This document shows, one piece after another, positions 1-64,000 of a stretch of DNA of 64,000 nucleotides. Made by a program: the position numbers and the translations under genes. This stretch comes from Tetradesmus obliquus (lineage: Eukaryota > Chlorophyta > Chlorophyceae > Sphaeropleales > Scenedesmaceae), in assembly GCA_030272155.1 (NCBI GenBank), contig CP126192.1, forward strand, positions 964,501-1,028,500. The letters run 5' to 3'. Numbering within the stretch: the stretch's first letter is position 1; each line of letters starts with the position of its first letter. The notes under the pieces are model-generated. The model worked only from the letters and a program-made list of their open reading frames with translations. It ran no database searches and was not told the origin of the DNA.

Positions 1-299
1 TGTGGTGCCTCTGTACAGCCTCCCCTACCATTTATGTGCGCCTCCTGCCAGGGATGAGCTTGGGCCAATCGTTGGTTTCCCTATGGGTGTTCTGCATTCA
101 TTAGCATGCTGATGTGCTGTTGGCTCTGGCGCGACGTTCAACTCGCATGTGGTGAAGGCAATAAGTGTTACAGCAGGTTAGGCACCTTTCCAGGACCTTC
201 GCACTTGCCTGTGTATGGGCGTCATGCTTTCAGGTGGATCGCAGAGTTGTTTTTCAGGTCGTGCGTCTGTCTTTGTAAGCTGTACGCATACGGCACACC
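1..299. other. upstream/5' region of the first gene
   Basis: I see no gene or recognisable element here. It lies directly upstream of the proposed start codon at 300 and probably contains the 5' UTR and promoter of the At4g37920-like gene. No convincing TATA motif is visible. Confidence 0.4.
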
Positions 300-786
300 A
301 TGCACTCCGCCAAGCTGTCGACATGTCTGCGCAATGCACCAGGGCAACTACGCAATGTAGTATTACAAACACCAGTATGCAGCTTGCAGCAACACAGGCG
401 GGCCCGTCAACCAGGTAAGGCGTCACATGCATGTGACACCAACAGCAGCAGCCTAGGCCATACAACTGTCCTGTAATGCATGCAACGGCTGCTGACGTGC
501 ATAAGCCTTTGTTTTGTCATGTACACCGCAGACATGTCGGCTAGGCAGCCTGTGTGCACATGTGCTCAGCCCAGCAGCAGCATCCAGGACACACAGCCAG
601 AGCAGGTGCAGAAACTGGGTGAGCAGCAGCAGCAGCAGCAGCAGCAGCAAACCAGCACAACGCAGCCAGCAAGTCGGAGTACGAGCAGCAGCAATGAAGC
701 AGCCGGCGGCAGCAGGAGCAGCAGCAGCAAATCTAGCAGTAGTAGCAGCAGTGCCGCTGATGCTGGCGCTGCCAGCCCAGCTGGGG

Positions 787-824
<38 letters not shown>

Positions 825-3039
825 CCGCCGGGCGCCGGCCGTGTGAGCGCGCAGCCGCTGGTGTCCCCCAAGGCGGAGGCGCAGCTGAGCCTGGCGCAGT
901 ACCAGGAGATCTACGACCGGCTCATCCGCGTGTTCCAGGAGCGGCCGCGCGACGATTGGAAGAAGCTGATCGTGTTCAGCAAGCAGTGGGAGCAGCACAA
1001 GCAGGGCGTGATGGACAGGTGCGGTGGCAGCAGCAACAGGGGCGCGCTGGTGCGGCTGACGATAGTGTTGCTGTGTGACGAGCGTGGTTGCCAGCAAGCA
1101 GGGGCAGCAACAGGCATGCTGGTATGAGCGGCAGGGGCTTGCCAGCAGCACAGCTGTTACCTTGAGGCAGGCAGTGCTGATGCAGTACTCAGCATGTTCA
1201 GGCTGTCTGTTGTGTGCTAGCCAAGTCATGCTTGTTGTTTCGGGAGCTGGCAGCTGCCACACCTGTTGCAGAACTGGCAGGTAGTGCGTGCTGGGCACAG
1301 CAGCAGCAGCAGTTGCAGTGGTTGGGAGGCTGTGCTTGCAACACACTGGCAGCAGCTGGCCACTGAATTGCTGCTTGCGTGCAGTACTGCCATGTACATG
1401 TTTACGGTGTTTGCGGCTGTTTGGGGTGGGTGCATAGATGCTGCAGCACCAACACCACCGCCCCGGCTCCCTCAGCATGCATTCCTCGACTCACTGCTCA
1501 CAGCTCACTTAGCAGCATGCTGCTCGTCATCAATCACTCGCGTATCTGCATGCCTGCCTGCTGCCGCCTCCCCCCTGCTCCCCTCCCCGCCTCTCCCGCC
1601 CTGCAGGGTGCGAAGCTTGGCTGACGCGGAGCCTGATGTGGACCAGAAGATGCGGCTGCGGCGGCTGTTCCGCAGCCTGCAGGGCGTGGACGAGGAGGTG
1701 GGCCGCTACAACGGCGTGCTGGCCAAGTTCCTGGCAGCGCCCCAGGAGGAGTGGGAGGCTGTGCTGGCGGTGTACAGGGGGGACCTGCAGAAGCCCTTCT
1801 TCGAGCACATGCAGGTGGGCGCGGGTGTGGGGCAGGCCACTGCTGGCAGTGCATGGCTGCGCTGGGTGGTGGCTGGTGCCAGCAGGGCGCTGCTGGGACA
1901 GTGACTAACGGTGTTTTTGCTGACAACTAAGCTATTCACTCTGAACTGCAACGATTGTTGGCTGTGCGCTTTGAGCGTCTTACTTGGCCCTGCATGCTAG
2001 CCCTCATCGTCCCTGGTTCATGTGCCTGCTTTTATACTGCTCACCCACAATGTTTCTGTACAATGTTCCTGTTTTCCTCCCTGCCTTCCCATACTATCCT
2101 CCGTGCCGCTGCAGTGCCTGGTCGCGGCTGCCAAGGACGACGCGGCGCGCAAGGAGGAGCTGGTCATGGTCAACACACGGCTGCTGGCGCTGTGCGCGGC
2201 GCACGACAGCGTGGCCGCAGACACCACCAAGCTGGAGGCAGCGGCTGAGGTGTACAGGGACCTGCTGAGCTCGGTGAGTGGCTGGGTGGCATGACGTGGG
2301 ACGAGCACTTGGGGTGCGGGGACAGCAGCGCCTGCGATGAGGCAGGGTCTGCATGCGCTGGGGAGGCTCTGTGAGGGCCTCTGATTTCACGCTGCAGGCC
2401 CCTACAGTTTGTGGTACATGTATGTTGCTACGTTGCCATATTGCGGAGGTGGCATGCAGAGGGACAATGGTGCTGCATGTTGAGCCCGCGGTGCCCTCCT
2501 TGTTGCTCACGCATGCTGCTGTGCTGCCCGCCTGCCCACCTGCGCTGCTGCAGATCAGCAGCGTGGAGGAGGCTGACGCCAAGATGGCTGAGCTGGCCAG
2601 CGCGGGCAAGATCGACCCGGCCTTCCTGCAGATCAGCGCCAAGGCCTACGGCGCGGCGCGCGACACCAACATGAGCCTGGACGAGGCCAAGTGGGTCAGC
2701 TACAGGCTGTACCTGCGCGCGCGCGACTACTTTGACCGCCAGCAGCCGCGCGAGAAGCGCATCCTGGAGTACCTGGTCACCATCCGCGACCGCGCCGAGC
2801 GCAGCAGGCAGCTGGACGCGGCGGTGACCCCAGGCCCCACCAAGTACACCGACAGCCACGACTACATGTGGAGCAGCCCCGCGCGGCTGTACGCGGTGCT
2901 GGAGGGCACGCTGCGCGCGTACGACGCCATGCAAAGCGCCGCCACCAGCCGCATGGGCAGCAGCGAGGCCGCCACCACGCCCTGGAAGGTGCGCGCCATG
3001 CGCGAGCTGCGCGACGAGATCCGGCGGCGCTACCTGTGA
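300..3039 (+). CDS. At4g37920-family chloroplast protein (endoribonuclease E-like)
   Basis: Exons 300-414, 532-1018, 1607-1814, 2115-2273 and 2554-3039 join in frame to 484 residues. Every junction has GT-AG sites (CAG|GTAAGG after exon 1). Exon 1 is only 38 codons; it starts MHSAKLSTCLRN and is rich in Ser, Arg and Gln with few acidic residues, as expected of a chloroplast transit peptide. Exon 2 adds a poly-Q/S/A linker, then the conserved part begins at YQEIYDRLIRVFQERP. The C-terminal exon contains KIDPAFLQISAKAY and QQPREKRILEYLVTI, which I recognise from the plant chloroplast family of Arabidopsis At4g37920, sometimes annotated endoribonuclease E-like. The biochemical role of that family is not firmly established, so no catalytic function is claimed. 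The start is inferred from the splice phase; a start at 480 without exon 1 would lose the transit-like leader. Confidence 0.82.
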
Positions 3040-4276
3040 GGCGGCACGGCGGCCGGGGGCGGCGGCGCTGGCTGCCTGGCAGTCTGCCGCCACGGCACAG
3101 CATTGGCCTCTGTGTGCCAGTGTGGTGCGCTGATGTCATGTTGCTTCTGCTGTTGTTGTGCTGCATAGCCTGCTATGCCAATACTACTTAGGCTTGCTTG
3201 GTGCCAGTGCAGCAGTGCTGTTGAGCACTGTGCTGACGGTACTGTATGAACCATGCACCATTGCATGTTGTGCAAGGATGTGTGCTGCAAAAACTGCACA
3301 CTGGTGAAGGATGGTGGCAACCATGCAGTGTGATGGCACAGTCAGCTGCACACAATTTCTGTAATTGTTTGGCAGGTTGAGGAAGGCATGCTATGAGGCT
3401 ACCTTTCTTCGTTTGGTGTGCCGCACAGCTCAGCCTTATTTGTTGCAGTCCTGGCCGTCCAAGCAGGCAGACTCTGCCAAGCTGTCAGTACTAGTGGTGC
3501 ATGTTGGATGAAGTCCGTCCCTTTTGGTTGTTGCACTTACTCGATGCCACAGCGGCTTTTTTTCACCACGTGTTGTGTGTGCGCAACACATAGTTTTATT
3601 ATGTAAAGCAAGGAAGTGCTGCACACCCATTGTACGCACCCATGATAGCATCATGTGCACAAGGTTTGTACATCTCGATGTGGCGATGGCGATGTCAAGC
3701 TGGCTGTTCGTTCGGGCTGAACAAAGAAAATGCGGAATTTACATGTGGCACAGCTTTGCCTAGGCATGTGGAGATGCTTCTGCTGTGTCTGGGCACTTTG
3801 TGCCTCTGGTGTCATATCTGGTGCCAGACATCAACGGCAGGTAAAATGGATATCCAAAGCGGCAGCGTGTAACTTCCTTTCGATAGCTGACGGTTGTGAG
3901 TTGACCTACCAACTGCTTTCAGGCTGCGCGGAGGCCTGCACAGTGACACTAGGTGTGCTAACCCTAGCAGTGGTTAATGACACCGCGATCACCCCAAGTG
4001 ATCTTATGCATGCAGCAAGAATGACTTGCAGGATCGTTTCATGAAGTCATCATCATCCGTTTTGCACCACAGATCTACAAGTCGCTGGCCCCAGCAACGC
4101 AGGGAACAGCGTACGTTTAACGCGTTTCTGCTGGCACGTTTCTAGGCTTACGCTACTCACGCTGCTAGTTGATGTTACTATGAGTTTAAATTTGAACATA
4201 GCTTGAGCGGGTTGTGTCAAATACAGCACCAGCACAGCATCACCACAGTCACCGGTGCACCGGGTGCTCTGGTACC
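3040..4276. other. 3' UTR and intergenic spacer
   Basis: No coding sequence is supported. The first part is probably the 3' UTR of the upstream gene, with a TGTAA signal at 3360-3364. The remainder should hold the promoter and 5' UTR of the AP2 gene; GC content drops toward about 4000-4200. Confidence 0.5.
3360..3364 (+). terminator. TGTAA polyadenylation signal
   Basis: TGTAA lies about 320 nt after the stop codon at 3039. It is the usual poly(A) signal of chlorophycean algae. Its position fits the 3' end of the first gene, but no cleavage site can be read from sequence alone. Confidence 0.45.
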
Positions 4277-5598
4277 ATGGCGCGCAGCAAGTACAAAGGC
4301 GTTGGCAGGGTCAAAGACAACCCAAAGAAAACTTACCGCGCTTTCTGCGATAGACAACACGTTGGCTACTATGAAACTGCTGACGAGGCAGCCAAGGCCA
4401 GGGACCTGCAGGTGCTGGCTGTAAGGTTCCTGCAAGGCAGAGAGGTGAGCGCAAACAGCAGCCTCTGGCAGCTTCGCAGCAAGATGCTGCTGCATAGCCA
4501 CGGCTACGGTCAAAACTCTATTGCATGGCATCCACGTGACAGACACTGCCACTCTGGCCGGGTGACTGGGTGCACTCGTTGCTGTGCGTTGCTGCACTCT
4601 CTTTCTTCCTGTTTTATAACCTTGTGTTGATCCAGTTGTGACTCATAGCAACATGTGGTGTCAGGACCCACATGTAACTGCCCTCTCTTTGCTGCGTCCG
4701 CAGCAAAGAACAGGGACGCCATGCACGTGATATAGACACTGCCAGAAGTTGACCCAGTTGTGGCTAGTACCCCATACAGCTGGTTATTGCATCGCGCTTA
4801 CCTGCATGCTGCTGCTGCTGCTGCTGCTGCTGCCACTGCCTTGCTGCTTTGCTGTTGTGGTTGCCAGGCAAGCAACCTTAACTTCAGCAGGGAGGAGTAC
4901 AGTGAGGACCAGATTGGAGCCGTGGTGGACAAGCTGACCACACCTAAAGCTCCAACACCAACACAGCACAGCAACGGCAATGGAAGCAGGGGAAGGTGAG
5001 AGCAAGCAGGGAGAGCAAACGGCCTATTTTTTGCTGTGAAACCAGTCTGATGGTGCAGAGGCACGACGCACACTCGTAGCGTGTGTCAGGGCTGGACAGG
5101 CAAATGTGCTTGAACCAGGCATTTCACCTGCCTCATTGCATGAGTGGTGCTGGCACTGATGTACTGACGGGCCAGCTGGACGAGATGTAACTGGCCATAT
5201 CTGCTGCAAATCTTTTTGTCAGCCCAGCGTTGGCACGCTGAGGCCTCACCTGCCTGCTTAAATAACAATGTGTCTCTGCCTGGAACGCCTGGCCTGCAGT
5301 CGCTTCGAGGCACGCATCCGGGTCGAAGACGCGCGCGTGCTGCTGGCCTGCTGCAAGACCAAGGAGGCGGCAGCGCGGGTCAGAGACCTTGCCAAGATGC
5401 TGCTGCAGAGCGCGCCGCCCGAGGCTGCGCGCGGCCTGACGCTGGACTGGGCCGGCGTCAGCCCTGAGCAGCTGTGCCGCCAGCAGGCCCCAGTGCGGGC
5501 CAAGCTGGTGCGCAAGCTGCTGGACACAAATACAGAAGCTGCTGTAAAGCTCGCAACAAAGCTGGTTGATGATGAGGAGCGCCTTCAGCAGCAGGAGA

Positions 5599-5634
<36 letters not shown>

Positions 5635-5864
5635 CGACGCAGTGCAGGCAGCGCTCTGCATCGCAAACTGCCAGTCAGTCACAAGAGCGGCGGCGGCAGC
5701 CACAACGCAGCAGCCGCGACCAGCTGCAGGCAGATGAGACACAGCGGCTGGCAGACGCCGTGGAGCAGGCAGCGAGCAGCCTCATGGAGGTGGCGCGGTG
5801 CGCGAAGCGCATGCCTTGTGCCAGGCAGGCCGACGCCCCGGCTGCTGCCAGGCGGCGCCTGTGA
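4277..5864 (+). CDS. AP2-domain protein (putative transcription factor)
   Basis: Exons 4277-4444, 4868-4995 and 5300-5864 join in frame to 286 residues. Residues 1-70 carry an AP2-type DNA-binding domain split by intron 1: SKYKGVGRVK, then YRAFCDRQHVGYYETADEAA and ARDLQVLAVRFL, closing with NLNFSREEY. The start of exon 3 (RFEARIRVED, then KTKEAAARVRDLAKMLL) has the spacing of the AP2 strand-strand-helix core and may be a degenerate second AP2 unit. The rest is a charged helical stretch followed by a poly-Q run and a basic C-terminus. I chose ATG 4277 because MARSKYKG begins right at the domain; an in-frame ATG at 4214 would add 21 residues. AP2 proteins bind DNA in the nucleus; the target genes are unknown. 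Confidence 0.75.
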
Positions 5865-7298
5865 AGCTGCCTGCCTGGTGCGTGACAGCAGCGTCGTGTT
5901 GAGCGCAGCAAGTGCTGCACCGACCGACGAACAGCTACTGGCATTTGTTTGATGCATCCCTGCCACAACTTGCACGTGCATCAGCGTGGCCCGGAGGCTG
6001 TACAGCCTGCTGCTCCTCACAGCTCGCCCGTCTATGCGCGCAACTCAACCAGTGCAAGCAGGTGTTTAGAGTCTGTCTCATGCATTCTAGCTGGCTCTTT
6101 AAAACTGGTGAAAGTGCACGACATAGTTGCAGTAGTTGCGGGACCTTTGACTTGCACTAAGGCAGCGCAGCGTGCAGTCGGTGTTGCCTTGTTCGTGTTG
6201 GCATGCATTTAGTTGGTGTGTTGCAGCACTCTCCTGTTGCTGTGTCCTGCCATGGGGCTGAAGCCTGCAGTGACATATGCCTTGCTCTGTGTTCGCCTAC
6301 AGCTAGCATACTTCCAGTGAGATACTGTCGGGCGTTGGCGTTGACAAATATGTGTACTCTTGGCTCGTCGTATCCACGTGTGTCGTGTTGGTCCTGTAAT
6401 GTTGTTGGAGTGGTATTTGTGATGCCCGTGGCATGAAAGGGATTGTCATGACCGCTGTGCTGCATTTAATGATCGGTGGCTGGTGGTGTCATTATTTGAG
6501 GCTGTGCGTGAGTTGTGACTATGGCATGCGTTGCCTGTCGGCTGCTCCTGCAGCACACATTACAATGTCCCCTTGTCATGGTCTGTTTATGCCTCACCTG
6601 TCGTGCTGATGTTGTCTGAAGTCAGCTTAACGTTCACAGCTGAAGGTAAGGCATGCTGAGTAACCAGAAGGGAAGTGTGGTGACAGCAAAGCTTGAGTTG
6701 CAATATTGTATTCAGCGTGTGCAATGTGTTTGCCGATAGCCTAGTGACATCTTTAGTGCTGCTTTGGGCTGCCTAAAAGGTGGACGTGCGATCCCAGTAA
6801 CAAGGCGCCCCAACAGCATGCTGAGACCACTCCTGCAACGCACTTTACAGCACTGTAATGCTCCAAACCCAGCGGACCATAGTCAGCAAGCAGCAGTGCA
6901 GCACGTGTGAAGGCTGCAGTGCACCCAGATGCCGACAGTGTTATCATCACGCTGCACCGACATCACCGGATGACGTAGTATCCAATGCAACACAGGATGA
7001 GTCAAAGCAAAGACTGCCAGCCTGGACAGTGTCCAGGTAATTTCAGCTCTCACATCTGCAGTTGAGACCACCTGAACCGTTTTGTGACGAAAGGCAACAC
7101 AGGTCCAAGCCCGTGTTGCTTGCCAGTATGCATACTGCTGCACTGTACCTTTTTTTGTTGCTGCAGCACATGCACCGGCTGCGATGCCTGCTGCAGGATA
7201 GTGGGCTGCCATTGCATTCGCTGCTGTTTGCCGCTGCTAATCAGCGGGTTATTCTGTGCTGAGGGTCTCTGCATAGATTGCATGCCTGGACAGGTTTT

Positions 7299-7329
<31 letters not shown>

Positions 7330-8003
7330 TGGTAGGCAAGTAGTCCGCAAGCAAAACAAGGAAGGGTCAGCATCTTGATGGTAGTTCTGGGACAGCCAAA
7401 GCACCTAATGAATTATCAATCAAGCACCAGATACAGTTAAATCCTGAAAGCTTCGCGTTGACGCTGGGCAGCGAGTTTCAAAGGTAGCACTATAGCTACT
7501 ACTAGCACAACCCCGTGGCATGATGCCACGGCCCCAAGCCTTGAAGGGCATACCCCTGTGCGTGACATATTCGAAAGCAGCAACAGATGGTGACCGTCTC
7601 TGGCCGACAGAGCGGCATCAGGCTCGTAAACTTATTTGAGCATTACTTTAGCACATCAATAACTCCTTGAAACCCCGTTTGTCCTTTGCTCGCCCTCACA
7701 CTTGCACGTTCTTACTTTTGTCCACATCCTGAAGCGCCCTCTGATGCAGCCGAAGATCGCTGTAAAATTACATTACTGAAAGTCAAACCGTTTAAGCTGT
7801 GAGGCACTATGCTTTCATTGCGCAGTTTGCGAGAAGAAGCCCCTGAAAGGGTCTAACGCTGCCTTTTCTCCGAACAGGGACAACCAGTTGCCCTCAAGCT
7901 TCCGGAAACACCTTTCCTATCTTACTTCAACACATTGATAGTGTGCCTGCGGCCTGCAGCTGCCTGGCTTGTCCCCACCAGGGGCCCACCTTATTCTTTT
8001 AAT
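5865..8003. other. gene-poor spacer
   Basis: Open frames here are short, in all phases, and show no recognisable domain. The first ~530 bases are probably the 3' UTR of the AP2 gene (TGTAA at 6395-6399). A short CTG run sits near 7300-7325. From about 7380 GC content is visibly lower than in the genes. No tRNA-like fold was found. Confidence 0.5.
6395..6399 (+). terminator. TGTAA polyadenylation signal
   Basis: TGTAA about 530 nt downstream of the AP2 gene stop codon. It is the first exact match I noticed downstream and is a candidate 3' end signal. Confidence 0.35.
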
Positions 8004-8178
8004 ATTTATGTTGCGTCGCCTTGGCATCAGAACTGAACAGTTACATCGCTGGAAACCCACAAACGACAGCAAAACCACACCACAACCACAACCCCAACAG
8101 CAGCCAACGAAGAGGGGTGGGCGGGCGGGTAATTCGACTGACTGGCTGCTGCCTCAAGGGCAGCAGCCAAGAAGAGCA

Positions 8179-8484
8179 GGGTGTTAGTTCTGATGCCAAG
8201 GCGACGCAACATAAATTAGCCTTTTAAGGCGTTTATGGCAGGAGCCGTGGCTCACCAGGGTGGAGGGTGGGTGCAGCTCTTGAAGGGTTCAGTGAGTGCT
8301 TGCATTGTACTCAGCCAAGAAGAGGTCGACCACGGCGACGCACAAGGGCTAAGTACAATGCAAGCACTCACTGAACCCTTCAAGAGCTGCACCCACCCTC
8401 CACCCTGGTGAGCCACGGCTCCTGCCATAAACGCCTTAAAAGGCTAATTTATGTTGCGTCACCTTGGCATCAGAACTAACACCC
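8179..8484. mobile_element. foldback element with 133-bp inverted arms
   Basis: The left arm 8179-8311 and right arm 8352-8484 are inverted copies of 133 bp. Pairing is symmetric throughout (paired coordinates sum to 16663), with no indel and only one mismatch noticed. A 40-base loop lies at 8312-8351. It codes for nothing. The outer arm end, containing TGGCATCAGAACT, also occurs in direct orientation near 8020-8035. This looks like a non-autonomous foldback/MITE-type element or an inverted duplication of one. No clear target-site duplication could be fixed by eye. Confidence 0.75.
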
Positions 8485-11069
8485 ACACATCCAACACATG
8501 CTACCACATGAACAAGTAAGAGGCCTTGCATGCCAACTGCACTGAAGGAGTACGCGCTTAGCAAGCGCCCCATTGAAAACAAGGGCACAACCATGACCCA
8601 TCAGCAAATGCAGGAAGGGTGGTCACGGAGACCGGCTGTGCAAAGCTCCCTCCACAGGAGCCCACAGACTGCAAAAGCCTAAGACCACCGCTGCTTCCTT
8701 GCAGACAACGCCAACTACCTAGCTGCGTGATATGCACCCAAGAGGCCGGCCTGAGAGGTACATAGTGGTAAACCACGTCTCCAATGCTACCGTCCCAGGA
8801 GGCACGAAGTTTTTGCTTGCACCCACTGAGTGAAGTCCGCCATGCTGCAAGCCACTACCGGCTGACAGCAAGAGACATACCACCTGATGCATCATTACCA
8901 GCTGGTGGTGGATCCTGACAATTTTGCTGCCTCGAACAACAAAACTGCATCCAGAACAGCCAGCCCCGAAGGATGTTGGAAGCACGCTAAGCACACTGCC
9001 CGAAGCCTCCAGCTGCCCCTGCTGCTGCTCCAACTTCGGTCACCAAAGCTCCAGCTTCTAAGCGTTTCCGCTAAAGACTGACAGCGTGGGACTCTAGAAT
9101 TGGAGGATGGCCGAAGCCACGCGAGGCGTAGAACTCCACAAGCACCAGCACCCTCATCCGCGCGAGTGATGACGCCCAGGCCTAGGCGCTCGACGTAGGC
9201 GAATCTGATCGGGACCTCCTGGATTATCTACGGAGATAAACGCCTAGGGACTGCAGCGCATAGCCGTAGGGTGTAGGCCAACTGCTGTCCAGACTGCTCC
9301 GCAGATCCAGCGTGTATCAGTTAAATTCGAATTAACAATAGATATTATTAATTCGACTGACTGGCTGCTGCCTCAAGGGCAGCAGCCAAGAAGAGGTCGA
9401 CCACGGCGACGCACAAGGGCTAAGTACAATGCAAGCACTCACTGAACCCTTCAAGAGCTGCACCCACCCTCCACCCTGGTGAGCCACGGCTCCTGCCATA
9501 AACGCCTTAAAAGGCTAATATAGGATTGCAGAGCAGTGGTCAATATACGCGGCAGGAAAGCAACGAACATCAGACACCAGATCTAAAGACATCAATGGCG
9601 TTGCTTTGAGCTGTTCAAAACAGCTGGTGTATGTATGATAACACACCTGTTGCAGGTGTACAGCAAGGCTGATCCTGTCCTGCTGTGCCTGGGCAGGGCT
9701 TACGACAGCAGTGCCGATACTGATTCATTTCTACGTAAGCTGCACAGGTTATTGACATGGCTGAGACGTCGCTCAAGGTCGCATTTAAAACGAACGTGTC
9801 GCTTGAACTCGTCTTGGTATGAGACTGGATGTGCCAAGCAACCACGAAAACATACGCCTTACAACTTGGAATGACATGGGACGTTTATTTGTAGTTGCGA
9901 CTAACCTCGACTTTGAATTTTGTAACAAACAGTGTCAACAGAACCATCAGGGTTCCAGGGGCTGGCAGTCCATGATGCGCTGCTGTTCCAAGTTGGAACT
10001 TCCAACACTTGTGCAGAACCCGCAACCTGATCACTGGAACAGCGACTAGCACATCCCTGCTTCAGTGCCGAAGTCCAGCGGCAGCAGATGAGCAAGGCAT
10101 TTGCGCACCTCAGGCTGGCCAGGCCCCAGCTCAGCAACCAAGGGTCGTGCTCAGCATTCACGGCAAGGGCGGACAGCAGGACGGCTTGTGTGAGCGCAGG
10201 TTTGGCCCGTTGGTAAGTTACGCGATTTGCTGTTTGTGCCCCTGCGCAGAAATGCTTATCCTGCAAACTCTGGACAGCGGCGCCCGTGGCCAGGTGCAAG
10301 CGGCACTGGGACGATGACTGCATCAGTTACTTTATCATTATGCTGAGTCAACACGCCGCGAACAAGTTAAAGCACCCTCCCTGCAATGACCCACGCCACG
10401 CCAACCGTCATCAGCGTAGTTCGTTTGAAACCAGCAGGTAGGACGTACCCAAGTAGCTGTTGGCTGGATAGAGGTGGGCACACTGTTACCAGAGCCAACC
10501 CTGGTGTAGCAATGGGCGTATCCCCATTGATGCCTGCCAAGTAGTTACCACCAACTGTTGCTCGGTCGCATCCTCACCAGCTAATCGCCACTCAAATAGG
10601 CAACGTGAGGTGCAATAAAAAGTCATAATGGTCCCTCAAAAGCAAAATGAACAAGGAGCAGCTTGCTCCAAGCCTGAGTCAGGCCTATGAGGCAAACCAA
10701 GTGTGCTGCAGGCCAGCTTCTGAAAGGGGCTGCTACTCATGGATTATGTCCACAAAACTCTGTGTATGTCACAACACAGCTCACTTTGCAGACGTAGACA
10801 TAAGAATGTAGAACGCCACTCAATGCACGGAACCAGACACATAAATTTGATCATGAAAGATCGGTCCACCCGATAACCAGAAACAGAAAAACCACAGCAA
10901 AACACATGGTATGGCACTGTTGATTGACAGCCCTGCCAGCATGATGCTGTACAGGTGTGGTAGTGATGCCACATGATACATTAGCGTTGCGTGCGCCACC
11001 CCTGCATACTTGGCCAAAACCTTGGTCGGCTCAGGGCTGCAAAAATGGCTGTTGCCTAACCACACGTGT
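8485..11069. other. gene-poor spacer around the element copies
   Basis: Apart from the element copy at 9349-9519 I see no supported gene. Open frames are short, overlapping and of unrecognisable content. The region has lower GC than the genes and looks like decayed repeat sequence. Confidence 0.45.
9349..9519 (+). mobile_element. third, shorter copy of the foldback family
   Basis: This begins with the same TAATTCGACTGACTGG sequence found at 8130. It then has the loop and right-arm sequence of 8315-8450, and ends GGCTAAT before the flanks diverge. It lacks the inverted left arm. It is probably the simpler form of the element, or a deletion product of the 8130-8484 copy. Confidence 0.7.
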
Positions 11070-12866
11070 TCACTTTTGCAAGTAGTAATCTATGGTGTCA
11101 CCATCGTCCAAATCCAAGTCGTCAGCCGTCTCCTGGCCGCTCAGCTTGTCGCCATCTGGAGACAGGAACTTCTGCACAGCGCCCCAGCCCTGCTCCGCAG
11201 CGTAGCGCCTGAACCTGTCCAGCGCAGCAGCCAGCGGCTCGGAACGCTTCACGCGCACCGTCACATTGTCACAGCCCTCCGTCCTGAACGTCAGCGACAG
11301 CCTGGCGCCGTCCTCAGCATCGCCCGCATCAGTGGCTGCCCCTGCCGCTGCTGGTGCTGGTGCTGCTGCTGCTGTGCCGCTGTGCTGCTGCTGCTCGCCG
11401 CCAACTCCCTGCAGAATGCTGTCGATGTCATCAGGGTCAAAGGTGAGGTCCTCCACTTCAGCAGCAGCAGGCCTTGGCGGCATGCGCTGCACCGCCGGCT
11501 GCACCACCTCTGCTGGGGGAGGTGAGTGCAGGCCACATGCAGGAACAGCAGCAGCGAGTGTGATGAGCCCAGGGAGTGCAACAGCAAGCAGGTGCTGACG
11601 CCAGACGAACATCGTGCATGGAAAACAGCACGCCGCAAGCATGGACACCCCTGTTCACCATTGTCATTGCACGTCTATTGCATATGTGAGCCACATCTCG
11701 CAAGCTGGGCTACCAGTTGCTGTCCAGCATACAAGATTACAAATGTCATGTAACAAAAAATGGCAAGAAGAACAGATGACCAGTGCTGTTCCACACGGAC
11801 AGTACAGCTGCCTGCTGATGACATGCTGCAACGTTTGCCAAACATGCTTACCACTGCTCTGTTCACGCACTGACGCCATAGCATGCCCAGCCAGCAGCGA
11901 GCGGCACCGCACGCAATCAATGCTCGGCACATGTCACTGCTGCCCTGAGAGCTGACTGCCTGATCCTTCCTAGTCTGCTCTGCTTTTAAAGCTACAGGCT
12001 GCTGCTTTGGTGGCAAACAATAGCATGCTCAGCAAAACAGTAGGCAACTCACCCACTAAATCTTCTTCGTCCTCTTCTTCATCCTCTAGGCCTGCTGCTG
12101 CTGCCTCCTCAAGCTGCTGCCTCAGCGCAGCCTCGCGCTCGGCAGCCATGCGCGCCTGTTCACTCAGCACGCCAGCGCTGCAGTGCACGGCAGCAGCTGC
12201 CGCTGCCTGCATGGCTGCAGCTGCAGCTGCTGCAGGCTGACCCTGCGAGGGCTCATCGCTGTCCAGCAGCTCCACTGGGGAGCTGCTGCTCTGCTGGGCG
12301 CGCCTGGAGTGCCGCTGCGCCTGTGCTTGCTGCGCTTCAGGCTGCTGCTGTGCAGCCTGCTGCTTTGCTCGCTTGGCCGCTGCTGCTGTGATGATGGCTG
12401 CGATCTCGTCATCCTCGTCCAGCGCATCCTGCTCCTGCTCATCATCATCTGCGTCATCTGAAACAGCATGGCCCTGGCATCACAGTACAGGAGAAAGAGC
12501 AGCACTGATGTTCAATTTAATGAAACAGCCACTGATGAGCTTTAGCAGCCGTCCTTATTGAGCATGGCTACTCCCTGCAGCATATGCAGAGGAATCTCAC
12601 CCGCCTAGCCGGCACCGCCTGCCCACGTTTGCGCTTGGGCCGACCACGAGCAGGTGTTGGTTCTGAATCACTGTCTTCGTCCCAGTCTGCACATGGATGA
12701 CGTGAGTGAGCCCCGCAGGCATGGTGGCAATGCACTTGAACTGTGCTGCACAGCCACAGCACAGCACAGCACAGCAGCACCAAGAACACCAAGGACTCTA
12801 GCTCGCACCGGCGTCATCATCTGTGGGGACGGCTCCATTCACATCAGTATCCCATATTTCTGACAT
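11070..12866 (-). CDS. Rad60/ESC2-like protein with C-terminal SUMO-like domain
   Basis: Exons on the minus strand: 12866-12809 (MSEIWDTDVNG), 12686-12601, about 12457-12053 and 11512-11070, roughly 330 residues. The order is an acidic N-terminus, a basic cluster GRPKRKRG (likely NLS), a VELLDSDEP stretch resembling a SUMO-interacting motif, an Ala-rich and coiled acidic segment, then a C-terminal ubiquitin fold (LSLTFRTEG, VTVRVKRSEPL, KFLSPDGDKLSG, LDLDDGDTID). This is the layout of the Rad60-SLD family (yeast Esc2, fission yeast Rad60, NFATC2IP), nuclear proteins tying SUMO to replication-fork repair and silencing. Junctions 1-2 and 3-4 are in phase. The exon 2 donor (CGG|GTGAG at 12600) and the exon 3 acceptor (TTTCAG at 12458) are one base out of phase, so that junction is unresolved. 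Confidence 0.75.
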
Positions 12867-13225
12867 GCTGCGTTGACAGGAGCCGAATCTCTTCTTGGCA
12901 GCAGTTCTGCAGTGTTTGATCAGGTTTGCAGCATGCACTGTGAAGCAGCTTAAAAAACAATCGCAAAGAAATGAATTGTGCAACACAGTAGTAAGATCAC
13001 CCCGAAACACAGCTGTGCGTCGAGAAGCGCTCAAATTTGGGATGCAGGGCTTTGAGCGGGTCGACAACAGCGTCCGGAGTGCTACAGTGCTGCAAACGTG
13101 AAGGCGGCTTTTAAAATGCCTGTAAAAAAGATGAAAATGAAAATATAAGGCTTGCCCGGTGTCAACTTTACGTCGCCAGACAGGCCTTGCTGCTGCTGCG
13201 AGCAACGGCTTGAGCAACTGCAAAG
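12867..13225. promoter_or_regulatory. 359-bp divergent promoter (Rad60-like / SERRATE)
   Basis: The two start codons at 12866 (-) and 13226 (+) face away from each other across 359 bases, so both promoters must lie here or overlap the 5' exons. On the plus strand an AT-rich patch with a TATA-like ATATAA at 13143-13148 sits about 80 bases before the SERRATE start codon. Co-regulation is possible but is only an inference. Confidence 0.55.
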
Positions 13226-15943
13226 ATGAACAGAGGACGTGCACACAGGTGCTGATGCAATGACATGTGGCAGCCCACGTTGCTGAGTAGTTTTCAGCTG
13301 CAGCTGTGGCTCTTCGCATTGTAGCTGAGTTACCACTACATTTTTTTCTGCTGGGTTCGTTGTATATACAGCCCATTACCACCTCCTCGGGAGCCAAAGG
13401 CGGGGACAGAGCGGGCATACGGCAGGGATGACCGGCCTATGCCTAGAGGGGGCCCCCCGCCTCCTAGGAGGCGCAGGTCGCCGAGCCCCAGGGGCAGGGG
13501 GCCCAGCCCTGGGCCCTACAAGCGGCACAGGAGGGAGGACGAGTACTATGAAAGGCAGTGAGTGCAGGGCAGCACTAGCAGCCACATAGGCACCAGCAGA
13601 ACGTCCGAGCAGCAGCAGCAGCAGCAGCAGGAGCAGCAGCAGCAGGCCATACATTTGCTGCAGCTGCACCTCCTCTGCTTACGCAGCTTTGCCACCTATG
13701 ATTATCGTAGTTTTTATTGTACGTGTGCAATGATGGCAGCTGCTGTGCAGCGCAGTGCACTGGAAGCCTGGCAACTACAATCACCATGGATGGCATAGCT
13801 GGGTGGCAGTATTTGGCGCGCTACTGTGCACTGGTATAGGCTGCTCAGCATAGTTTGTTGCAGTACACGACCCAAGTGACTTCGTGGCAGCCTGGCATGC
13901 CGTGTTGCGCCGCGGCTGGTGCATGATCGTGCCTGCAGCTCAGTGCGCATGCCTGTGCTCACCTGTGCAGTGACCGCTATGGCAGCCCCAGGCGTCACCG
14001 CTCGCCCGAGTACGGCAGGGGCGGGTATGACGCGCCCTACGACGACTTCTATCATCAGCCACCACCCCCGCCCAAGTGAGTGGCCGCAGCAGATGCATCA
14101 GCATTGCCTGACAGTACAGCAGCAGCTGCTGCCAGGCATGCTTTGTCATGCAGTTGGATGCAGATCGTGGATGCCAAAGCGCAGTGCACCCAGCTATGAT
14201 GGCCTGCAGCAGTCATGAAGCAGCTGCAGCACTTGTGTTGACACTAAATCTGTCATCAAACACTCATGCTGCACGTGCGTGCAGGCGTGGCGACGAGCGT
14301 GGCGGTGGCGGTGGCGGCGGCGGGCCTGGCGCTGGCGAGCCTCGCTCCTTCAAGCGCTTCCTGATGGAGGACGTGCCCGACAGCGTGAGCCCCGTGGAGG
14401 CGCAGGCGCTGTACGAGCAGTACCTCACCGCGCACTTTGGCGACCAGCTGCGCGCGCGCTTTGAGCAGGAGAAGACGATGGACAGGTGCGCGCAGAGGTT
14501 GCAGGATGCTGACTGGTGCACCGTGCTGGATGCTATGCACAGTGGCTGGAAGGGTTGCCAACCAGTGCAATTGTTTGGAGTTTGCAGGATTTGCCAGCTG
14601 TGTGAGTTGCTTGCACTGTTTGGTGCATGTGTGTTGTGCTCACTGCATAGTCTCTTCTAGCAGGTATCATTGCTGCGAGCATGCACCTGCCTAGATCGCT
14701 ACCCTGGCATGGCGTCTGCCTCATGGCCTGGTTTGCTCCGTTGCTGTGTTTGTGGGCTGCAGCGTCCGCGCCGCCTTCCACCCTGCCGCCTTTGAGTCGT
14801 CGCTGGCGCGCCACAAGGAGGAGGCAGCAGCAGCAGCGCAGGTGCTGGCGGCAGACATACGTGACGGCCGCTACGACCCCGCGCGGCCTGACTTCAACCA
14901 GGGCCAGCTGGACCCCGCGGCAGAGGCGGCAGGTGAGGAGAAGAGGCGGCTGCCAGGGCGCTTGTGCTTGCTCACACAGACAGCAGTGCCGCTTTGCATG
15001 TGCGTGCTCTTAGCAGTGTATGCGCTGGCCGTGCTGTGGCTGCAGTTGAGCTGGCTGCAGATGTTGCCTCTGCTGCCGTTTTTCTTAACCGGTTGTGCAA
15101 TTCGCTGTCCATGTACGTTGCCGCTGCAGAGGACGGCAGTGCGCCTGTTGCGCCGCCGCCTGGGCCTGAGGGCCCTGTGGGGCTGTGGAGGCCTGAGCGC
15201 GTGGCGGCCGACTACCGCGCCGCCAAGCGGCTGGTGGCGCTGCTGGACCACCAGCGGGGGCTGCACCTGGCAGACAACCCACTGCTGCCGGCAGCAGCTG
15301 GCGCAGGCGAGGGAGAGGCAGGCGAGGCGGCAGCGGGTGAGCGCAGCAGCAGAAGTGGTGGTGCTGGTGTGGTGGAGTTTGGTAATTGTACTTGTGGAAC
15401 AGCAGCATTGCTGGGGTGGCCTGCAGCAGTGCAGCTTGTGTTTTGCAGGAGTCAGTATGCTTGCATGGTGCTTGGATGGTGCAGCTGTTCAGCTGCTGCA
15501 GGAATTTGCTCTGCTGGCATGCTTGCAGGATGAAGCTCACAGCCATTGGCAGTGTATGTTTGGAGCGCATCTATATGCAACTTGTCGTCACCTGCCGCAG
15601 CACTGAGTCACATTGTTTTGTGTGCCTTTTCCTTGCAGATGGCGAGGGCGCTGCTGCCGCCGCAAGCGGTGCCGAGCCCGACGCTGCGCTGGCTGCCGTG
15701 CTGGCCGAGGCTGAGGGTGAGGCAGGGGCCCCAGAGGGCGAGGAGGCGCTGCAGGAGCGGCTGGGGCAGCTGGACCTGCTGCTGACGTGGCTGTGGCGCG
15801 TGCACGGCCTGGACTACTACGGCGGCCGCGAGCTGCTGCTGGAGGCGGAGTATGCTGACAGGGCGGCGGCCGCGCGCACCGTGCGGGGCCCGCGGCCCGA
15901 GGAGGGCGAGGAGCAGGACGAGGAGGAAGGTGAGGCGGGCTGC

Positions 15944-15976
<33 letters not shown>

Positions 15977-18894
15977 GGCTAGAGTGGGACCAGGGCAGGA
16001 GGCAGCTCGGCGGCTGCCAGCATTTGTCTTTGGCGCCTGTGCTGGCTGTTCTGTTATCATGCTTGCACTAAGCGTGTGTCTGCCCCCTCCTGCTGCCTTG
16101 CTGCTGGGCCTGCAGCCAAGGTGGATGCTGCTGACCTGGCGGAGCGCGTGGACAGCGTGTGGGCGGCGCGCATGGAGGGGCCAGACCCGCTGCTGGCCGG
16201 CTGCCAGCGCGAGGAGGTGCGGGGAGGGATGAGGCAGTCGCAGCGGGAGTCACAGCATTGCTGATTGCATGGCGACAGCGAGCAGCTGGCGCTGCAGGAT
16301 GGTAGATCAGGGGCACGGCTGCAGTGCTTATGGATGGTAGATCAGGGGCACGGCTGCAGTGCTTATGGATGGTAGATCAGGGGCACGGCTGCAGTGCTTA
16401 TGCTGGCAGCTGGTTGGCTGCTGGTGTGGAATGCATGCCAGGTTAGAGCAACGGACCAGACGACAGGTCACTGGTATGCATATCGCGTTTGCGGCAGAGT
16501 CTTAGTTGCAGTACGTGACATTTCTGCTGCTGCTGTTGTTCCTGCTGCTGGTTTGCTGCTGCACAGATTGAGAAGCGGCTTGAGGACTACCTTGAGTCAC
16601 AAATCAAGATGGAGAACGAAAAGAAGTAAGTGCGCTGAGCTCCTGCGCTAGCAGGCATTGCACGCGCTGGTGCTGCTGGCTGCATGCTCTGCTGGCATTG
16701 CGTGCTTTGCATGTGCAGCTGGTGCAGTGCATGTGCTCCCTGGCAGGCTGCTGCTGTGCTTGTGCTTGCCGCTCATGTAGCAGGTACGCTGTTGGCGCGG
16801 CCTTACCGCCTGCTGCAAGGACTGTGCGCTGCTGATTACGCAAGTAGCCTGTGCTCTGCCACACGACACAGCATCATGACAAAGCACATCTGCTATGGCT
16901 GTCTTACGTCGCGACACACCATGCAAGCTTGAGTTGACTCACCACACCCCTCAACTGCACACAGCGCTGTCAAGGCAGCTCAAGATCTGGCAATGGCATT
17001 CAGGCACAACTGTCACACCACCCATGCGACCGCTGGGAAGTCCTTTTGACCAGTCAAGGATTCTGTCACATCCGTCTTGCAGCTGTTGCTGGCTCTGTGT
17101 GCTCGACTTCAGGCAGCCTGACAAGTAGCTTAGACCTGTTTACTAGAGGCGTACTAGAGCAGCAACAGCATCCACTGCTCAAAGCCTAGCTGGAGAGGCA
17201 GCGGTTGACTTAGCTATACAAGCTCACTGCCAAGGCCACTGCCACATCTGTTGCCCTGCGCGTTAGCAGACAGCTACGAGCACCACAAAACCAGGCACCT
17301 GCTTGCAGACACGCTGCTGGTTGACACATTACACTTGACATAGCACTGCAGCTTGAGCGTGTAGAGCCATGGTTGGCTTGGGCTTTCTGTCTAGACACCT
17401 TGATGCTGAAGCATGGCAGCAGTTAGCTGGGAGTGCAGCATTTTAGCTTCACACGGTGCTGCTGGACGCCACCCATCACCTGGTATCGCGCTGTGGCCTG
17501 AGGCTTCTACGTGTTGCTACCTGAATGTTTGCAGCATGCCTCGTGTGCTTGTGTGTGTTGCATTAGCTGTCTTGAGGTGTTCAAGCACAGTGATGCATGT
17601 TCAACCTGCTGAGACAGCACACTGGTGCGCTTATCTGACAGCTTGCAGCCACTTGATCAATGCACTGCACCAGCTGTCTCGCTGCTAAGCGCCGTGTTGT
17701 CTTCCGCCGGCTTCTGCTGTGTGCTGCAGGTGGGGCAGCACCTTCAGCAACAAGTTCTTCCTGGAGAAGCGCTTCGTGGTGAAGCACATCCAGAACAAGC
17801 ACGGCCACAAGCTGGACGAGCAGCGCGACGTCATCCGCGACGACCTCTACTGGCTGGCCTATGAGGCAGCCAACAAGGCCAAGCACGCCGCGGCGCGCGC
17901 GGAGGCCAAGCAGCGCGAGAGTGCAGCGCGCGTGGGCGCGGTTGCCGGCGCTGAGCCTGACGCGCACATGGCTGAGGCGGGCGGGCACGGCGGCGATTGG
18001 CAGGTGCGTATGGGCAGCACGTGGACAAGGGGTTGGGCTCGGCTGATCATCTGGGGGTTGATTGTGTTTATTGTGTTCTTTGATACCTTGATAGACATTG
18101 GCAGCAATGTCACACCCCAGCAGCAGCGTCACACCCCAGACTGGGAGAGTTTGTACATGTGTCTAGGTGGCTGGGAGCGCCAGTGTGTGAGCAGTGCGCA
18201 CTGTCTAGCAGATTAGCCTGCGTGCATCAACTGCTGCCTGCATGCTGCTGCACTGCTACTTCTGCGGCCACAAGTTTGCTCACCTGGCCATTGCCTATGC
18301 TGCCTCGCCTACTGCTACCGCCAGGAGGGCTATGAAGGTGAGGAGGGCTTCGCGGCAGCAGCAGCAGCATCAGGCGGCCGCGGTGCGCCAGGCAGGCTGG
18401 GCCCCATGCGCGGCCGTGGCGGGCGCATGGCAGGCATGGGCCGTGGCGGCCGTGGGGCGCCTGCCGCTGGCGGCATGGAGGGCATGGCCGGGGCGGGCGG
18501 GCTGCTGGGCGGGCTGCCGCTGATCGACCCGTCCATGATGATGATGGGCGGCATGGGCGGCCTGCCGGGCCCCATCATCCTGCCTGGGCCCGGCATGGGC
18601 CTGCCTGGCATGCCGGGCGGCATGGCCATGGGCCCCATGCTGCTGGACCCCTCCATGATGGCGGGCGGCGAGCTGGGCGGCATGCCGCTGTTCATCCCCG
18701 CACCCGGCGGCGGCCGCGGCATGCGCGGCGGCATGGGCGGGCGCGGGCGGGGCGGCATGATGGGCGGGCGCGGGCGGCTGGGCATGTCTGCGCCGCCCGG
18801 CACCAAGCTGGAGGGCCCCGGCTACCTGAAGCACTACTACGACCTGGACGCGCCCGCACACAACAGGGCCGTGCTGGACTACGGCGACCTGTGA
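13226..18894 (+). CDS. SE: SERRATE/ARS2 RNA-processing factor
   Basis: Eleven exons join in frame to 728 residues: 13226-13248, 13372-13557, 13971-14075, 14285-14485, 14763-14932, 15130-15336, 15639-15929, 16116-16216, 16567-16625, 17730-18003, 18325-18894. The order is an Arg/Pro/Ser-rich N-terminus; the SERRATE/ARS2 N-domain (RSFKRFLMED, ALYEQYLTAHFGDQ, VRAAFHPAAFE); a middle region with QLDLLLTWLWRVHGLDYYGG; the finger-region segment FVVKHIQNKHGHK; a Gly/Met-rich segment; and the family's C-terminal tail YYDLDAP...VLDYGDL. In animals and plants this protein links the nuclear cap-binding complex to microRNA processing, splicing and RNA turnover. Arabidopsis SE is of similar size. The 23-base first exon is inferred: it is the only nearby ATG that joins in phase through a good donor (CACAG|GTGCTG). 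Confidence 0.88.
16297..16401 (+). repeat. 35-bp tandem repeat, 3 copies, in a SERRATE intron
   Basis: Three near-identical 35-base units (core GGATGGTAGATCAGGGGCAC) lie in the intron between exons 8 and 9. Each unit contains a CTGCAG motif. It has no coding role. Confidence 0.85.
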
Positions 18895-20805
18895 GGGCCG
18901 GCCAGGCTGCAACTGCGCGCATCTGGGGGCGCCGTGTGACCTGAGGCTGTTTTAACAAGGCGTGGCTGCCAGTTGTGAACGCAAGAGGGTTCACAACATG
19001 CTTCCTTGTTCTTGGCAGTGGCGCCGGCAAGCGTGTTGGGTGCTCAGCACAAGCTGTGGCATGTAGTGTGTTGCTTAGTTTGTGAGCCTGTGTGTCACAT
19101 GTGTGGGGCATGTGATGCTGCAGCAATGAAACATCTGTTGGGCTTTTGGGGAAGGCACTTCAAGTTGTATGTACATGCGCCAGTCAGCTTATCTGTCAGC
19201 CCAACCTACCACCAGATGTGTACAGAGGTAGGGTGGCTATTATGCTGCAGCACATGTGGACAATGGCTCAGGCATACGCTCGCCACAACGTGCTGTGCAT
19301 CCATGCAAATGCTGCAGCTCATGATGGGCTGTGGAGCTGCGCAGCCAAGTGTTGATTAACAATCGCTCGTGGCAGTTTTTTTCCTGGGTCCTCGTATGGC
19401 ATGCACCATAGTACTTGGGTGTTGCTGTTGTTGACCTCGACGCGCTACGCAGCATGCCGACGTGTTGCAATTGTCAACGCAGTTTGCCGCTTTGTCTTGT
19501 ATCATGCTCCTTTTCATGGTGCAGGCCGGCTGTTGACACTGGTTTCTTGAACCCAGCCTCATCATAAGCACACGAGCATTGGTAACCTGATCTTTTGGTT
19601 GCAACAAGGATGGTTCAATGATGAGTACCGCTCCCAACCCAGCTGCAGCCCACCTATCACATTGAATCAAAGGCGTGCGCACCTAGTGGTAGGCGCTAGC
19701 GGGCCTGCTTGTGCTAATCCTCGTCCAAAAACCACCAAGTGGAGCTCAAGGGAACGGTTCCCTGTCTGCGACAGACACATCCACAGCTGCATCTCAACCA
19801 CACAATCACACATTTGCTGTGGAACAGAGCCACGCTGTACAACTGCACATTCTATGCCCAAATGCATCTGTCTAAACCTGCCTGTGCACGCCATGATACT
19901 TCTGCATGTGAGTACGCATTATGTTGCATTGTGTTTGCAATGTGTGACCTGCAACTCTTTATGCTGTGCAGCCTAGCGCCCTTTGCTCAGACCACGCCCA
20001 GCGACCCAGCTCAGCGCTGCCATGCCGCATCACACACCAGCCACTCCCCAATTAAGCAATCGCACAATGAACCTGACAGTCAATCTTCCGTCAGGTCGAC
20101 AATGCTGTCATTAGCAACACCAGGAGCGGCGCGTTGTGCAGCATGCCGCTGCTGCGCCTGCTGCCTCACATGGTTCCACCTCCCCATGAACGCTTCAGCA
20201 TCAACAGGCATTGCACACAAAAAAACAGGCATTGCTGCTGCCGCCGCCGCCGCCGCCGCCGCGGCAGGCGGTTGGAGCTGTGCAGCAACCTGATGCTGCG
20301 CCCCTGCCCCTGCTGCAGCTATTCAGAGTCTGCCTCATCATTGACGATGACGAGCAACATCGTCAGTAGATGGTGACGCATCAGTGGCAGCAGCAGCAGC
20401 GAGTAACACTTGCATGACAGTGGTCTGCTAAAGCATAACTCAGAGCGTATGTAGCGGGGCCTCTGTGCATTGGACATCATTGTGGACATCATACAATGTT
20501 GTCATCGCAGGCTGTACATGCGACTTCTGCTGTATGCTGTGTGTACAAGTTTGTACACGCTTGCACACATCATGCAAAAAACACTTTGTTCAGTGCTTTG
20601 CTGCATGCACACGGGCTGTAACCCATGCAACAGGCAAGCATTGGCCTGGAATGCCAATTAGCACCACAACGCTAAGGCATCAAACAGGGTTGCCCTAGGT
20701 ATGCATAAGTTACTGCCACCAATACACGCAGTACAAGCATTCAGCGTCTCAGCAGCAGCCGTAACATGCTGCAGGGACCCCGCCGGCCCACACAGCGGCC
20801 AAGCC
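18895..20805. other. convergent intergenic region, no gene seen
   Basis: This lies between the stop codons of SERRATE (+) and the giant gene (-), so it holds both 3' UTRs. Open frames are short and featureless. A (GCC)n run occurs at about 20238-20266. No exact TGTAA close to the SERRATE stop codon was noticed. Confidence 0.5.
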
Positions 20806-21572
20806 TCAGTCCACCTCCATGCCATCCTCCTCATCCTCATCAGCGTCGTCAGCGCTGCTGCTGCCCTCCTCATCACTGGCGCTCTCACTTTCCTCCTCCT
20901 CACCATCCTCAACTCCATCGCCAGCCTGCCCACCGCTGTCGTCCACCGACTGCTGCTCCTCGGCCTCCTCGCCCTCCTCATCGGTGAGGAAGCTGTCGGC
21001 CTCATACTCGTCATCAGCCAGGTCGCCCGGCAGCTGCGTGCCGTCAGGCGGCAGGCCGTCCAGAAAGCCCTCCGGCCACTCGTCTGGCCAGTCCAGCCCG
21101 TCATCCCAGTCGTCAACTGCTGCTGCTGCTGCAGCAGCAGCGCTAGGGCCGAGAGGCACTGGCGCAGGACTGCAGGTGGCAGGGCAGCAGCACAGGCAGC
21201 AGCAACAGCAGCAGACAAGTCAGCTGGTGATATATCATGTTTAATTGCACTGCAAGGAGCAGAAGTGTGCACTAGGGTACTGCCACTTGCTGTTTCAGCT
21301 GCTTGGGCCCCAGCTGCGCCAGCCACACGCCAGCCCTCGCTGCAGCTCACCTAGCAGCCGCTGCCGCCTGCTGCGTGCGCTGCTGGCGCTGGCTGCTGTG
21401 CTGCGCCTCCGCCTGCTGCAGGTGCTGGCGCCGTGCGCGCAGCCGCAGGAAGCCCGGCAGCGCAGTGTCAGGGCTGGCGGGGCGCGGCAGCGGGCCGTCG
21501 CCCCAGCTCTCGCTGGCGCTGGCATCGTCCGGCTTGATGAAGCCGGCGCGTCCGCGCTCCCGCCGCTGCCCT

Positions 21573-21633
<61 letters not shown>

Positions 21634-23447
21634 CCGACGCTGCCGCAGCAGGGGCAGCTGCGCCAGCAGCAGCAGCAGCACTGTCGCCATCTTCTTTGCT
21701 GCTGCCGCCTCCTGATGAGCCCTCGTCTTCATCACTGCTGACGTCAGCAGAGCTGCTTTCCTCTGAGCTGCCGTTGCTGCTGCCGCTCTCACTGCTGCTG
21801 TTGCTGTTTGGCTGGCTGTATTCTGACAGCAGCTCACTGCCCTGCTGCTCCCCTTCCTCATCCTCCTCATCTCCCTCCTCATCCTCGCTGCTGCCGGCCT
21901 CCTCAGCGGCCACGTCAAGGAAGCGGCGCGCAGCCTTGGGCAAGGCAGGTGCGCGCCGCCGGCGTGCAACAGCACCAGCAGCAGCCTGCACAGCAAGAGG
22001 CAGCAGGGCAGGCGGGCAGGCAAATAAGGCGTGTCACTCAGCTGCGTACTGGGGCATGCTGACGCCTTTCAAGCAAACCTGCAGCAAGGAGCGTCAGAGC
22101 TGACGCCCATGCAACTAGTTATAGTTGCTTTGTAGCCGTGCCGTCCCTCAGGTGCATCAAGGTTTAGGTGCATGCCGCAGCTCAAGGCCGTGCCTGCAGT
22201 GCAGCGGATGCCAGTACCCACACACCACGCCTGCCCTGCTGCCATTTGCTGTGCAGGCTGTTGAAGCTTACCCCCACTGCGCTGCTCACCTGCTGCACTG
22301 CATCGCTGTCCTGGTCGTCGCTGTCACCAGCCGCCTGCTGCTCCGCCTGACCCTCACTGTCACTGAGCAGCACCTGCTGCCGGCCACGGCGCCTGCCAGC
22401 AGCAGCAGGGGCAGCAGCAGCAGCAGCAGCGGGCCGGTCCTCGCTGCTGTCAGCCAGCTCAGGCTCCTCGCCGTTCTCCTCTGCGCTGCTGCTGCTGCTG
22501 CTTGTGTCTGTGTCAGGCTCATCACTGCTGCTGATGGTGATGCTGCTGCTGGCAGCCTGCTGGGCGGCCTGCGGGGCAGCTCCACCTGCACAGGCAGACA
22601 GCCAGGCCAGGCAGGGCTCAGCAGCGCACACATGCCACGAGGGGAAAGGCATGCCCTCAGCGGCGGTGGGAAGGGTGACTGTTCCCAGGCCCCATCCGAA
22701 AGACTTTGCTTCAATGCTTTGAGGCATGTTTTGCCAGATACGCACACTGCCTGCATCAAGCCGCAGAGCCAGTAGGCTGGTGGAGGCACCACCTGCTGCC
22801 ATTGCCCCGGCTGATCCGATACAGCCGCTGATATTCTAAGCACACAGGCACACATATGCTTGATTTGTCATGTAGTGAGCTGTGTTTCATACGGGTCCTG
22901 CACGCCCACCTGCTGCATTGTTGACTTGTTGACCGGCAGGACGACCCGACCCCACAGCCACCGCTTTGGCAGGCTGGCGAGCACCACCAGTGCCGGCAGC
23001 GGGGTCAGCAGCAGCAGCAGCAGCAGGGTCTGAGTCGCTGCTGCGCTGGTCATCTTCTTCAGATGAAGACGGCTCACTGCTGCTGGTTTCCTCGCTGCTG
23101 CTGGAGCTAGCGGCGCTGCTGCTGGAGCTAGCGGCGCTGCTGCCGTCGCTGTTCTCACTGCTGCTGTCACTGCCGCTGTCACTGCTGGTGTCGCTGCTGG
23201 AATTGTTGCCTGCCAGTGGTGCCATGCCAGCATTGCCAACACGCACGTCCTGCTGTGGCTGGTGTTGCGGCTGCTGGGGTTGTGGCGGCAGAGGAGCTGC
23301 TGCTGCAGGCGCAGGCTCGCCTTCAGACCCAGAGGCGTCCCCGCTGCTGCTGCTGCTGCCGCCGCCCTCATCACTATCGTCATCCTCGCTGGAGCTTGAG
23401 GCATCAGAGCTGCTGGAGCTGGACTCCTTGCTGCTGCTGTCCTCGTC

Positions 23448-23493
<46 letters not shown>

Positions 23494-25684
23494 GTGCTGG
23501 TGCCGTCCTGCTGCATGCCACCTGCTGTTGCAGCCCCGGCTGCTGCTGCCGGTGCCCCTGCTGCTGCTGGCGCAGCTGCTCCAGGTGCTGCTGCTGCTGC
23601 TGTTGCAGCTGGTGCAGGTGCAGGCATTGTGGAGGCTGCAGGGGCAGCCGCAGCTGCAGGTGTGTGCCTCATGCTGACTGCTGGGCTTGCACCTGAGTCC
23701 TCACTGCTGCCGGAGCTGCTGCTTGACTCACTGCTGCTGCTCTCATCTGAGCTGCTGCTGATGCTGTCGCTTGTGGTTGCCCCAGAGTCCTGATCGAGTG
23801 CCGCAGCATGAGCAGCAGCGTGGCCACCTGTGTCAGCAGCACAGCGGCAGCAGCAGCAGCAGCAGACACATAATTTGTTGCAGTTGATGGGTTGACAGGA
23901 TGGTGCACTATTGAAAGCTGTCACATGACAGCTGCCGCCATGCATGCTTCTTGGCAGCTGTTGCTGTGTATTGGGGAGTGCATGCAGCTGCGGCCGCATG
24001 ACAGCACAAGCAGCCCACTTGGCCACCCACCAGCAGCAATTGGTCCGGGCTTGCTGCTGCCCTTGCTGCTGTCCTCGTCAGCATCGCCACCGCTGTCTGC
24101 GGCGCTGCTTGAACCCGAGTCGCTGCTGCTGTCCGAGCTGGTGCTGCTGCTGCTGCTGCTGGTGGTCCCCAAGTCGGAGTCAGAGCTGGTGGCTGCTGCC
24201 GCTTCCGCGTCTGCTACTGGTGGTGGTGCTGGCGGTGCTGCAGCAGCTGCGCCGCCATCAGCCTCGCTGTCAGCAGCGCTGCTGCTGCCTGAGTCACTAC
24301 TGCTCTCTGAGCTGCTGCTGCTGCTACTGCTCGTCTCGTAGTCGGAGCTATTGGCTGCTGCTTCTGCCGCTGCTGCTGCTGGTGCTGGTGGCGGCGGTGG
24401 AGGCGCAGCGGCTGGGCCGTTGGCTGCAGCTTGCCCATCAGAGGCAGCAGCAGCGTCAGCAGAGTCTGACGTGCCTTGGCTCTCACTGTCATCACCTGAA
24501 GTGCTGCTGCTGTCAGCATCGCTGCTGCTGCTGCTGTCGTCACTGCTGCTTCCACTACTGCTGCTGTCGGAGCTGCTGCTGCTTGCATCGCTGCTTGAGC
24601 TGGCTCCAACCGGTTGCGTGTTGCCGTTCCCAGCAGGCCCTGCGCTAGCAGCGCAGCAGTAGCAGCACACAGGCAGGTGATGAAGCTACGCGGTGAGCTT
24701 GCACGGCCCAGGCATAGGCCAAGCGCAGGTTGTGTTGTAGGCCTGCGTGTTTGCAAGTGCAGGTGTGCTGAGGTGACGCACTGCAGGCGGCAAAAGCATG
24801 CAGAACTGCTGTACAGTTGCTGTTGTCTTTACGATAGCTAAATTTTGCACACATTGTGGCCGCAGCAGCATGTGCTGCATGTGATGGCGTACTACCTTGC
24901 GCGTGACATGCACATTGTGCAGTCCAGTTGCGCAGCAACTGCATCTGCAACAATGCATACATGACAAAGCAGACTTTATGAATCATGCATGCACTGATTA
25001 CCTTGCGGCTGTGCTGCTGTGACCGCAGCTGGCGCTGCAGTTGCAGCCGCTGGTGCTGCAGCATCATCAGGTTCACTGCTGCTGCCAGGCTCGGAGTCTG
25101 AGCCCTCATTGCTGCTGCTTGGTTGGCTGCTGCTGCTGTCGTCCTCAGCGCTGCTGCTGCTGGAGGACGGCTGCGAGCTGCTGCTGGCCGCAGCAGCGCC
25201 GTTGCCTGCGCCAGCGCCGGCGCCTGCGGACATACAACAGAGGCACACGGTGCACGCAGGATCAGCTACGGCTGTCAGGCGCTCACAAGGATTTGGGTGA
25301 AGAAGCCTGCCACTGAGCTTGAGTACACGTGACTGCGAATGCTTGCAGCAAGAGGGTGCTGGCAGTATAGCTGGCTAGCAGTCCTCAGTGGCGCCTGCAT
25401 GTCGTCAGCTTCACAGCATGTACAACAACACTGTGCCTGTAGCCATGCATGCGGTCAACACACAAGCCTGACCTCAGCTCACACAGCTGCTGGCCGCCAC
25501 CCACCTGCTTGCAGGGCAGCCACATTCGCAGCTGGCGTGCTGCGTATGCCAGCCATTGCAGCAGCAGGTGCTGACGCCGCTACGGCAGCAGCAGCAGCGG
25601 CAGCAGCTGTGTTGCCTTGTGTGGGAGGTTGTGTTGGGGATGGCGGTGGACTGTCATCATCCTCGTCACTGGCCTCACTGCTGC

Positions 25685-25716
<32 letters not shown>

Positions 25717-28700
25717 TTCTCACTGCTGCTGCTCTCACTGCTGCTGTCTTCACTGCTGCTGTCATCACTGCTGCTGTCATCACTGCTGCTGTCATCACTG
25801 CTGCTGCTGCTGCTGCCACCGGCTCCACTTGTGCCTGCCGCCTCGCTGCCTTTGGCCCCTGCAGCACATGCACCACAGCTTGTCATGTGCCTTTGGCCCC
25901 TGCAGCACATGCACCACAGCTTGTCATGTGCCTTTGACCCCTGCAGCACATGCACCACAGCTTGTCATGTGCCTATGGCCCCTGCAGCACATGCACCACA
26001 GCTTGTCATGTGCCTTTGGCCCCTGCAGCACATGCACCACAGCTTGTCATGTGCCTATGGCCCCTGCAGCACATGCACCACAGCTTGTCATGTGCCTTTG
26101 GCCCCTGCAGCACATGCCCCACAGCTTGTCATGTGCCTTTGGCCCCTGCAGCACATGCGCCACAGCTTGTCATGTGCCTTTGGCCCCTGCAGCACATGCC
26201 CCACAACTTGTCATGTGCCTTTGGCCCCTGCAGCACATGCCCCACAACTTGTCATGTGCCTTTGGCCCCTGCAGCACATGCACCACAGCTTGTCATGTGC
26301 CTTTGGCCCCTGCAGCACATGCACCACAGCTTGTCATGTGCCTTTGGCCCCTGCAGCACATGCACCACAGCTTGTCATGTGCCTTTGGCCCCTGCAGCAC
26401 ATGCACCACAGCTTGTCATGTGCCTTTGGCCCCTGCAGCACATGCACCACAGCTTGTCATGTGCCTATGGCCCCTGCAGCACATGCACCACAGCTTGTCA
26501 TGTGCCTTTGGCCCCTGCAGCACATGCACCACAGCTTGTCATGTGCCTTTGGCCCCTGCAGCACATGCACCACAGCTTGTCATGTGCCTTTGGCCCCTGC
26601 AGCACATGCACCACAGCTTGTCATGTGCCTTTGGCCCCTGCAGCACATGCCCCACAACTTGTCATGTGCCTTTGGCCCCTGCAGCACATGCACCACAGCT
26701 TGTCATGTGCCTTTGGCCCCTGCAGCACATGCACCACAGCTTGTCATGTGCCTTTGGCCCCTGCAGCACATGCCCCACAACTTGTCATGTGCCTTTGGCC
26801 CCTGCAGGACATGCACCACAGCTTGTCATGTGCCTTTGGCCCCTGCAGCACATGCACCACAACTTGTCATGTGCCTTTGGCCCCTGCAGCACATGCACCA
26901 CAGCTTGTCATGTGCCTTTGGCCCCTGCAGCACATGCCCCACAACTTGTCATGTGCCTTTGGCCCCTGCAGCACATGCACCACAGCTTGTCATGTGCCTT
27001 TGGCCCCTGCAGCACATGCACCACAGCTTGTCATGTGCAACACAGTATGTTTGTTTGCATGATGCGCATGCAGGGTTGGCGCATGATGGTGGCAGCCGGG
27101 ACGCTGGCCAGGCGACAAAAGCAGGGTGCACAGCATGCAACAGTTATGGGAGAGAAGCAGCTGTGTTTGGGAGGGCAGCTGCAGCTGGGCAAATGCATGC
27201 AGCCACAGCATGCTTCGTGCAGCTTGCAGGACAAGGGCGGAGGCTGCGCAAGCACAGTGAGGCTGCTCACCTGGCTGGGCGGCAGCTGCAGGTGGCTGCA
27301 GCGCTGGCGCCGCTGCTGCTGCAGCATCACCCCGCAGGTCGTTGCTCCCTTCCTCATCGCTGCTGTCATCTTCGTCATCACTGCTGCTGCCGTCACTGCT
27401 GCTGCTGCTGCTGCTGGAGCTGGAGCTGCTGCCGCTGCTGTCCTCACTGTCATCGCTGCTGCTGGGCTGGCCTCCACTCCCAGCAGGAGCAGCAGGCAGC
27501 ACAGCAGCAGCAGCAGCAGCAGCGGCGGCGGCGGCGGGCGGCTGCTCGCTTTCCGCACCTTCACTGCCGCTGTCACTGTCGTCGCCACTGCTGCTGCTGC
27601 TGTCGCCTTGAGATGACTCTGATGCGTCAAACAGGCCGCCACCGCGCCCTGCAGCAGGAGCGAGCATCAAGTTGGCGGCAGCAGCTGCAGTCAGCGGCAA
27701 CAACAAGCACATGCAAGCAGGCCTGCGCTCAGGTGGCTCAGGCAGCTGACATGCAGGGAAAGCAAAGCTAGGCCCCATGCAGTTGACAGGCAGCCAGCAG
27801 GAACAGCATCAAGCAGCCAGCAGCACATACATGTGGCTGCTGTGGAGCACACTTACTGGCTGGCTGCGCAGCGCCACCTGGCATGCGCCCTGCTGGCGCC
27901 TGGCCCGGCACAGCCTGCTGCTGTGCCTGGCCGCCCTGCACTGCGGCGCCGCCACCGGGCTCCTCCTGCTGCTCTTCATCAGAGTCAGAGTCCTGCTCGG
28001 AGCTGCTGCTGGGGGGCAGCGGCAGCGCGCGGCGGCCTGGCACAGCGGTGCAGCGCAGCGCAGCAGCAGAGCAAGGTCAGCAGGGGCGGAGATGTGCCAG
28101 TGGTGGAATGGCTGAGCGCTGCTGCCCCTCACGGCTTACAGTGCAGTGAACGATTGGCAGCAGGGGAGGCAGCCTGCGAATGTGTGGCTCTGTGAACCAT
28201 GAATGTTACTGCTGGCGGCACGCCCTGGTCACTTGGTGCTGCAGTGCCTCTGTGCTGTGCAGGGCGCGCCTTGCTGCACCTGCCATGCACTGGTTGACCT
28301 GCAGGAGCGCCACAGCAACCTGCCGTGGCCATGCTGCACACGCATGTGTGCTCAGCACGCTGACTGTCAACCACTCACCCGGACGAGCCCGCGCTGGCAC
28401 TGCAGCAGCTGCTGGTGATGATGGTGCTGCTGTTGCTGCGGCTGCGCCATGATCGTTGCTGCCAATGCTGCCTGATGCAGCGGCAGCCTCGGCATCCTCG
28501 TCGTCATCATCATCATCATCTTCCGACGCGTCCTCGCTGCTGTCACTGCTGTCGCTGCTGCTGCTGCTGCTGCTGTCGCTGCTGGAGCCTGATGCAGCTG
28601 CTGCAGCATCAACGCCGCCAACAACCGGCTCGTCCTGCTGCTGCTGCTCTGGCTCATGGTCATCCCCATCCCGGGCTGCTGCTGCTGCCGGCTGCTGCTG

Positions 28701-29405
28701 CTGCCTGGCGGATGACATCTGCTCAACCTGCGCGGGGCTGACTCCTGCAGCAGCCAGCGCCTCGCCACACGCCTGCAGCATGCAGGAGCCGGCAGTACAG
28801 CAATGCAGGAGCAGCAGTGAACAGCAATGAGTAACATACCATGTTGACTGTTGAAGCAGGCAGGTGCGGGCCCGGCAGGTTGTGCATGCGCCGCGGCCCT
28901 CTTTGCAAACAAGCGCAAACAACACAGCATGAGAGCCAGCTGGCGCTTGCTGCCTGCCCTGGACTCCTCAGCGGCCGCGCGCACCTGCTTGGTGGAGGGC
29001 TGCACGCGCAGCCTATGGGTGCTGCAGGCTGCCCGCAGCTCATCCAGCAGCAGGTGCGAGTAGGGCGCGGCAGGCCCGGTCAAGAGCTTGCGCGGCACGC
29101 CCTGGCTGCGAGCAGCAGCTGCAGCAGCAGCATCAGCAGCAGCAGCAGGCGGGCTGCCTCCTGCCTCATCGTCATCATCGATGTCGCTGCTGCTGCTGCT
29201 CTCGTCGTCATCACTGCTGCTGTCCTCGCCATCACTGCTGCTGCCACTGCCCTGCTCCTCCTCACTGTCAGACACCAGCTGCTGCCGACGTGGCCGCCCC
29301 TGCTGCTGCTGCTGCTGCTCATCAGCATCACTGTCCTGCAGATCCTCGTCATGGCCCAGCTGGTCTTGCAGGCCATCCGCAGCATTGTCCACGACCTCGG
29401 GATCA

Positions 29406-29446
<41 letters not shown>

Positions 29447-32395
29447 GGCAGCCTGGGCAGCTGCTCCCTGGCCAGTGCTGCTGCGGCGCCTAGCTGCCAG
29501 CCGCCTCTGCGCGGCAGCTGCTGCGGCTGCTGGGCTGACGCCTGCAGCTACAAGCGCATCGGCACAGTTCTGCAGGCGTGCAGCACAGCAGGCACTCATG
29601 CTTCTTTGTCGGGGTGAAGCATGTTATTGGGGACTCACCATGTTGGAATTATGCGCTTGCTGGTTATGCTGAACGCGTGCGCATGAGCTGGCAGCAGTTG
29701 TTCACAGCAACTTCAAGGCAAGCAGCCACTGCCAGCTTGCGTGCCTGTGCAGCTCAGGCCAGCCTGTGCACAGCCTGGGTACCAGCAGCTGGGGCATCAG
29801 GTCAACCATTATTGCGATCATGGGGGGTGGCCTGTGCACGCACACATGACCAGGCGGTGATGGGCCACCCCAGGCCACCTGCCCCTCAAGGCCAGCCTGT
29901 AACCACCAGCCGCCCAATGCGCCCCCTGCCTCCCACACACCCGCACGCACCTGCTTGGTGTTGGGCTGGGCGCGCAGCTTGAGCTCCACGCAGGCGGCCC
30001 GCAGCTCATCCAGCAGCAGGTGCGAGTAGGCAGCAGCAGGGCCAGTCAGCACCCCACGGCCGCCTGGCTGGGGCTCGCTGCTGGCAGCAGCAGCTGCCCC
30101 GAGGCCTGCAGCTGTTTTTGGCGGTTGCACTTCATCGTCGTCGCTGCTGCTGCCAGCCTCTTCATCGCTGCTGCTGCCACCATCTTCACTGCTGCTGCTG
30201 TCGCCCTCTTCATCCCTGCTGCTGCTGTCGCCCTCTTCATCCCTGCTGCTGCCATCACCACCATCACTATCCTCCTCCTCCCCTACATCTCCTTCTCCTT
30301 CCTGGCCTGGCTGCTGCTGCTGCTGCTGCTGCTGCTCATTAACTGGCCCTTCTTCTCCTGCGTCCTCATCCCCGTCTGACTCATCACCAGCTGCTGCTGC
30401 TGCGGCTGCCCTCAGGCAGCCGCTGCCGCCGCGCCTTGCTGCCAGCCGCCGCTGCCCTGCAGCCTGTGCCTCCTCTGGCAGGATGCCTGCAGCTGCCAGC
30501 GCATCAGCACAGGCCTGAAGCGCAGCAGCACAGCACAACGCAGCAGCGCACAAGGACAGTGAGGAGGGGCAGCTGTGATTGTCAGGTATTAACAGGACAC
30601 CAAGCTGTGCCTCTGATTGGATTGCAGTTGCTGTAGTGCTTTTGTGCTGTGATAACATCACCTAATTGCAGCACAGCAGCTTCATAGAGACAGAAAGCAC
30701 TGCCTACGTAAGGATCCAGCATCTGGCTGCGGAGCATCAAGCCACCAGCGCGCCCTGAAGGTGCGGGCTGCACACGCCACACAATTGAAGCTGGGCTGCA
30801 GTTGTACAAACTCTGCGGCACCCCCTGCCCGGGCCCTGCTGGCCGCACCTGCTTGGTGGAGCGCTCCGGCCGCAGCTTGAGCTCCACGCAGGCTGCCCGC
30901 AGCTCATCCAGCAGCAGGTGAGAGTAGGGCGCGGCAGGCCCGGTCAGCACCGCGCGCTTGGCGCCTGCTGCTGCACGCGGCTGCCCAGTTGGCTGGCCAC
31001 CATCATCTTCATCACTGCTGCTGCTGTCGCCATCGCTGCTGCTGCTGCTGCTGCTAGATGCATCATCATCGCTGTTGCTGTCATCCTCATCACTTGCTGG
31101 CTGTGCACCATCACCATCATCAGCCGCAGCAGCAGCAGCCTGGCTGCCATGCTGCCCCTCATCCTCACGATCGTCACCATCCTGCTGCTGCCCATCCTCA
31201 TCTTCATCGGATCCGCCAGCTGCCGCTGCCGCACGGGCTGCCCTGCCGCGGCGCTGCCCCTGGTGAGCTGCCGGGCGAGTTGCTGCACCTTCCACGGCGC
31301 GAGGGGCCACGCCTGCTGCTGCCAGGGCGTCAGCCCACGCCTGCAGCACAGCACAGCACAGCACAGCACAGCACGGCACAGCACAGCACAGCACAGCACA
31401 GCACAGCACAGCACAGCACAGCAGGGCCAGCAGCACAGTCAGCTGGCTGCGGCATACAAGGGAACCCCACAAGGTGCATCAGGACAGGATCGATTGCACG
31501 CTAAACCAGGCTGCGCAACTGTGCACCACGTGCTGCAAACACTGTACCTTGCATGCCAAGTGGTTCAAAGCCACTAAACAAGACTAACCAGCAATGCGAT
31601 GGAGGCAACTGCAGCAGGAACGTCCTGGCCTGAGCATCATCATAGCCATCCAGCCGGCTATCCTGCCGCATCTGGATCCACCAATGAACATCAGGCTGGA
31701 GGCTGAAGGTACATGCAGGCTGGCTGTACAGCTGATGGTGCCTGCAGGCCCTCAGACAGCAGCACAGTGGCTGTGCCTGCAAGCACATGGTGCCATGCCA
31801 CATGCACGCTGCCGCACAACCCCGCTGCCGTGCCTGCCCTGCACGCACAGCAGCCACCCACCTGCCTGCCCTGCACCCACCTGCCTGCCCTGCACGCACA
31901 GCAGCCACCCACCTGCCTGCCCTGCACCCACCTGCCTGCCCTGCACGCACAGCAGCCACCCACCTGCCTGCCCTGCACCCACCTGCCTGCCCTGCACGCA
32001 CAGCAGCCACCCACCTGCCTGCCCTGCACCCACCTGCCTGCCCTGCACGCACAGCAGCCACCCACCTGCCTGCCCTGCACCCACCTGCCTGCCCTGCACG
32101 CACAGCAGCCACCCACCTGCTTGCCCTGGCCCACGCCGCGCAGGCGCGCCTGCCTGACCGCTGCTGCCAGGTCCTCAGCGCGGCAGCCGCTGTAGGGCTC
32201 GCCAGCACCAGACAGCCGCACGCGCTTGCGGCCTGGCCGGCCCGCGCTGGCCGGCACGGCACGCTTGCGGCCACGCTGCGCCGCGGCAGCTGCAGGCGCT
32301 GCTGCTGCTGCTGCTGCTGCTGGAGTGCCTTGTGCCAATGCCAGCAGCACCTGTGCAGCAGCAGTAGCTGGACTGTCCAGGTCTGACGCAGCAGG

Positions 32396-32429
<34 letters not shown>

Positions 32430-34419
32430 GGTGCTGCCGCATCAGCATCTGGGTCCTCTGCTGCGCTGCTCTCCTCGCCCTCCACAGCACCATCATCGTC
32501 CTCACCCTCTTGCTCATCCTCATCCTGTTCCGAGTCTTCTGACCCGCTGGTTGCTGCTGCTGCTGCTGCTGCATCGCTGTCAGTGTCGTGGCCCTCACCC
32601 TCTGTGCTGCTGCTGCGCTGCTGGCCTGCCTCCCTGCCGCTGCCTCCAGAGTCCTCTGAAGACTCCTCATCTTCACCCTCACTGCTGCTGTCACCACCAC
32701 TGTCACCACCACCACCACCCTGCTGCCCCCGCTGCTGCTGCCGCTGCTCACTGCCAGCTGCAGCCGCCGCCGCTGCTGGCCTGCGGCGCTTGCGCTGGCG
32801 GCTGCCTGCGGCAGCGGCATGGCCCTCGCTGTCCCTGCCGCCCTCCTGCACCTCGTGGCGTCGCTGTTGTGCTGCTGCTGCTGCTGCTGCTGCTGCCTGC
32901 GCACGCGTCCTGCCCGGCGATTGCACAGAACTCACAGCTGCTGCTGCTGCTGCACCTGCTGGCAGGAAAGCGCACGCAGCAGCAGGGAGGCGGCAGGTGT
33001 TGGAGTCTGGCGTGATGACCCGAGCAAGCCGAGCACAGCATGCAGGCGCTGCCATCTGCTTTGCTAGCATTCAACAAGACACCCAGTGCAGACTTAAACC
33101 AACACAGCAGGAACAACAAGACACATGGGGTTTGGTTGGGAAATGCATGCGGCTGCCGCACTGCTGCAGAGAACAGGGCGCTCAGCCAGCATTAGAAGCA
33201 GCAGACCAGCTAAGAGCTTCCTGCCATTTGCTGCGTTAGAGGCTGCATGCAATCAGTTGCCTGCTTGAAAACTCGCGTTGAACAGCAGCACGCCTGGATT
33301 GTAGTATGCTGCATGCAGCACCGGCTATAACCCAGCTGCTGTGGCAGCTGCTGCAGCTGCTGTTGCTGCCCAACACAAGCCACAGGCGGTCAGGCCCGGC
33401 TGCATCCCGCCACGCACCAGTCACACCGCCAGCGCTGTCACCAGGGGCCGCATGCCGCTCCCTCAGCGCCACATACAACTTAGCCGGCATAGGGGGGCCC
33501 ATGGCTGGCAGCAGCAGCAGCAACAGCAGCAGCAGCAACAAGAACAGGCACCTGTGTGTCAGCCATATGCAACTGCAGCCCAGAAACTGTTCATTAAAAA
33601 AACAAGGGCGCCTGTAACGCTGGCCACACAGCAGGTACCATAGACGTACAGTTGCATCCTAGCATGAGCAGGTGATGCATGCACGCCTCATCCTAGCATG
33701 AGCAGGTGATGCATGCACGCCTCATCCTAGCATGAGCAGGTGATGCATGCACGCCTCATCCCAGCATGAGCAGGTGATGCATGCACGCCTCATCCCAGCA
33801 TGAGCAGGTGATGCATGCACGCCTCAGGCGGGTGCCAACGGGCTGCAGCTGCCTGCGCATGCAGCCGCGCTCACCACGGTATCTGTCGGGCATGTGGGCA
33901 GTAGCGGCGGCGGCCGTGTTTTGTGCCCTGCGCAGGACATCCGTCGCCTGCATCATGGTCGACAGGGGGCCGCCATCCACCTGGCTGCTCAGCGGCAACT
34001 GCAACAAGCCATGACAAGCTGCAGGCTGCTGCTCAGGCTGCTGCTGCTCAGGCTGCTGCTGCTCAGGCTGCTGCTGCTCAGGCTGCTGCAGCTGCAAGTC
34101 GCTGTGCAGGCCAGAAGCACCAGCAGCTGCAGCAATGCCAGCAGGACTATTGCTGGCCCGTGTTCTTTCAGCAACAGCAGCAGCAGCAGCAGCAGCGCCA
34201 AGGCCCGGGGGCGGACTTGTCCGCGGGAAGTGCGGCTTAAATGGCCAAAATGCAGCGGCGGTTGCAGCAGCGGCATCTGCAGCCCGGCCTGCTGGCTGTA
34301 CTGCCACGCGCAGGCGGGCACGGGTGGGCGGTGCGGGTGCTGGTGCTGCGCCTGCCTCGACTGCTGGTGTGACTGGTGCTGCTGCAGGTGATGGCTGCTT
34401 GCGCTGCTGTGGGCCCTGC

Positions 34420-34451
<32 letters not shown>

Positions 34452-35486
34452 GCAGCAGCAGCATGAACAGAAGCAGGCAGGCACAGCGTCTGAGCGGCTG
34501 CAGCGCAGACCAAGGGGCGAGCGGGGCACACCAGCACCCCCTTGTGCTCAACAGCCAAGGGCCCAGGCTCTGCCTGGGCTGCAGCAAAGGCACTGAATGA
34601 CAAACAAGGTTGAACCAGAAAGGTTGCATTGGTGAAGTCATGCGGCATCACCACGGCTGACACCTGCCATAATGGAAAACAGCAAGGACATCTGCACAAC
34701 ATAGGAGCGATCCAGGTGGCATCTGCTGCAGCTGCGCAGCAACCAACCTTGCCGTGCAGCTGCTGCTGGCGCTGCTTGGCTGTGCTGTTGCCAGCCTGCC
34801 CTGCAGCAGCCAGGTTGGGCTGATCTTGGGACACCTCAGCAGCGGCGGCTGCTGCTGCTGCCGCTGGCTGGTCCCAGCTGTCAGGGCTGCGCCTGAAGCA
34901 CAGCGGCACCTCGCCGTCATCATCGCCAGGCTCGTCACCAGCGGCAGCAGCGTCGTCGTCTTCGGTTTCATCAGCATCACTGCTGACACCACCGACACCG
35001 GCATCATGGATGCCTTCGGCTGCTGCTGCCTCTAACTCTGCTGCTGCTGCTGCCGCATCTTGATCTGCATCCTGCCTAGGCTGAGGGTCCAGAACAGCTG
35101 CGTCCTGCAGAGCAACAGACAGCAAGTGCATGGTTTCAGCGACAACATCTGCTTGCGCAAGCACCCAAATGCACATGCAGGTGGTATGCACCGGCACGCA
35201 CAGCATCCCTTTACCTCACACCTCATCACTGTGTGGGCGCAGCTGCTGTGCACAGCCCGCCACAGACATCCAGCATGTAACTGCGCACTTTGTTGCCAAA
35301 TAGTGTTGGCTGAACATACTCTACAGCAGCTCTTGATCCGGCGCCCATAGCAGGCACTGCACGGTAGCCATGTGCACCTGCTGCGCACATCCACTTTTGC
35401 GCCTGCAGCGCCTGGCCACACAGCAGCAGCCCTGAGGCGCTCTCACCTGTATTGCAGTGGGCTGCAGCAGCGCGCGTGCTGCTTGC

Positions 35487-35551
<65 letters not shown>

Positions 35552-35767
35552 CTGGCCAGCTTGACCGCCTGCCTCGTTTAAGGGCGACTCCGCTTCTTGG
35601 CTTTCAAAAGCCTGCGCCAGCTGCTGCTGCTGCTTCTCATCGTCATCATCCTCGCCGTACTGCTCGTCAGCGCCGCCATCGTGCCATGCCTGCCGTGGCA
35701 GCCGGCCGCATGCACCTGCTGGGCCCATGTCAGGGGCAGCGCCACCGTGCATGGCCTGAGCACCAGC

Positions 35768-35801
<34 letters not shown>

Positions 35802-36770
35802 AACTGACGCTGCACCGCATGCACGGCTTCCTGGAGGCACGTCCCCGGGCCACGCAGGTACCTGCGCTCAAGCTGCTCCATAAAACCTGGGTCACCAAGT
35901 TGAAGTGGGCGTGCAGGAGAAGTGGTTGCCTGCTGGTGCTGCTGCTGCTGCTGTAGTGAAGGCAGTCGCTGCTGCTGGAGCTGCTGCACAGAAGCCTGCT
36001 GCTGCTGCTGCTGCTGCTGCTGCGGCGGCGGCGGCGGCGGCGGCTGTTGCCGCTGCCACATAGCTGGGCCGAGCTGTCCCTGCTGCAAAGTAAGCTGCTG
36101 CTGCATGCCACCATTTGCAGCAACTCCAGCAGCCCCGACTGAAGCAGCGGCTGCTGCTGTCGCTGCTGCTGCTGCATCGTCAGCGGTCCTGGGTCGCTTG
36201 CTGTCATGCACTGCAGCGGTGTCGTCAGCATCTGCTGTTTGGTGGCGCTTCAGTGCAGTTGCATGTGGCGGCGTGGGCAGCCTGCAGCAGGACACACACG
36301 GCGGGTGAGGTGGGCACTTACGTGGCTGCACACAGGAGGCAGTTGGGCGAACTGCACTGTACATGCACAGCGCATGCTGGACGAGCTGGTGCCTGCTGCC
36401 ATCCTGACTGAGCACGGCAGCCCAGCCTCAGCTCAGGGCTCACCTGTGGCTGCTGCTGCCAGGCATCTGCTTGGGGCCTGCCTGCTGCTGCTGGGGCTGC
36501 TCTGCAGCACGGTGGCCTGCTGCTGCAGCGGCGTCAGCGTCAGCATCCAGCGTGGGAGGCATGTCTGCTGCTGACGGCGCAGCCTGCAGCGTGGCAGGCG
36601 GCTCACCCTCCTCCATGTCTGCTGCTGACGGCGCAGCCTGCAGCGTGGCAGGCGGCTCACCCTCCTCCATGTCTGCTGCAGCAACAGCAATAGCAGGCAG
36701 CAGCTGTTGCTGCTGCTCGTCCTCCATGCCGCTGCTGGGGTCCTCAATGGGGTCCTCCTCCTCCTCTGGC

Positions 36771-36826
<56 letters not shown>

Positions 36827-37285
36827 CCGGGCAGCATGGCCAGGCTGTCTGCAGTGGTGCGTGAGATGGTCAAGAGGTGTGGGCTCCTCAATTTCCTCCT
36901 CATCAGCATCACCCACACCCGAGGTCTGCTGCTGCTGCTGCTGCCGTTGCATGCCTAGGACGCCTTGCAGCAGCCTCTGCTGCGGCCGTGGTGGCAACCC
37001 TGCTTGCTGCTGGGGCAGTGCTGCTGCTGCCATGGCCCCACCAGCAGCGTGCTGTGCAGCTGGTGCTGCTGGCGCCTGCCAGCCGGCCGCCTGCTGCGGC
37101 TGCGAATCCAGGAAGGACGCGGTGGGCTGCCCACAGATGATGTCCTGCGTCAACATGGCTGCATCGGGGCCTGCATAAAAGTTCAGCGGCGCTGCCGCTG
37201 CTGCTGCTGCCGCTGCTGCTGCTGCTGGTGGTTGCTGCTGGGCTCCAGGCTGCAGGCTGTCACCCGGTGCTCCTGAGTGTGGCAT
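20806..37285 (-). CDS. giant acidic Ser/Ala/Gln-rich protein with four SAP-like repeats
   Basis: Not assigned to a family. Nineteen exons (minus strand): 37285-36444, 36281-35447, 35104-34748, 34415-33875, 33504-33322, 32958-32117, 31340-30849, 30514-29951, 29569-28985, 28772-28379, 28036-27857, 27648-27271, 25858-25505, 25223-25002, 24639-24031, 23827-22910, 22585-22290, 21985-21351, 21169-20806. They join in frame to 3,196 residues. The N-terminal third is poly-Q/Ala with a basic KRHQTADADD/KRPRT stretch (possible NLS). Four repeats of the form YSHLLLDELRAACVELKL...STKQ|ACADALAAAG follow, each split by a phase-0 intron; the helix-loop-helix spacing resembles SAP domains and, less closely, the SLX4 C-terminal domain. 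The C-terminal half is Ser/Asp/Glu clusters between Ala-rich linkers, ending acidic (DGMEVD). A nuclear or nucleolar chromatin scaffold is a guess. Exons 1-5 are less certain than 6-19. Confidence 0.55.
25851..27039. repeat. 41-bp minisatellite, 29 copies, in an intron of the giant gene
   Basis: The unit beginning TTTGGCCCCTGCAGCACATG recurs every 41 bases, 29 times with no indel; I checked the spacing at about seven points across the array, including the last unit. Only a few positions vary (TTT/TAT, CACC/CCCC, AGCT/AACT). It fills most of the 1.4-kb intron between exons 12 and 13. On the minus strand each unit contains CTGCAG|GGGCCAAAGG, the acceptor used by exon 13. Because 41 is not a multiple of 3 and the unit has no plus-strand stop codon, all three plus frames stay open, which creates a spurious 810-codon frame. 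Confidence 0.95.
31343..31424. repeat. (GCACA)n pentanucleotide tract at an exon acceptor
   Basis: About sixteen GCACA units (TGTGC on the minus strand) lie immediately upstream of the CTGCAG acceptor of exon 7 of the giant gene. They form its polypyrimidine-poor, TGCTG-rich tract. Confidence 0.9.
31841..32118. repeat. 51-bp minisatellite, 5-6 copies, abutting an exon donor
   Basis: Units starting GCACGCACAGCAGCCACCCA occur at 31841, 31892, 31943, 31994, 32045 and 32096. On the minus strand each has two GGCAG|GTGGGT motifs, matching the real donor of exon 6 of the giant gene (GCAAGCAG|GTGGGT at 32117). It lies in the intron between exons 6 and 7. Confidence 0.93.
33656..33826. repeat. 34-bp tandem repeat, 5 copies, in an intron of the giant gene
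   Basis: AGCATGAGCAGGTGATGCAT starts at 33661, 33695, 33729, 33763 and 33797, an exact 34-base period with a single T/C variant. It lies in the intron between proposed exons 4 and 5. Confidence 0.93.
36561..36668 (-). repeat. 54-bp in-frame duplication in exon 1 of the giant gene
   Basis: Two adjacent 54-base copies (period 54, hence in frame) code ADMEEGEPPATLQAAPS twice. This is a direct 18-residue duplication within the first exon. Confidence 0.9.
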
Positions 37286-38178
37286 GTCAGCCGCATGTAG
37301 GTGGCAGCTGCACGCAACGAGCATGCAACAGGCAGCAGAAAGGCATAACAAAGGCCTGTCATACACAGCATGTGAAAATGCACGTAACAGACAAGCTGCT
37401 GCAATCAGCAGTACATGGAGTGCAGCATGACCTTGGCCGCACTCACGTGCGCTCAAAAAGACAAATCAACTGCTTAACAATGTCAGAAACGTTTACAAAC
37501 TGCAGGAAAGCAGCTGACTGTCGTGTAATGCCCTCTACCAGCTGATCAAGGGCCACCAGCAAGCACACATCCACCGCCAGATCCGGCGCATTGGCGCACC
37601 TTGAACTGTATCAACAGATTCTATACCATTAAGCTGCGAGTGCTAAGAAGTGTGCACTGCCTGATCAACAGCATGCTGTCAAATTCGCTCAAACATTGTG
37701 TGAACGGGCCAGCACAGCGCTATCTCCGCTTACGAACGCAAGCATTACATTTTTCACACCGAAGAGTCGGAGGAGATCAAGTGTGTGGTCCTGTTTAAAA
37801 CCCTGCATTCAAATGCAGAGCAGCAGCAATGGAAAGGCGCCAAGACAATCACGCCGCTCGCCTCACTACGCTGAACTGTGAGTGGAAAGCAAGTACTAGT
37901 TTTTTATCAATATGTATGTATGAACGTATTGGGGAACTACAAGCCATGTGATGCCTGTTGCACAAGTGCTGCACCAAAACTTCCTGACACACTGTGCTCA
38001 GGCTGGAGGCGTATGGGCGTATGCGGATTGGGCTGCATACACTTCACTGCTCGGCTTACACACCTGCATGATGAGTGTTTATACCAACGTTGTTCACTGC
38101 TCGGCTCAATGAACTGGCCAGCATTGCTGCATCTGTAGCATACATGGGCTGGCATGTGCATGAAGCCCAGGCTGCAGC
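37286..38178. other. upstream region of the giant gene
   Basis: No gene seen. It should hold the promoter and 5' UTR of the giant gene. Sequence from about 37440 has lower GC and no repeat structure that I can resolve. Confidence 0.45.
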
Positions 38179-38900
38179 ATCAATCAATCAATTACACGTT
38201 TTGCTAGCAAGAGGGGGCCCAGAAAGGCAGCCACTCCCAAACCACCTCAGGTGGTTCCTGACCAGAGGGGCCAAACCCCCAAGCCAGGGCCAGATACGGC
38301 CAGAACCTTCAAACACAGAAGAATAAGCAGGTCTCTCAATCGCTGATGGCCCTGAGCTGGACCACCGCGTCAGTGCATTCCTGTGTTGGGTGAATCCTTC
38401 CACAAGGGCTCTGCCAGCCCACACCAGCAATCATGAATGGCTCATTTGAGGCCGGGTACATCTGCTGTAGGCGCTGCTGTCGCAAAAGTGACTGCTGCTG
38501 CCTGTAAGAGTGGGAGGATGAGCGGGAACTCCTCATAGGAGCCCCTACAGCACCAGGGTGGGTAACCCTGTATACCATAGACCGCCATGCACCCCTCATG
38601 AGACAGTAACCACGAAGGTCATCCATCTGATGGGGGAGTTCTAGTTGCTGCAAATCGTTGTGTTCACAATCTGTCCACCAAACTGGAGGCCGGCCCCTAG
38701 GCCGCTTTGTCACTCCATGTAATGAAGAAAACAAAGCGACATGGGGGATCCTGCTCTCATCCATGCGCACAACATGCCCCAACCACCTTAGGCGGGCCGC
38801 CGTCAGGTGATCTGCAAGGCTGACAGTGCCGCACTGCTTTCTGATCTCCACCAGCCGGCTGCAGCATACATGTACATGATTCAGCTGTATGCCATGCGTG
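38179..38900 (-). mobile_element. 5'-truncated LINE (non-LTR) retrotransposon tail
   Basis: The minus strand encodes a block typical of the extreme C-terminus of LINE-type reverse transcriptase ORFs: AARLRWLGHVVRMDESRIPH followed by KRPRGRPPVWWTDCEHNDL. The coding part ends by about 38336. Downstream on the same strand are a TGTAA at 38196-38192 and a terminal (ATTG)n tract at about 38194-38179, a usual arrangement for algal LINE 3' ends. The reverse transcriptase and endonuclease domains are absent, so this is a dead 5' truncation. The upstream limit is approximate. Confidence 0.75.
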
Positions 38901-39623
38901 CACTTGAAGTCGAGTGCCATCGATGGCACCGCGCGGCAGCGCATGCAACAAGGTGCAGCATACATCAGAGACCACAAACACAGATGGCAGTAAAACAATC
39001 ATGAGCAACACGACGGGGGGGTGTGCGGGCCGCACCAAACCCCACCTCTCCACAAGGCGCAGCGCCCCTGCAGCCACACACCACTGCTGAATAATGCACC
39101 GCTGAATAATGCAGATGCAGTGCAGACTGTCCTGCCATCATGGTGCTACCAGCTGCGCTGCGTTTCTGACAAGCTATCCCCTAGAAAATTGTTGAGGGCT
39201 GCAGTGCACTCAGCAAACGCAGACATAGGACTGCCGTGGGCCCCACCTGCTGCCGATGCCCGTGGCACTCTGTGCCACCAGTGCAGTGCGCTAAGCAGCC
39301 GGATCCGCAGACACCACCAGGCGCCAGCAAGCCACACACGTCCCAGTGTAGTGACTGCTGTCAATGGCCCAGCGCCTGTGCGCCCCACAAAAATGCCAGG
39401 TGCTGCAGTACCCTTGGCAAAATACAACCAACAGCTGCCAACATACAGTAATGCTACCTGCTGAAACTTTGTACAGAATGCATGCACACATGCCTGCATG
39501 CTCATCGGCGTGCAGGCAGGAATCAACCGGCACAACCTGCCAGTCAGCGTACATGGCTGCTGCTACTGCTGCTGCTGAGGCACACGTGGCCAGTGCGGGC
39601 AGCAGCGCAGCGCGCGCAGCTGC
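38901..39623. other. spacer downstream of TIC236
   Basis: No gene is supported. It should include the TIC236 3' UTR. An exact minus-strand TGTAA was not noticed here. Confidence 0.45.
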
Positions 39624-41899
39624 TCACTGGCTGCTGGCCACCCAGGGCGTGCCCTCGCTGTTGAACTGCAGCAGCACCGAGGGAGCCAGCCGCAGCCCGC
39701 GCTGCTGCACCAGCAGCCGCAGCTGCCGGCTCACCGCCAGGCTCAGCCGCACCTCGGTGCCGGCCTCGCCGCCGTCTGCTGCCGCCGCGGGCATGTTGTG
39801 GCTCAGCGCCGCCACCAGGCTGCGCCCCAGCGCCAGCTCCACCTCGGTGCCCAGCGCCAGGCTGCGCAGCAGCCGCGGGCCCGCGTCGCTGGCTGGCGAG
39901 GCGCCCGCGCCGCCACCTGCCGCGGCTGGCGAGGCCTGCGGGTCGGCGCTGCTGAGCAGGCCCGGCAGCGAGGGCGCGCTAACCAGGCGCCAGCGCGCCT
40001 TGCCCAGCTGGCCCTGCGTCTCTATCTTGGGCAGCAGGCTGCCCAGCGTGTTGCCGGCAAGCGTGGCCAGGCTCAGGCTGCCGTCCTCAGCCAGCAGCGC
40101 CTCAGCCAGCCGGCCCTCAAACACGCGAGCCACCGCACGCCCACCCAGCAGGTCGCCGTCACCCAGCCCAGCCAGGCTGCCCTCGCGCCCCACAGCACCG
40201 CCGCCGCCAGCAGCAGCAGCGCCGCCGCCGCCAGCCACGCCCACCACGCCGCCGGGGCCGCCGCCTGCGCCCGCTGCCGCTGCCGCTGGCCCCAGCGCTG
40301 TCAGGCTGAGGTGCTCCTGCCAGGCGCTGGCGCGGCCCGCGATGACGGCGCGCAGCTCGCTGCTGCTGAGCGCCACGTCCACCAGCGGGTCCAGGCCCGC
40401 CTCCGGGCTGAACGCGATGCTGTTGGGGTGGCCGCGCTCCAGCCTGAACTGCGTGGCAACCAGGTTGAGCACGCCGCCCTCCAGCCGGATGGTGCCCGCA
40501 GCGCGCAGGCCGTTGGGCGCGGCAGGGTCGCCGCTCAGCGCCAGCTTGCCTGCCACGCCCACGTTGAGCACCACGGGGAACACTGCACGCAGCTCCGGGC
40601 CCAGCACCAGCTCCAGCCCCGCCAGCAGCAGCTGTGGCTGCGGCGGCTGGTCCTGCTGCTGTTGCTGCTGTTGCTGCTGCAGGGACTGGCTTGGTGTCTG
40701 CTGCTGCTGTTGCTGCTGGTGGCCTAGCAGGGCCTGGTCTGCAGAGGCATATGGCTGCTGCTGGCCCTGCTGCATGGCGCCAGCTGCTGCCAGCTGCTGC
40801 CCAGGCAACACCAGTGACGCCTGCAGCCAGCATGACAGCAGCGCAGCGCGGCCGCGTTTGAGCATGTGAGGGCCACAGGATGCATGGAGCAGCCGCAAAA
40901 CACACAGCTACCGGCAAGTCTGATGCATTTAGATTTGACCAGGTAACCCACAGCCAGCGAGCAGAGCAGTTGCTCAGTGCACAGGGCTCCCGCCTCACCT
41001 GCTGGCTGGCACGCTGGTCCAGTGCTGCACGCGCCTTGCCTGCCTTGAGCGCAGCAAACGCTGTCTTCACCAGCTCAGACTGGCCCAGCTGGCTGCTGCC
41101 GCTGCCGCTGCCGTTGCCGGCCGCTGCAGCCGCCGCTGCTGCTGGCCCGCCTGCTGCACCCCCGCCAGGCCCGCCTGCTGCTGGCGGCACCAGGTAGGCC
41201 GTGCCCCTGCTGAAGGTCACCTGCCCGCCCAGCTGCGGCGCGGCCAGGCTGCCGCCTACCTGCAGCGAGGCGTCCAGGCTGCCGCTGTACATGTTGCGAA
41301 CACGCAGCTCAATGCCTGCCAGGCCAGCAGCAAGCCCCTCAGCCAGCTGCTGCTGTTCCTCCTGCTCCTGCTGCACACCAGCGCTGCTGCTGCTGCTGCT
41401 GCTGCCGCCGCCGTGCTGCAGTGGCAGGCTGCCGCGCAGCGCCAGGGCCCCCTTGGGCCCCACACGCGCCTCCAGCCCCGCCACTGCCAGGCGCTGCCCG
41501 TCCAGGCTGAGGCTGCCGCTGAGCTGGCTCACCGGGTGGCGCAGGAAGCTGGTGCTCAGGCTGCCCTTGCTGAAGGACGCAGAGCCCGTCACGAGGGGTG
41601 CGGCAGCGGGCCCGCTGGCGGCCAGGTTGACGGCTGCGCTGCCGCCTCCCCAGGTGATGCCTGGGGCCAAGCCAGTCAGCAGGCACATGCCGCCATCCTT
41701 CACGCTCAGCGCTAGCGCCAGGTGCGGCTCACCGGCGCTGCTGCTGCTGTCGGCAGCGTCGCTCAAACTGTTCGTTTGAGCTGGCTGCTGCTGTGGCTCC
41801 TTGCTGCCCTTGCCTCTGCTGCTCTTGCCACCCTTGCCGCTACCCTTGCCGTTTGCGTTCCTGCTGCTGCTACTTGAGCTCTTGCCAGCAGCAGTTGCT

Positions 41900-41937
<38 letters not shown>

Positions 41938-44900
41938 CTGCCTGGCGGGCTCCCCTGCCAGGTCGATGCTGCCGGCCAGCTTGATGTGGCCGTGGCTGTC
42001 TGCGGGCGCCAGCTGCACGTCCAGCGACAGCTGCTGTGCCGCGTTCAGCGCCAGGCTGGCGGCCGCCTTGGCCAGGCGCTGGCTGCCCAGCGCGCCCTCC
42101 AGCAGCCGCAGGTGCAGCACGCCCGTGGGCGCGGCAGCGCTGCCGCCCAGGCTGCCCTTGACGTTCAGCAGGCCTGACACGGGGCTGCCTGCAGTGCAGC
42201 AACAGGTGAGGAACCACAGCGTGCGTCAGTGGCTGGCACAACGCGCTTGCCATGCCCCTGCTATGTATGTTTGACCAAGACTTTCTACTAGATTCCAGCG
42301 CAACGGATGCATACACATCCTGAATATCAATGCTGTTGGCGTGCATCTGTTATGTCTGCTTCAGCTGTTGTAACACTGCCATGCTGCCGCAGCCCTAACC
42401 TGCCCCCACTCACTGAGGAAGGGCGCCAGCGGGTCGTCCGCCTCCTCCCTGCCCTGGGGCAGCCGCAGCCCCAGCGCAGCCAGGCTGGACTCCAGCCGAG
42501 ACTGCAGCCCAGACAGTGCCGAGGAGGCGCCAGCGCCAAAGCTGCCGCCAGGGCCGCCCGCCATGCTGCTGCCAGGCGGTCGGCCGCCGGCAGCCACTGC
42601 TCGGGCATCCAGTGCTGGCGTAGCATGCTGCAGGCGCGGCAGGCAGGGGCAGCCAGGCACTGTCAGCAGCATGCGGGAGGTGGGCGCTGCATGCTGCATT
42701 CTAATGGCCTCTACGGGATGCGGCAGGGCTATACTTGATACGCATACCATGACAACGTAAGCACAAACACTGGCTAGCGAGCAAACCACAGATACATGAA
42801 GGTGGTGCTGCAGACGAGCACACTCTGCCACACGGCGCACGACTTGCAGCTGGCTTACGCATATATGTGCATCTTGTTTCAGCTGTGGCAGAGCGCCTGT
42901 ACCAAATGTGCCTACGCCAGTCTGCCCCATGAACAGCTCACCTGCAGCGCCGGCAGCGCCGCGAACAGTGGCTGCAGTAGCACCGCTGGGAAGTCGGTCA
43001 GCGCAAAGGACGCGTCCTGCGCCCGCCCCAGCAGCGAGCCGCGCAGCGTGAGCGTGGCGCCACCCACAGCCAGCCGCAGCTCCTCCAGCGCCACACCCTC
43101 AGCGGCATCAGCGGAGCCGCGCAGCAGCAGCTGCAGCAGCAGGTCATGGCAGCAGCAGGTGATGTGGTGGTGCAGCATGATGCCATGCGTAAGCAGTGAA
43201 AGCGGCGATGTTGTGTGGCAGCAGCCATGACAGGGAGGGTCTGCAGGTTGTTGCAGTTGTGCTAGGCTTGGCACGCATGTATGTTGTGAGCAAACCACAC
43301 GCCAAGCCACCCAGGCATGTTGCACCCCATTGCTGTGGCACACGCCTCCCCCTCCCACCCAGCCCAACCCCCTTGCAGCGCACCCACCTGGTCCAGCGTG
43401 TAGGGCCCGGCCCGCCAGCCGCTGCCGGCCAGGTCATACTCCAGCTGGGGCGCGGCAGCAGCGCCCGGCCCGCCACCCACTGCCGTCAGCCTGCCGCTCC
43501 AGCTGCCGCGCAGCTCCTGCAGCCCCGGCAGGCTGGGCGCAGCACTGGCGCTGCCGCTGCTGCCGATAGTGGCTGGTGCTTGTCCGGCTGCGGCAGCTGC
43601 TGTGGCTGCAGCAGATGCAGCAGCTTCAGCCAAAGCCGCAACCTGCAAGCGGCACGTTTGTCCACACAGAACGTGTTCCTGAACTGCTGCAACACGTCCC
43701 GCAGGCGCAACGCACTGCCCAACAGCACAGGGTCGCCACAGTCTGTGACAACGTGCCCTACCCGCATGCATGAGTGCCTGCATAGACTGAAATGCAACGC
43801 ACTGGTTCCGTGCATCACCTAGGCTGCAGGCAGCCCTCCCTCCCAGCATCCCACCAGATGCACGCCGCACCTGGCTGCTGAACTCCCCTGCCGAGCTGAT
43901 GGCGGCCCCCGCCAGCCCCGCCAGGAAGCGCGCCTTGGCGCGCGGGTAGTCCAGCCCTGACACGCGGCTGGCGCGCCGCAGCAGCTGCCCTGCCGGCAAC
44001 AGCTCCTCCACAGCAGCGTGAGGCACCACCAGCTGCACGCGCCAGCGGCCGCCCTCCAGGTCGCTGCCTGGCACGGCTGCTGCGCCCGTCTCGCTATCCC
44101 CTGCTGCCTGCTCCTGGCTGCCAGCAGCAGCGGCATGCTGGTGGTGGTGGTGATGGTGGTGGTGGTGGTGGTGGCCACCGCTGCTGGGGCCGCCTGCCAG
44201 CTGCTCGGGGGCAGCTGCCGCGCTGGCTGCCGCCTGCGCCTCTGCGATGCTGCGTGGCAGCGCCACCCCTGGCGGCAGCACGTACTCGGCCGCCAGCTCA
44301 TACCTGCTGTTCGGCTGAGTCAGCACCGCTCGCTCCAGCAGCACAATGTCCCGCTCCCACCTGCAGCGGCAGAAGCAGCAGCAGTAGCAGCGGCACAACC
44401 ACAAACAGCAATCAGCGTGTGAGCAGCAACAGGAGCAACATCACATCGCATGCTGGTGCAAGCACTTGCACCTGGTGCTGCACATTCTGGCAAATATGCT
44501 GCCATTGCGGTCGCAGCAGTTGCACTTTGCTTGCTGCCTCTGACATGCGCAGCGCTGCCTCCTCCGCACCTGGCTTGCGCGCTGAGGCTGGTGCCGGCCA
44601 GCCCGCTGAAGCGTGGCAAGGCCAGGCTCACGCTGCCGCGCCCCGCGGCCGCGCCCAGGTCCACGTCCAGCACCGCGCCCAGCAGCAGCCCGCGCAGGCT
44701 GCCCAGCTCCAGCTCGTCAAGGGGCAGGTGCTCCAGTGCGGCAGCAAACTCGGAGCCGGCAGCGTTCACAGTGCAGGAGAAGTGCAGCGCGCCGCGCCGC
44801 AGCAGCACATGGCTGGCGCGCTGCGCCTCGGCGGCAGCAGCAGGGGCTGTGGTTGCACTGGTGCCATCTGCTGTCCAGGGCAGGCGCTGCTCCTGCTGCG

Positions 44901-47900
44901 CAGCCCACTCGTCCCAGCCAAGTGCTGCTGCGTCACCGGCGCCATCACCGCCGTTGCCAGCACCGCTGCTGCCCTGGCTTGCTTGCTGCTGTGCTGCAGC
45001 AGCCTGGCTGCGCTGCTCGCCTGTCACGGCGCTGCTGCTGCTGCTGAACCCCGGCAGCAGCGCTGCGCGTGCCAGCCTGGCAGCAGGTGCAAAGCCGGGC
45101 GGGTAGTACAGCCGCGGCCGTATCAGCCCATCAGGTCCTGGCGGGTCCACGGGTGGCGCTGGTGGTGGCGGCAGCGCCAGGTCCAGCTCCAGCAGCTCAT
45201 CGCCTGCCCTGCCTGCCCCGCGCCCGCGCAGCAGCAGGCGCGGCTCGGTGAGGTTGAGGTCGCCCGCGAGGTGCCTGGCCAGCGATAGCTGGTTGACACG
45301 CAGGCCATCCAGCACAACGGGGCCTGCAGCAGCGGCGGCAGCAGCAGCAGCAACGGTTGTCACAAGGGAGACAAGCAATGAATGCAGCACCTGGCAATAT
45401 GGGAGCAGTTAAAGAGGCAATGTGGCTGACATCCTGGTCCACGCAACGCATTACATGGGTGATAACGTGCAGCTGAAACATGCTCGTGCAGCCCATGCGT
45501 TGTCTTTGAATGCAGCAGCTGTGCCCAGACCATCAAGCATCACAGCGCCCAGCGTTGCCCCCGCCACCCACCTGTGAACAGGTAGCCGTCATCACCCATC
45601 AGCCCTGCCTGCCGCCGCGCAGCAGGGCTGCTCTCCCTCACGGCAGACAGCGCCACAGCGCCGCTCACGCGCAGCCGAACAGGCGAGCCGTCAACAAAGG
45701 CGGGCGGCGCCTCGCCGCCCATGCCACCAGCCACACCGCTGCCGGCGCCGCTGCTGCTGCCGGCCTGCGGCTGGGGTGCTGCTGTTGCAGCCAGCGGCAG
45801 CAGGTCCACCCCTGCCAGGCTGCCCTCCAGCTGGAACGCCTCCACGCGCGGCGTGCCGTAGTAGGTGGCCTCCGCCTGCAAGGGACGGCACCGGCAGCGG
45901 CGGCAACAGCATGGCTCAGAGCAGGGTCGAGGGAAGCATCCCACCACCTCAGCAACTTTGAAAGTCAGGGTAGCGCGCAGTAATGTGTGGTGTGTCAGTG
46001 CGTCCTCAGCATGTGCACTTGCCCTCCCCCTACCAGAGTACAGTGCACATGCGGCTGAGAGCATCAGGCACTAGCCGCCTTGGCATGGCATGGCAAGCAG
46101 CGCCTACCTGTGTGTCTGCTGCGCGCGCCTGCTCAGCCGTGGGGTTGCTGGTGACAGCGCTGGCGCGCAGGCTGAAGCCCGGCCCGCTGCCAGCCGCCTG
46201 CAGCGCTGTGGGCGTGAAGCTGGCGCTGCCGCTGAGCCCCCCTGACGGCGAGGCCCAGTCCAGGCGCGTGGTGGGCGCAAGGTGGCTGCCGCTCATGCTG
46301 CCGCGCACGTTGAGGGGACCCGCGCCAGCCAGGACGGCTGCAGGCCCGACGGTGGCAGGCTGCAGCAGCAAGCACACAGCGCAGAGCAGAGCAATGCAAT
46401 GGTGGTGAGCCGTGGCAATATGTGAGGCCGACTAAACCGCAAATGAACAGCAGCAGCAACAGCAGCAACAGCAGGCTCCAACTTTGCCATGTTCAACACC
46501 CATGCAAATGCCACTCTTGCCAGCTCACGAGTCATGTATTGCCAGTGCACACCTCAGACCAGCGGGCACTCAGCACATGTTCACAAGCATGCGCGTGCTG
46601 CCACTCTCTTACACAAGAACAATCATGAAATATAAAAAAACATGTGACTTTTCAGCACAAGCACACACGAACATCACATCAGCAATCCAGCCAGCATGCC
46701 TGCAGACTGCAGGCACGCACCCATGGCGCGCAGTTGTATATGATTCACGCAAGGCTGGAGTGCTGGTTTACCTGCACAAGCACAAAAACGCCCAACAGAC
46801 ACACCTGAAACGGAGCACATGCATATGCTGTAGGCATATGTATGCATCACACCAGCAAAACAACGGAATAACATGGGTTTTCGCAGCAGCCAAGCACACA
46901 ACGGAGCAACCGCAATCTGCAGACACGCGAGCGCGCCCCCACACACCTCAGCATAAGCGGAAGCGCGCGTGCAAATCTTGCACAAGCCTAGCCGCAGGCA
47001 CGTGCGCGCATACACAAAAAGGAGCAGACGTGCAACTGCATGCACGCGTGCGCATCAAAGCGCTGCAACATGAGCAAAAGTGCACGCGCGATGTCACACA
47101 AGCCCACGCGTAGGCAAGACAACCCAACCAAGCACGCGCACACACAACAATAAGAGCATGAATGTCGGTTGCACGCGCTTGCATGCAAGCGCGCAGAGTA
47201 ACACACCTCAACCGGGTAGAGGGTGTGGAGCCCAGGGGCGCCGCCCCTGGCCACACACACCCTCTTAGCCCTTAACTTACCCAGGAGCTGCAGAGCTGCC
47301 TGGGTAGTCACTCACTCACTCACTCACACACCTCAACATGAGCACAAGCCCACCGCTAGCGGCAGCGCTGCCGGCACGCGCGCGCACACACAAAACACAT
47401 CATGAATGCTGGCGGCGCTGCAGACGCATGCATGTGCGCGCATCAACACACCTCAACACCAGCACAAGCGCACACGCCGTAACACACATGACCGTGTCAG
47501 TTGCAAGTGGCTGGACCCCGTAGGCATGCTCGCGCAAAGAAAGGACCAAAACACTTGAAATCCATGTGCGCGCATGAACGCGCGCGCATCAACACACCTC
47601 AACATGAAGATAAGGGCACGCGCGGATCACACACAAGCCCACAACAATGGAACGCATCTCGCAGCCATGCGCGCGCACAGAAAAGCACCTGAACCTCTGC
47701 AAACGTGCAACGTACACCGTGCACGCATCAACGCACCTCAACATGAGCACAAGCGCACGCACGGATAACACACAAGCTCACGCCGCAGAAACGCGCGCGA
47801 AGAAACAAAACCACATGTTTGCATGCTTGCATACGGGAAGCGGATGCATGCGCGCGCATCAACGCACCTCAACATGAGCACGAGCACGAGCAGGCACGCG

Positions 47901-50900
47901 CGTGTGCACAAGCAACACATATCATGCATGCTTGCTACGTGCGAACTTCATCACACCTGAACATCAACACAAGCGCACGCGCCAACAACATACACGCCCC
48001 TATCAAGTGCCCGCACCCCGCATACACCGCAGGCATGTGCGAGCGCACAGAAAGCACCTGGACGCTTTCATGCATGCAGAGGCATGCCCGCGCGCGCATC
48101 GACGCACCTCAACATGAGCACAAGCGCACGCGCTGATCAAACACAAGCCCATGTTAAGGACATGCACGCGAACAAACAAGCTAATGGTGAACATTGCACA
48201 CATGCAGACAGATGCACGCGCGCGCATCAACGCACCTCAACATGAGCACATGCCCACGCCGCAGGCACGCGCGTGTGCACACACCAAAAGACAGCATAAC
48301 TAATTGCAGACATGCAAAAGCATGCACGCGCACACATCGCACCTCATCATGAGCATCAACACACGCGCGGATCACACGTGCCTACACCGTATGTAGGCAC
48401 ACGCGCGTGCACCACATAAGCGCCGGAATGCTTGCATACGTGCACATGCATGCGCGCGCACGCCGTCATGCAACTGAAGATGACCACAAGCGCACGCGTG
48501 GACCACAATCAAGCCCACAAACACAAGTTGCCGTGCAACGCGCGCGCGCTGAAAGAAGAGCAATGCTAGTGTACGTGCACATATACACCCACACGTTCAT
48601 CAACGCACCTCAGCACAACAATGGGCCCAAGCACACGCGCATCACACACGAGCCCACTGAAAAGAGTGCCACACGCCGCACGCGCGGATACAAAAGACCC
48701 AGGAAGACCTGGGTCCAAACTCCAGCCCCGTGCCTTGGGTACCAGGTGTGGGGTTCCATGCCATACATCGCACAAAAGGGGCAAGATCGCGTGGCTGGTA
48801 CATGTATCAACCCTGGTGGGCAGACGGCACAGGGCCCAGACGGATTCCTTTGGTGATGGCCACAAAGCGTGCCGACGGCGCCGCCCTACTCTTGTTCCTA
48901 GGAAAAGGACCTAATTGTTTGCATGCTTGCAAACGCATGCACGCGCGCAACAAATTTCAGTCCACAACAGCGACATCATGCGGCAGACACGCACGCGCTT
49001 CAACACAGCGCAAGTGTGTGCATGCTTGCATGCGCGTGCATGCACCAATTAGAGCCGTACGAACGCATCCGCACGCCCACAGGAGAGACGTCACCACACG
49101 GCATGTGCACAACCTCATCGATGCTGCTTGAGAGCGCACATCAGCACCACCGACATGTGCACCTTAAGCACAAGCGCATGCACACATCACACATTAATCC
49201 CCCCACAAGGGCGCCTGAACTCGCTCGAGCAGTGCATGAGCGTGTCATCTGTGAGCATGTCTGCCCCAGAGCGCGCACGTACCGTTGCACATGTGAAGCT
49301 CAGCTCATGTGCATATAGTGCTGATGCATGCAGCAGGCACACACGTTCCCATTGAAAGCCACCTACAACTGCAGGAGTGTGCATGCACTTGCACACACAG
49401 GAGCGCGCACGCCCGCACACCTGTACGAAGTGTATTTGAGTCCACATGCACAGACATCACACTGACGGCACCGGCGAACCAGACCACCGCAAAGAGCCAC
49501 GCTTTAGATGAGCGCACGCAAGCGATACGCCCCGCTTGTGCCCTAGGGCGCAAGTGGACGGGTAGAGGGTGTGGAGCCCAGGGGCGGCGCCCCTGGCCAC
49601 ACACACCCTCTTAGCCTCAACTTACCCAGGAGCTGCAGAGCTGCCTGGGTAGCCACTCACTCACTCACCGACACAAGCCAGCCACTCCCACGTCGTATTC
49701 ACACAAACAGACTTGATTACTTGCATGCATGCGGACGCATGCACGTGTGTCAACGTGCCTACATTCGACGTTTATTCAATTGATCAAACATGGTGTACAT
49801 GCACCTTCAGCAGCACACCACCATCCCCCTCCTGCCCTGGCCCCGCCCCTCCACCCAGCCCTGCCGCCCCGCCCAGGCTCACCTGCCCAGGGTCGTTCAC
49901 GTAGCGCGCCGCCAGCGCGCCCGCGTTGAGCCCGCTGCCGCCTGCCTCCATGGCAATAGCGCGCGGGTCACTCTCAGCAGCCGCAGCCACCCACATGCGC
50001 CCTGCCGCCTGCAGCAGCCCGCCGCCCGCGGGCACCGCCTGCCCGCTGTGAAGCACAAACATCTCCGTGCTGGTGTCCAGCGTGAACACGCCATTGGCGG
50101 CGCTGGCGGGCACGCGATCGTACGCCACCACGGCGCCGGGGTCGGCCAGCAGCGCGCGCAGCGCGGGCGTGTCCTCCGCGCCCACCAGCAGCGCCGGGGG
50201 CGGCCGCAGCGCGCTGGCGCTGCCGCTGAAGATGGGCTTCTCCAGCGGGCCCGTCACGTGCAGCACGCCGCGCAGCGCGCCCGCCACGGGGAAGGGTATG
50301 GGCCGCACGCCCAGCGTGGCGCGCAGGCCGTTGACCTCCACGGGGCCCACGCTGGCCTGCAGCCGGTACTGCCCCGCAAGGGGGGACAGGTCCAGGTCGC
50401 CTGCAGGCAGCAGGAAGCAGGCACAGCATGCAACCGGTGTTGAATGATGCAAACACGCACGCTGCATGCTCCGCACACCATTGCAAGCGCATTGAGATGC
50501 CAGATGTTTGCTGAGAGTCGCGCGTGTTGCAACAGTGCAAATCAGCGAACAGGCTCAGCAAGGCTGCAAGCACACCAACACTTTTGGGGTGTTGCATGCA
50601 TTGCACCTCAGCAACTCAGATTCGCGCCGCCCACCCAGTCCTGCTGAGGCCAATGCCCAGCCCAGCCAGCAGTGGCCACCCCTCACCTGACACGCTGAGC
50701 GGGATGGCCCCGAAGCTGCCCGTGGCCTTGTGCAGGTACACCCTGTCGCGCTCAAACAGCAGGTCCATGGCGGCGCCCGTGATGTCGTCGGGCGAGTCCC
50801 AGAAGTGCAGGTCCACATCTGGCGGGGCAGAGCAGGCAGGGGCAGGGACACAGAGGGACGGGCAAACAGCAGGTTATCAGCAGGCAGCATGACAGCATTG

Positions 50901-53378
50901 TGCTGGTCCACGACTGCAGGGGCCAGGCACAAAGACTCAACATCGACATGCACACATTCAGACAGCAGGTGGTTGGGCAGGCAGCACGACGGTCACACAC
51001 AACCCTATGAGTGCTTGCAGTAGGGCAAGGAGGCTGATGACTGCCATGCCTATGTGTACATCAACACCAGCTTTGTCAACAACACAGCAGAACAATTGCG
51101 ACCTCAGTACAGCCGGCGCCTCTGCACATGCTAGGGCGCTGCCTGGCAGCCACCCTGCCACACTGCCCTGGCGTCAGCCCCCCGGCCCCCTCACCCCTGC
51201 AGGCCAGCTTGCCGGTGATGGCGGGGAAGTTCCAGCTGGCATCGTCATACGCGGCGATGTGCAGCTCGCCGTCGATGGTGCCTGCGTGGATGTCCATGGG
51301 CAGCTCCAGCAGCCGCTCAATGAGCGGCGCGGGCAGCGCCGTGCCGTGGCAGGACACCAGCAGGTTGTCACGCCCCGCGGCGGCCTTGGTCCAGCGGTGC
51401 AACACACGCACCGTCAGGTGGCCGCCGCCTGCAGCAGCAGCGGACAATGCAGAGCAGAGGATCAGCACATGGAAGAGTGTGAGACTGACGAGGAGTGCTA
51501 TGGTTGCCACTGAATTGGCCTGGCTGGCTTTGGACACCTCTCTGGTTCACAAGGCTCCTTGGTTCACCAGCTGAAACAAGTCAGCTGATAGGTTGTGTGT
51601 ACACTGCTAACACCTGGCTCGGACGCGATCCTGCAGCACCCTCAAGGGGCCGGCTGCTCACAGCTGCATGTGTTGAGGCTGCCCGCGCACCTGTCTGCAG
51701 TGCCGTGTCTGTGCCTGCGCCGTGCTGCTGCTGCCAGGGCGCCAGCTCCTCCGGCAGCATGAAGTGCACGCGGCTGGGCACGCCCTGCTGGCCCGACGGG
51801 ATGTGCAGCGTCTCCAGCGGCAGCGCAGCAGCAGCAGCAGCAGTGCCAGCTGCCACATCATTGCGCTCAGCTTCTACACTATCAAGCGCTGCTGCTGGGG
51901 TGTACTGCTGAGCAGCAGCTACGCTACCACTTCCAGTTTGTCGCTGGCTGCTGCTGCTGCCGCTCGTGTGGGCTGCTGCCCTGCTGCCGCCTCCCTCAAG
52001 CTGCAGCACCGGCTCAAGCTCCTCATCGCCCTCCTCTCCGCTGCTGTACTGCTGCTGCTGCACCGTACTATCTGCTGCCGCAAGGTCACTGTCAGCTGCT
52101 GAGCCGGCTGCAACAGAGGCATCAGCGTCATCACCGGCTGCTGCTGCGATCTGCTGCAGCGCATCCAGCAGCTCAGGCGGCTCCCCAGCTGCTGCCCCAT
52201 GCAGCGCATCTGCAGGCACAGCTGCTGGCGCGGGCGGCAGCACGTCACAAGTGAAGCGCCGCAGCCTGGCTGCGCCCGCCGCGCCCGGCGTGACGTGTCG
52301 CAGGTGGCGCTTGGCGTGCGGGTTGAGCAGCGTGATCTTGGCGCTGGCGGGGTGGCGCGGCACGGGGTCTCCCTCGATGGCAATGTCCAGCCAGCTGTAG
52401 CCGGGGCCCAGCAGCAGCTTCATGCCCACGTTCTGCACGGTGCGCGCCAGCGGCTCGCCCCACACCGTGTAGTCCAGCCTGCCGCTGCTGATGGTGACGC
52501 TGTGCAGCGCAGGCGGCGGCAGCAGGCCTGACAGCCGCACGTGCACCGCGCCCGCCGCGCTGCTGGCGAGGCTGCTGGCTGCGCCTGCACCAGCGCGCAG
52601 CGCAGATGAGGCCAGTCCCTGCGCCCGCGCTGCCAGCCAGGAGCGCGCAGCAGACAGCACATTGGCTGCTGCAACTGCCTGCTGCTGCTGCGGCTGGAGT
52701 GTGGCTGCTGCTGCGCTGGTGACGGGGCCAGTGAAGGGCACCAGGTCAGCGTCTGACGCCTCTGCCTGCTGACTGTCATCCTCCTCTGAGATCTCACCGC
52801 TGCTGCTGCTGCTGCTGCTCCTTGCGGCGCTGCTGCCAGCTGAAGACCGGTCAGATTGGTATCCCTCGCTGCTGCTTTCCCCGCCAGAGCTTGAATTGCT
52901 GCTGCTGTGTCTGCTGCTGTTTGTTGTTCCCTGTTCACGCCCTGCTGCATGTTGCTCCTGCGACTCGACGCTATCTGCTGCTGTGTGACTGTTGCTGCTG
53001 CTATCGCCAGCCTCGCCATCTTTTGAAGGCTGCAGCACAGCCGCAGGCAGCTGCCCACCAACCTGCTGCTGGGGCTGCTGCTCCTGCAACTGCTGTGGAT
53101 GCAGCTGCTCCTGCAGCGGCTGTCCCTGCAACTGCTCCTGCAGCTGCTGCTGCTGCTGCGCAGATGGCACAGCTGCTTCAATGCCACTTGCAGAGCTGCT
53201 GCTGGCGCCTCCACTGCCACTCTCGCCGGCCTCTTCTGAAGCGGACGAGCTCTGCTGCTGCTGCTGCTGTTGCTGCTGTGGATGTCGTGGCAACCTCCAC
53301 CACGGTTGCGCTTGCTGCCTGCTCAGCCCGGGCTGCAGGTGATCTCTGCTGCTGTTGCTGGCACCCGGGTGTGGTGCA

Positions 53379-53410
<32 letters not shown>

Positions 53411-55461
53411 AACAGCCCCAACAACATCATCACTGTGCTGCAGCGTAGCAGGACGGCCAGCATCTGCCGCAGCAGCTGCCTTGCCTTGCTGCTGCTGCTG
53501 CTGTCCACTTGTCTCGTTTGGACCCCTGCCAGCTGCTGACATGGATGCGAAAGGCGGCCGCCGGCCGCCTTGTGAGCTGCCGCCTGCGCCCCCAGCAGCA
53601 GCCCCTGCAGCAGGCCACGCGGAGCTCCTGCTGCTGCTGAAGCTGTTGCCGCTGGTGCTGCTGCTGGCACTGCTGCCCCTGCTGCTTGCGGCCGGTGCCT
53701 GCCCCTCATCCTCGTCATCGCCAGCATCGCTGCCATCATCAGTGGCGCTCCACACGCTGCCATCCTGCCAGCTGCCGACGCTGCCGACGCTGCGCGGTCC
53801 TGAGCTGCCGCCAGCTGCTGCTGCTGCCGCGGCCGCCTCCTGCTGCTGCCGCCGTGCAGTGAGCCCCGGGACCAGGTCCCTGCTGCTGACCGGCGTGGTG
53901 TCCTGCGGGTAGCCCAGCCAGCTGAAGTTGGGCCCCTGCACCACGCTCACGTGAGGCTGCACAACAGCCAGCTGCAGCTGCAGCTGCCGCTGCGCCAGAG
54001 ACGCTGCCGGCAGCACCCGCACGTGCACCTCAGGCACCTGGTGGGGCAGGCAGGCAGTGCAGCAGCAGCAGCACCAGCACCGGCAGAGTGAAGCAGGCTG
54101 CACCACGCAGAGCCAGCCGCAAGCAGCAGTAACAGGAAGGCGCCCACTAAGCGCTCAGCACTCTGCGCAATCACAGAGGATTGCTTGTTGCTGCTGCTGC
54201 TGCACATGCTGATAAAGCTCACACATAGGCCTGCCTGCTGCCTGCTGCCTGCCGTCCGCCCGTCCCACCTGTGCGCTGCTCTTCTCCGCCGGCCCCGGCC
54301 CCACCTCCAGCTGCTGCAGCGTGAGCAGTGGGCCCAGCCCAAACAGGCCCGGCAGCCACAGCCGGCTCACGCCGCCCAGCCGCACCTGCAGCCAGCGGGA
54401 CAGGAGCAAGGCAGGCACCGCAGCATGCGTGAGAGCCAGGCATGAGGGCAGAAACACCCACCAGCGGTGCTGCTGCACATCAACTGCAGTTGCTGCAGTC
54501 ACAGTCTTGCTGTAAACTGTTCATAAACATGGCTGCTGCTGCTGTGCTGCTGGCGCACCTCGCGCAGCGTGAGCGCCTCCACCTCCGCCAGCAGCCCGGG
54601 CAGCAGCTGCCTGTTGGCCAGCGGCAGCGCCAGCCTGTTGAGCAGCAGGTGCAGCAGCAGCAGGCCCAGGCCCGTGCCCAGGCCGGCGCGCACCAGCCAG
54701 CGCTGCAGCCACGTCTGCGCCAGCGCCGCCAGGCCCAGCAGCAGCTGCGCCACTGGCGCCAACGCAGCAGCCAGAGAAAAGGCAGGCACAGAGGGCGCCT
54801 GCTGCTGCCGCTGCTGCTTTGCCGCAGCCGCACCAGCAGCAGCGTACGCAGCTGCTGATGCCAAGTCATGAGGTGCATCAGCAGTACTGGAAGTGTCTGC
54901 TTCTGTGTTGACTGCTGCTGCTGTGTGCCCAGCTGCGTGTTGGGCTGCGTTGCCTTCCTGTGCCTGCTCGTTGCTCTGCTGCTGCTGCTCCTGCTGTGGT
55001 GGGCCACTGCTTGCTGGTGCTGCAGATGAAGCTGTGGGCTCTGCACCATCTCCTGGTGTGGCTTTGGCTGCAAGTTAGCACACGCCCACAACAGGTTAGC
55101 CACTGTACAGCACCCAAACCCCAGTGCATCGTGCATCCCTAACCTGGCAGCAGGCGAAGCAGTATGCCGTTGAAACAGCAAAACCACAAGCTCCAGAAAT
55201 ATCACGATGGCCAAGTACTCACCGTAGCGCAGAATCTGCCTGCCATAGTGGTGTGGCCCTGCATGTAAACACACAGCTGTTGTTGCTGCTGCTGTCTTTG
55301 CAATCTCGCGCATGACGCAGCTGATCGCACTTACTTGGGTGTCGATACTGCAGAAAAGGCACCACAGGCCGATACAAAGGCCTCGGTCCAGCTACCAGGG
55401 GGCACCGCACACTCGAGACAGCGTTGAGCTGTTGGCACCGCAACGTGCATTGCAGGAGCAT
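39624..55461 (-). CDS. TIC236: TIC236, inner-envelope chloroplast protein translocon linker (TamB-like)
   Basis: Seventeen exons (minus strand): 55461-55335, 55258-55223, 55067-54559, 54385-54269, 54037-51691, 51428-51195, 50818-50687, 50400-49883, 46359-46108, 45875-45572, 45323-44570, 44360-43871, 43642-43388, 43130-42942, 42627-42414, 42188-40999, 40820-39624. All junctions are in phase, giving 2,954 residues against about 2,170 in Arabidopsis. A transit-like N-terminus (MLLQCTLRCQQ) precedes a hydrophobic segment (GLGLLLLHLLLNRLAL, about residues 185-203). Family marks are NFSWLGYP, LHFWDSPDDITGAAMDLLFE, SSRYELxxEYVLPxG-type WERDIVLLERAV...YELAAEYVLPPG, and the TamB C-terminal region with LEGGVLNLVATQF and FSPEAGLDPLVDVALSS. 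TIC236 spans the intermembrane space, joining the TOC75 POTRA domains to the TIC complex. The extra length is poly-Q/Ser/Ala insertions, mainly in exon 5. Confidence 0.93.
46560..49110. repeat. degenerate CA/CG-rich satellite in the large TIC236 intron
   Basis: The intron 46360-49882 (3.5 kb) is filled with diverged units built on CGCATCAACGCACCTCAACA, then TGAGCACAAGCGCACGCG. Recognisable CACCTCAACATGAGCAC cores occur near 47330, 47449, 47595, 47734, 47864, 48105 and 48233, spaced mostly 90-150 bases apart. The unit is rich in alternating CG/CA/TG steps (GCATGCGCGCGC). Confidence 0.8.
47213..47325. repeat. hairpin repeat element, copy 1 (intron of TIC236)
   Basis: The sequence from GGGTAGAGGGTGTGGAGCCC to the (CACT)n tail recurs at 49559. 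Two palindromes are visible: GAGGGTGTGG...CACACCCTC with an inner AGGGGC/GCCCCT, and ACCCAGG-AGCTGCAGAGCT-GCCTGGGT. It ends in a CACT tetranucleotide run. It is probably a small non-coding mobile element. Confidence 0.75.
49559..49667. repeat. hairpin repeat element, copy 2 (intron of TIC236)
   Basis: This is the second copy, in the same orientation, about 2.35 kb from the first and in the same intron. It differs by a few substitutions and small indels (for example TTAGCCTCAAC against TTAGCCCTTAAC). Confidence 0.75.
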
Positions 55462-56137
55462 GGATCAACTGCCACGCCTTGCAGCAAAGTTTATTTCATT
55501 TTACTCTGCTTGTAAACGACATGGTCAAACCGCGGCTGGGTCAGGATACCCATCAGCTTGTTGATGCGCAAAGAACAACTGCAGACATGACCAGGCACCA
55601 ATTAGAAGCAGCCCAGGGACGCTAGCCAGTTTCCAGGTCGAAGTAATTAATGAAAACATCAGAGTCAAAGGCATCCTGCTGCAATGTGCCTGCTTTAGCT
55701 GGCCCAAACCAAACAACCCCAAACCGCACATGACATGCAATTGTTAGGGGGGCTGTCAGGGGCAGTTGTGCCCTGCGGCAGGGCCCCTGCCACACCCCAG
55801 CAGGCCAACTACTGTTACTTTGCGGATAGTGAAAGTGCAATATGTACTGTGGGGACTGGGTGGCACCGACAAGCCAAGCACAATAGGGAGATGTGAGTGC
55901 TGCAACCTGTTGCACACAAGCAATGCAAGAACCCTGCCCCTCCAAACACAACACTAATCAACGTCAGCAGCTGCCTGGTAGTGGTGCATGCATCTGCAGC
56001 ACCCCGGAATAGAGGTTACGAGCCCACCTGCCAGTCATCATCACTGCCACCAGCCTGGAGGTCTAGTACAGCTCAGCTAGACATTGCAACCTACATACAA
56101 CGCAGCGGCTGGAAAAAGTAGTAATTGGTTAACAAAT
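55462..56137. promoter_or_regulatory. divergent promoter region, TIC236 / CMC2
   Basis: The TIC236 start codon (55461, minus) and CMC2 start codon (56138, plus) are 676 bases apart, so both promoters lie here. GC content is lower than in the genes. No specific motif can be assigned with confidence. Confidence 0.5.
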
Positions 56138-56315
56138 ATGCACCCGCCATTGATACTGAACAAGCACCCCTTGTGCGCAAAGGTGCGAGCCCGGGTTACG
56201 CTGGTCAGTGCACTGCACTCACGTTCGGCTGTTGCTCAGTGAGGTTTCGCTTCATGAGTTGGTTTGCCTGCTGTCGGTCGATCCGACATGGCTGCGAGAG
56301 CAACAGCTTGATCAC

Positions 56316-56356
<41 letters not shown>

Positions 56357-56948
56357 CATACTTCTGCAGGGACAGACTCCAAGGTCCTACATAGTAGCAG
56401 CAGCATCGCCATTTCATGCTTTCGCGGGGACAAGCTCACGTGTGCTACGTGCCAACAGCGATTGCTTGTCTGCTGCTGCCTGCAGTACATGGAGGCGCTT
56501 GTAGCTTGCCACAAGGAGCATAACATCAGCAAGTGGTGGGGCGCGTGCAACGACGCTAAGTTTGCGCTCACAAAGTGCCTGGCAGAGGAGAAGACGCAGC
56601 TCAGGTGAGAGCCGCGCAGCATTGCAAGCTGCATTGGTCGCGAGCCTGGACAGGCACCATGCTTCACAGAGTGCTGCTGACCAGGCCCTTGCCAGCAGCG
56701 GCTGCTGCCTCAGCAGCTTGCGATGCAACAGACTTATTGCGCTGCATCCTTCGGTTCCTTTGCATCTGGGTGCTGCTTGCATGTGGCTACTGCATGCATG
56801 ACAGCCTGCTTGCGTGCGTGCTGCCTGCTGCAGGGCTGAGAGGCAGGAGAAGGCGCGGCAGCGGCACAGGGAGCTGCGCAGGCAGACAGAGGAGAGGACA
56901 GCAGCAGCAGCAGCGCAGCAACAACAACAGCAACAGCAAAGCCAATAA
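56138..56948 (+). CDS. CMC2: CMC2, cytochrome c oxidase assembly twin-CX9C protein
   Basis: Exons 56138-56182, 56486-56604 and 56834-56948 join in frame to 92 residues. Exon 1 codes just MHPPLILNKHPLCAK, the hallmark start of CMC2 proteins. The product has two CX9C motifs: C-AKYMEALVA-C, spanning the first intron, and C-NDAKFALTK-C, joined by HKEHNISKWWGA as in the family (KFFGEC-type link). The basic tail and short poly-Q end are additions. CMC2 is a small intermembrane-space protein of mitochondria, imported by the Mia40 disulfide relay and needed for respiratory complex IV assembly. The first exon is too short to be found by open-frame length and was located from the missing first Cys. Confidence 0.93.
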
Positions 56949-57869
56949 CAGCGTATGTAAGGGCAACTGGGCAGATGTTGTGCAGCATGCACAGCTTGTG
57001 CTATCCTCTCACACCGTTGCAGCAGTTGCAGCGCATCTGACCCTGCTGCATGTGTAAGCCGCCATGCAGCACTGGCTGTTGTGGGTTGGCTCGGCACCAG
57101 CAGCGCCTGCCAGGGGCCTGCTGGCTGCGTCACTGGACAGACTTGCAGCCACGCCACCAGTGTCATAGGCAACAGCACAGTGTAGTTGCTAGTCAGAGCT
57201 GGTTTACCGCTGTCCTTCCAACCGCACGGCTCCCTTTGCACAATAGTTGCATCGCCAGCGTACATCTGGTGCTTGTAGTGTCTGGGCGGTTTCAGCAGCG
57301 TATATGCAGGTGACTTGCAGCTGCCACTGGAACATGTGGCTCACCGCACACCTGCCACGGCCTGCAGTACAGGCGGCGCGAGCATGCAGCTCGTTAACTG
57401 CTGGGGGCACTTCTACAGCACCCAGGAAGTAGCAGCCCCAAGCAGCATCCTTACTGCACACCTTTGAGGCTGGGCCGGCTTTTGTTACTGGGCCGGTCAC
57501 TGACGTGTCACATGTCACAAGTCAGGTCGTATACTGTACTGATCATAGTTGCTTGTGTTGTGCATCTTTTGTATATGAAGATTCCCCTTGTTATCACTGC
57601 ACAACTTGTGTCTGCAACTCATTCAGTTAGGAGGGGTTCGGCTGTCTTGTTTTGTTTCACGTGCCTGACTGAATCTTTCTGCTGCGCATTTATCCAAGCA
57701 GCTGCGTCTGCAGAAGGTGTAGTCGTGCGTGAACTGGAGCCTGTGTGCAAGTTCCACCCCAAAAGGTCGATTGGATACAGCCTGATCAGCATCCCAAGTA
57801 GGAAGGCAGCCACAGCAGTGGGGTGTGCAGCAGCTGCTGTGGACCTGCCTGGAGCATAGCCCAGCCAGG
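56949..57869. other. spacer between CMC2 and PRL1
   Basis: No gene is supported. It holds the CMC2 3' UTR (TGTAA at 57053-57057, about 105 bases after the stop codon) and, toward 57450-57869, the probable promoter and 5' UTR of PRL1. Confidence 0.5.
57053..57057 (+). terminator. TGTAA polyadenylation signal (CMC2)
   Basis: Exact TGTAA about 105 nt past the CMC2 stop codon. Another at 56956-56960 is only 8 nt after the stop codon and is less likely to be used. Confidence 0.5.
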
Positions 57870-60615
57870 ATGTCGGCAGCTGCAGCAGACGTGCCCATAG
57901 AGGGCAAGACCGTGAAGATGCTGACACTGCTCAGCGCGAAGCGGACGTACGATCTCTTCGCACAGGACTCCGCTGCACAACCTGGCCTCGACTCGGAGAG
58001 GTGTGTGCTTCTCTCGGGGTGCTACAGCAGTGCATTTGTCGCAATATCATATATTAAACTGCCTTTTTACGTCTGCAGTCAAAAGATCAAGCTGGCCTGT
58101 AAGATAAAGGATGAGTATGCAGCAGCCCAACACTTTGATGCAGCAGCTCTCGCCCAGCGGGCAACCTCCGCAGCACAGCAGCAGCCCAGCCCGGCAGGGC
58201 CTGTTGGGCCCAAGCCAGAGTCCAGGACGCCGCTGGCAAAGCTGATAGACACCATTCCGGTGCAAGCAAGGTGGGCAGCAGCAGCAGCAGCAGCACTGCT
58301 ATGGGCATGGTGGGCAAAAGCACACCTTTTATCTGCTAATGCTTCTGTTGAGGTCGCCCAAGAACAGCAGCATGCCAGTTCTAGTTGAAGGGTTCCTGTT
58401 GCTGGCACGCTGACGATGCTTAAAGATGGTGCAACATGTGCCAGCACTCTTCCCACTGCTGCTTGATGTATGCCTGCCACGCCCTGCGCAGGCAGCAGAA
58501 TGGAGCAGCAGCAGGCGCGGCAGCAGCGGGCGCAGGCGCGCTCATACCCTTTGCAGGCCCTGCAGGCGCCGGGCCAGCAGCGGCAGCAGCAGCAGCACCA
58601 GGTGGCGTGGCGGCACCGCAGCAGCAGAAGGCCATCATGGCCGTCATTAACGAGAAGGGCAGCAGCAGCGCTGCCGTGTCGCGGCGGCTGGCCTCCAAGT
58701 GGCCGCGCCCGGCGTGGCACGCGCCCTGGAAGTGCTACAGGGTCATCAGCGGGCACCTGGGGTGAGCCAGCGCAGCCAGCAGCAGCTGCTTTGCGGCTGC
58801 AGCAGCTGCGGCAGCACTTGCAGCACCATGCATGCGCGGCTAGGCCACACTTTCAGCATGCCCAGCAGTCTGGCACTCAACGCAGGCCAGCAGCGGCAGC
58901 ATGCGTGCAGCATCCCCTGTGCTGACAAGCAGCAGCAGTGGCTGCATGTGATTATGCCTCCGGCCGGCATGGCACCTAGTGTGCAGCTGTGGTCAGCGCC
59001 GAGCTGCTGCTTGCATTACTTGAGGCACGGCAGCGCAGCCAAACGCGGCGCAGCACCAGTGGGGTGGGGTGTGTCTGCTAGCCATGTTGTGGCTGCTGCT
59101 TGCCGCCATGGTGACAGTACATGTGGTATGCCTCCGCTGACTCTGCATACCCTGCCTTGTGCTGCTGCTGCTGCTGCTGCCCCTGTTGCTGCCTGCCCTC
59201 ACAGCTGGGTGCGCTGCATTGCGTTTGACTCCAGCAACGAGTGGTTTGCGACTGGCAGCGCTGACCGCACCATCAAGCTGTGGGACGCTGGCAGCGGGCA
59301 GCTGAAGCTGACGCTGACGGGGCACATCGAGCAGGTCACGGGGCTGGCGGTCAGCGCGCGCCACCCCTACATGTTCTCAGCCAGCCTGGACAAGGAGGTC
59401 AAGTGCTGGGACCTGGAGCAGAACAAGGTGGGAGGGCAGGGATGCGCCTGCAGGCGTGCTGTGGCGCGGTGGCCAGCATGGTGCCTGGCAGCAGCACGGC
59501 AGCACGCAGCAGCTGGCGAGCAGCAGCCTGCCTGAGGCAGCATTGCAGCCTCAGCAGCAAGCCCAGCAGCAGGCCGTGCCAGCTGCTGAGTGCTGTCGCT
59601 GTGCTGCCTGCTGTGCCACCACCACCGCCTGGTCTGACACCTGCCCGCACATGCCCCTCCTGTGCTGCTGCGCCGCCCATGCCCCCCTCCCCAGGTCATC
59701 CGCAACTACCACGGGCACCTGTCAGGCGTGTACTGCCTGGCGCTGCACCCCACGCTGGACCTCATCATGACGGGCGGCCGCGACTCCACCTGCCGCGTGT
59801 GGGACATGCGCACCAAGACGCAGGTCTTTGCGCTGGCGGGCCACACCAACACGGTCAGCTCCGTGCTCACGCAGCCCACCGACCCGCAGGTGCTCACGGG
59901 CAGCCACGACTCCACCATCCGGCTGTGGGACCTGCGCAAGGGCTCCACGCTGGCCACGCTCACCTACCATAAGAAGAGCGTGCGCGCGCTGACCGCGCAC
60001 CCCAGCGAGCACACCTTTGCCAGCGGCGGCGCCGACAACATCAAGAAGTTCAAGCTGCCAAACGTGAGCGGGGGGAGCTGCAGCGGGGTGCGCCGGGGAG
60101 GCAAGGGCTTTTACATGTATCTGTATGCATGCGTGCTTCACTTGCTGCTGTGTTGCATCTTGTGTGAACCTGCTCAGGAGCAGCAAGCTCAGCAGCACCA
60201 ACCTCCTGGCCCCGCACACGCCTTTGAAACCCACGCCCACTGCCGCACTGCGCCCTGCACCTGACTGTCCCTGCAGGGCGACTTCCTGCACAACATGCTG
60301 GCGCAGCAGCGCTCCATCATCAACGCCATGGCGGTCAACGAGGACGGCGTGCTGGCCAGCGGGGGGGACAACGGCAGCCTGTGGATGTGGGATTGGCGCA
60401 GCGGGCACTGCTTTCAGCAGCAGGACAGCATCGTGCAGCCGGGCTCCCTGGACAGCGAGGCGGGCATCTACGCGCTGGCCTACGACATGTCCGGCTCGCG
60501 CCTGGTGTCCTGCGAGGCCGACAAGACCGTCAAGATGTGGCGCGAGGACGAGGCAGCCACGCCGCAGAGCCACCCCGTCAACTTCAAGCCGCCCAAGGAC
60601 ATCCGCCGCTTCTAG
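57870..60615 (+). CDS. PRL1: PRL1/PLRG1 WD40 spliceosome (Prp19/NTC) protein
   Basis: Exons 57870-58000, 58079-58270, 58492-58761, 59205-59427, 59695-60063 and 60277-60615 join in frame to 507 residues (Arabidopsis PRL1 is 486). The N-terminal third is low in conservation and Ala/Gln-rich, then [20 protein letters not shown] leads into seven WD40 repeats ([81 protein letters not shown]) and the invariant end [14 protein letters not shown]1/PLRG1/Prp46 is a core part of the Prp19 complex that activates the spliceosome; in plants it also affects sugar, hormone and defence responses. I chose ATG 57870 (MSAAAADVP) over an upstream in-frame ATG at 57825 because it matches the family's short N-terminus. 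Confidence 0.95.
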
Positions 60616-60619
60616 GCGC

Positions 60620-60652
<33 letters not shown>

Positions 60653-61917
60653 GCTGATGGGTGGCAGGCAGGGCACGGCTGGGCAGGTGGCAGGCCTTGT
60701 GCTAGCCGTGCCGTTGGCTGGCTGCAGATATTGGTGTGTGGACGCCTGCATCTGCACGTGGCCACTTACCAGCCAGCATACCCGCTGTGCTGGGTATGGC
60801 GCAGCTTTTGGGCTGAGCTCATGCGGGTTGATATCAGCATGTGCCAGGCACACATGCTTGGCTGCGAGCCTGCAGACAGAGCGCACTAACAGCATGCACA
60901 GAGCATGCCTTTGCCTGGTTGCCGCAGCGGCTGAGGCCAACACTCGGTCGAGGCGGGCGCTGTGCCATGCACAGCAATGGTATTGTTTGACAGTTACATT
61001 GCATCTGCATGTGTGTTCTTAACAGTGACTTTGCGGGTTGTGATATCACAGCACATATCATATCACAGCATCGATGCTGTCATGTCGCTGGTTCCCACAG
61101 CTCTGGCCGCCCCCAGGCTGGTGTCCTGTGGGCAGAGCTGCCCAGGTTGGGCAGTCTGATGCCCTGCATCTGCCCTGGTTGAGAATCTGCATTGCAGCCG
61201 CTGCGACAGCGCACGTAGTACAATCCCTTGCGGTGCGTGGGGCGCAGCAGCTGGCTATGGCTATCTCCAGCCATTCACTTTTTGTATGGCCCGCTGTGCC
61301 AGTGGGGCGGCAATCGCCCCACAGCGGCGATGGCGACGTGCTGGCCATGGCGTGATTATGTTCATTTATGGCTTGAATAGCTACTGATGGTAATATCATT
61401 GGTCCCAATCCACAGTAGGGACAGGGTCAGTATACGTCTGTTACAGATTGTATAGAAACAGACGTATTTAACATTCGGTTGGCAATCAAGAAGAAGCACC
61501 AGTGTGTTCTTACACACGCAAAATGCAGATGGACATTCTTCGTCTACTAAGCAAGCTTAGCAAGCAGCCAACACAGGGTTTTGGCAAATCAGCACCATAT
61601 GGATGCTTCTAAATAGAACAACTCCCTTGGTGCGTCACACACACATGACCCAAGCACAAATGGCATAAAACACTGTGACAGTGTACGCATGTGCAGCTTC
61701 TGCTGCACGCCTGATGCGGCAGGGCCAGCATCAGCTACCGTTATCATCATATCACCAATCAAGCCAATAAAACCAACAGCTGCCAGGACGGGTCGTGCAC
61801 ATCAGTGTGCACCATGCGAACAATGCAGGTCAACCATGCACTGCAGCTACGTGCACTGCCACACTGCAGCAAGATATCTTGCAGCTCTGCAACAGCAGGA
61901 ACTGCAGTGGCGACATT
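60616..61917. other. convergent 3' region, no gene seen
   Basis: This lies between the stop codons of PRL1 (+) and the 61918 gene (-). It starts with a CAG run at 60623-60650. An inverted repeat, ATACGTCTGTT...AACAGACGTAT, lies at about 61433-61468. A minus-strand TGTAA (61445-61441) falls inside it. No open frame of interest is seen. Confidence 0.5.
61441..61445 (-). terminator. TGTAA polyadenylation signal (61918-63016 gene)
   Basis: Minus-strand TGTAA, about 475 nt after the stop codon of the Gln-rich gene, in the loop side of a short inverted repeat. Plausible but unproven. Confidence 0.3.
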
Positions 61918-63016
61918 TCAATCCAGATCCATGCCGCACCCATCAAAGGCCTGCTGCTGTTGCTGCTGCTCGCTGCTGCCATCAACCATCATGCTATCAC
62001 AGTGGACAATTGGCACCACTTGCTGTTGAGGCCAGCCGACAACTGGCTGCACTGCTGCTGCAGCAGCTGCTGGCACCTGCTGCTGTGCCTGGCTGGCATC
62101 AGCCTCGGCCACCTCTATCACGCAGGCTGCGTGCTGCTGCTGCTCATCCCCTGCTGCTGCTGCTGCTGCTGCTGCTGCGCCATCAAGCGGGCCGCCCGCT
62201 GCCGGCAGCTTGCGCAGCATGCCTCCCAGCATGGCCCGGTCCCGCAGCGCGTCCCACATGCCCGCCAGGCTGCGCCGCTGGCCCGGCGTCAGGCTGCGCC
62301 ACAGCGCTGCTAGCGCATTCGGCTGCTGCACATGCTGCTGCAGCACAGACGGGTTGATGTGCAGCACGGCTGCTGCAACTGCTGCTGGGTCTGCTGGTAT
62401 GGGGATGGGCGGTGGCTGGTACAGCACCAGCTGCATGTCTTCCGGCCGGTAGCTGCTGGTACTGCTGCCGTTGCTAGGGGTGGCCTGCAAGTAGGGGACA
62501 CCGACACCACATTGGTACAAAGGCCGACATACATGATGAAAAGGGCTCAAGGAGCTCAAACCTTTAGTTACGTCAAAGCCAGAACATGCGCCCATAGTCC
62601 GCAACAGATTCAAACATACGGTAATCACAGCCTGTACACCTGCAACATTAAGACGGCAGCAGCTGTAACAGTGCAGCAGACATAGAACATCCAGCGGATG
62701 AACTTACCGGCTTCTGCCGCTGCTCCAACTGCTGCTGCTGCTCCAGCTGCTGCTGCTGCTCCAGCTGCTGCTGGTCGACCTGCCCTTCATGCTGACGCTG
62801 CTGCTGCTGCACCTGCTGTACGTCCAAGTCAACTGCTGATGCACATGCAGCCTGTTGCGGCATGGCAGCACTTGACATGTTGAAGCCACTGTCCAAAGCC
62901 ATGAGCACGGTCCCATCATGCGTTTGGTTGCACAGAGCAGCCTTCTTTGCTGGGTGCTGCTGTCTATCCTGCTCTTGCTCTTGCAGCACCGTCGACGCCT
63001 TGCGCTTGTGCGACAT
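61918..63016 (-). CDS. unrecognised Gln-rich protein with N-terminal basic motif
   Basis: Two exons (minus strand), 63016-62708 and 62484-61918, join in phase 0 through CCG|GTAAGT and TTGCAG|GCC to give 291 residues. The product starts MSHKRKASTVLQEQEQD, with a second basic patch HPAKKAAL (possible bipartite NLS). It then has a Q/LEQQQQ stretch predicted to coil, and a more ordered block NALAALWRSLTPGQRRSLAG followed by MWDALRDRAMLGGML. Poly-Ala and poly-Q runs lead to an acidic end, CGMDLD. The layout resembles a transcriptional regulator, but I recognise no domain. A start at an upstream in-frame ATG (63088) would add 24 residues. Confidence 0.5.
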
Positions 63017-64000
63017 GAGCGGGTAGCGAACAGAACCAGGCGTAGAAAAAAACTGGCTGTGTTCAGCAGGGTTCAGAACCTGCAGCATGCTGCAGGTAGC
63101 AGGAGCAGCAGCAGCAGCAGCAGCACGGAACGCTGGAAGTAGCCGTGGGAACCGAGCAGACTGTAGGGTCGGAAGCTCTACGCTTGAAAACAGCAGAAAA
63201 TAGTCGCTGAAGGCAATAATAGAGCACAGCGCTTCCCGTCATCTGCCAGACTCATGACACAGAAGCATTGAGAAGAGTCCAGAGAAAGCAGCACGTGAAT
63301 CGATGAGAAGAACCGTGCAAGTTTTTATAGAGTGCATAAAAATAAGAGCTCAACGTGTAAATATCTAGAAGCAGCCGAGCAAATGCAGCAACCATGTCGA
63401 CAGTGTCGAAAATCGACGGAAAGTTACCCGACAACATGCGTGTCACTACGTTTGGTGCCTTGTACAGCCTTGTACATGCCATACTTTCATGATCCACAGA
63501 TGGCAGGCCATGATGCTTGGGATGCTGCTATTGGTATTATGATATACGTGAGCGATTTAGACGCTTGTATCAGGACACTGGTGGTCCCAACAACCCTGCG
63601 TGTATGCACAGACTGATGAACCATGTAAAGCAAAGTGCAGTTGCACACCTGGTGCACTTGATTGATGAACGCCACCAGGACCCGTTATGTGATTTTATGT
63701 GCGACGATTTTCAGGATGAGATTTGGTAGTGTCTTGCCTGTCAAAAAAGGACTGGTTGAGTTTGCCGTTTTTTCTCTGCCCAATGAGCCTGTCATTGGCT
63801 CCCCAACGGGCGAGGTTACTCTTGTAACTTCCAGAATGTGCTGTGCCTGCAGCGGCAGCTTTAGTAAGAAGAGTTACAGGGAAGACAATACATCCTGCAG
63901 CAATATAGTATAAGGTAATATCCACCATACTCGACGGCATGCATCACACCAGCAGGCGACCACCACCAACAGGTGACAATCTCATCCTGGTAGCAGCTGA
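63017..64000. other. low-GC end of window, mostly unassigned
   Basis: It begins with the likely promoter of the minus-strand gene, including a CAG run at 63103-63123. From about 63180 the GC content is clearly lower than in the genes. Apart from the doubtful fragment at 63517-63729 nothing is recognisable. Confidence 0.4.
63517..63729 (+). CDS. possible coding fragment, unrecognised
   Basis: This open frame reads YDIRERFRRLYQDTGGPNN, then HRLMNHVKQSAVAHLVHLID and DFMCDDFQDEIW before a stop codon. The composition is protein-like (mixed charged and hydrophobic, not low-complexity), unlike the shadow frames elsewhere. It could be the last exon of a gene or a transposon remnant. No splice partner was fixed and no family is recognised. 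Confidence 0.2.
   Translation: MGCCYWYYDIRERFRRLYQDTGGPNNPACMHRLMNHVKQSAVAHLVHLIDERHQDPLCDFMCDDFQDEIW

What the first reader, a model, noticed from the sequence alone, without database searches (positions are those of the whole stretch)
20806..37285. Giant unassigned gene with four SAP-like repeats and modular exons
The hand-built model joins 19 exons in phase to a predicted 3,196-residue acidic protein. Four copies of YSHLLLDELRAACVELKL...TKQ|ACADALAAAG sit across the junctions of exons 6/7, 7/8, 8/9 and 9/10, and each is cut at the same place by a phase-0 intron. That implies tandem duplication of exon plus intron. The fold resembles a SAP or SLX4 C-terminal helix pair, but I cannot name a family. 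A multi-SAP-like, phosphosite-dense scaffold of this size would be new to me in green algae.
Basis: partly seen in the sequence, partly recalled or inferred. Interest (0 to 1): 0.8.

Follow-up and report, generated by a model that had tools for sequence, protein, structure and literature searches.

The report
Giant acidic algal gene, SAP-like repeats
A green alga carries what looks like a very large, mostly unstructured acidic protein gene in which one small two-helix module was copied four times by duplicating an exon, and in which two splice sites have themselves been multiplied into repeat arrays; what the protein does is not known.

Summary
An independent splice-aware reading of the minus strand gives 19 exons and 3,175 residues between 37285 and 20806 (reader: 19 and 3,196). 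All four helix-pair repeats are there, each split after ...KQ by a phase-0 intron. A fifth, probably decayed copy on contig C1 has splice signals at the same point. The species is inferred to be Tetradesmus obliquus. Pfam and NCBIfam do not recognise the module, and no solved structure matches convincingly. A profile comparison with eight SAP domains of the same genome beats 150 column-shuffled controls, but weakly; SLX4 does not stand out from its controls. I call the module SAP-like, not SAP and not SLX4. Modules are net positive (+3 to +6) in a strongly acidic, serine-rich chain (whole -342), somewhat like treacle/Nopp140. No relative was found in the protein lengths searched. They resemble amphioxus 'mirages' and make transcript evidence essential: the C-terminal third may rarely be translated. 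Function is inference only.

The parts
20806..37285 (-). gene model, 19 exons, 3,175 aa (5' end and unity of transcript unproven)
   Evidence: DP splice model; frame statistics
36444..37285 (-). exon 1 (start ATG at 37285; open frame continues upstream)
35447..36281 (-). exon 2, Gln-rich
34748..35104 (-). exon 3
33875..34415 (-). exon 4 (junction uncertain)
33418..33504 (-). exon 5 (87 nt, least certain)
32117..32955 (-). exon 6, ends with N-half of repeat 1
30849..31340 (-). exon 7 = C-half of repeat 1 + acidic linker + N-half of repeat 2
29951..30514 (-). exon 8 = C-half of repeat 2 + acidic linker + N-half of repeat 3
28985..29569 (-). exon 9 = C-half of repeat 3 + acidic linker + N-half of repeat 4
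28379..28772 (-). exon 10, begins with C-half of repeat 4
27857..28036 (-). exon 11
27271..27684 (-). exon 12, Ser/acidic
25505..25858 (-). exon 13, Ser/acidic; its first 12 bases belong to the 41-bp array
25002..25223 (-). exon 14, Ser/acidic
24031..24639 (-). exon 15, Ser/acidic
22910..23827 (-). exon 16, Ser/acidic
22290..22585 (-). exon 17
21351..21985 (-). exon 18
20806..21169 (-). exon 19, acidic tail (38% D/E), stop
32117..32236 (-). repeat 1, N-half (YSGCRAEDLAAAVRQARLRGVGQGKQ)
31257..31340 (-). repeat 1, C-half (AWADALAAAGV)
30849..30968 (-). repeat 2, N-half (YSHLLLDELRAACVELKLRPERSTKQ)
30431..30514 (-). repeat 2, C-half (ACADALAAAGI)
29951..30070 (-). repeat 3, N-half
29486..29569 (-). 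repeat 3, C-half
28985..29104 (-). repeat 4, N-half
28689..28772 (-). repeat 4, C-half
31831..32128 (-). 51-bp x 5.8 array at the exon 6/intron 6 boundary: six CAG|GTGGGTGG donor copies, in frame (17 aa per unit)
25847..27038 (-). 41-bp x 29 array at the intron 12/exon 13 boundary: 29 copies of CTGCAG|GGG acceptor; only the last keeps the frame

Best explanation
A real, fast-evolving protein gene of Tetradesmus obliquus for a giant, mostly disordered nuclear phospho-scaffold. Read from the sequence: one exon carrying [C-half of helix module - acidic Ser linker - N-half of helix module] was duplicated in tandem at a phase-0 junction, so that splicing would rebuild four whole modules joined by acidic linkers. 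Inferred: each module is a divergent SAP-like helix-loop-helix whose basic face contacts DNA/chromatin (or an acidic partner), and four modules give avidity. The long Ser/Asp/Glu stretches, phosphorylated by CK2-type kinases, recruit basic partners, much as treacle and Nopp140 work. The splice boundaries of exons 6 and 13 have been multiplied by minisatellites, so the amount of full-length protein and the loop length of repeat 1 could depend on which splice-site copy is used.
For: Gene model reproduced. Repeats at the same junction; r2-r4 dN/dS 0.39-0.68, which suggests some purifying selection on the module (no significance test). Fifth copy on C1 with splice signals at the same point. Predicted helices at SHLLLDELRAACVE, CADALAA and the stretch after it (low confidence). 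SAP profile score 20.0 vs shuffled maximum 15.1, 0 of 150. Modules +6, +4, +5, +3; the three linkers between them -21, -32, -25; whole -342. Basic NLS-like clusters, e.g. KRPR, RKRRR, GRPGRKRVR just before repeat 1. 161 S/T-x-x-D/E sites. Treacle has CK2-phosphorylated repeats (11 motifs in exons 6A-16) and binds rDNA and Pol I (PMC7957619, passages).
Against: Pfam SAP does not hit any of the four spliced repeats at E<=10, while a genuine SAP of the same genome scores 3.7e-8. Without the C1 copy the SAP comparison is much weaker: 14.5 vs shuffled maximum 13.8; probability 2.5% and E 0.019 with alignment A1. Repeat 1 and the C1 copy are not detectably alike (158 of 2,000 shuffles reach the score). 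Lysine is only 0.9%, so the Lys-rich spacers of treacle/Nopp140 are missing. No relative, and no deposited T. obliquus protein with the module, in lengths 244-775 and 972-3913. dN/dS of repeat 1 against the others 0.82-0.89. No transcript, localisation or binding data. Only 1 of 29 acceptor copies gives the full-length frame.
Confidence: 0.42

Rival explanations
1. Not one 3,175-residue protein: the region makes two genes, or one protein that ends early (in intron 10, or a few codons after exon 12 because an upstream copy of the acceptor array is used), and the Ser-rich 3' part is untranslated, separate or decaying.
For: Read on past exon 10, the frame runs to a stop at 28206, and the only minus-strand TGTAA (algal poly(A) signal, recalled) inside the gene lies just after it at 28140. 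No TGTAA follows the predicted stop: none on the minus strand in 18000-20806. Only 1 of 29 acceptor copies gives full length; the upstream copies printed stop at codon 2049.
Against: Good exon-10 donor GTGAGT; phase is kept through exons 11-19; the Ser/acidic style continues across the break. For the TIC236 gene, whose stop is at 39624, the next minus-strand TGTAA is also 1.4 kb away, so the signal is a poor guide here. In amphioxus, data suggest that repeated boundaries do not disturb regular splicing (PMC3087553, passages).
Confidence: 0.27
2. The module is a protein-protein helical pair of another kind, for example an SLX4 C-terminal-like nuclease-docking domain, so the protein would be a green-lineage SLX4-type scaffold.
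For: By eye the Y..L.L.EL pattern and final L...G(I/V) fit. A protein similar to SLX4 is unknown in plants (PMC9071465, abstract and passages), so a hidden one would be valuable.
Against: Pfam Slx4 misses all four repeats but finds a recalled human-like control at 2.6e-17. hhalign 13.6 against a shuffled maximum of 16.3 (2 of 150 reach it; 6 of 150 without the C1 copy). The module is internal and repeated. The template was one recalled sequence, so this test is weak. The whole-genome Slx4 search is uninformative: its controls were silent too.
Confidence: 0.08
3. No protein constraint: CAG/CTG-rich simple-sequence DNA that happens to read open on one strand.
For: Homopolymer runs are common in every frame (472-652 residues) and the region is full of arrays.
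Against: Asp+Glu 507 against at most 94 in other frames (partly by construction); four modules of unique sequence with dS above dN in r2-r4; coherent splice sites for 19 exons.
Confidence: 0.06

Closest known systems
SAP domain (PF02037)
   Same: Helix, extended loop, helix; EL...L...; Lys then hydrophobic at +3 and Leu at +7 (by eye, SAP pattern as); aligned over 38 columns by hhalign
   Different: One residue longer loop (by eye); the Gly before Lys is kept only in repeat 1; not recognised by Pfam; four copies split by introns
SLX4 C-terminal domain (PF09494)
   Same: Small helical domain in a large scaffold (recalled); superficial Y..L.L.EL pattern
   Different: No profile match; internal and repeated; no other SLX4 domain in the stretches scanned with Pfam
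Treacle (TCOF1) / Nopp140 (NOLC1)
   Same: Low-complexity acidic serine clusters with CK2-type sites and NLS-like clusters; treacle's 11 motifs lie in exons 6A-16, about one exon each (PMC7957619, passages)
   Different: No Lys-rich spacers; treacle and Nopp140 have no SAP-like modules (recalled); no sequence homology shown
Amphioxus 'mirages' (Adh3, globin genes)
   Same: Minisatellites that tandemly repeat an exon-intron boundary with its splice signal, at 5' or 3' boundaries (PMC3087553, passages)
   Different: Here two in one algal gene; 29 acceptor copies, and six donor copies spaced by whole codons; boundaries here are modelled, not seen in cDNA

Membership tests
SAP domain (PF02037) | Profile match above Pfam cut-off | tested here: not met
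   Four spliced repeats, no SAP hit at E<=10; control SAP of same genome 3.7e-8
SAP domain (PF02037) | Helix - extended loop - helix fold | tested here: inconclusive
   Helices at the expected places in an exon model of mean pLDDT 54.9, pTM 0.20, which does not contain a whole spliced module
SAP domain (PF02037) | Remote profile similarity | tested here: inconclusive
   hhalign prob 26%, score 20.0, 0 of 150 shuffles reach it; without the C1 copy 14.5 vs max 13.8 and prob 2.5%
SAP domain (PF02037) | DNA or RNA binding | not testable with these tools
   needs purified protein
SLX4 (PF09494) | C-terminal domain profile match | tested here: not met
   No Slx4 hit to four repeats; recalled control 2.6e-17
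SLX4 (PF09494) | Domain at the C-terminus of the protein (recalled) | tested here: not met
   Modules at residues 1128-1742 of 3,175 in the model
SLX4 (PF09494) | Binds SLX1 | not testable with these tools
   needs protein
Treacle/Nopp140-type scaffold | Repeated acidic Ser clusters with CK2-type consensus sites | tested here: met
   composition and 161 S/T-x-x-D/E sites; phosphorylation itself untested
Treacle/Nopp140-type scaffold | About one exon per repeat | tested here: inconclusive
   clear for exons 7-9; not defined for the Ser-rich exons 11-18
Treacle/Nopp140-type scaffold | Alternating Lys-rich basic spacers | tested here: not met
   Lys 0.9%
Amphioxus-type mirage | Tandem array spanning an exon-intron boundary, units carrying the splice signal | tested here: met
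   Both arrays enter the modelled exon by 12 bp; 29 acceptors, 6 donors; the boundaries themselves are predicted
Amphioxus-type mirage | Length instability between haplotypes | not tested
   no second strain's locus was available

The most novel reading that the evidence does not exclude
A splice-site 'rheostat' in a green alga: the number of acceptor copies in intron 12 and donor copies in intron 6, which can change by replication slippage or unequal exchange, sets how much full-length scaffold is made and how long the loop of its first DNA-contact module is (0 to 5 extra 17-residue Cys/Arg/Gly-rich units). The scaffold is a lineage-specific multi-SAP-like phosphoprotein.
Probability: 0.1. 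Interest if true: 0.65.

Novelty: new variant of a known kind. Interest (0 to 1): 0.42.

Why it matters
If right, it is a lineage-restricted nuclear scaffold built by exon duplication around a module that profile libraries do not recognise, with two boundary-straddling minisatellites in one algal gene. Intron 12 would be a natural test of splice-site choice: 29 near-identical acceptors in a row with only the last one productive. Copy number could be read across T. obliquus strains, two of which have 17-piece assemblies listed in PMC12571836 (passages).

Tried and rejected
SLX4 membership: rejected on profile tests; the whole-genome Slx4 family search was silent in its controls too, so it does not count. 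LEM domain: 12.1 vs shuffled maximum 11.8 with the C1 copy, 11.2 vs 14.5 without (3 of 150 reach it), on two recalled sequences; not pursued. PDB by profile: ten distinct sequences up to E 10, best 0.0077 to an acid phosphatase on a short KQA..ADA stretch; judged chance. A recalled SLX4 domain found no PDB chain at all, so no solved SLX4 domain could be used. Pfam on eight less repetitive segments and on ten of 19 exons: only hits below their curated cut-offs (PF10937, PF15391; PF09849 on an Ala-rich part). Pfam did not see exons 11, 14 and 17, the linkers of exons 6-9, or all of exons 5 and 19. NCBIfam: nothing for the five copies. Viral relatives: 132 pattern matches, none confirmed. Fold search not run because the model is too poor (pTM 0.20). 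Intron homology among introns 6-9: only short or simple-repeat matches. Promoter/terminator scan: bacterial consensus, uninformative. A paper search for a chromosome-level genome gave nothing relevant.

Papers: PMC12571836, PMC9071465, PMC3087553 and PMC7957619 were seen as passages by term search; all others only in search listings. One search listed 10 of 20 papers and one search listed 7 of 7; by title and abstract start none was an algal case of boundary-straddling minisatellites. Subscription papers are mostly not covered.
Full report
Where it is. The window is G000:C2:964501-1028500 of a 104,662,953-base, 17-contig assembly. A 75-residue stretch of the neighbouring TamB/TIC236 reading frame matches a Tetradesmus obliquus protein (OEZ85_010059) at 100%. 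By eye the C-terminal part of that protein and the window frame differ in a few residues and in the length of homopolymer runs. A comparative paper lists a T. obliquus assembly of 104.7 Mb in 17 pieces, GCA_030272155.1 (PMC12571836, passages). I infer that the window is that species, probably that assembly.

The gene model. A splice-aware dynamic programme on the minus strand, with residue weights set by hand, gives 19 exons and 3,175 residues. The product is 23% Ala, 15% Ser, 16% Asp+Glu, 0.9% Lys, pI 4.05. In the model frame there are 507 acidic codons and no stop in 3,165 codons; the other five frames have 29-94 acidic codons and 21-220 stops. The model was told to avoid stops and like acidic residues, so this is not an independent proof, but the gap is large. 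Weak points: the frame is open upstream of the start, exon 5 is short, no TGTAA (the usual algal poly(A) signal, recalled) follows the stop within 2.8 kb, and one lies in intron 10.

The four repeats. Each is [T/S-G-(P/A)-x-x-x-Y-S...(D/E)-L-x-A-A...L-R...K-Q] | [x-(C/W)-(A/G)-(D/E)-A-L-x-A-A-G-(V/I)-x-P], cut at the bar by a phase-0 intron. Exons 7, 8 and 9 each begin with a C-half and end with an N-half, and align over their length at 54-61% identity to exon 8, low-complexity linkers included. That is what tandem duplication of one exon produces. Introns 6-9 no longer align apart from short or simple-repeat matches, so 'exon plus intron' is inferred. Pairwise dN/dS of repeats 2-4 is 0.39-0.68; against repeat 1 it is 0.82-0.89 (46 codons, no significance test).

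A fifth copy. In the genome search with spliced repeat 2, a C-half on contig C1 came up at 25.6 bits, E 0.002; the next hit had 19.7 bits. I found the N-half by reading the frames upstream. In the reverse search the window exon came up at 22.3 bits, E 0.023, the next at 19.4. Against repeat 2 the joined copy scores 106, with 0 of 2,000 shuffles reaching it; C-halves alone 0 of 2,000, N-halves alone 1 of 2,000. Against repeat 1 it is not detectable (158 of 2,000 reach the score). Its dN/dS is 0.94-1.08 against repeats 1-3 and 0.52 against repeat 4, and its frame closes soon after. Splice signals sit at the same phase-0 point. It looks like a decayed DNA-level copy, though a live small gene is not excluded. 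Eight further hits (E 0.15-4.7) were treated as noise; I looked at the reading frames of one. These searches are not sensitive: an N-half query found only repeats 2-4 and missed both repeat 1 and the C1 copy. More diverged copies could therefore exist.

What the module is. Pfam finds no SAP or Slx4 in any of the four spliced repeats at E up to 10, while a SAP of the same genome and a recalled SLX4 control are found at 3.7e-8 and 2.6e-17. A profile of the five copies against eight SAP domains read from this genome (eight of the 13 places over cut-off) scores 20.0; 150 column-shuffled SAP profiles reach at most 15.1. Without the C1 copy the score is 14.5 against 13.8, and with alignment A1 the probability is only 2.5%. 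SLX4 gives 13.6 against 16.3 and LEM 12.1 against 11.8. Column shuffling destroys helix periodicity, so this null is generous to all three. AlphaFold on exon 8 with exons 7 and 9 gives helices at the expected places at low confidence. The fair label is SAP-like, unproven.

Relatives. Three protein searches covered lengths 972-3092 (231 candidates), 244-775 (6,944 candidates) and 1230-3913 (1,964 candidates); the first two gave nothing at E up to 10, the third seven proteins, all with the TamB domain of the calibration stretch. That calibration shows that T. obliquus and Scenedesmus sp. PABB004 proteins are in the database. Yet not even a T. obliquus protein with the module appeared. Either the gene is annotated at a length outside these ranges, or otherwise, or not at all. 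That cuts both ways: it fits an orphan, and it is mild evidence against the exact model. The searches need shared exact 5-residue words, and the third scored a chimeric stretch, so weak relatives can be missed. A viral scan found none.

How it may work. The modules are net positive (+6, +4, +5, +3) and the three linkers between them net negative (-21, -32, -25); the rest after repeat 4 is -211. NLS-like basic clusters occur, one directly before repeat 1. There are 161 S/T-x-x-D/E sites. Treacle, a nucleolar protein with CK2-phosphorylated repeats (11 motifs over exons 6A-16), recruits Pol I and binds rDNA (PMC7957619, passages). By analogy I propose a nuclear scaffold tethered by several weak DNA or chromatin contacts, with phosphorylated acidic stretches holding basic partners. 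The anatomy is read from sequence; nuclear location, DNA contact and phosphorylation are inferred.

Multiplied splice sites. The 41-bp array at 25847-27038 repeats the exon-13 acceptor 29 times; the 51-bp array at 31831-32128 repeats the exon-6 donor six times. Each array enters the modelled exon by 12 bases. With up to two mismatches, 34-base pieces of the units were found only at this locus in the genome (28 and 6 places). Of the 29 acceptors only the last gives full length; the upstream ones printed stop at codon 2049, five codons past the junction. Each donor keeps the frame and adds 0, 17, 34, 51, 68 or 85 residues inside repeat 1. Such arrays are known as 'mirages' in amphioxus, where the data suggest that regular splicing is undisturbed (PMC3087553, passages). 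Two other intronic arrays of the window, 33655-33826 in this gene and 16297-16402 in the neighbouring plus-strand gene region, do not straddle a modelled or visible boundary, so this is not a rule for all arrays here. Arrays elsewhere in the genome were not examined.

Verdict. The finding is real as sequence, with the giant single protein likely but unproven. It is a new variant of known kinds (SAP-like module, acidic Ser scaffold, mirage array), not a member of SLX4 and not a proven SAP protein. Interest 0.42.

Noticed in passing
25847-27038: 41-bp minisatellite, 29 copies, each carrying the exon-13 acceptor; the + strand reads as long open frames (up to 812 aa) that I take as an artefact of the array.
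   Followed up: yes
31831-32128: 51-bp minisatellite carrying six in-frame copies of the exon-6 donor.
   Followed up: yes
L025:4530-5143 (G000:C1:10536530-10537143): Probably decayed fifth copy of the module with splice signals at the same phase-0 point.
   Followed up: partly
33655-33826: 34-bp x 5 array about 50 bp from the modelled exon-4 donor; does not straddle it.
   Followed up: partly
31344-31423: (CAGCA)16 array ending 3 bp before the exon-7 acceptor.
   Followed up: no
36560-36679: 54-bp x 2.2 in-frame coding repeat (MEEGEPPATLQAAPSAAD) in exon 1, copies identical.
   Followed up: no
38336-38998: Minus-strand frame resembling the C-terminal end of a LINE-type reverse transcriptase protein (recalled pattern LRWLGHVVRM...RPRGRP); Pfam gave no hit.
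   Followed up: partly
17689-18216: Plus-strand exon with ARS2/SERRATE-type sequence (PF04959, E 2.9e-5, below curated cut-off), convergent neighbour.
   Followed up: partly
39624-40907: Minus-strand end of the TIC236/TamB gene (PF04357).
   Followed up: yes
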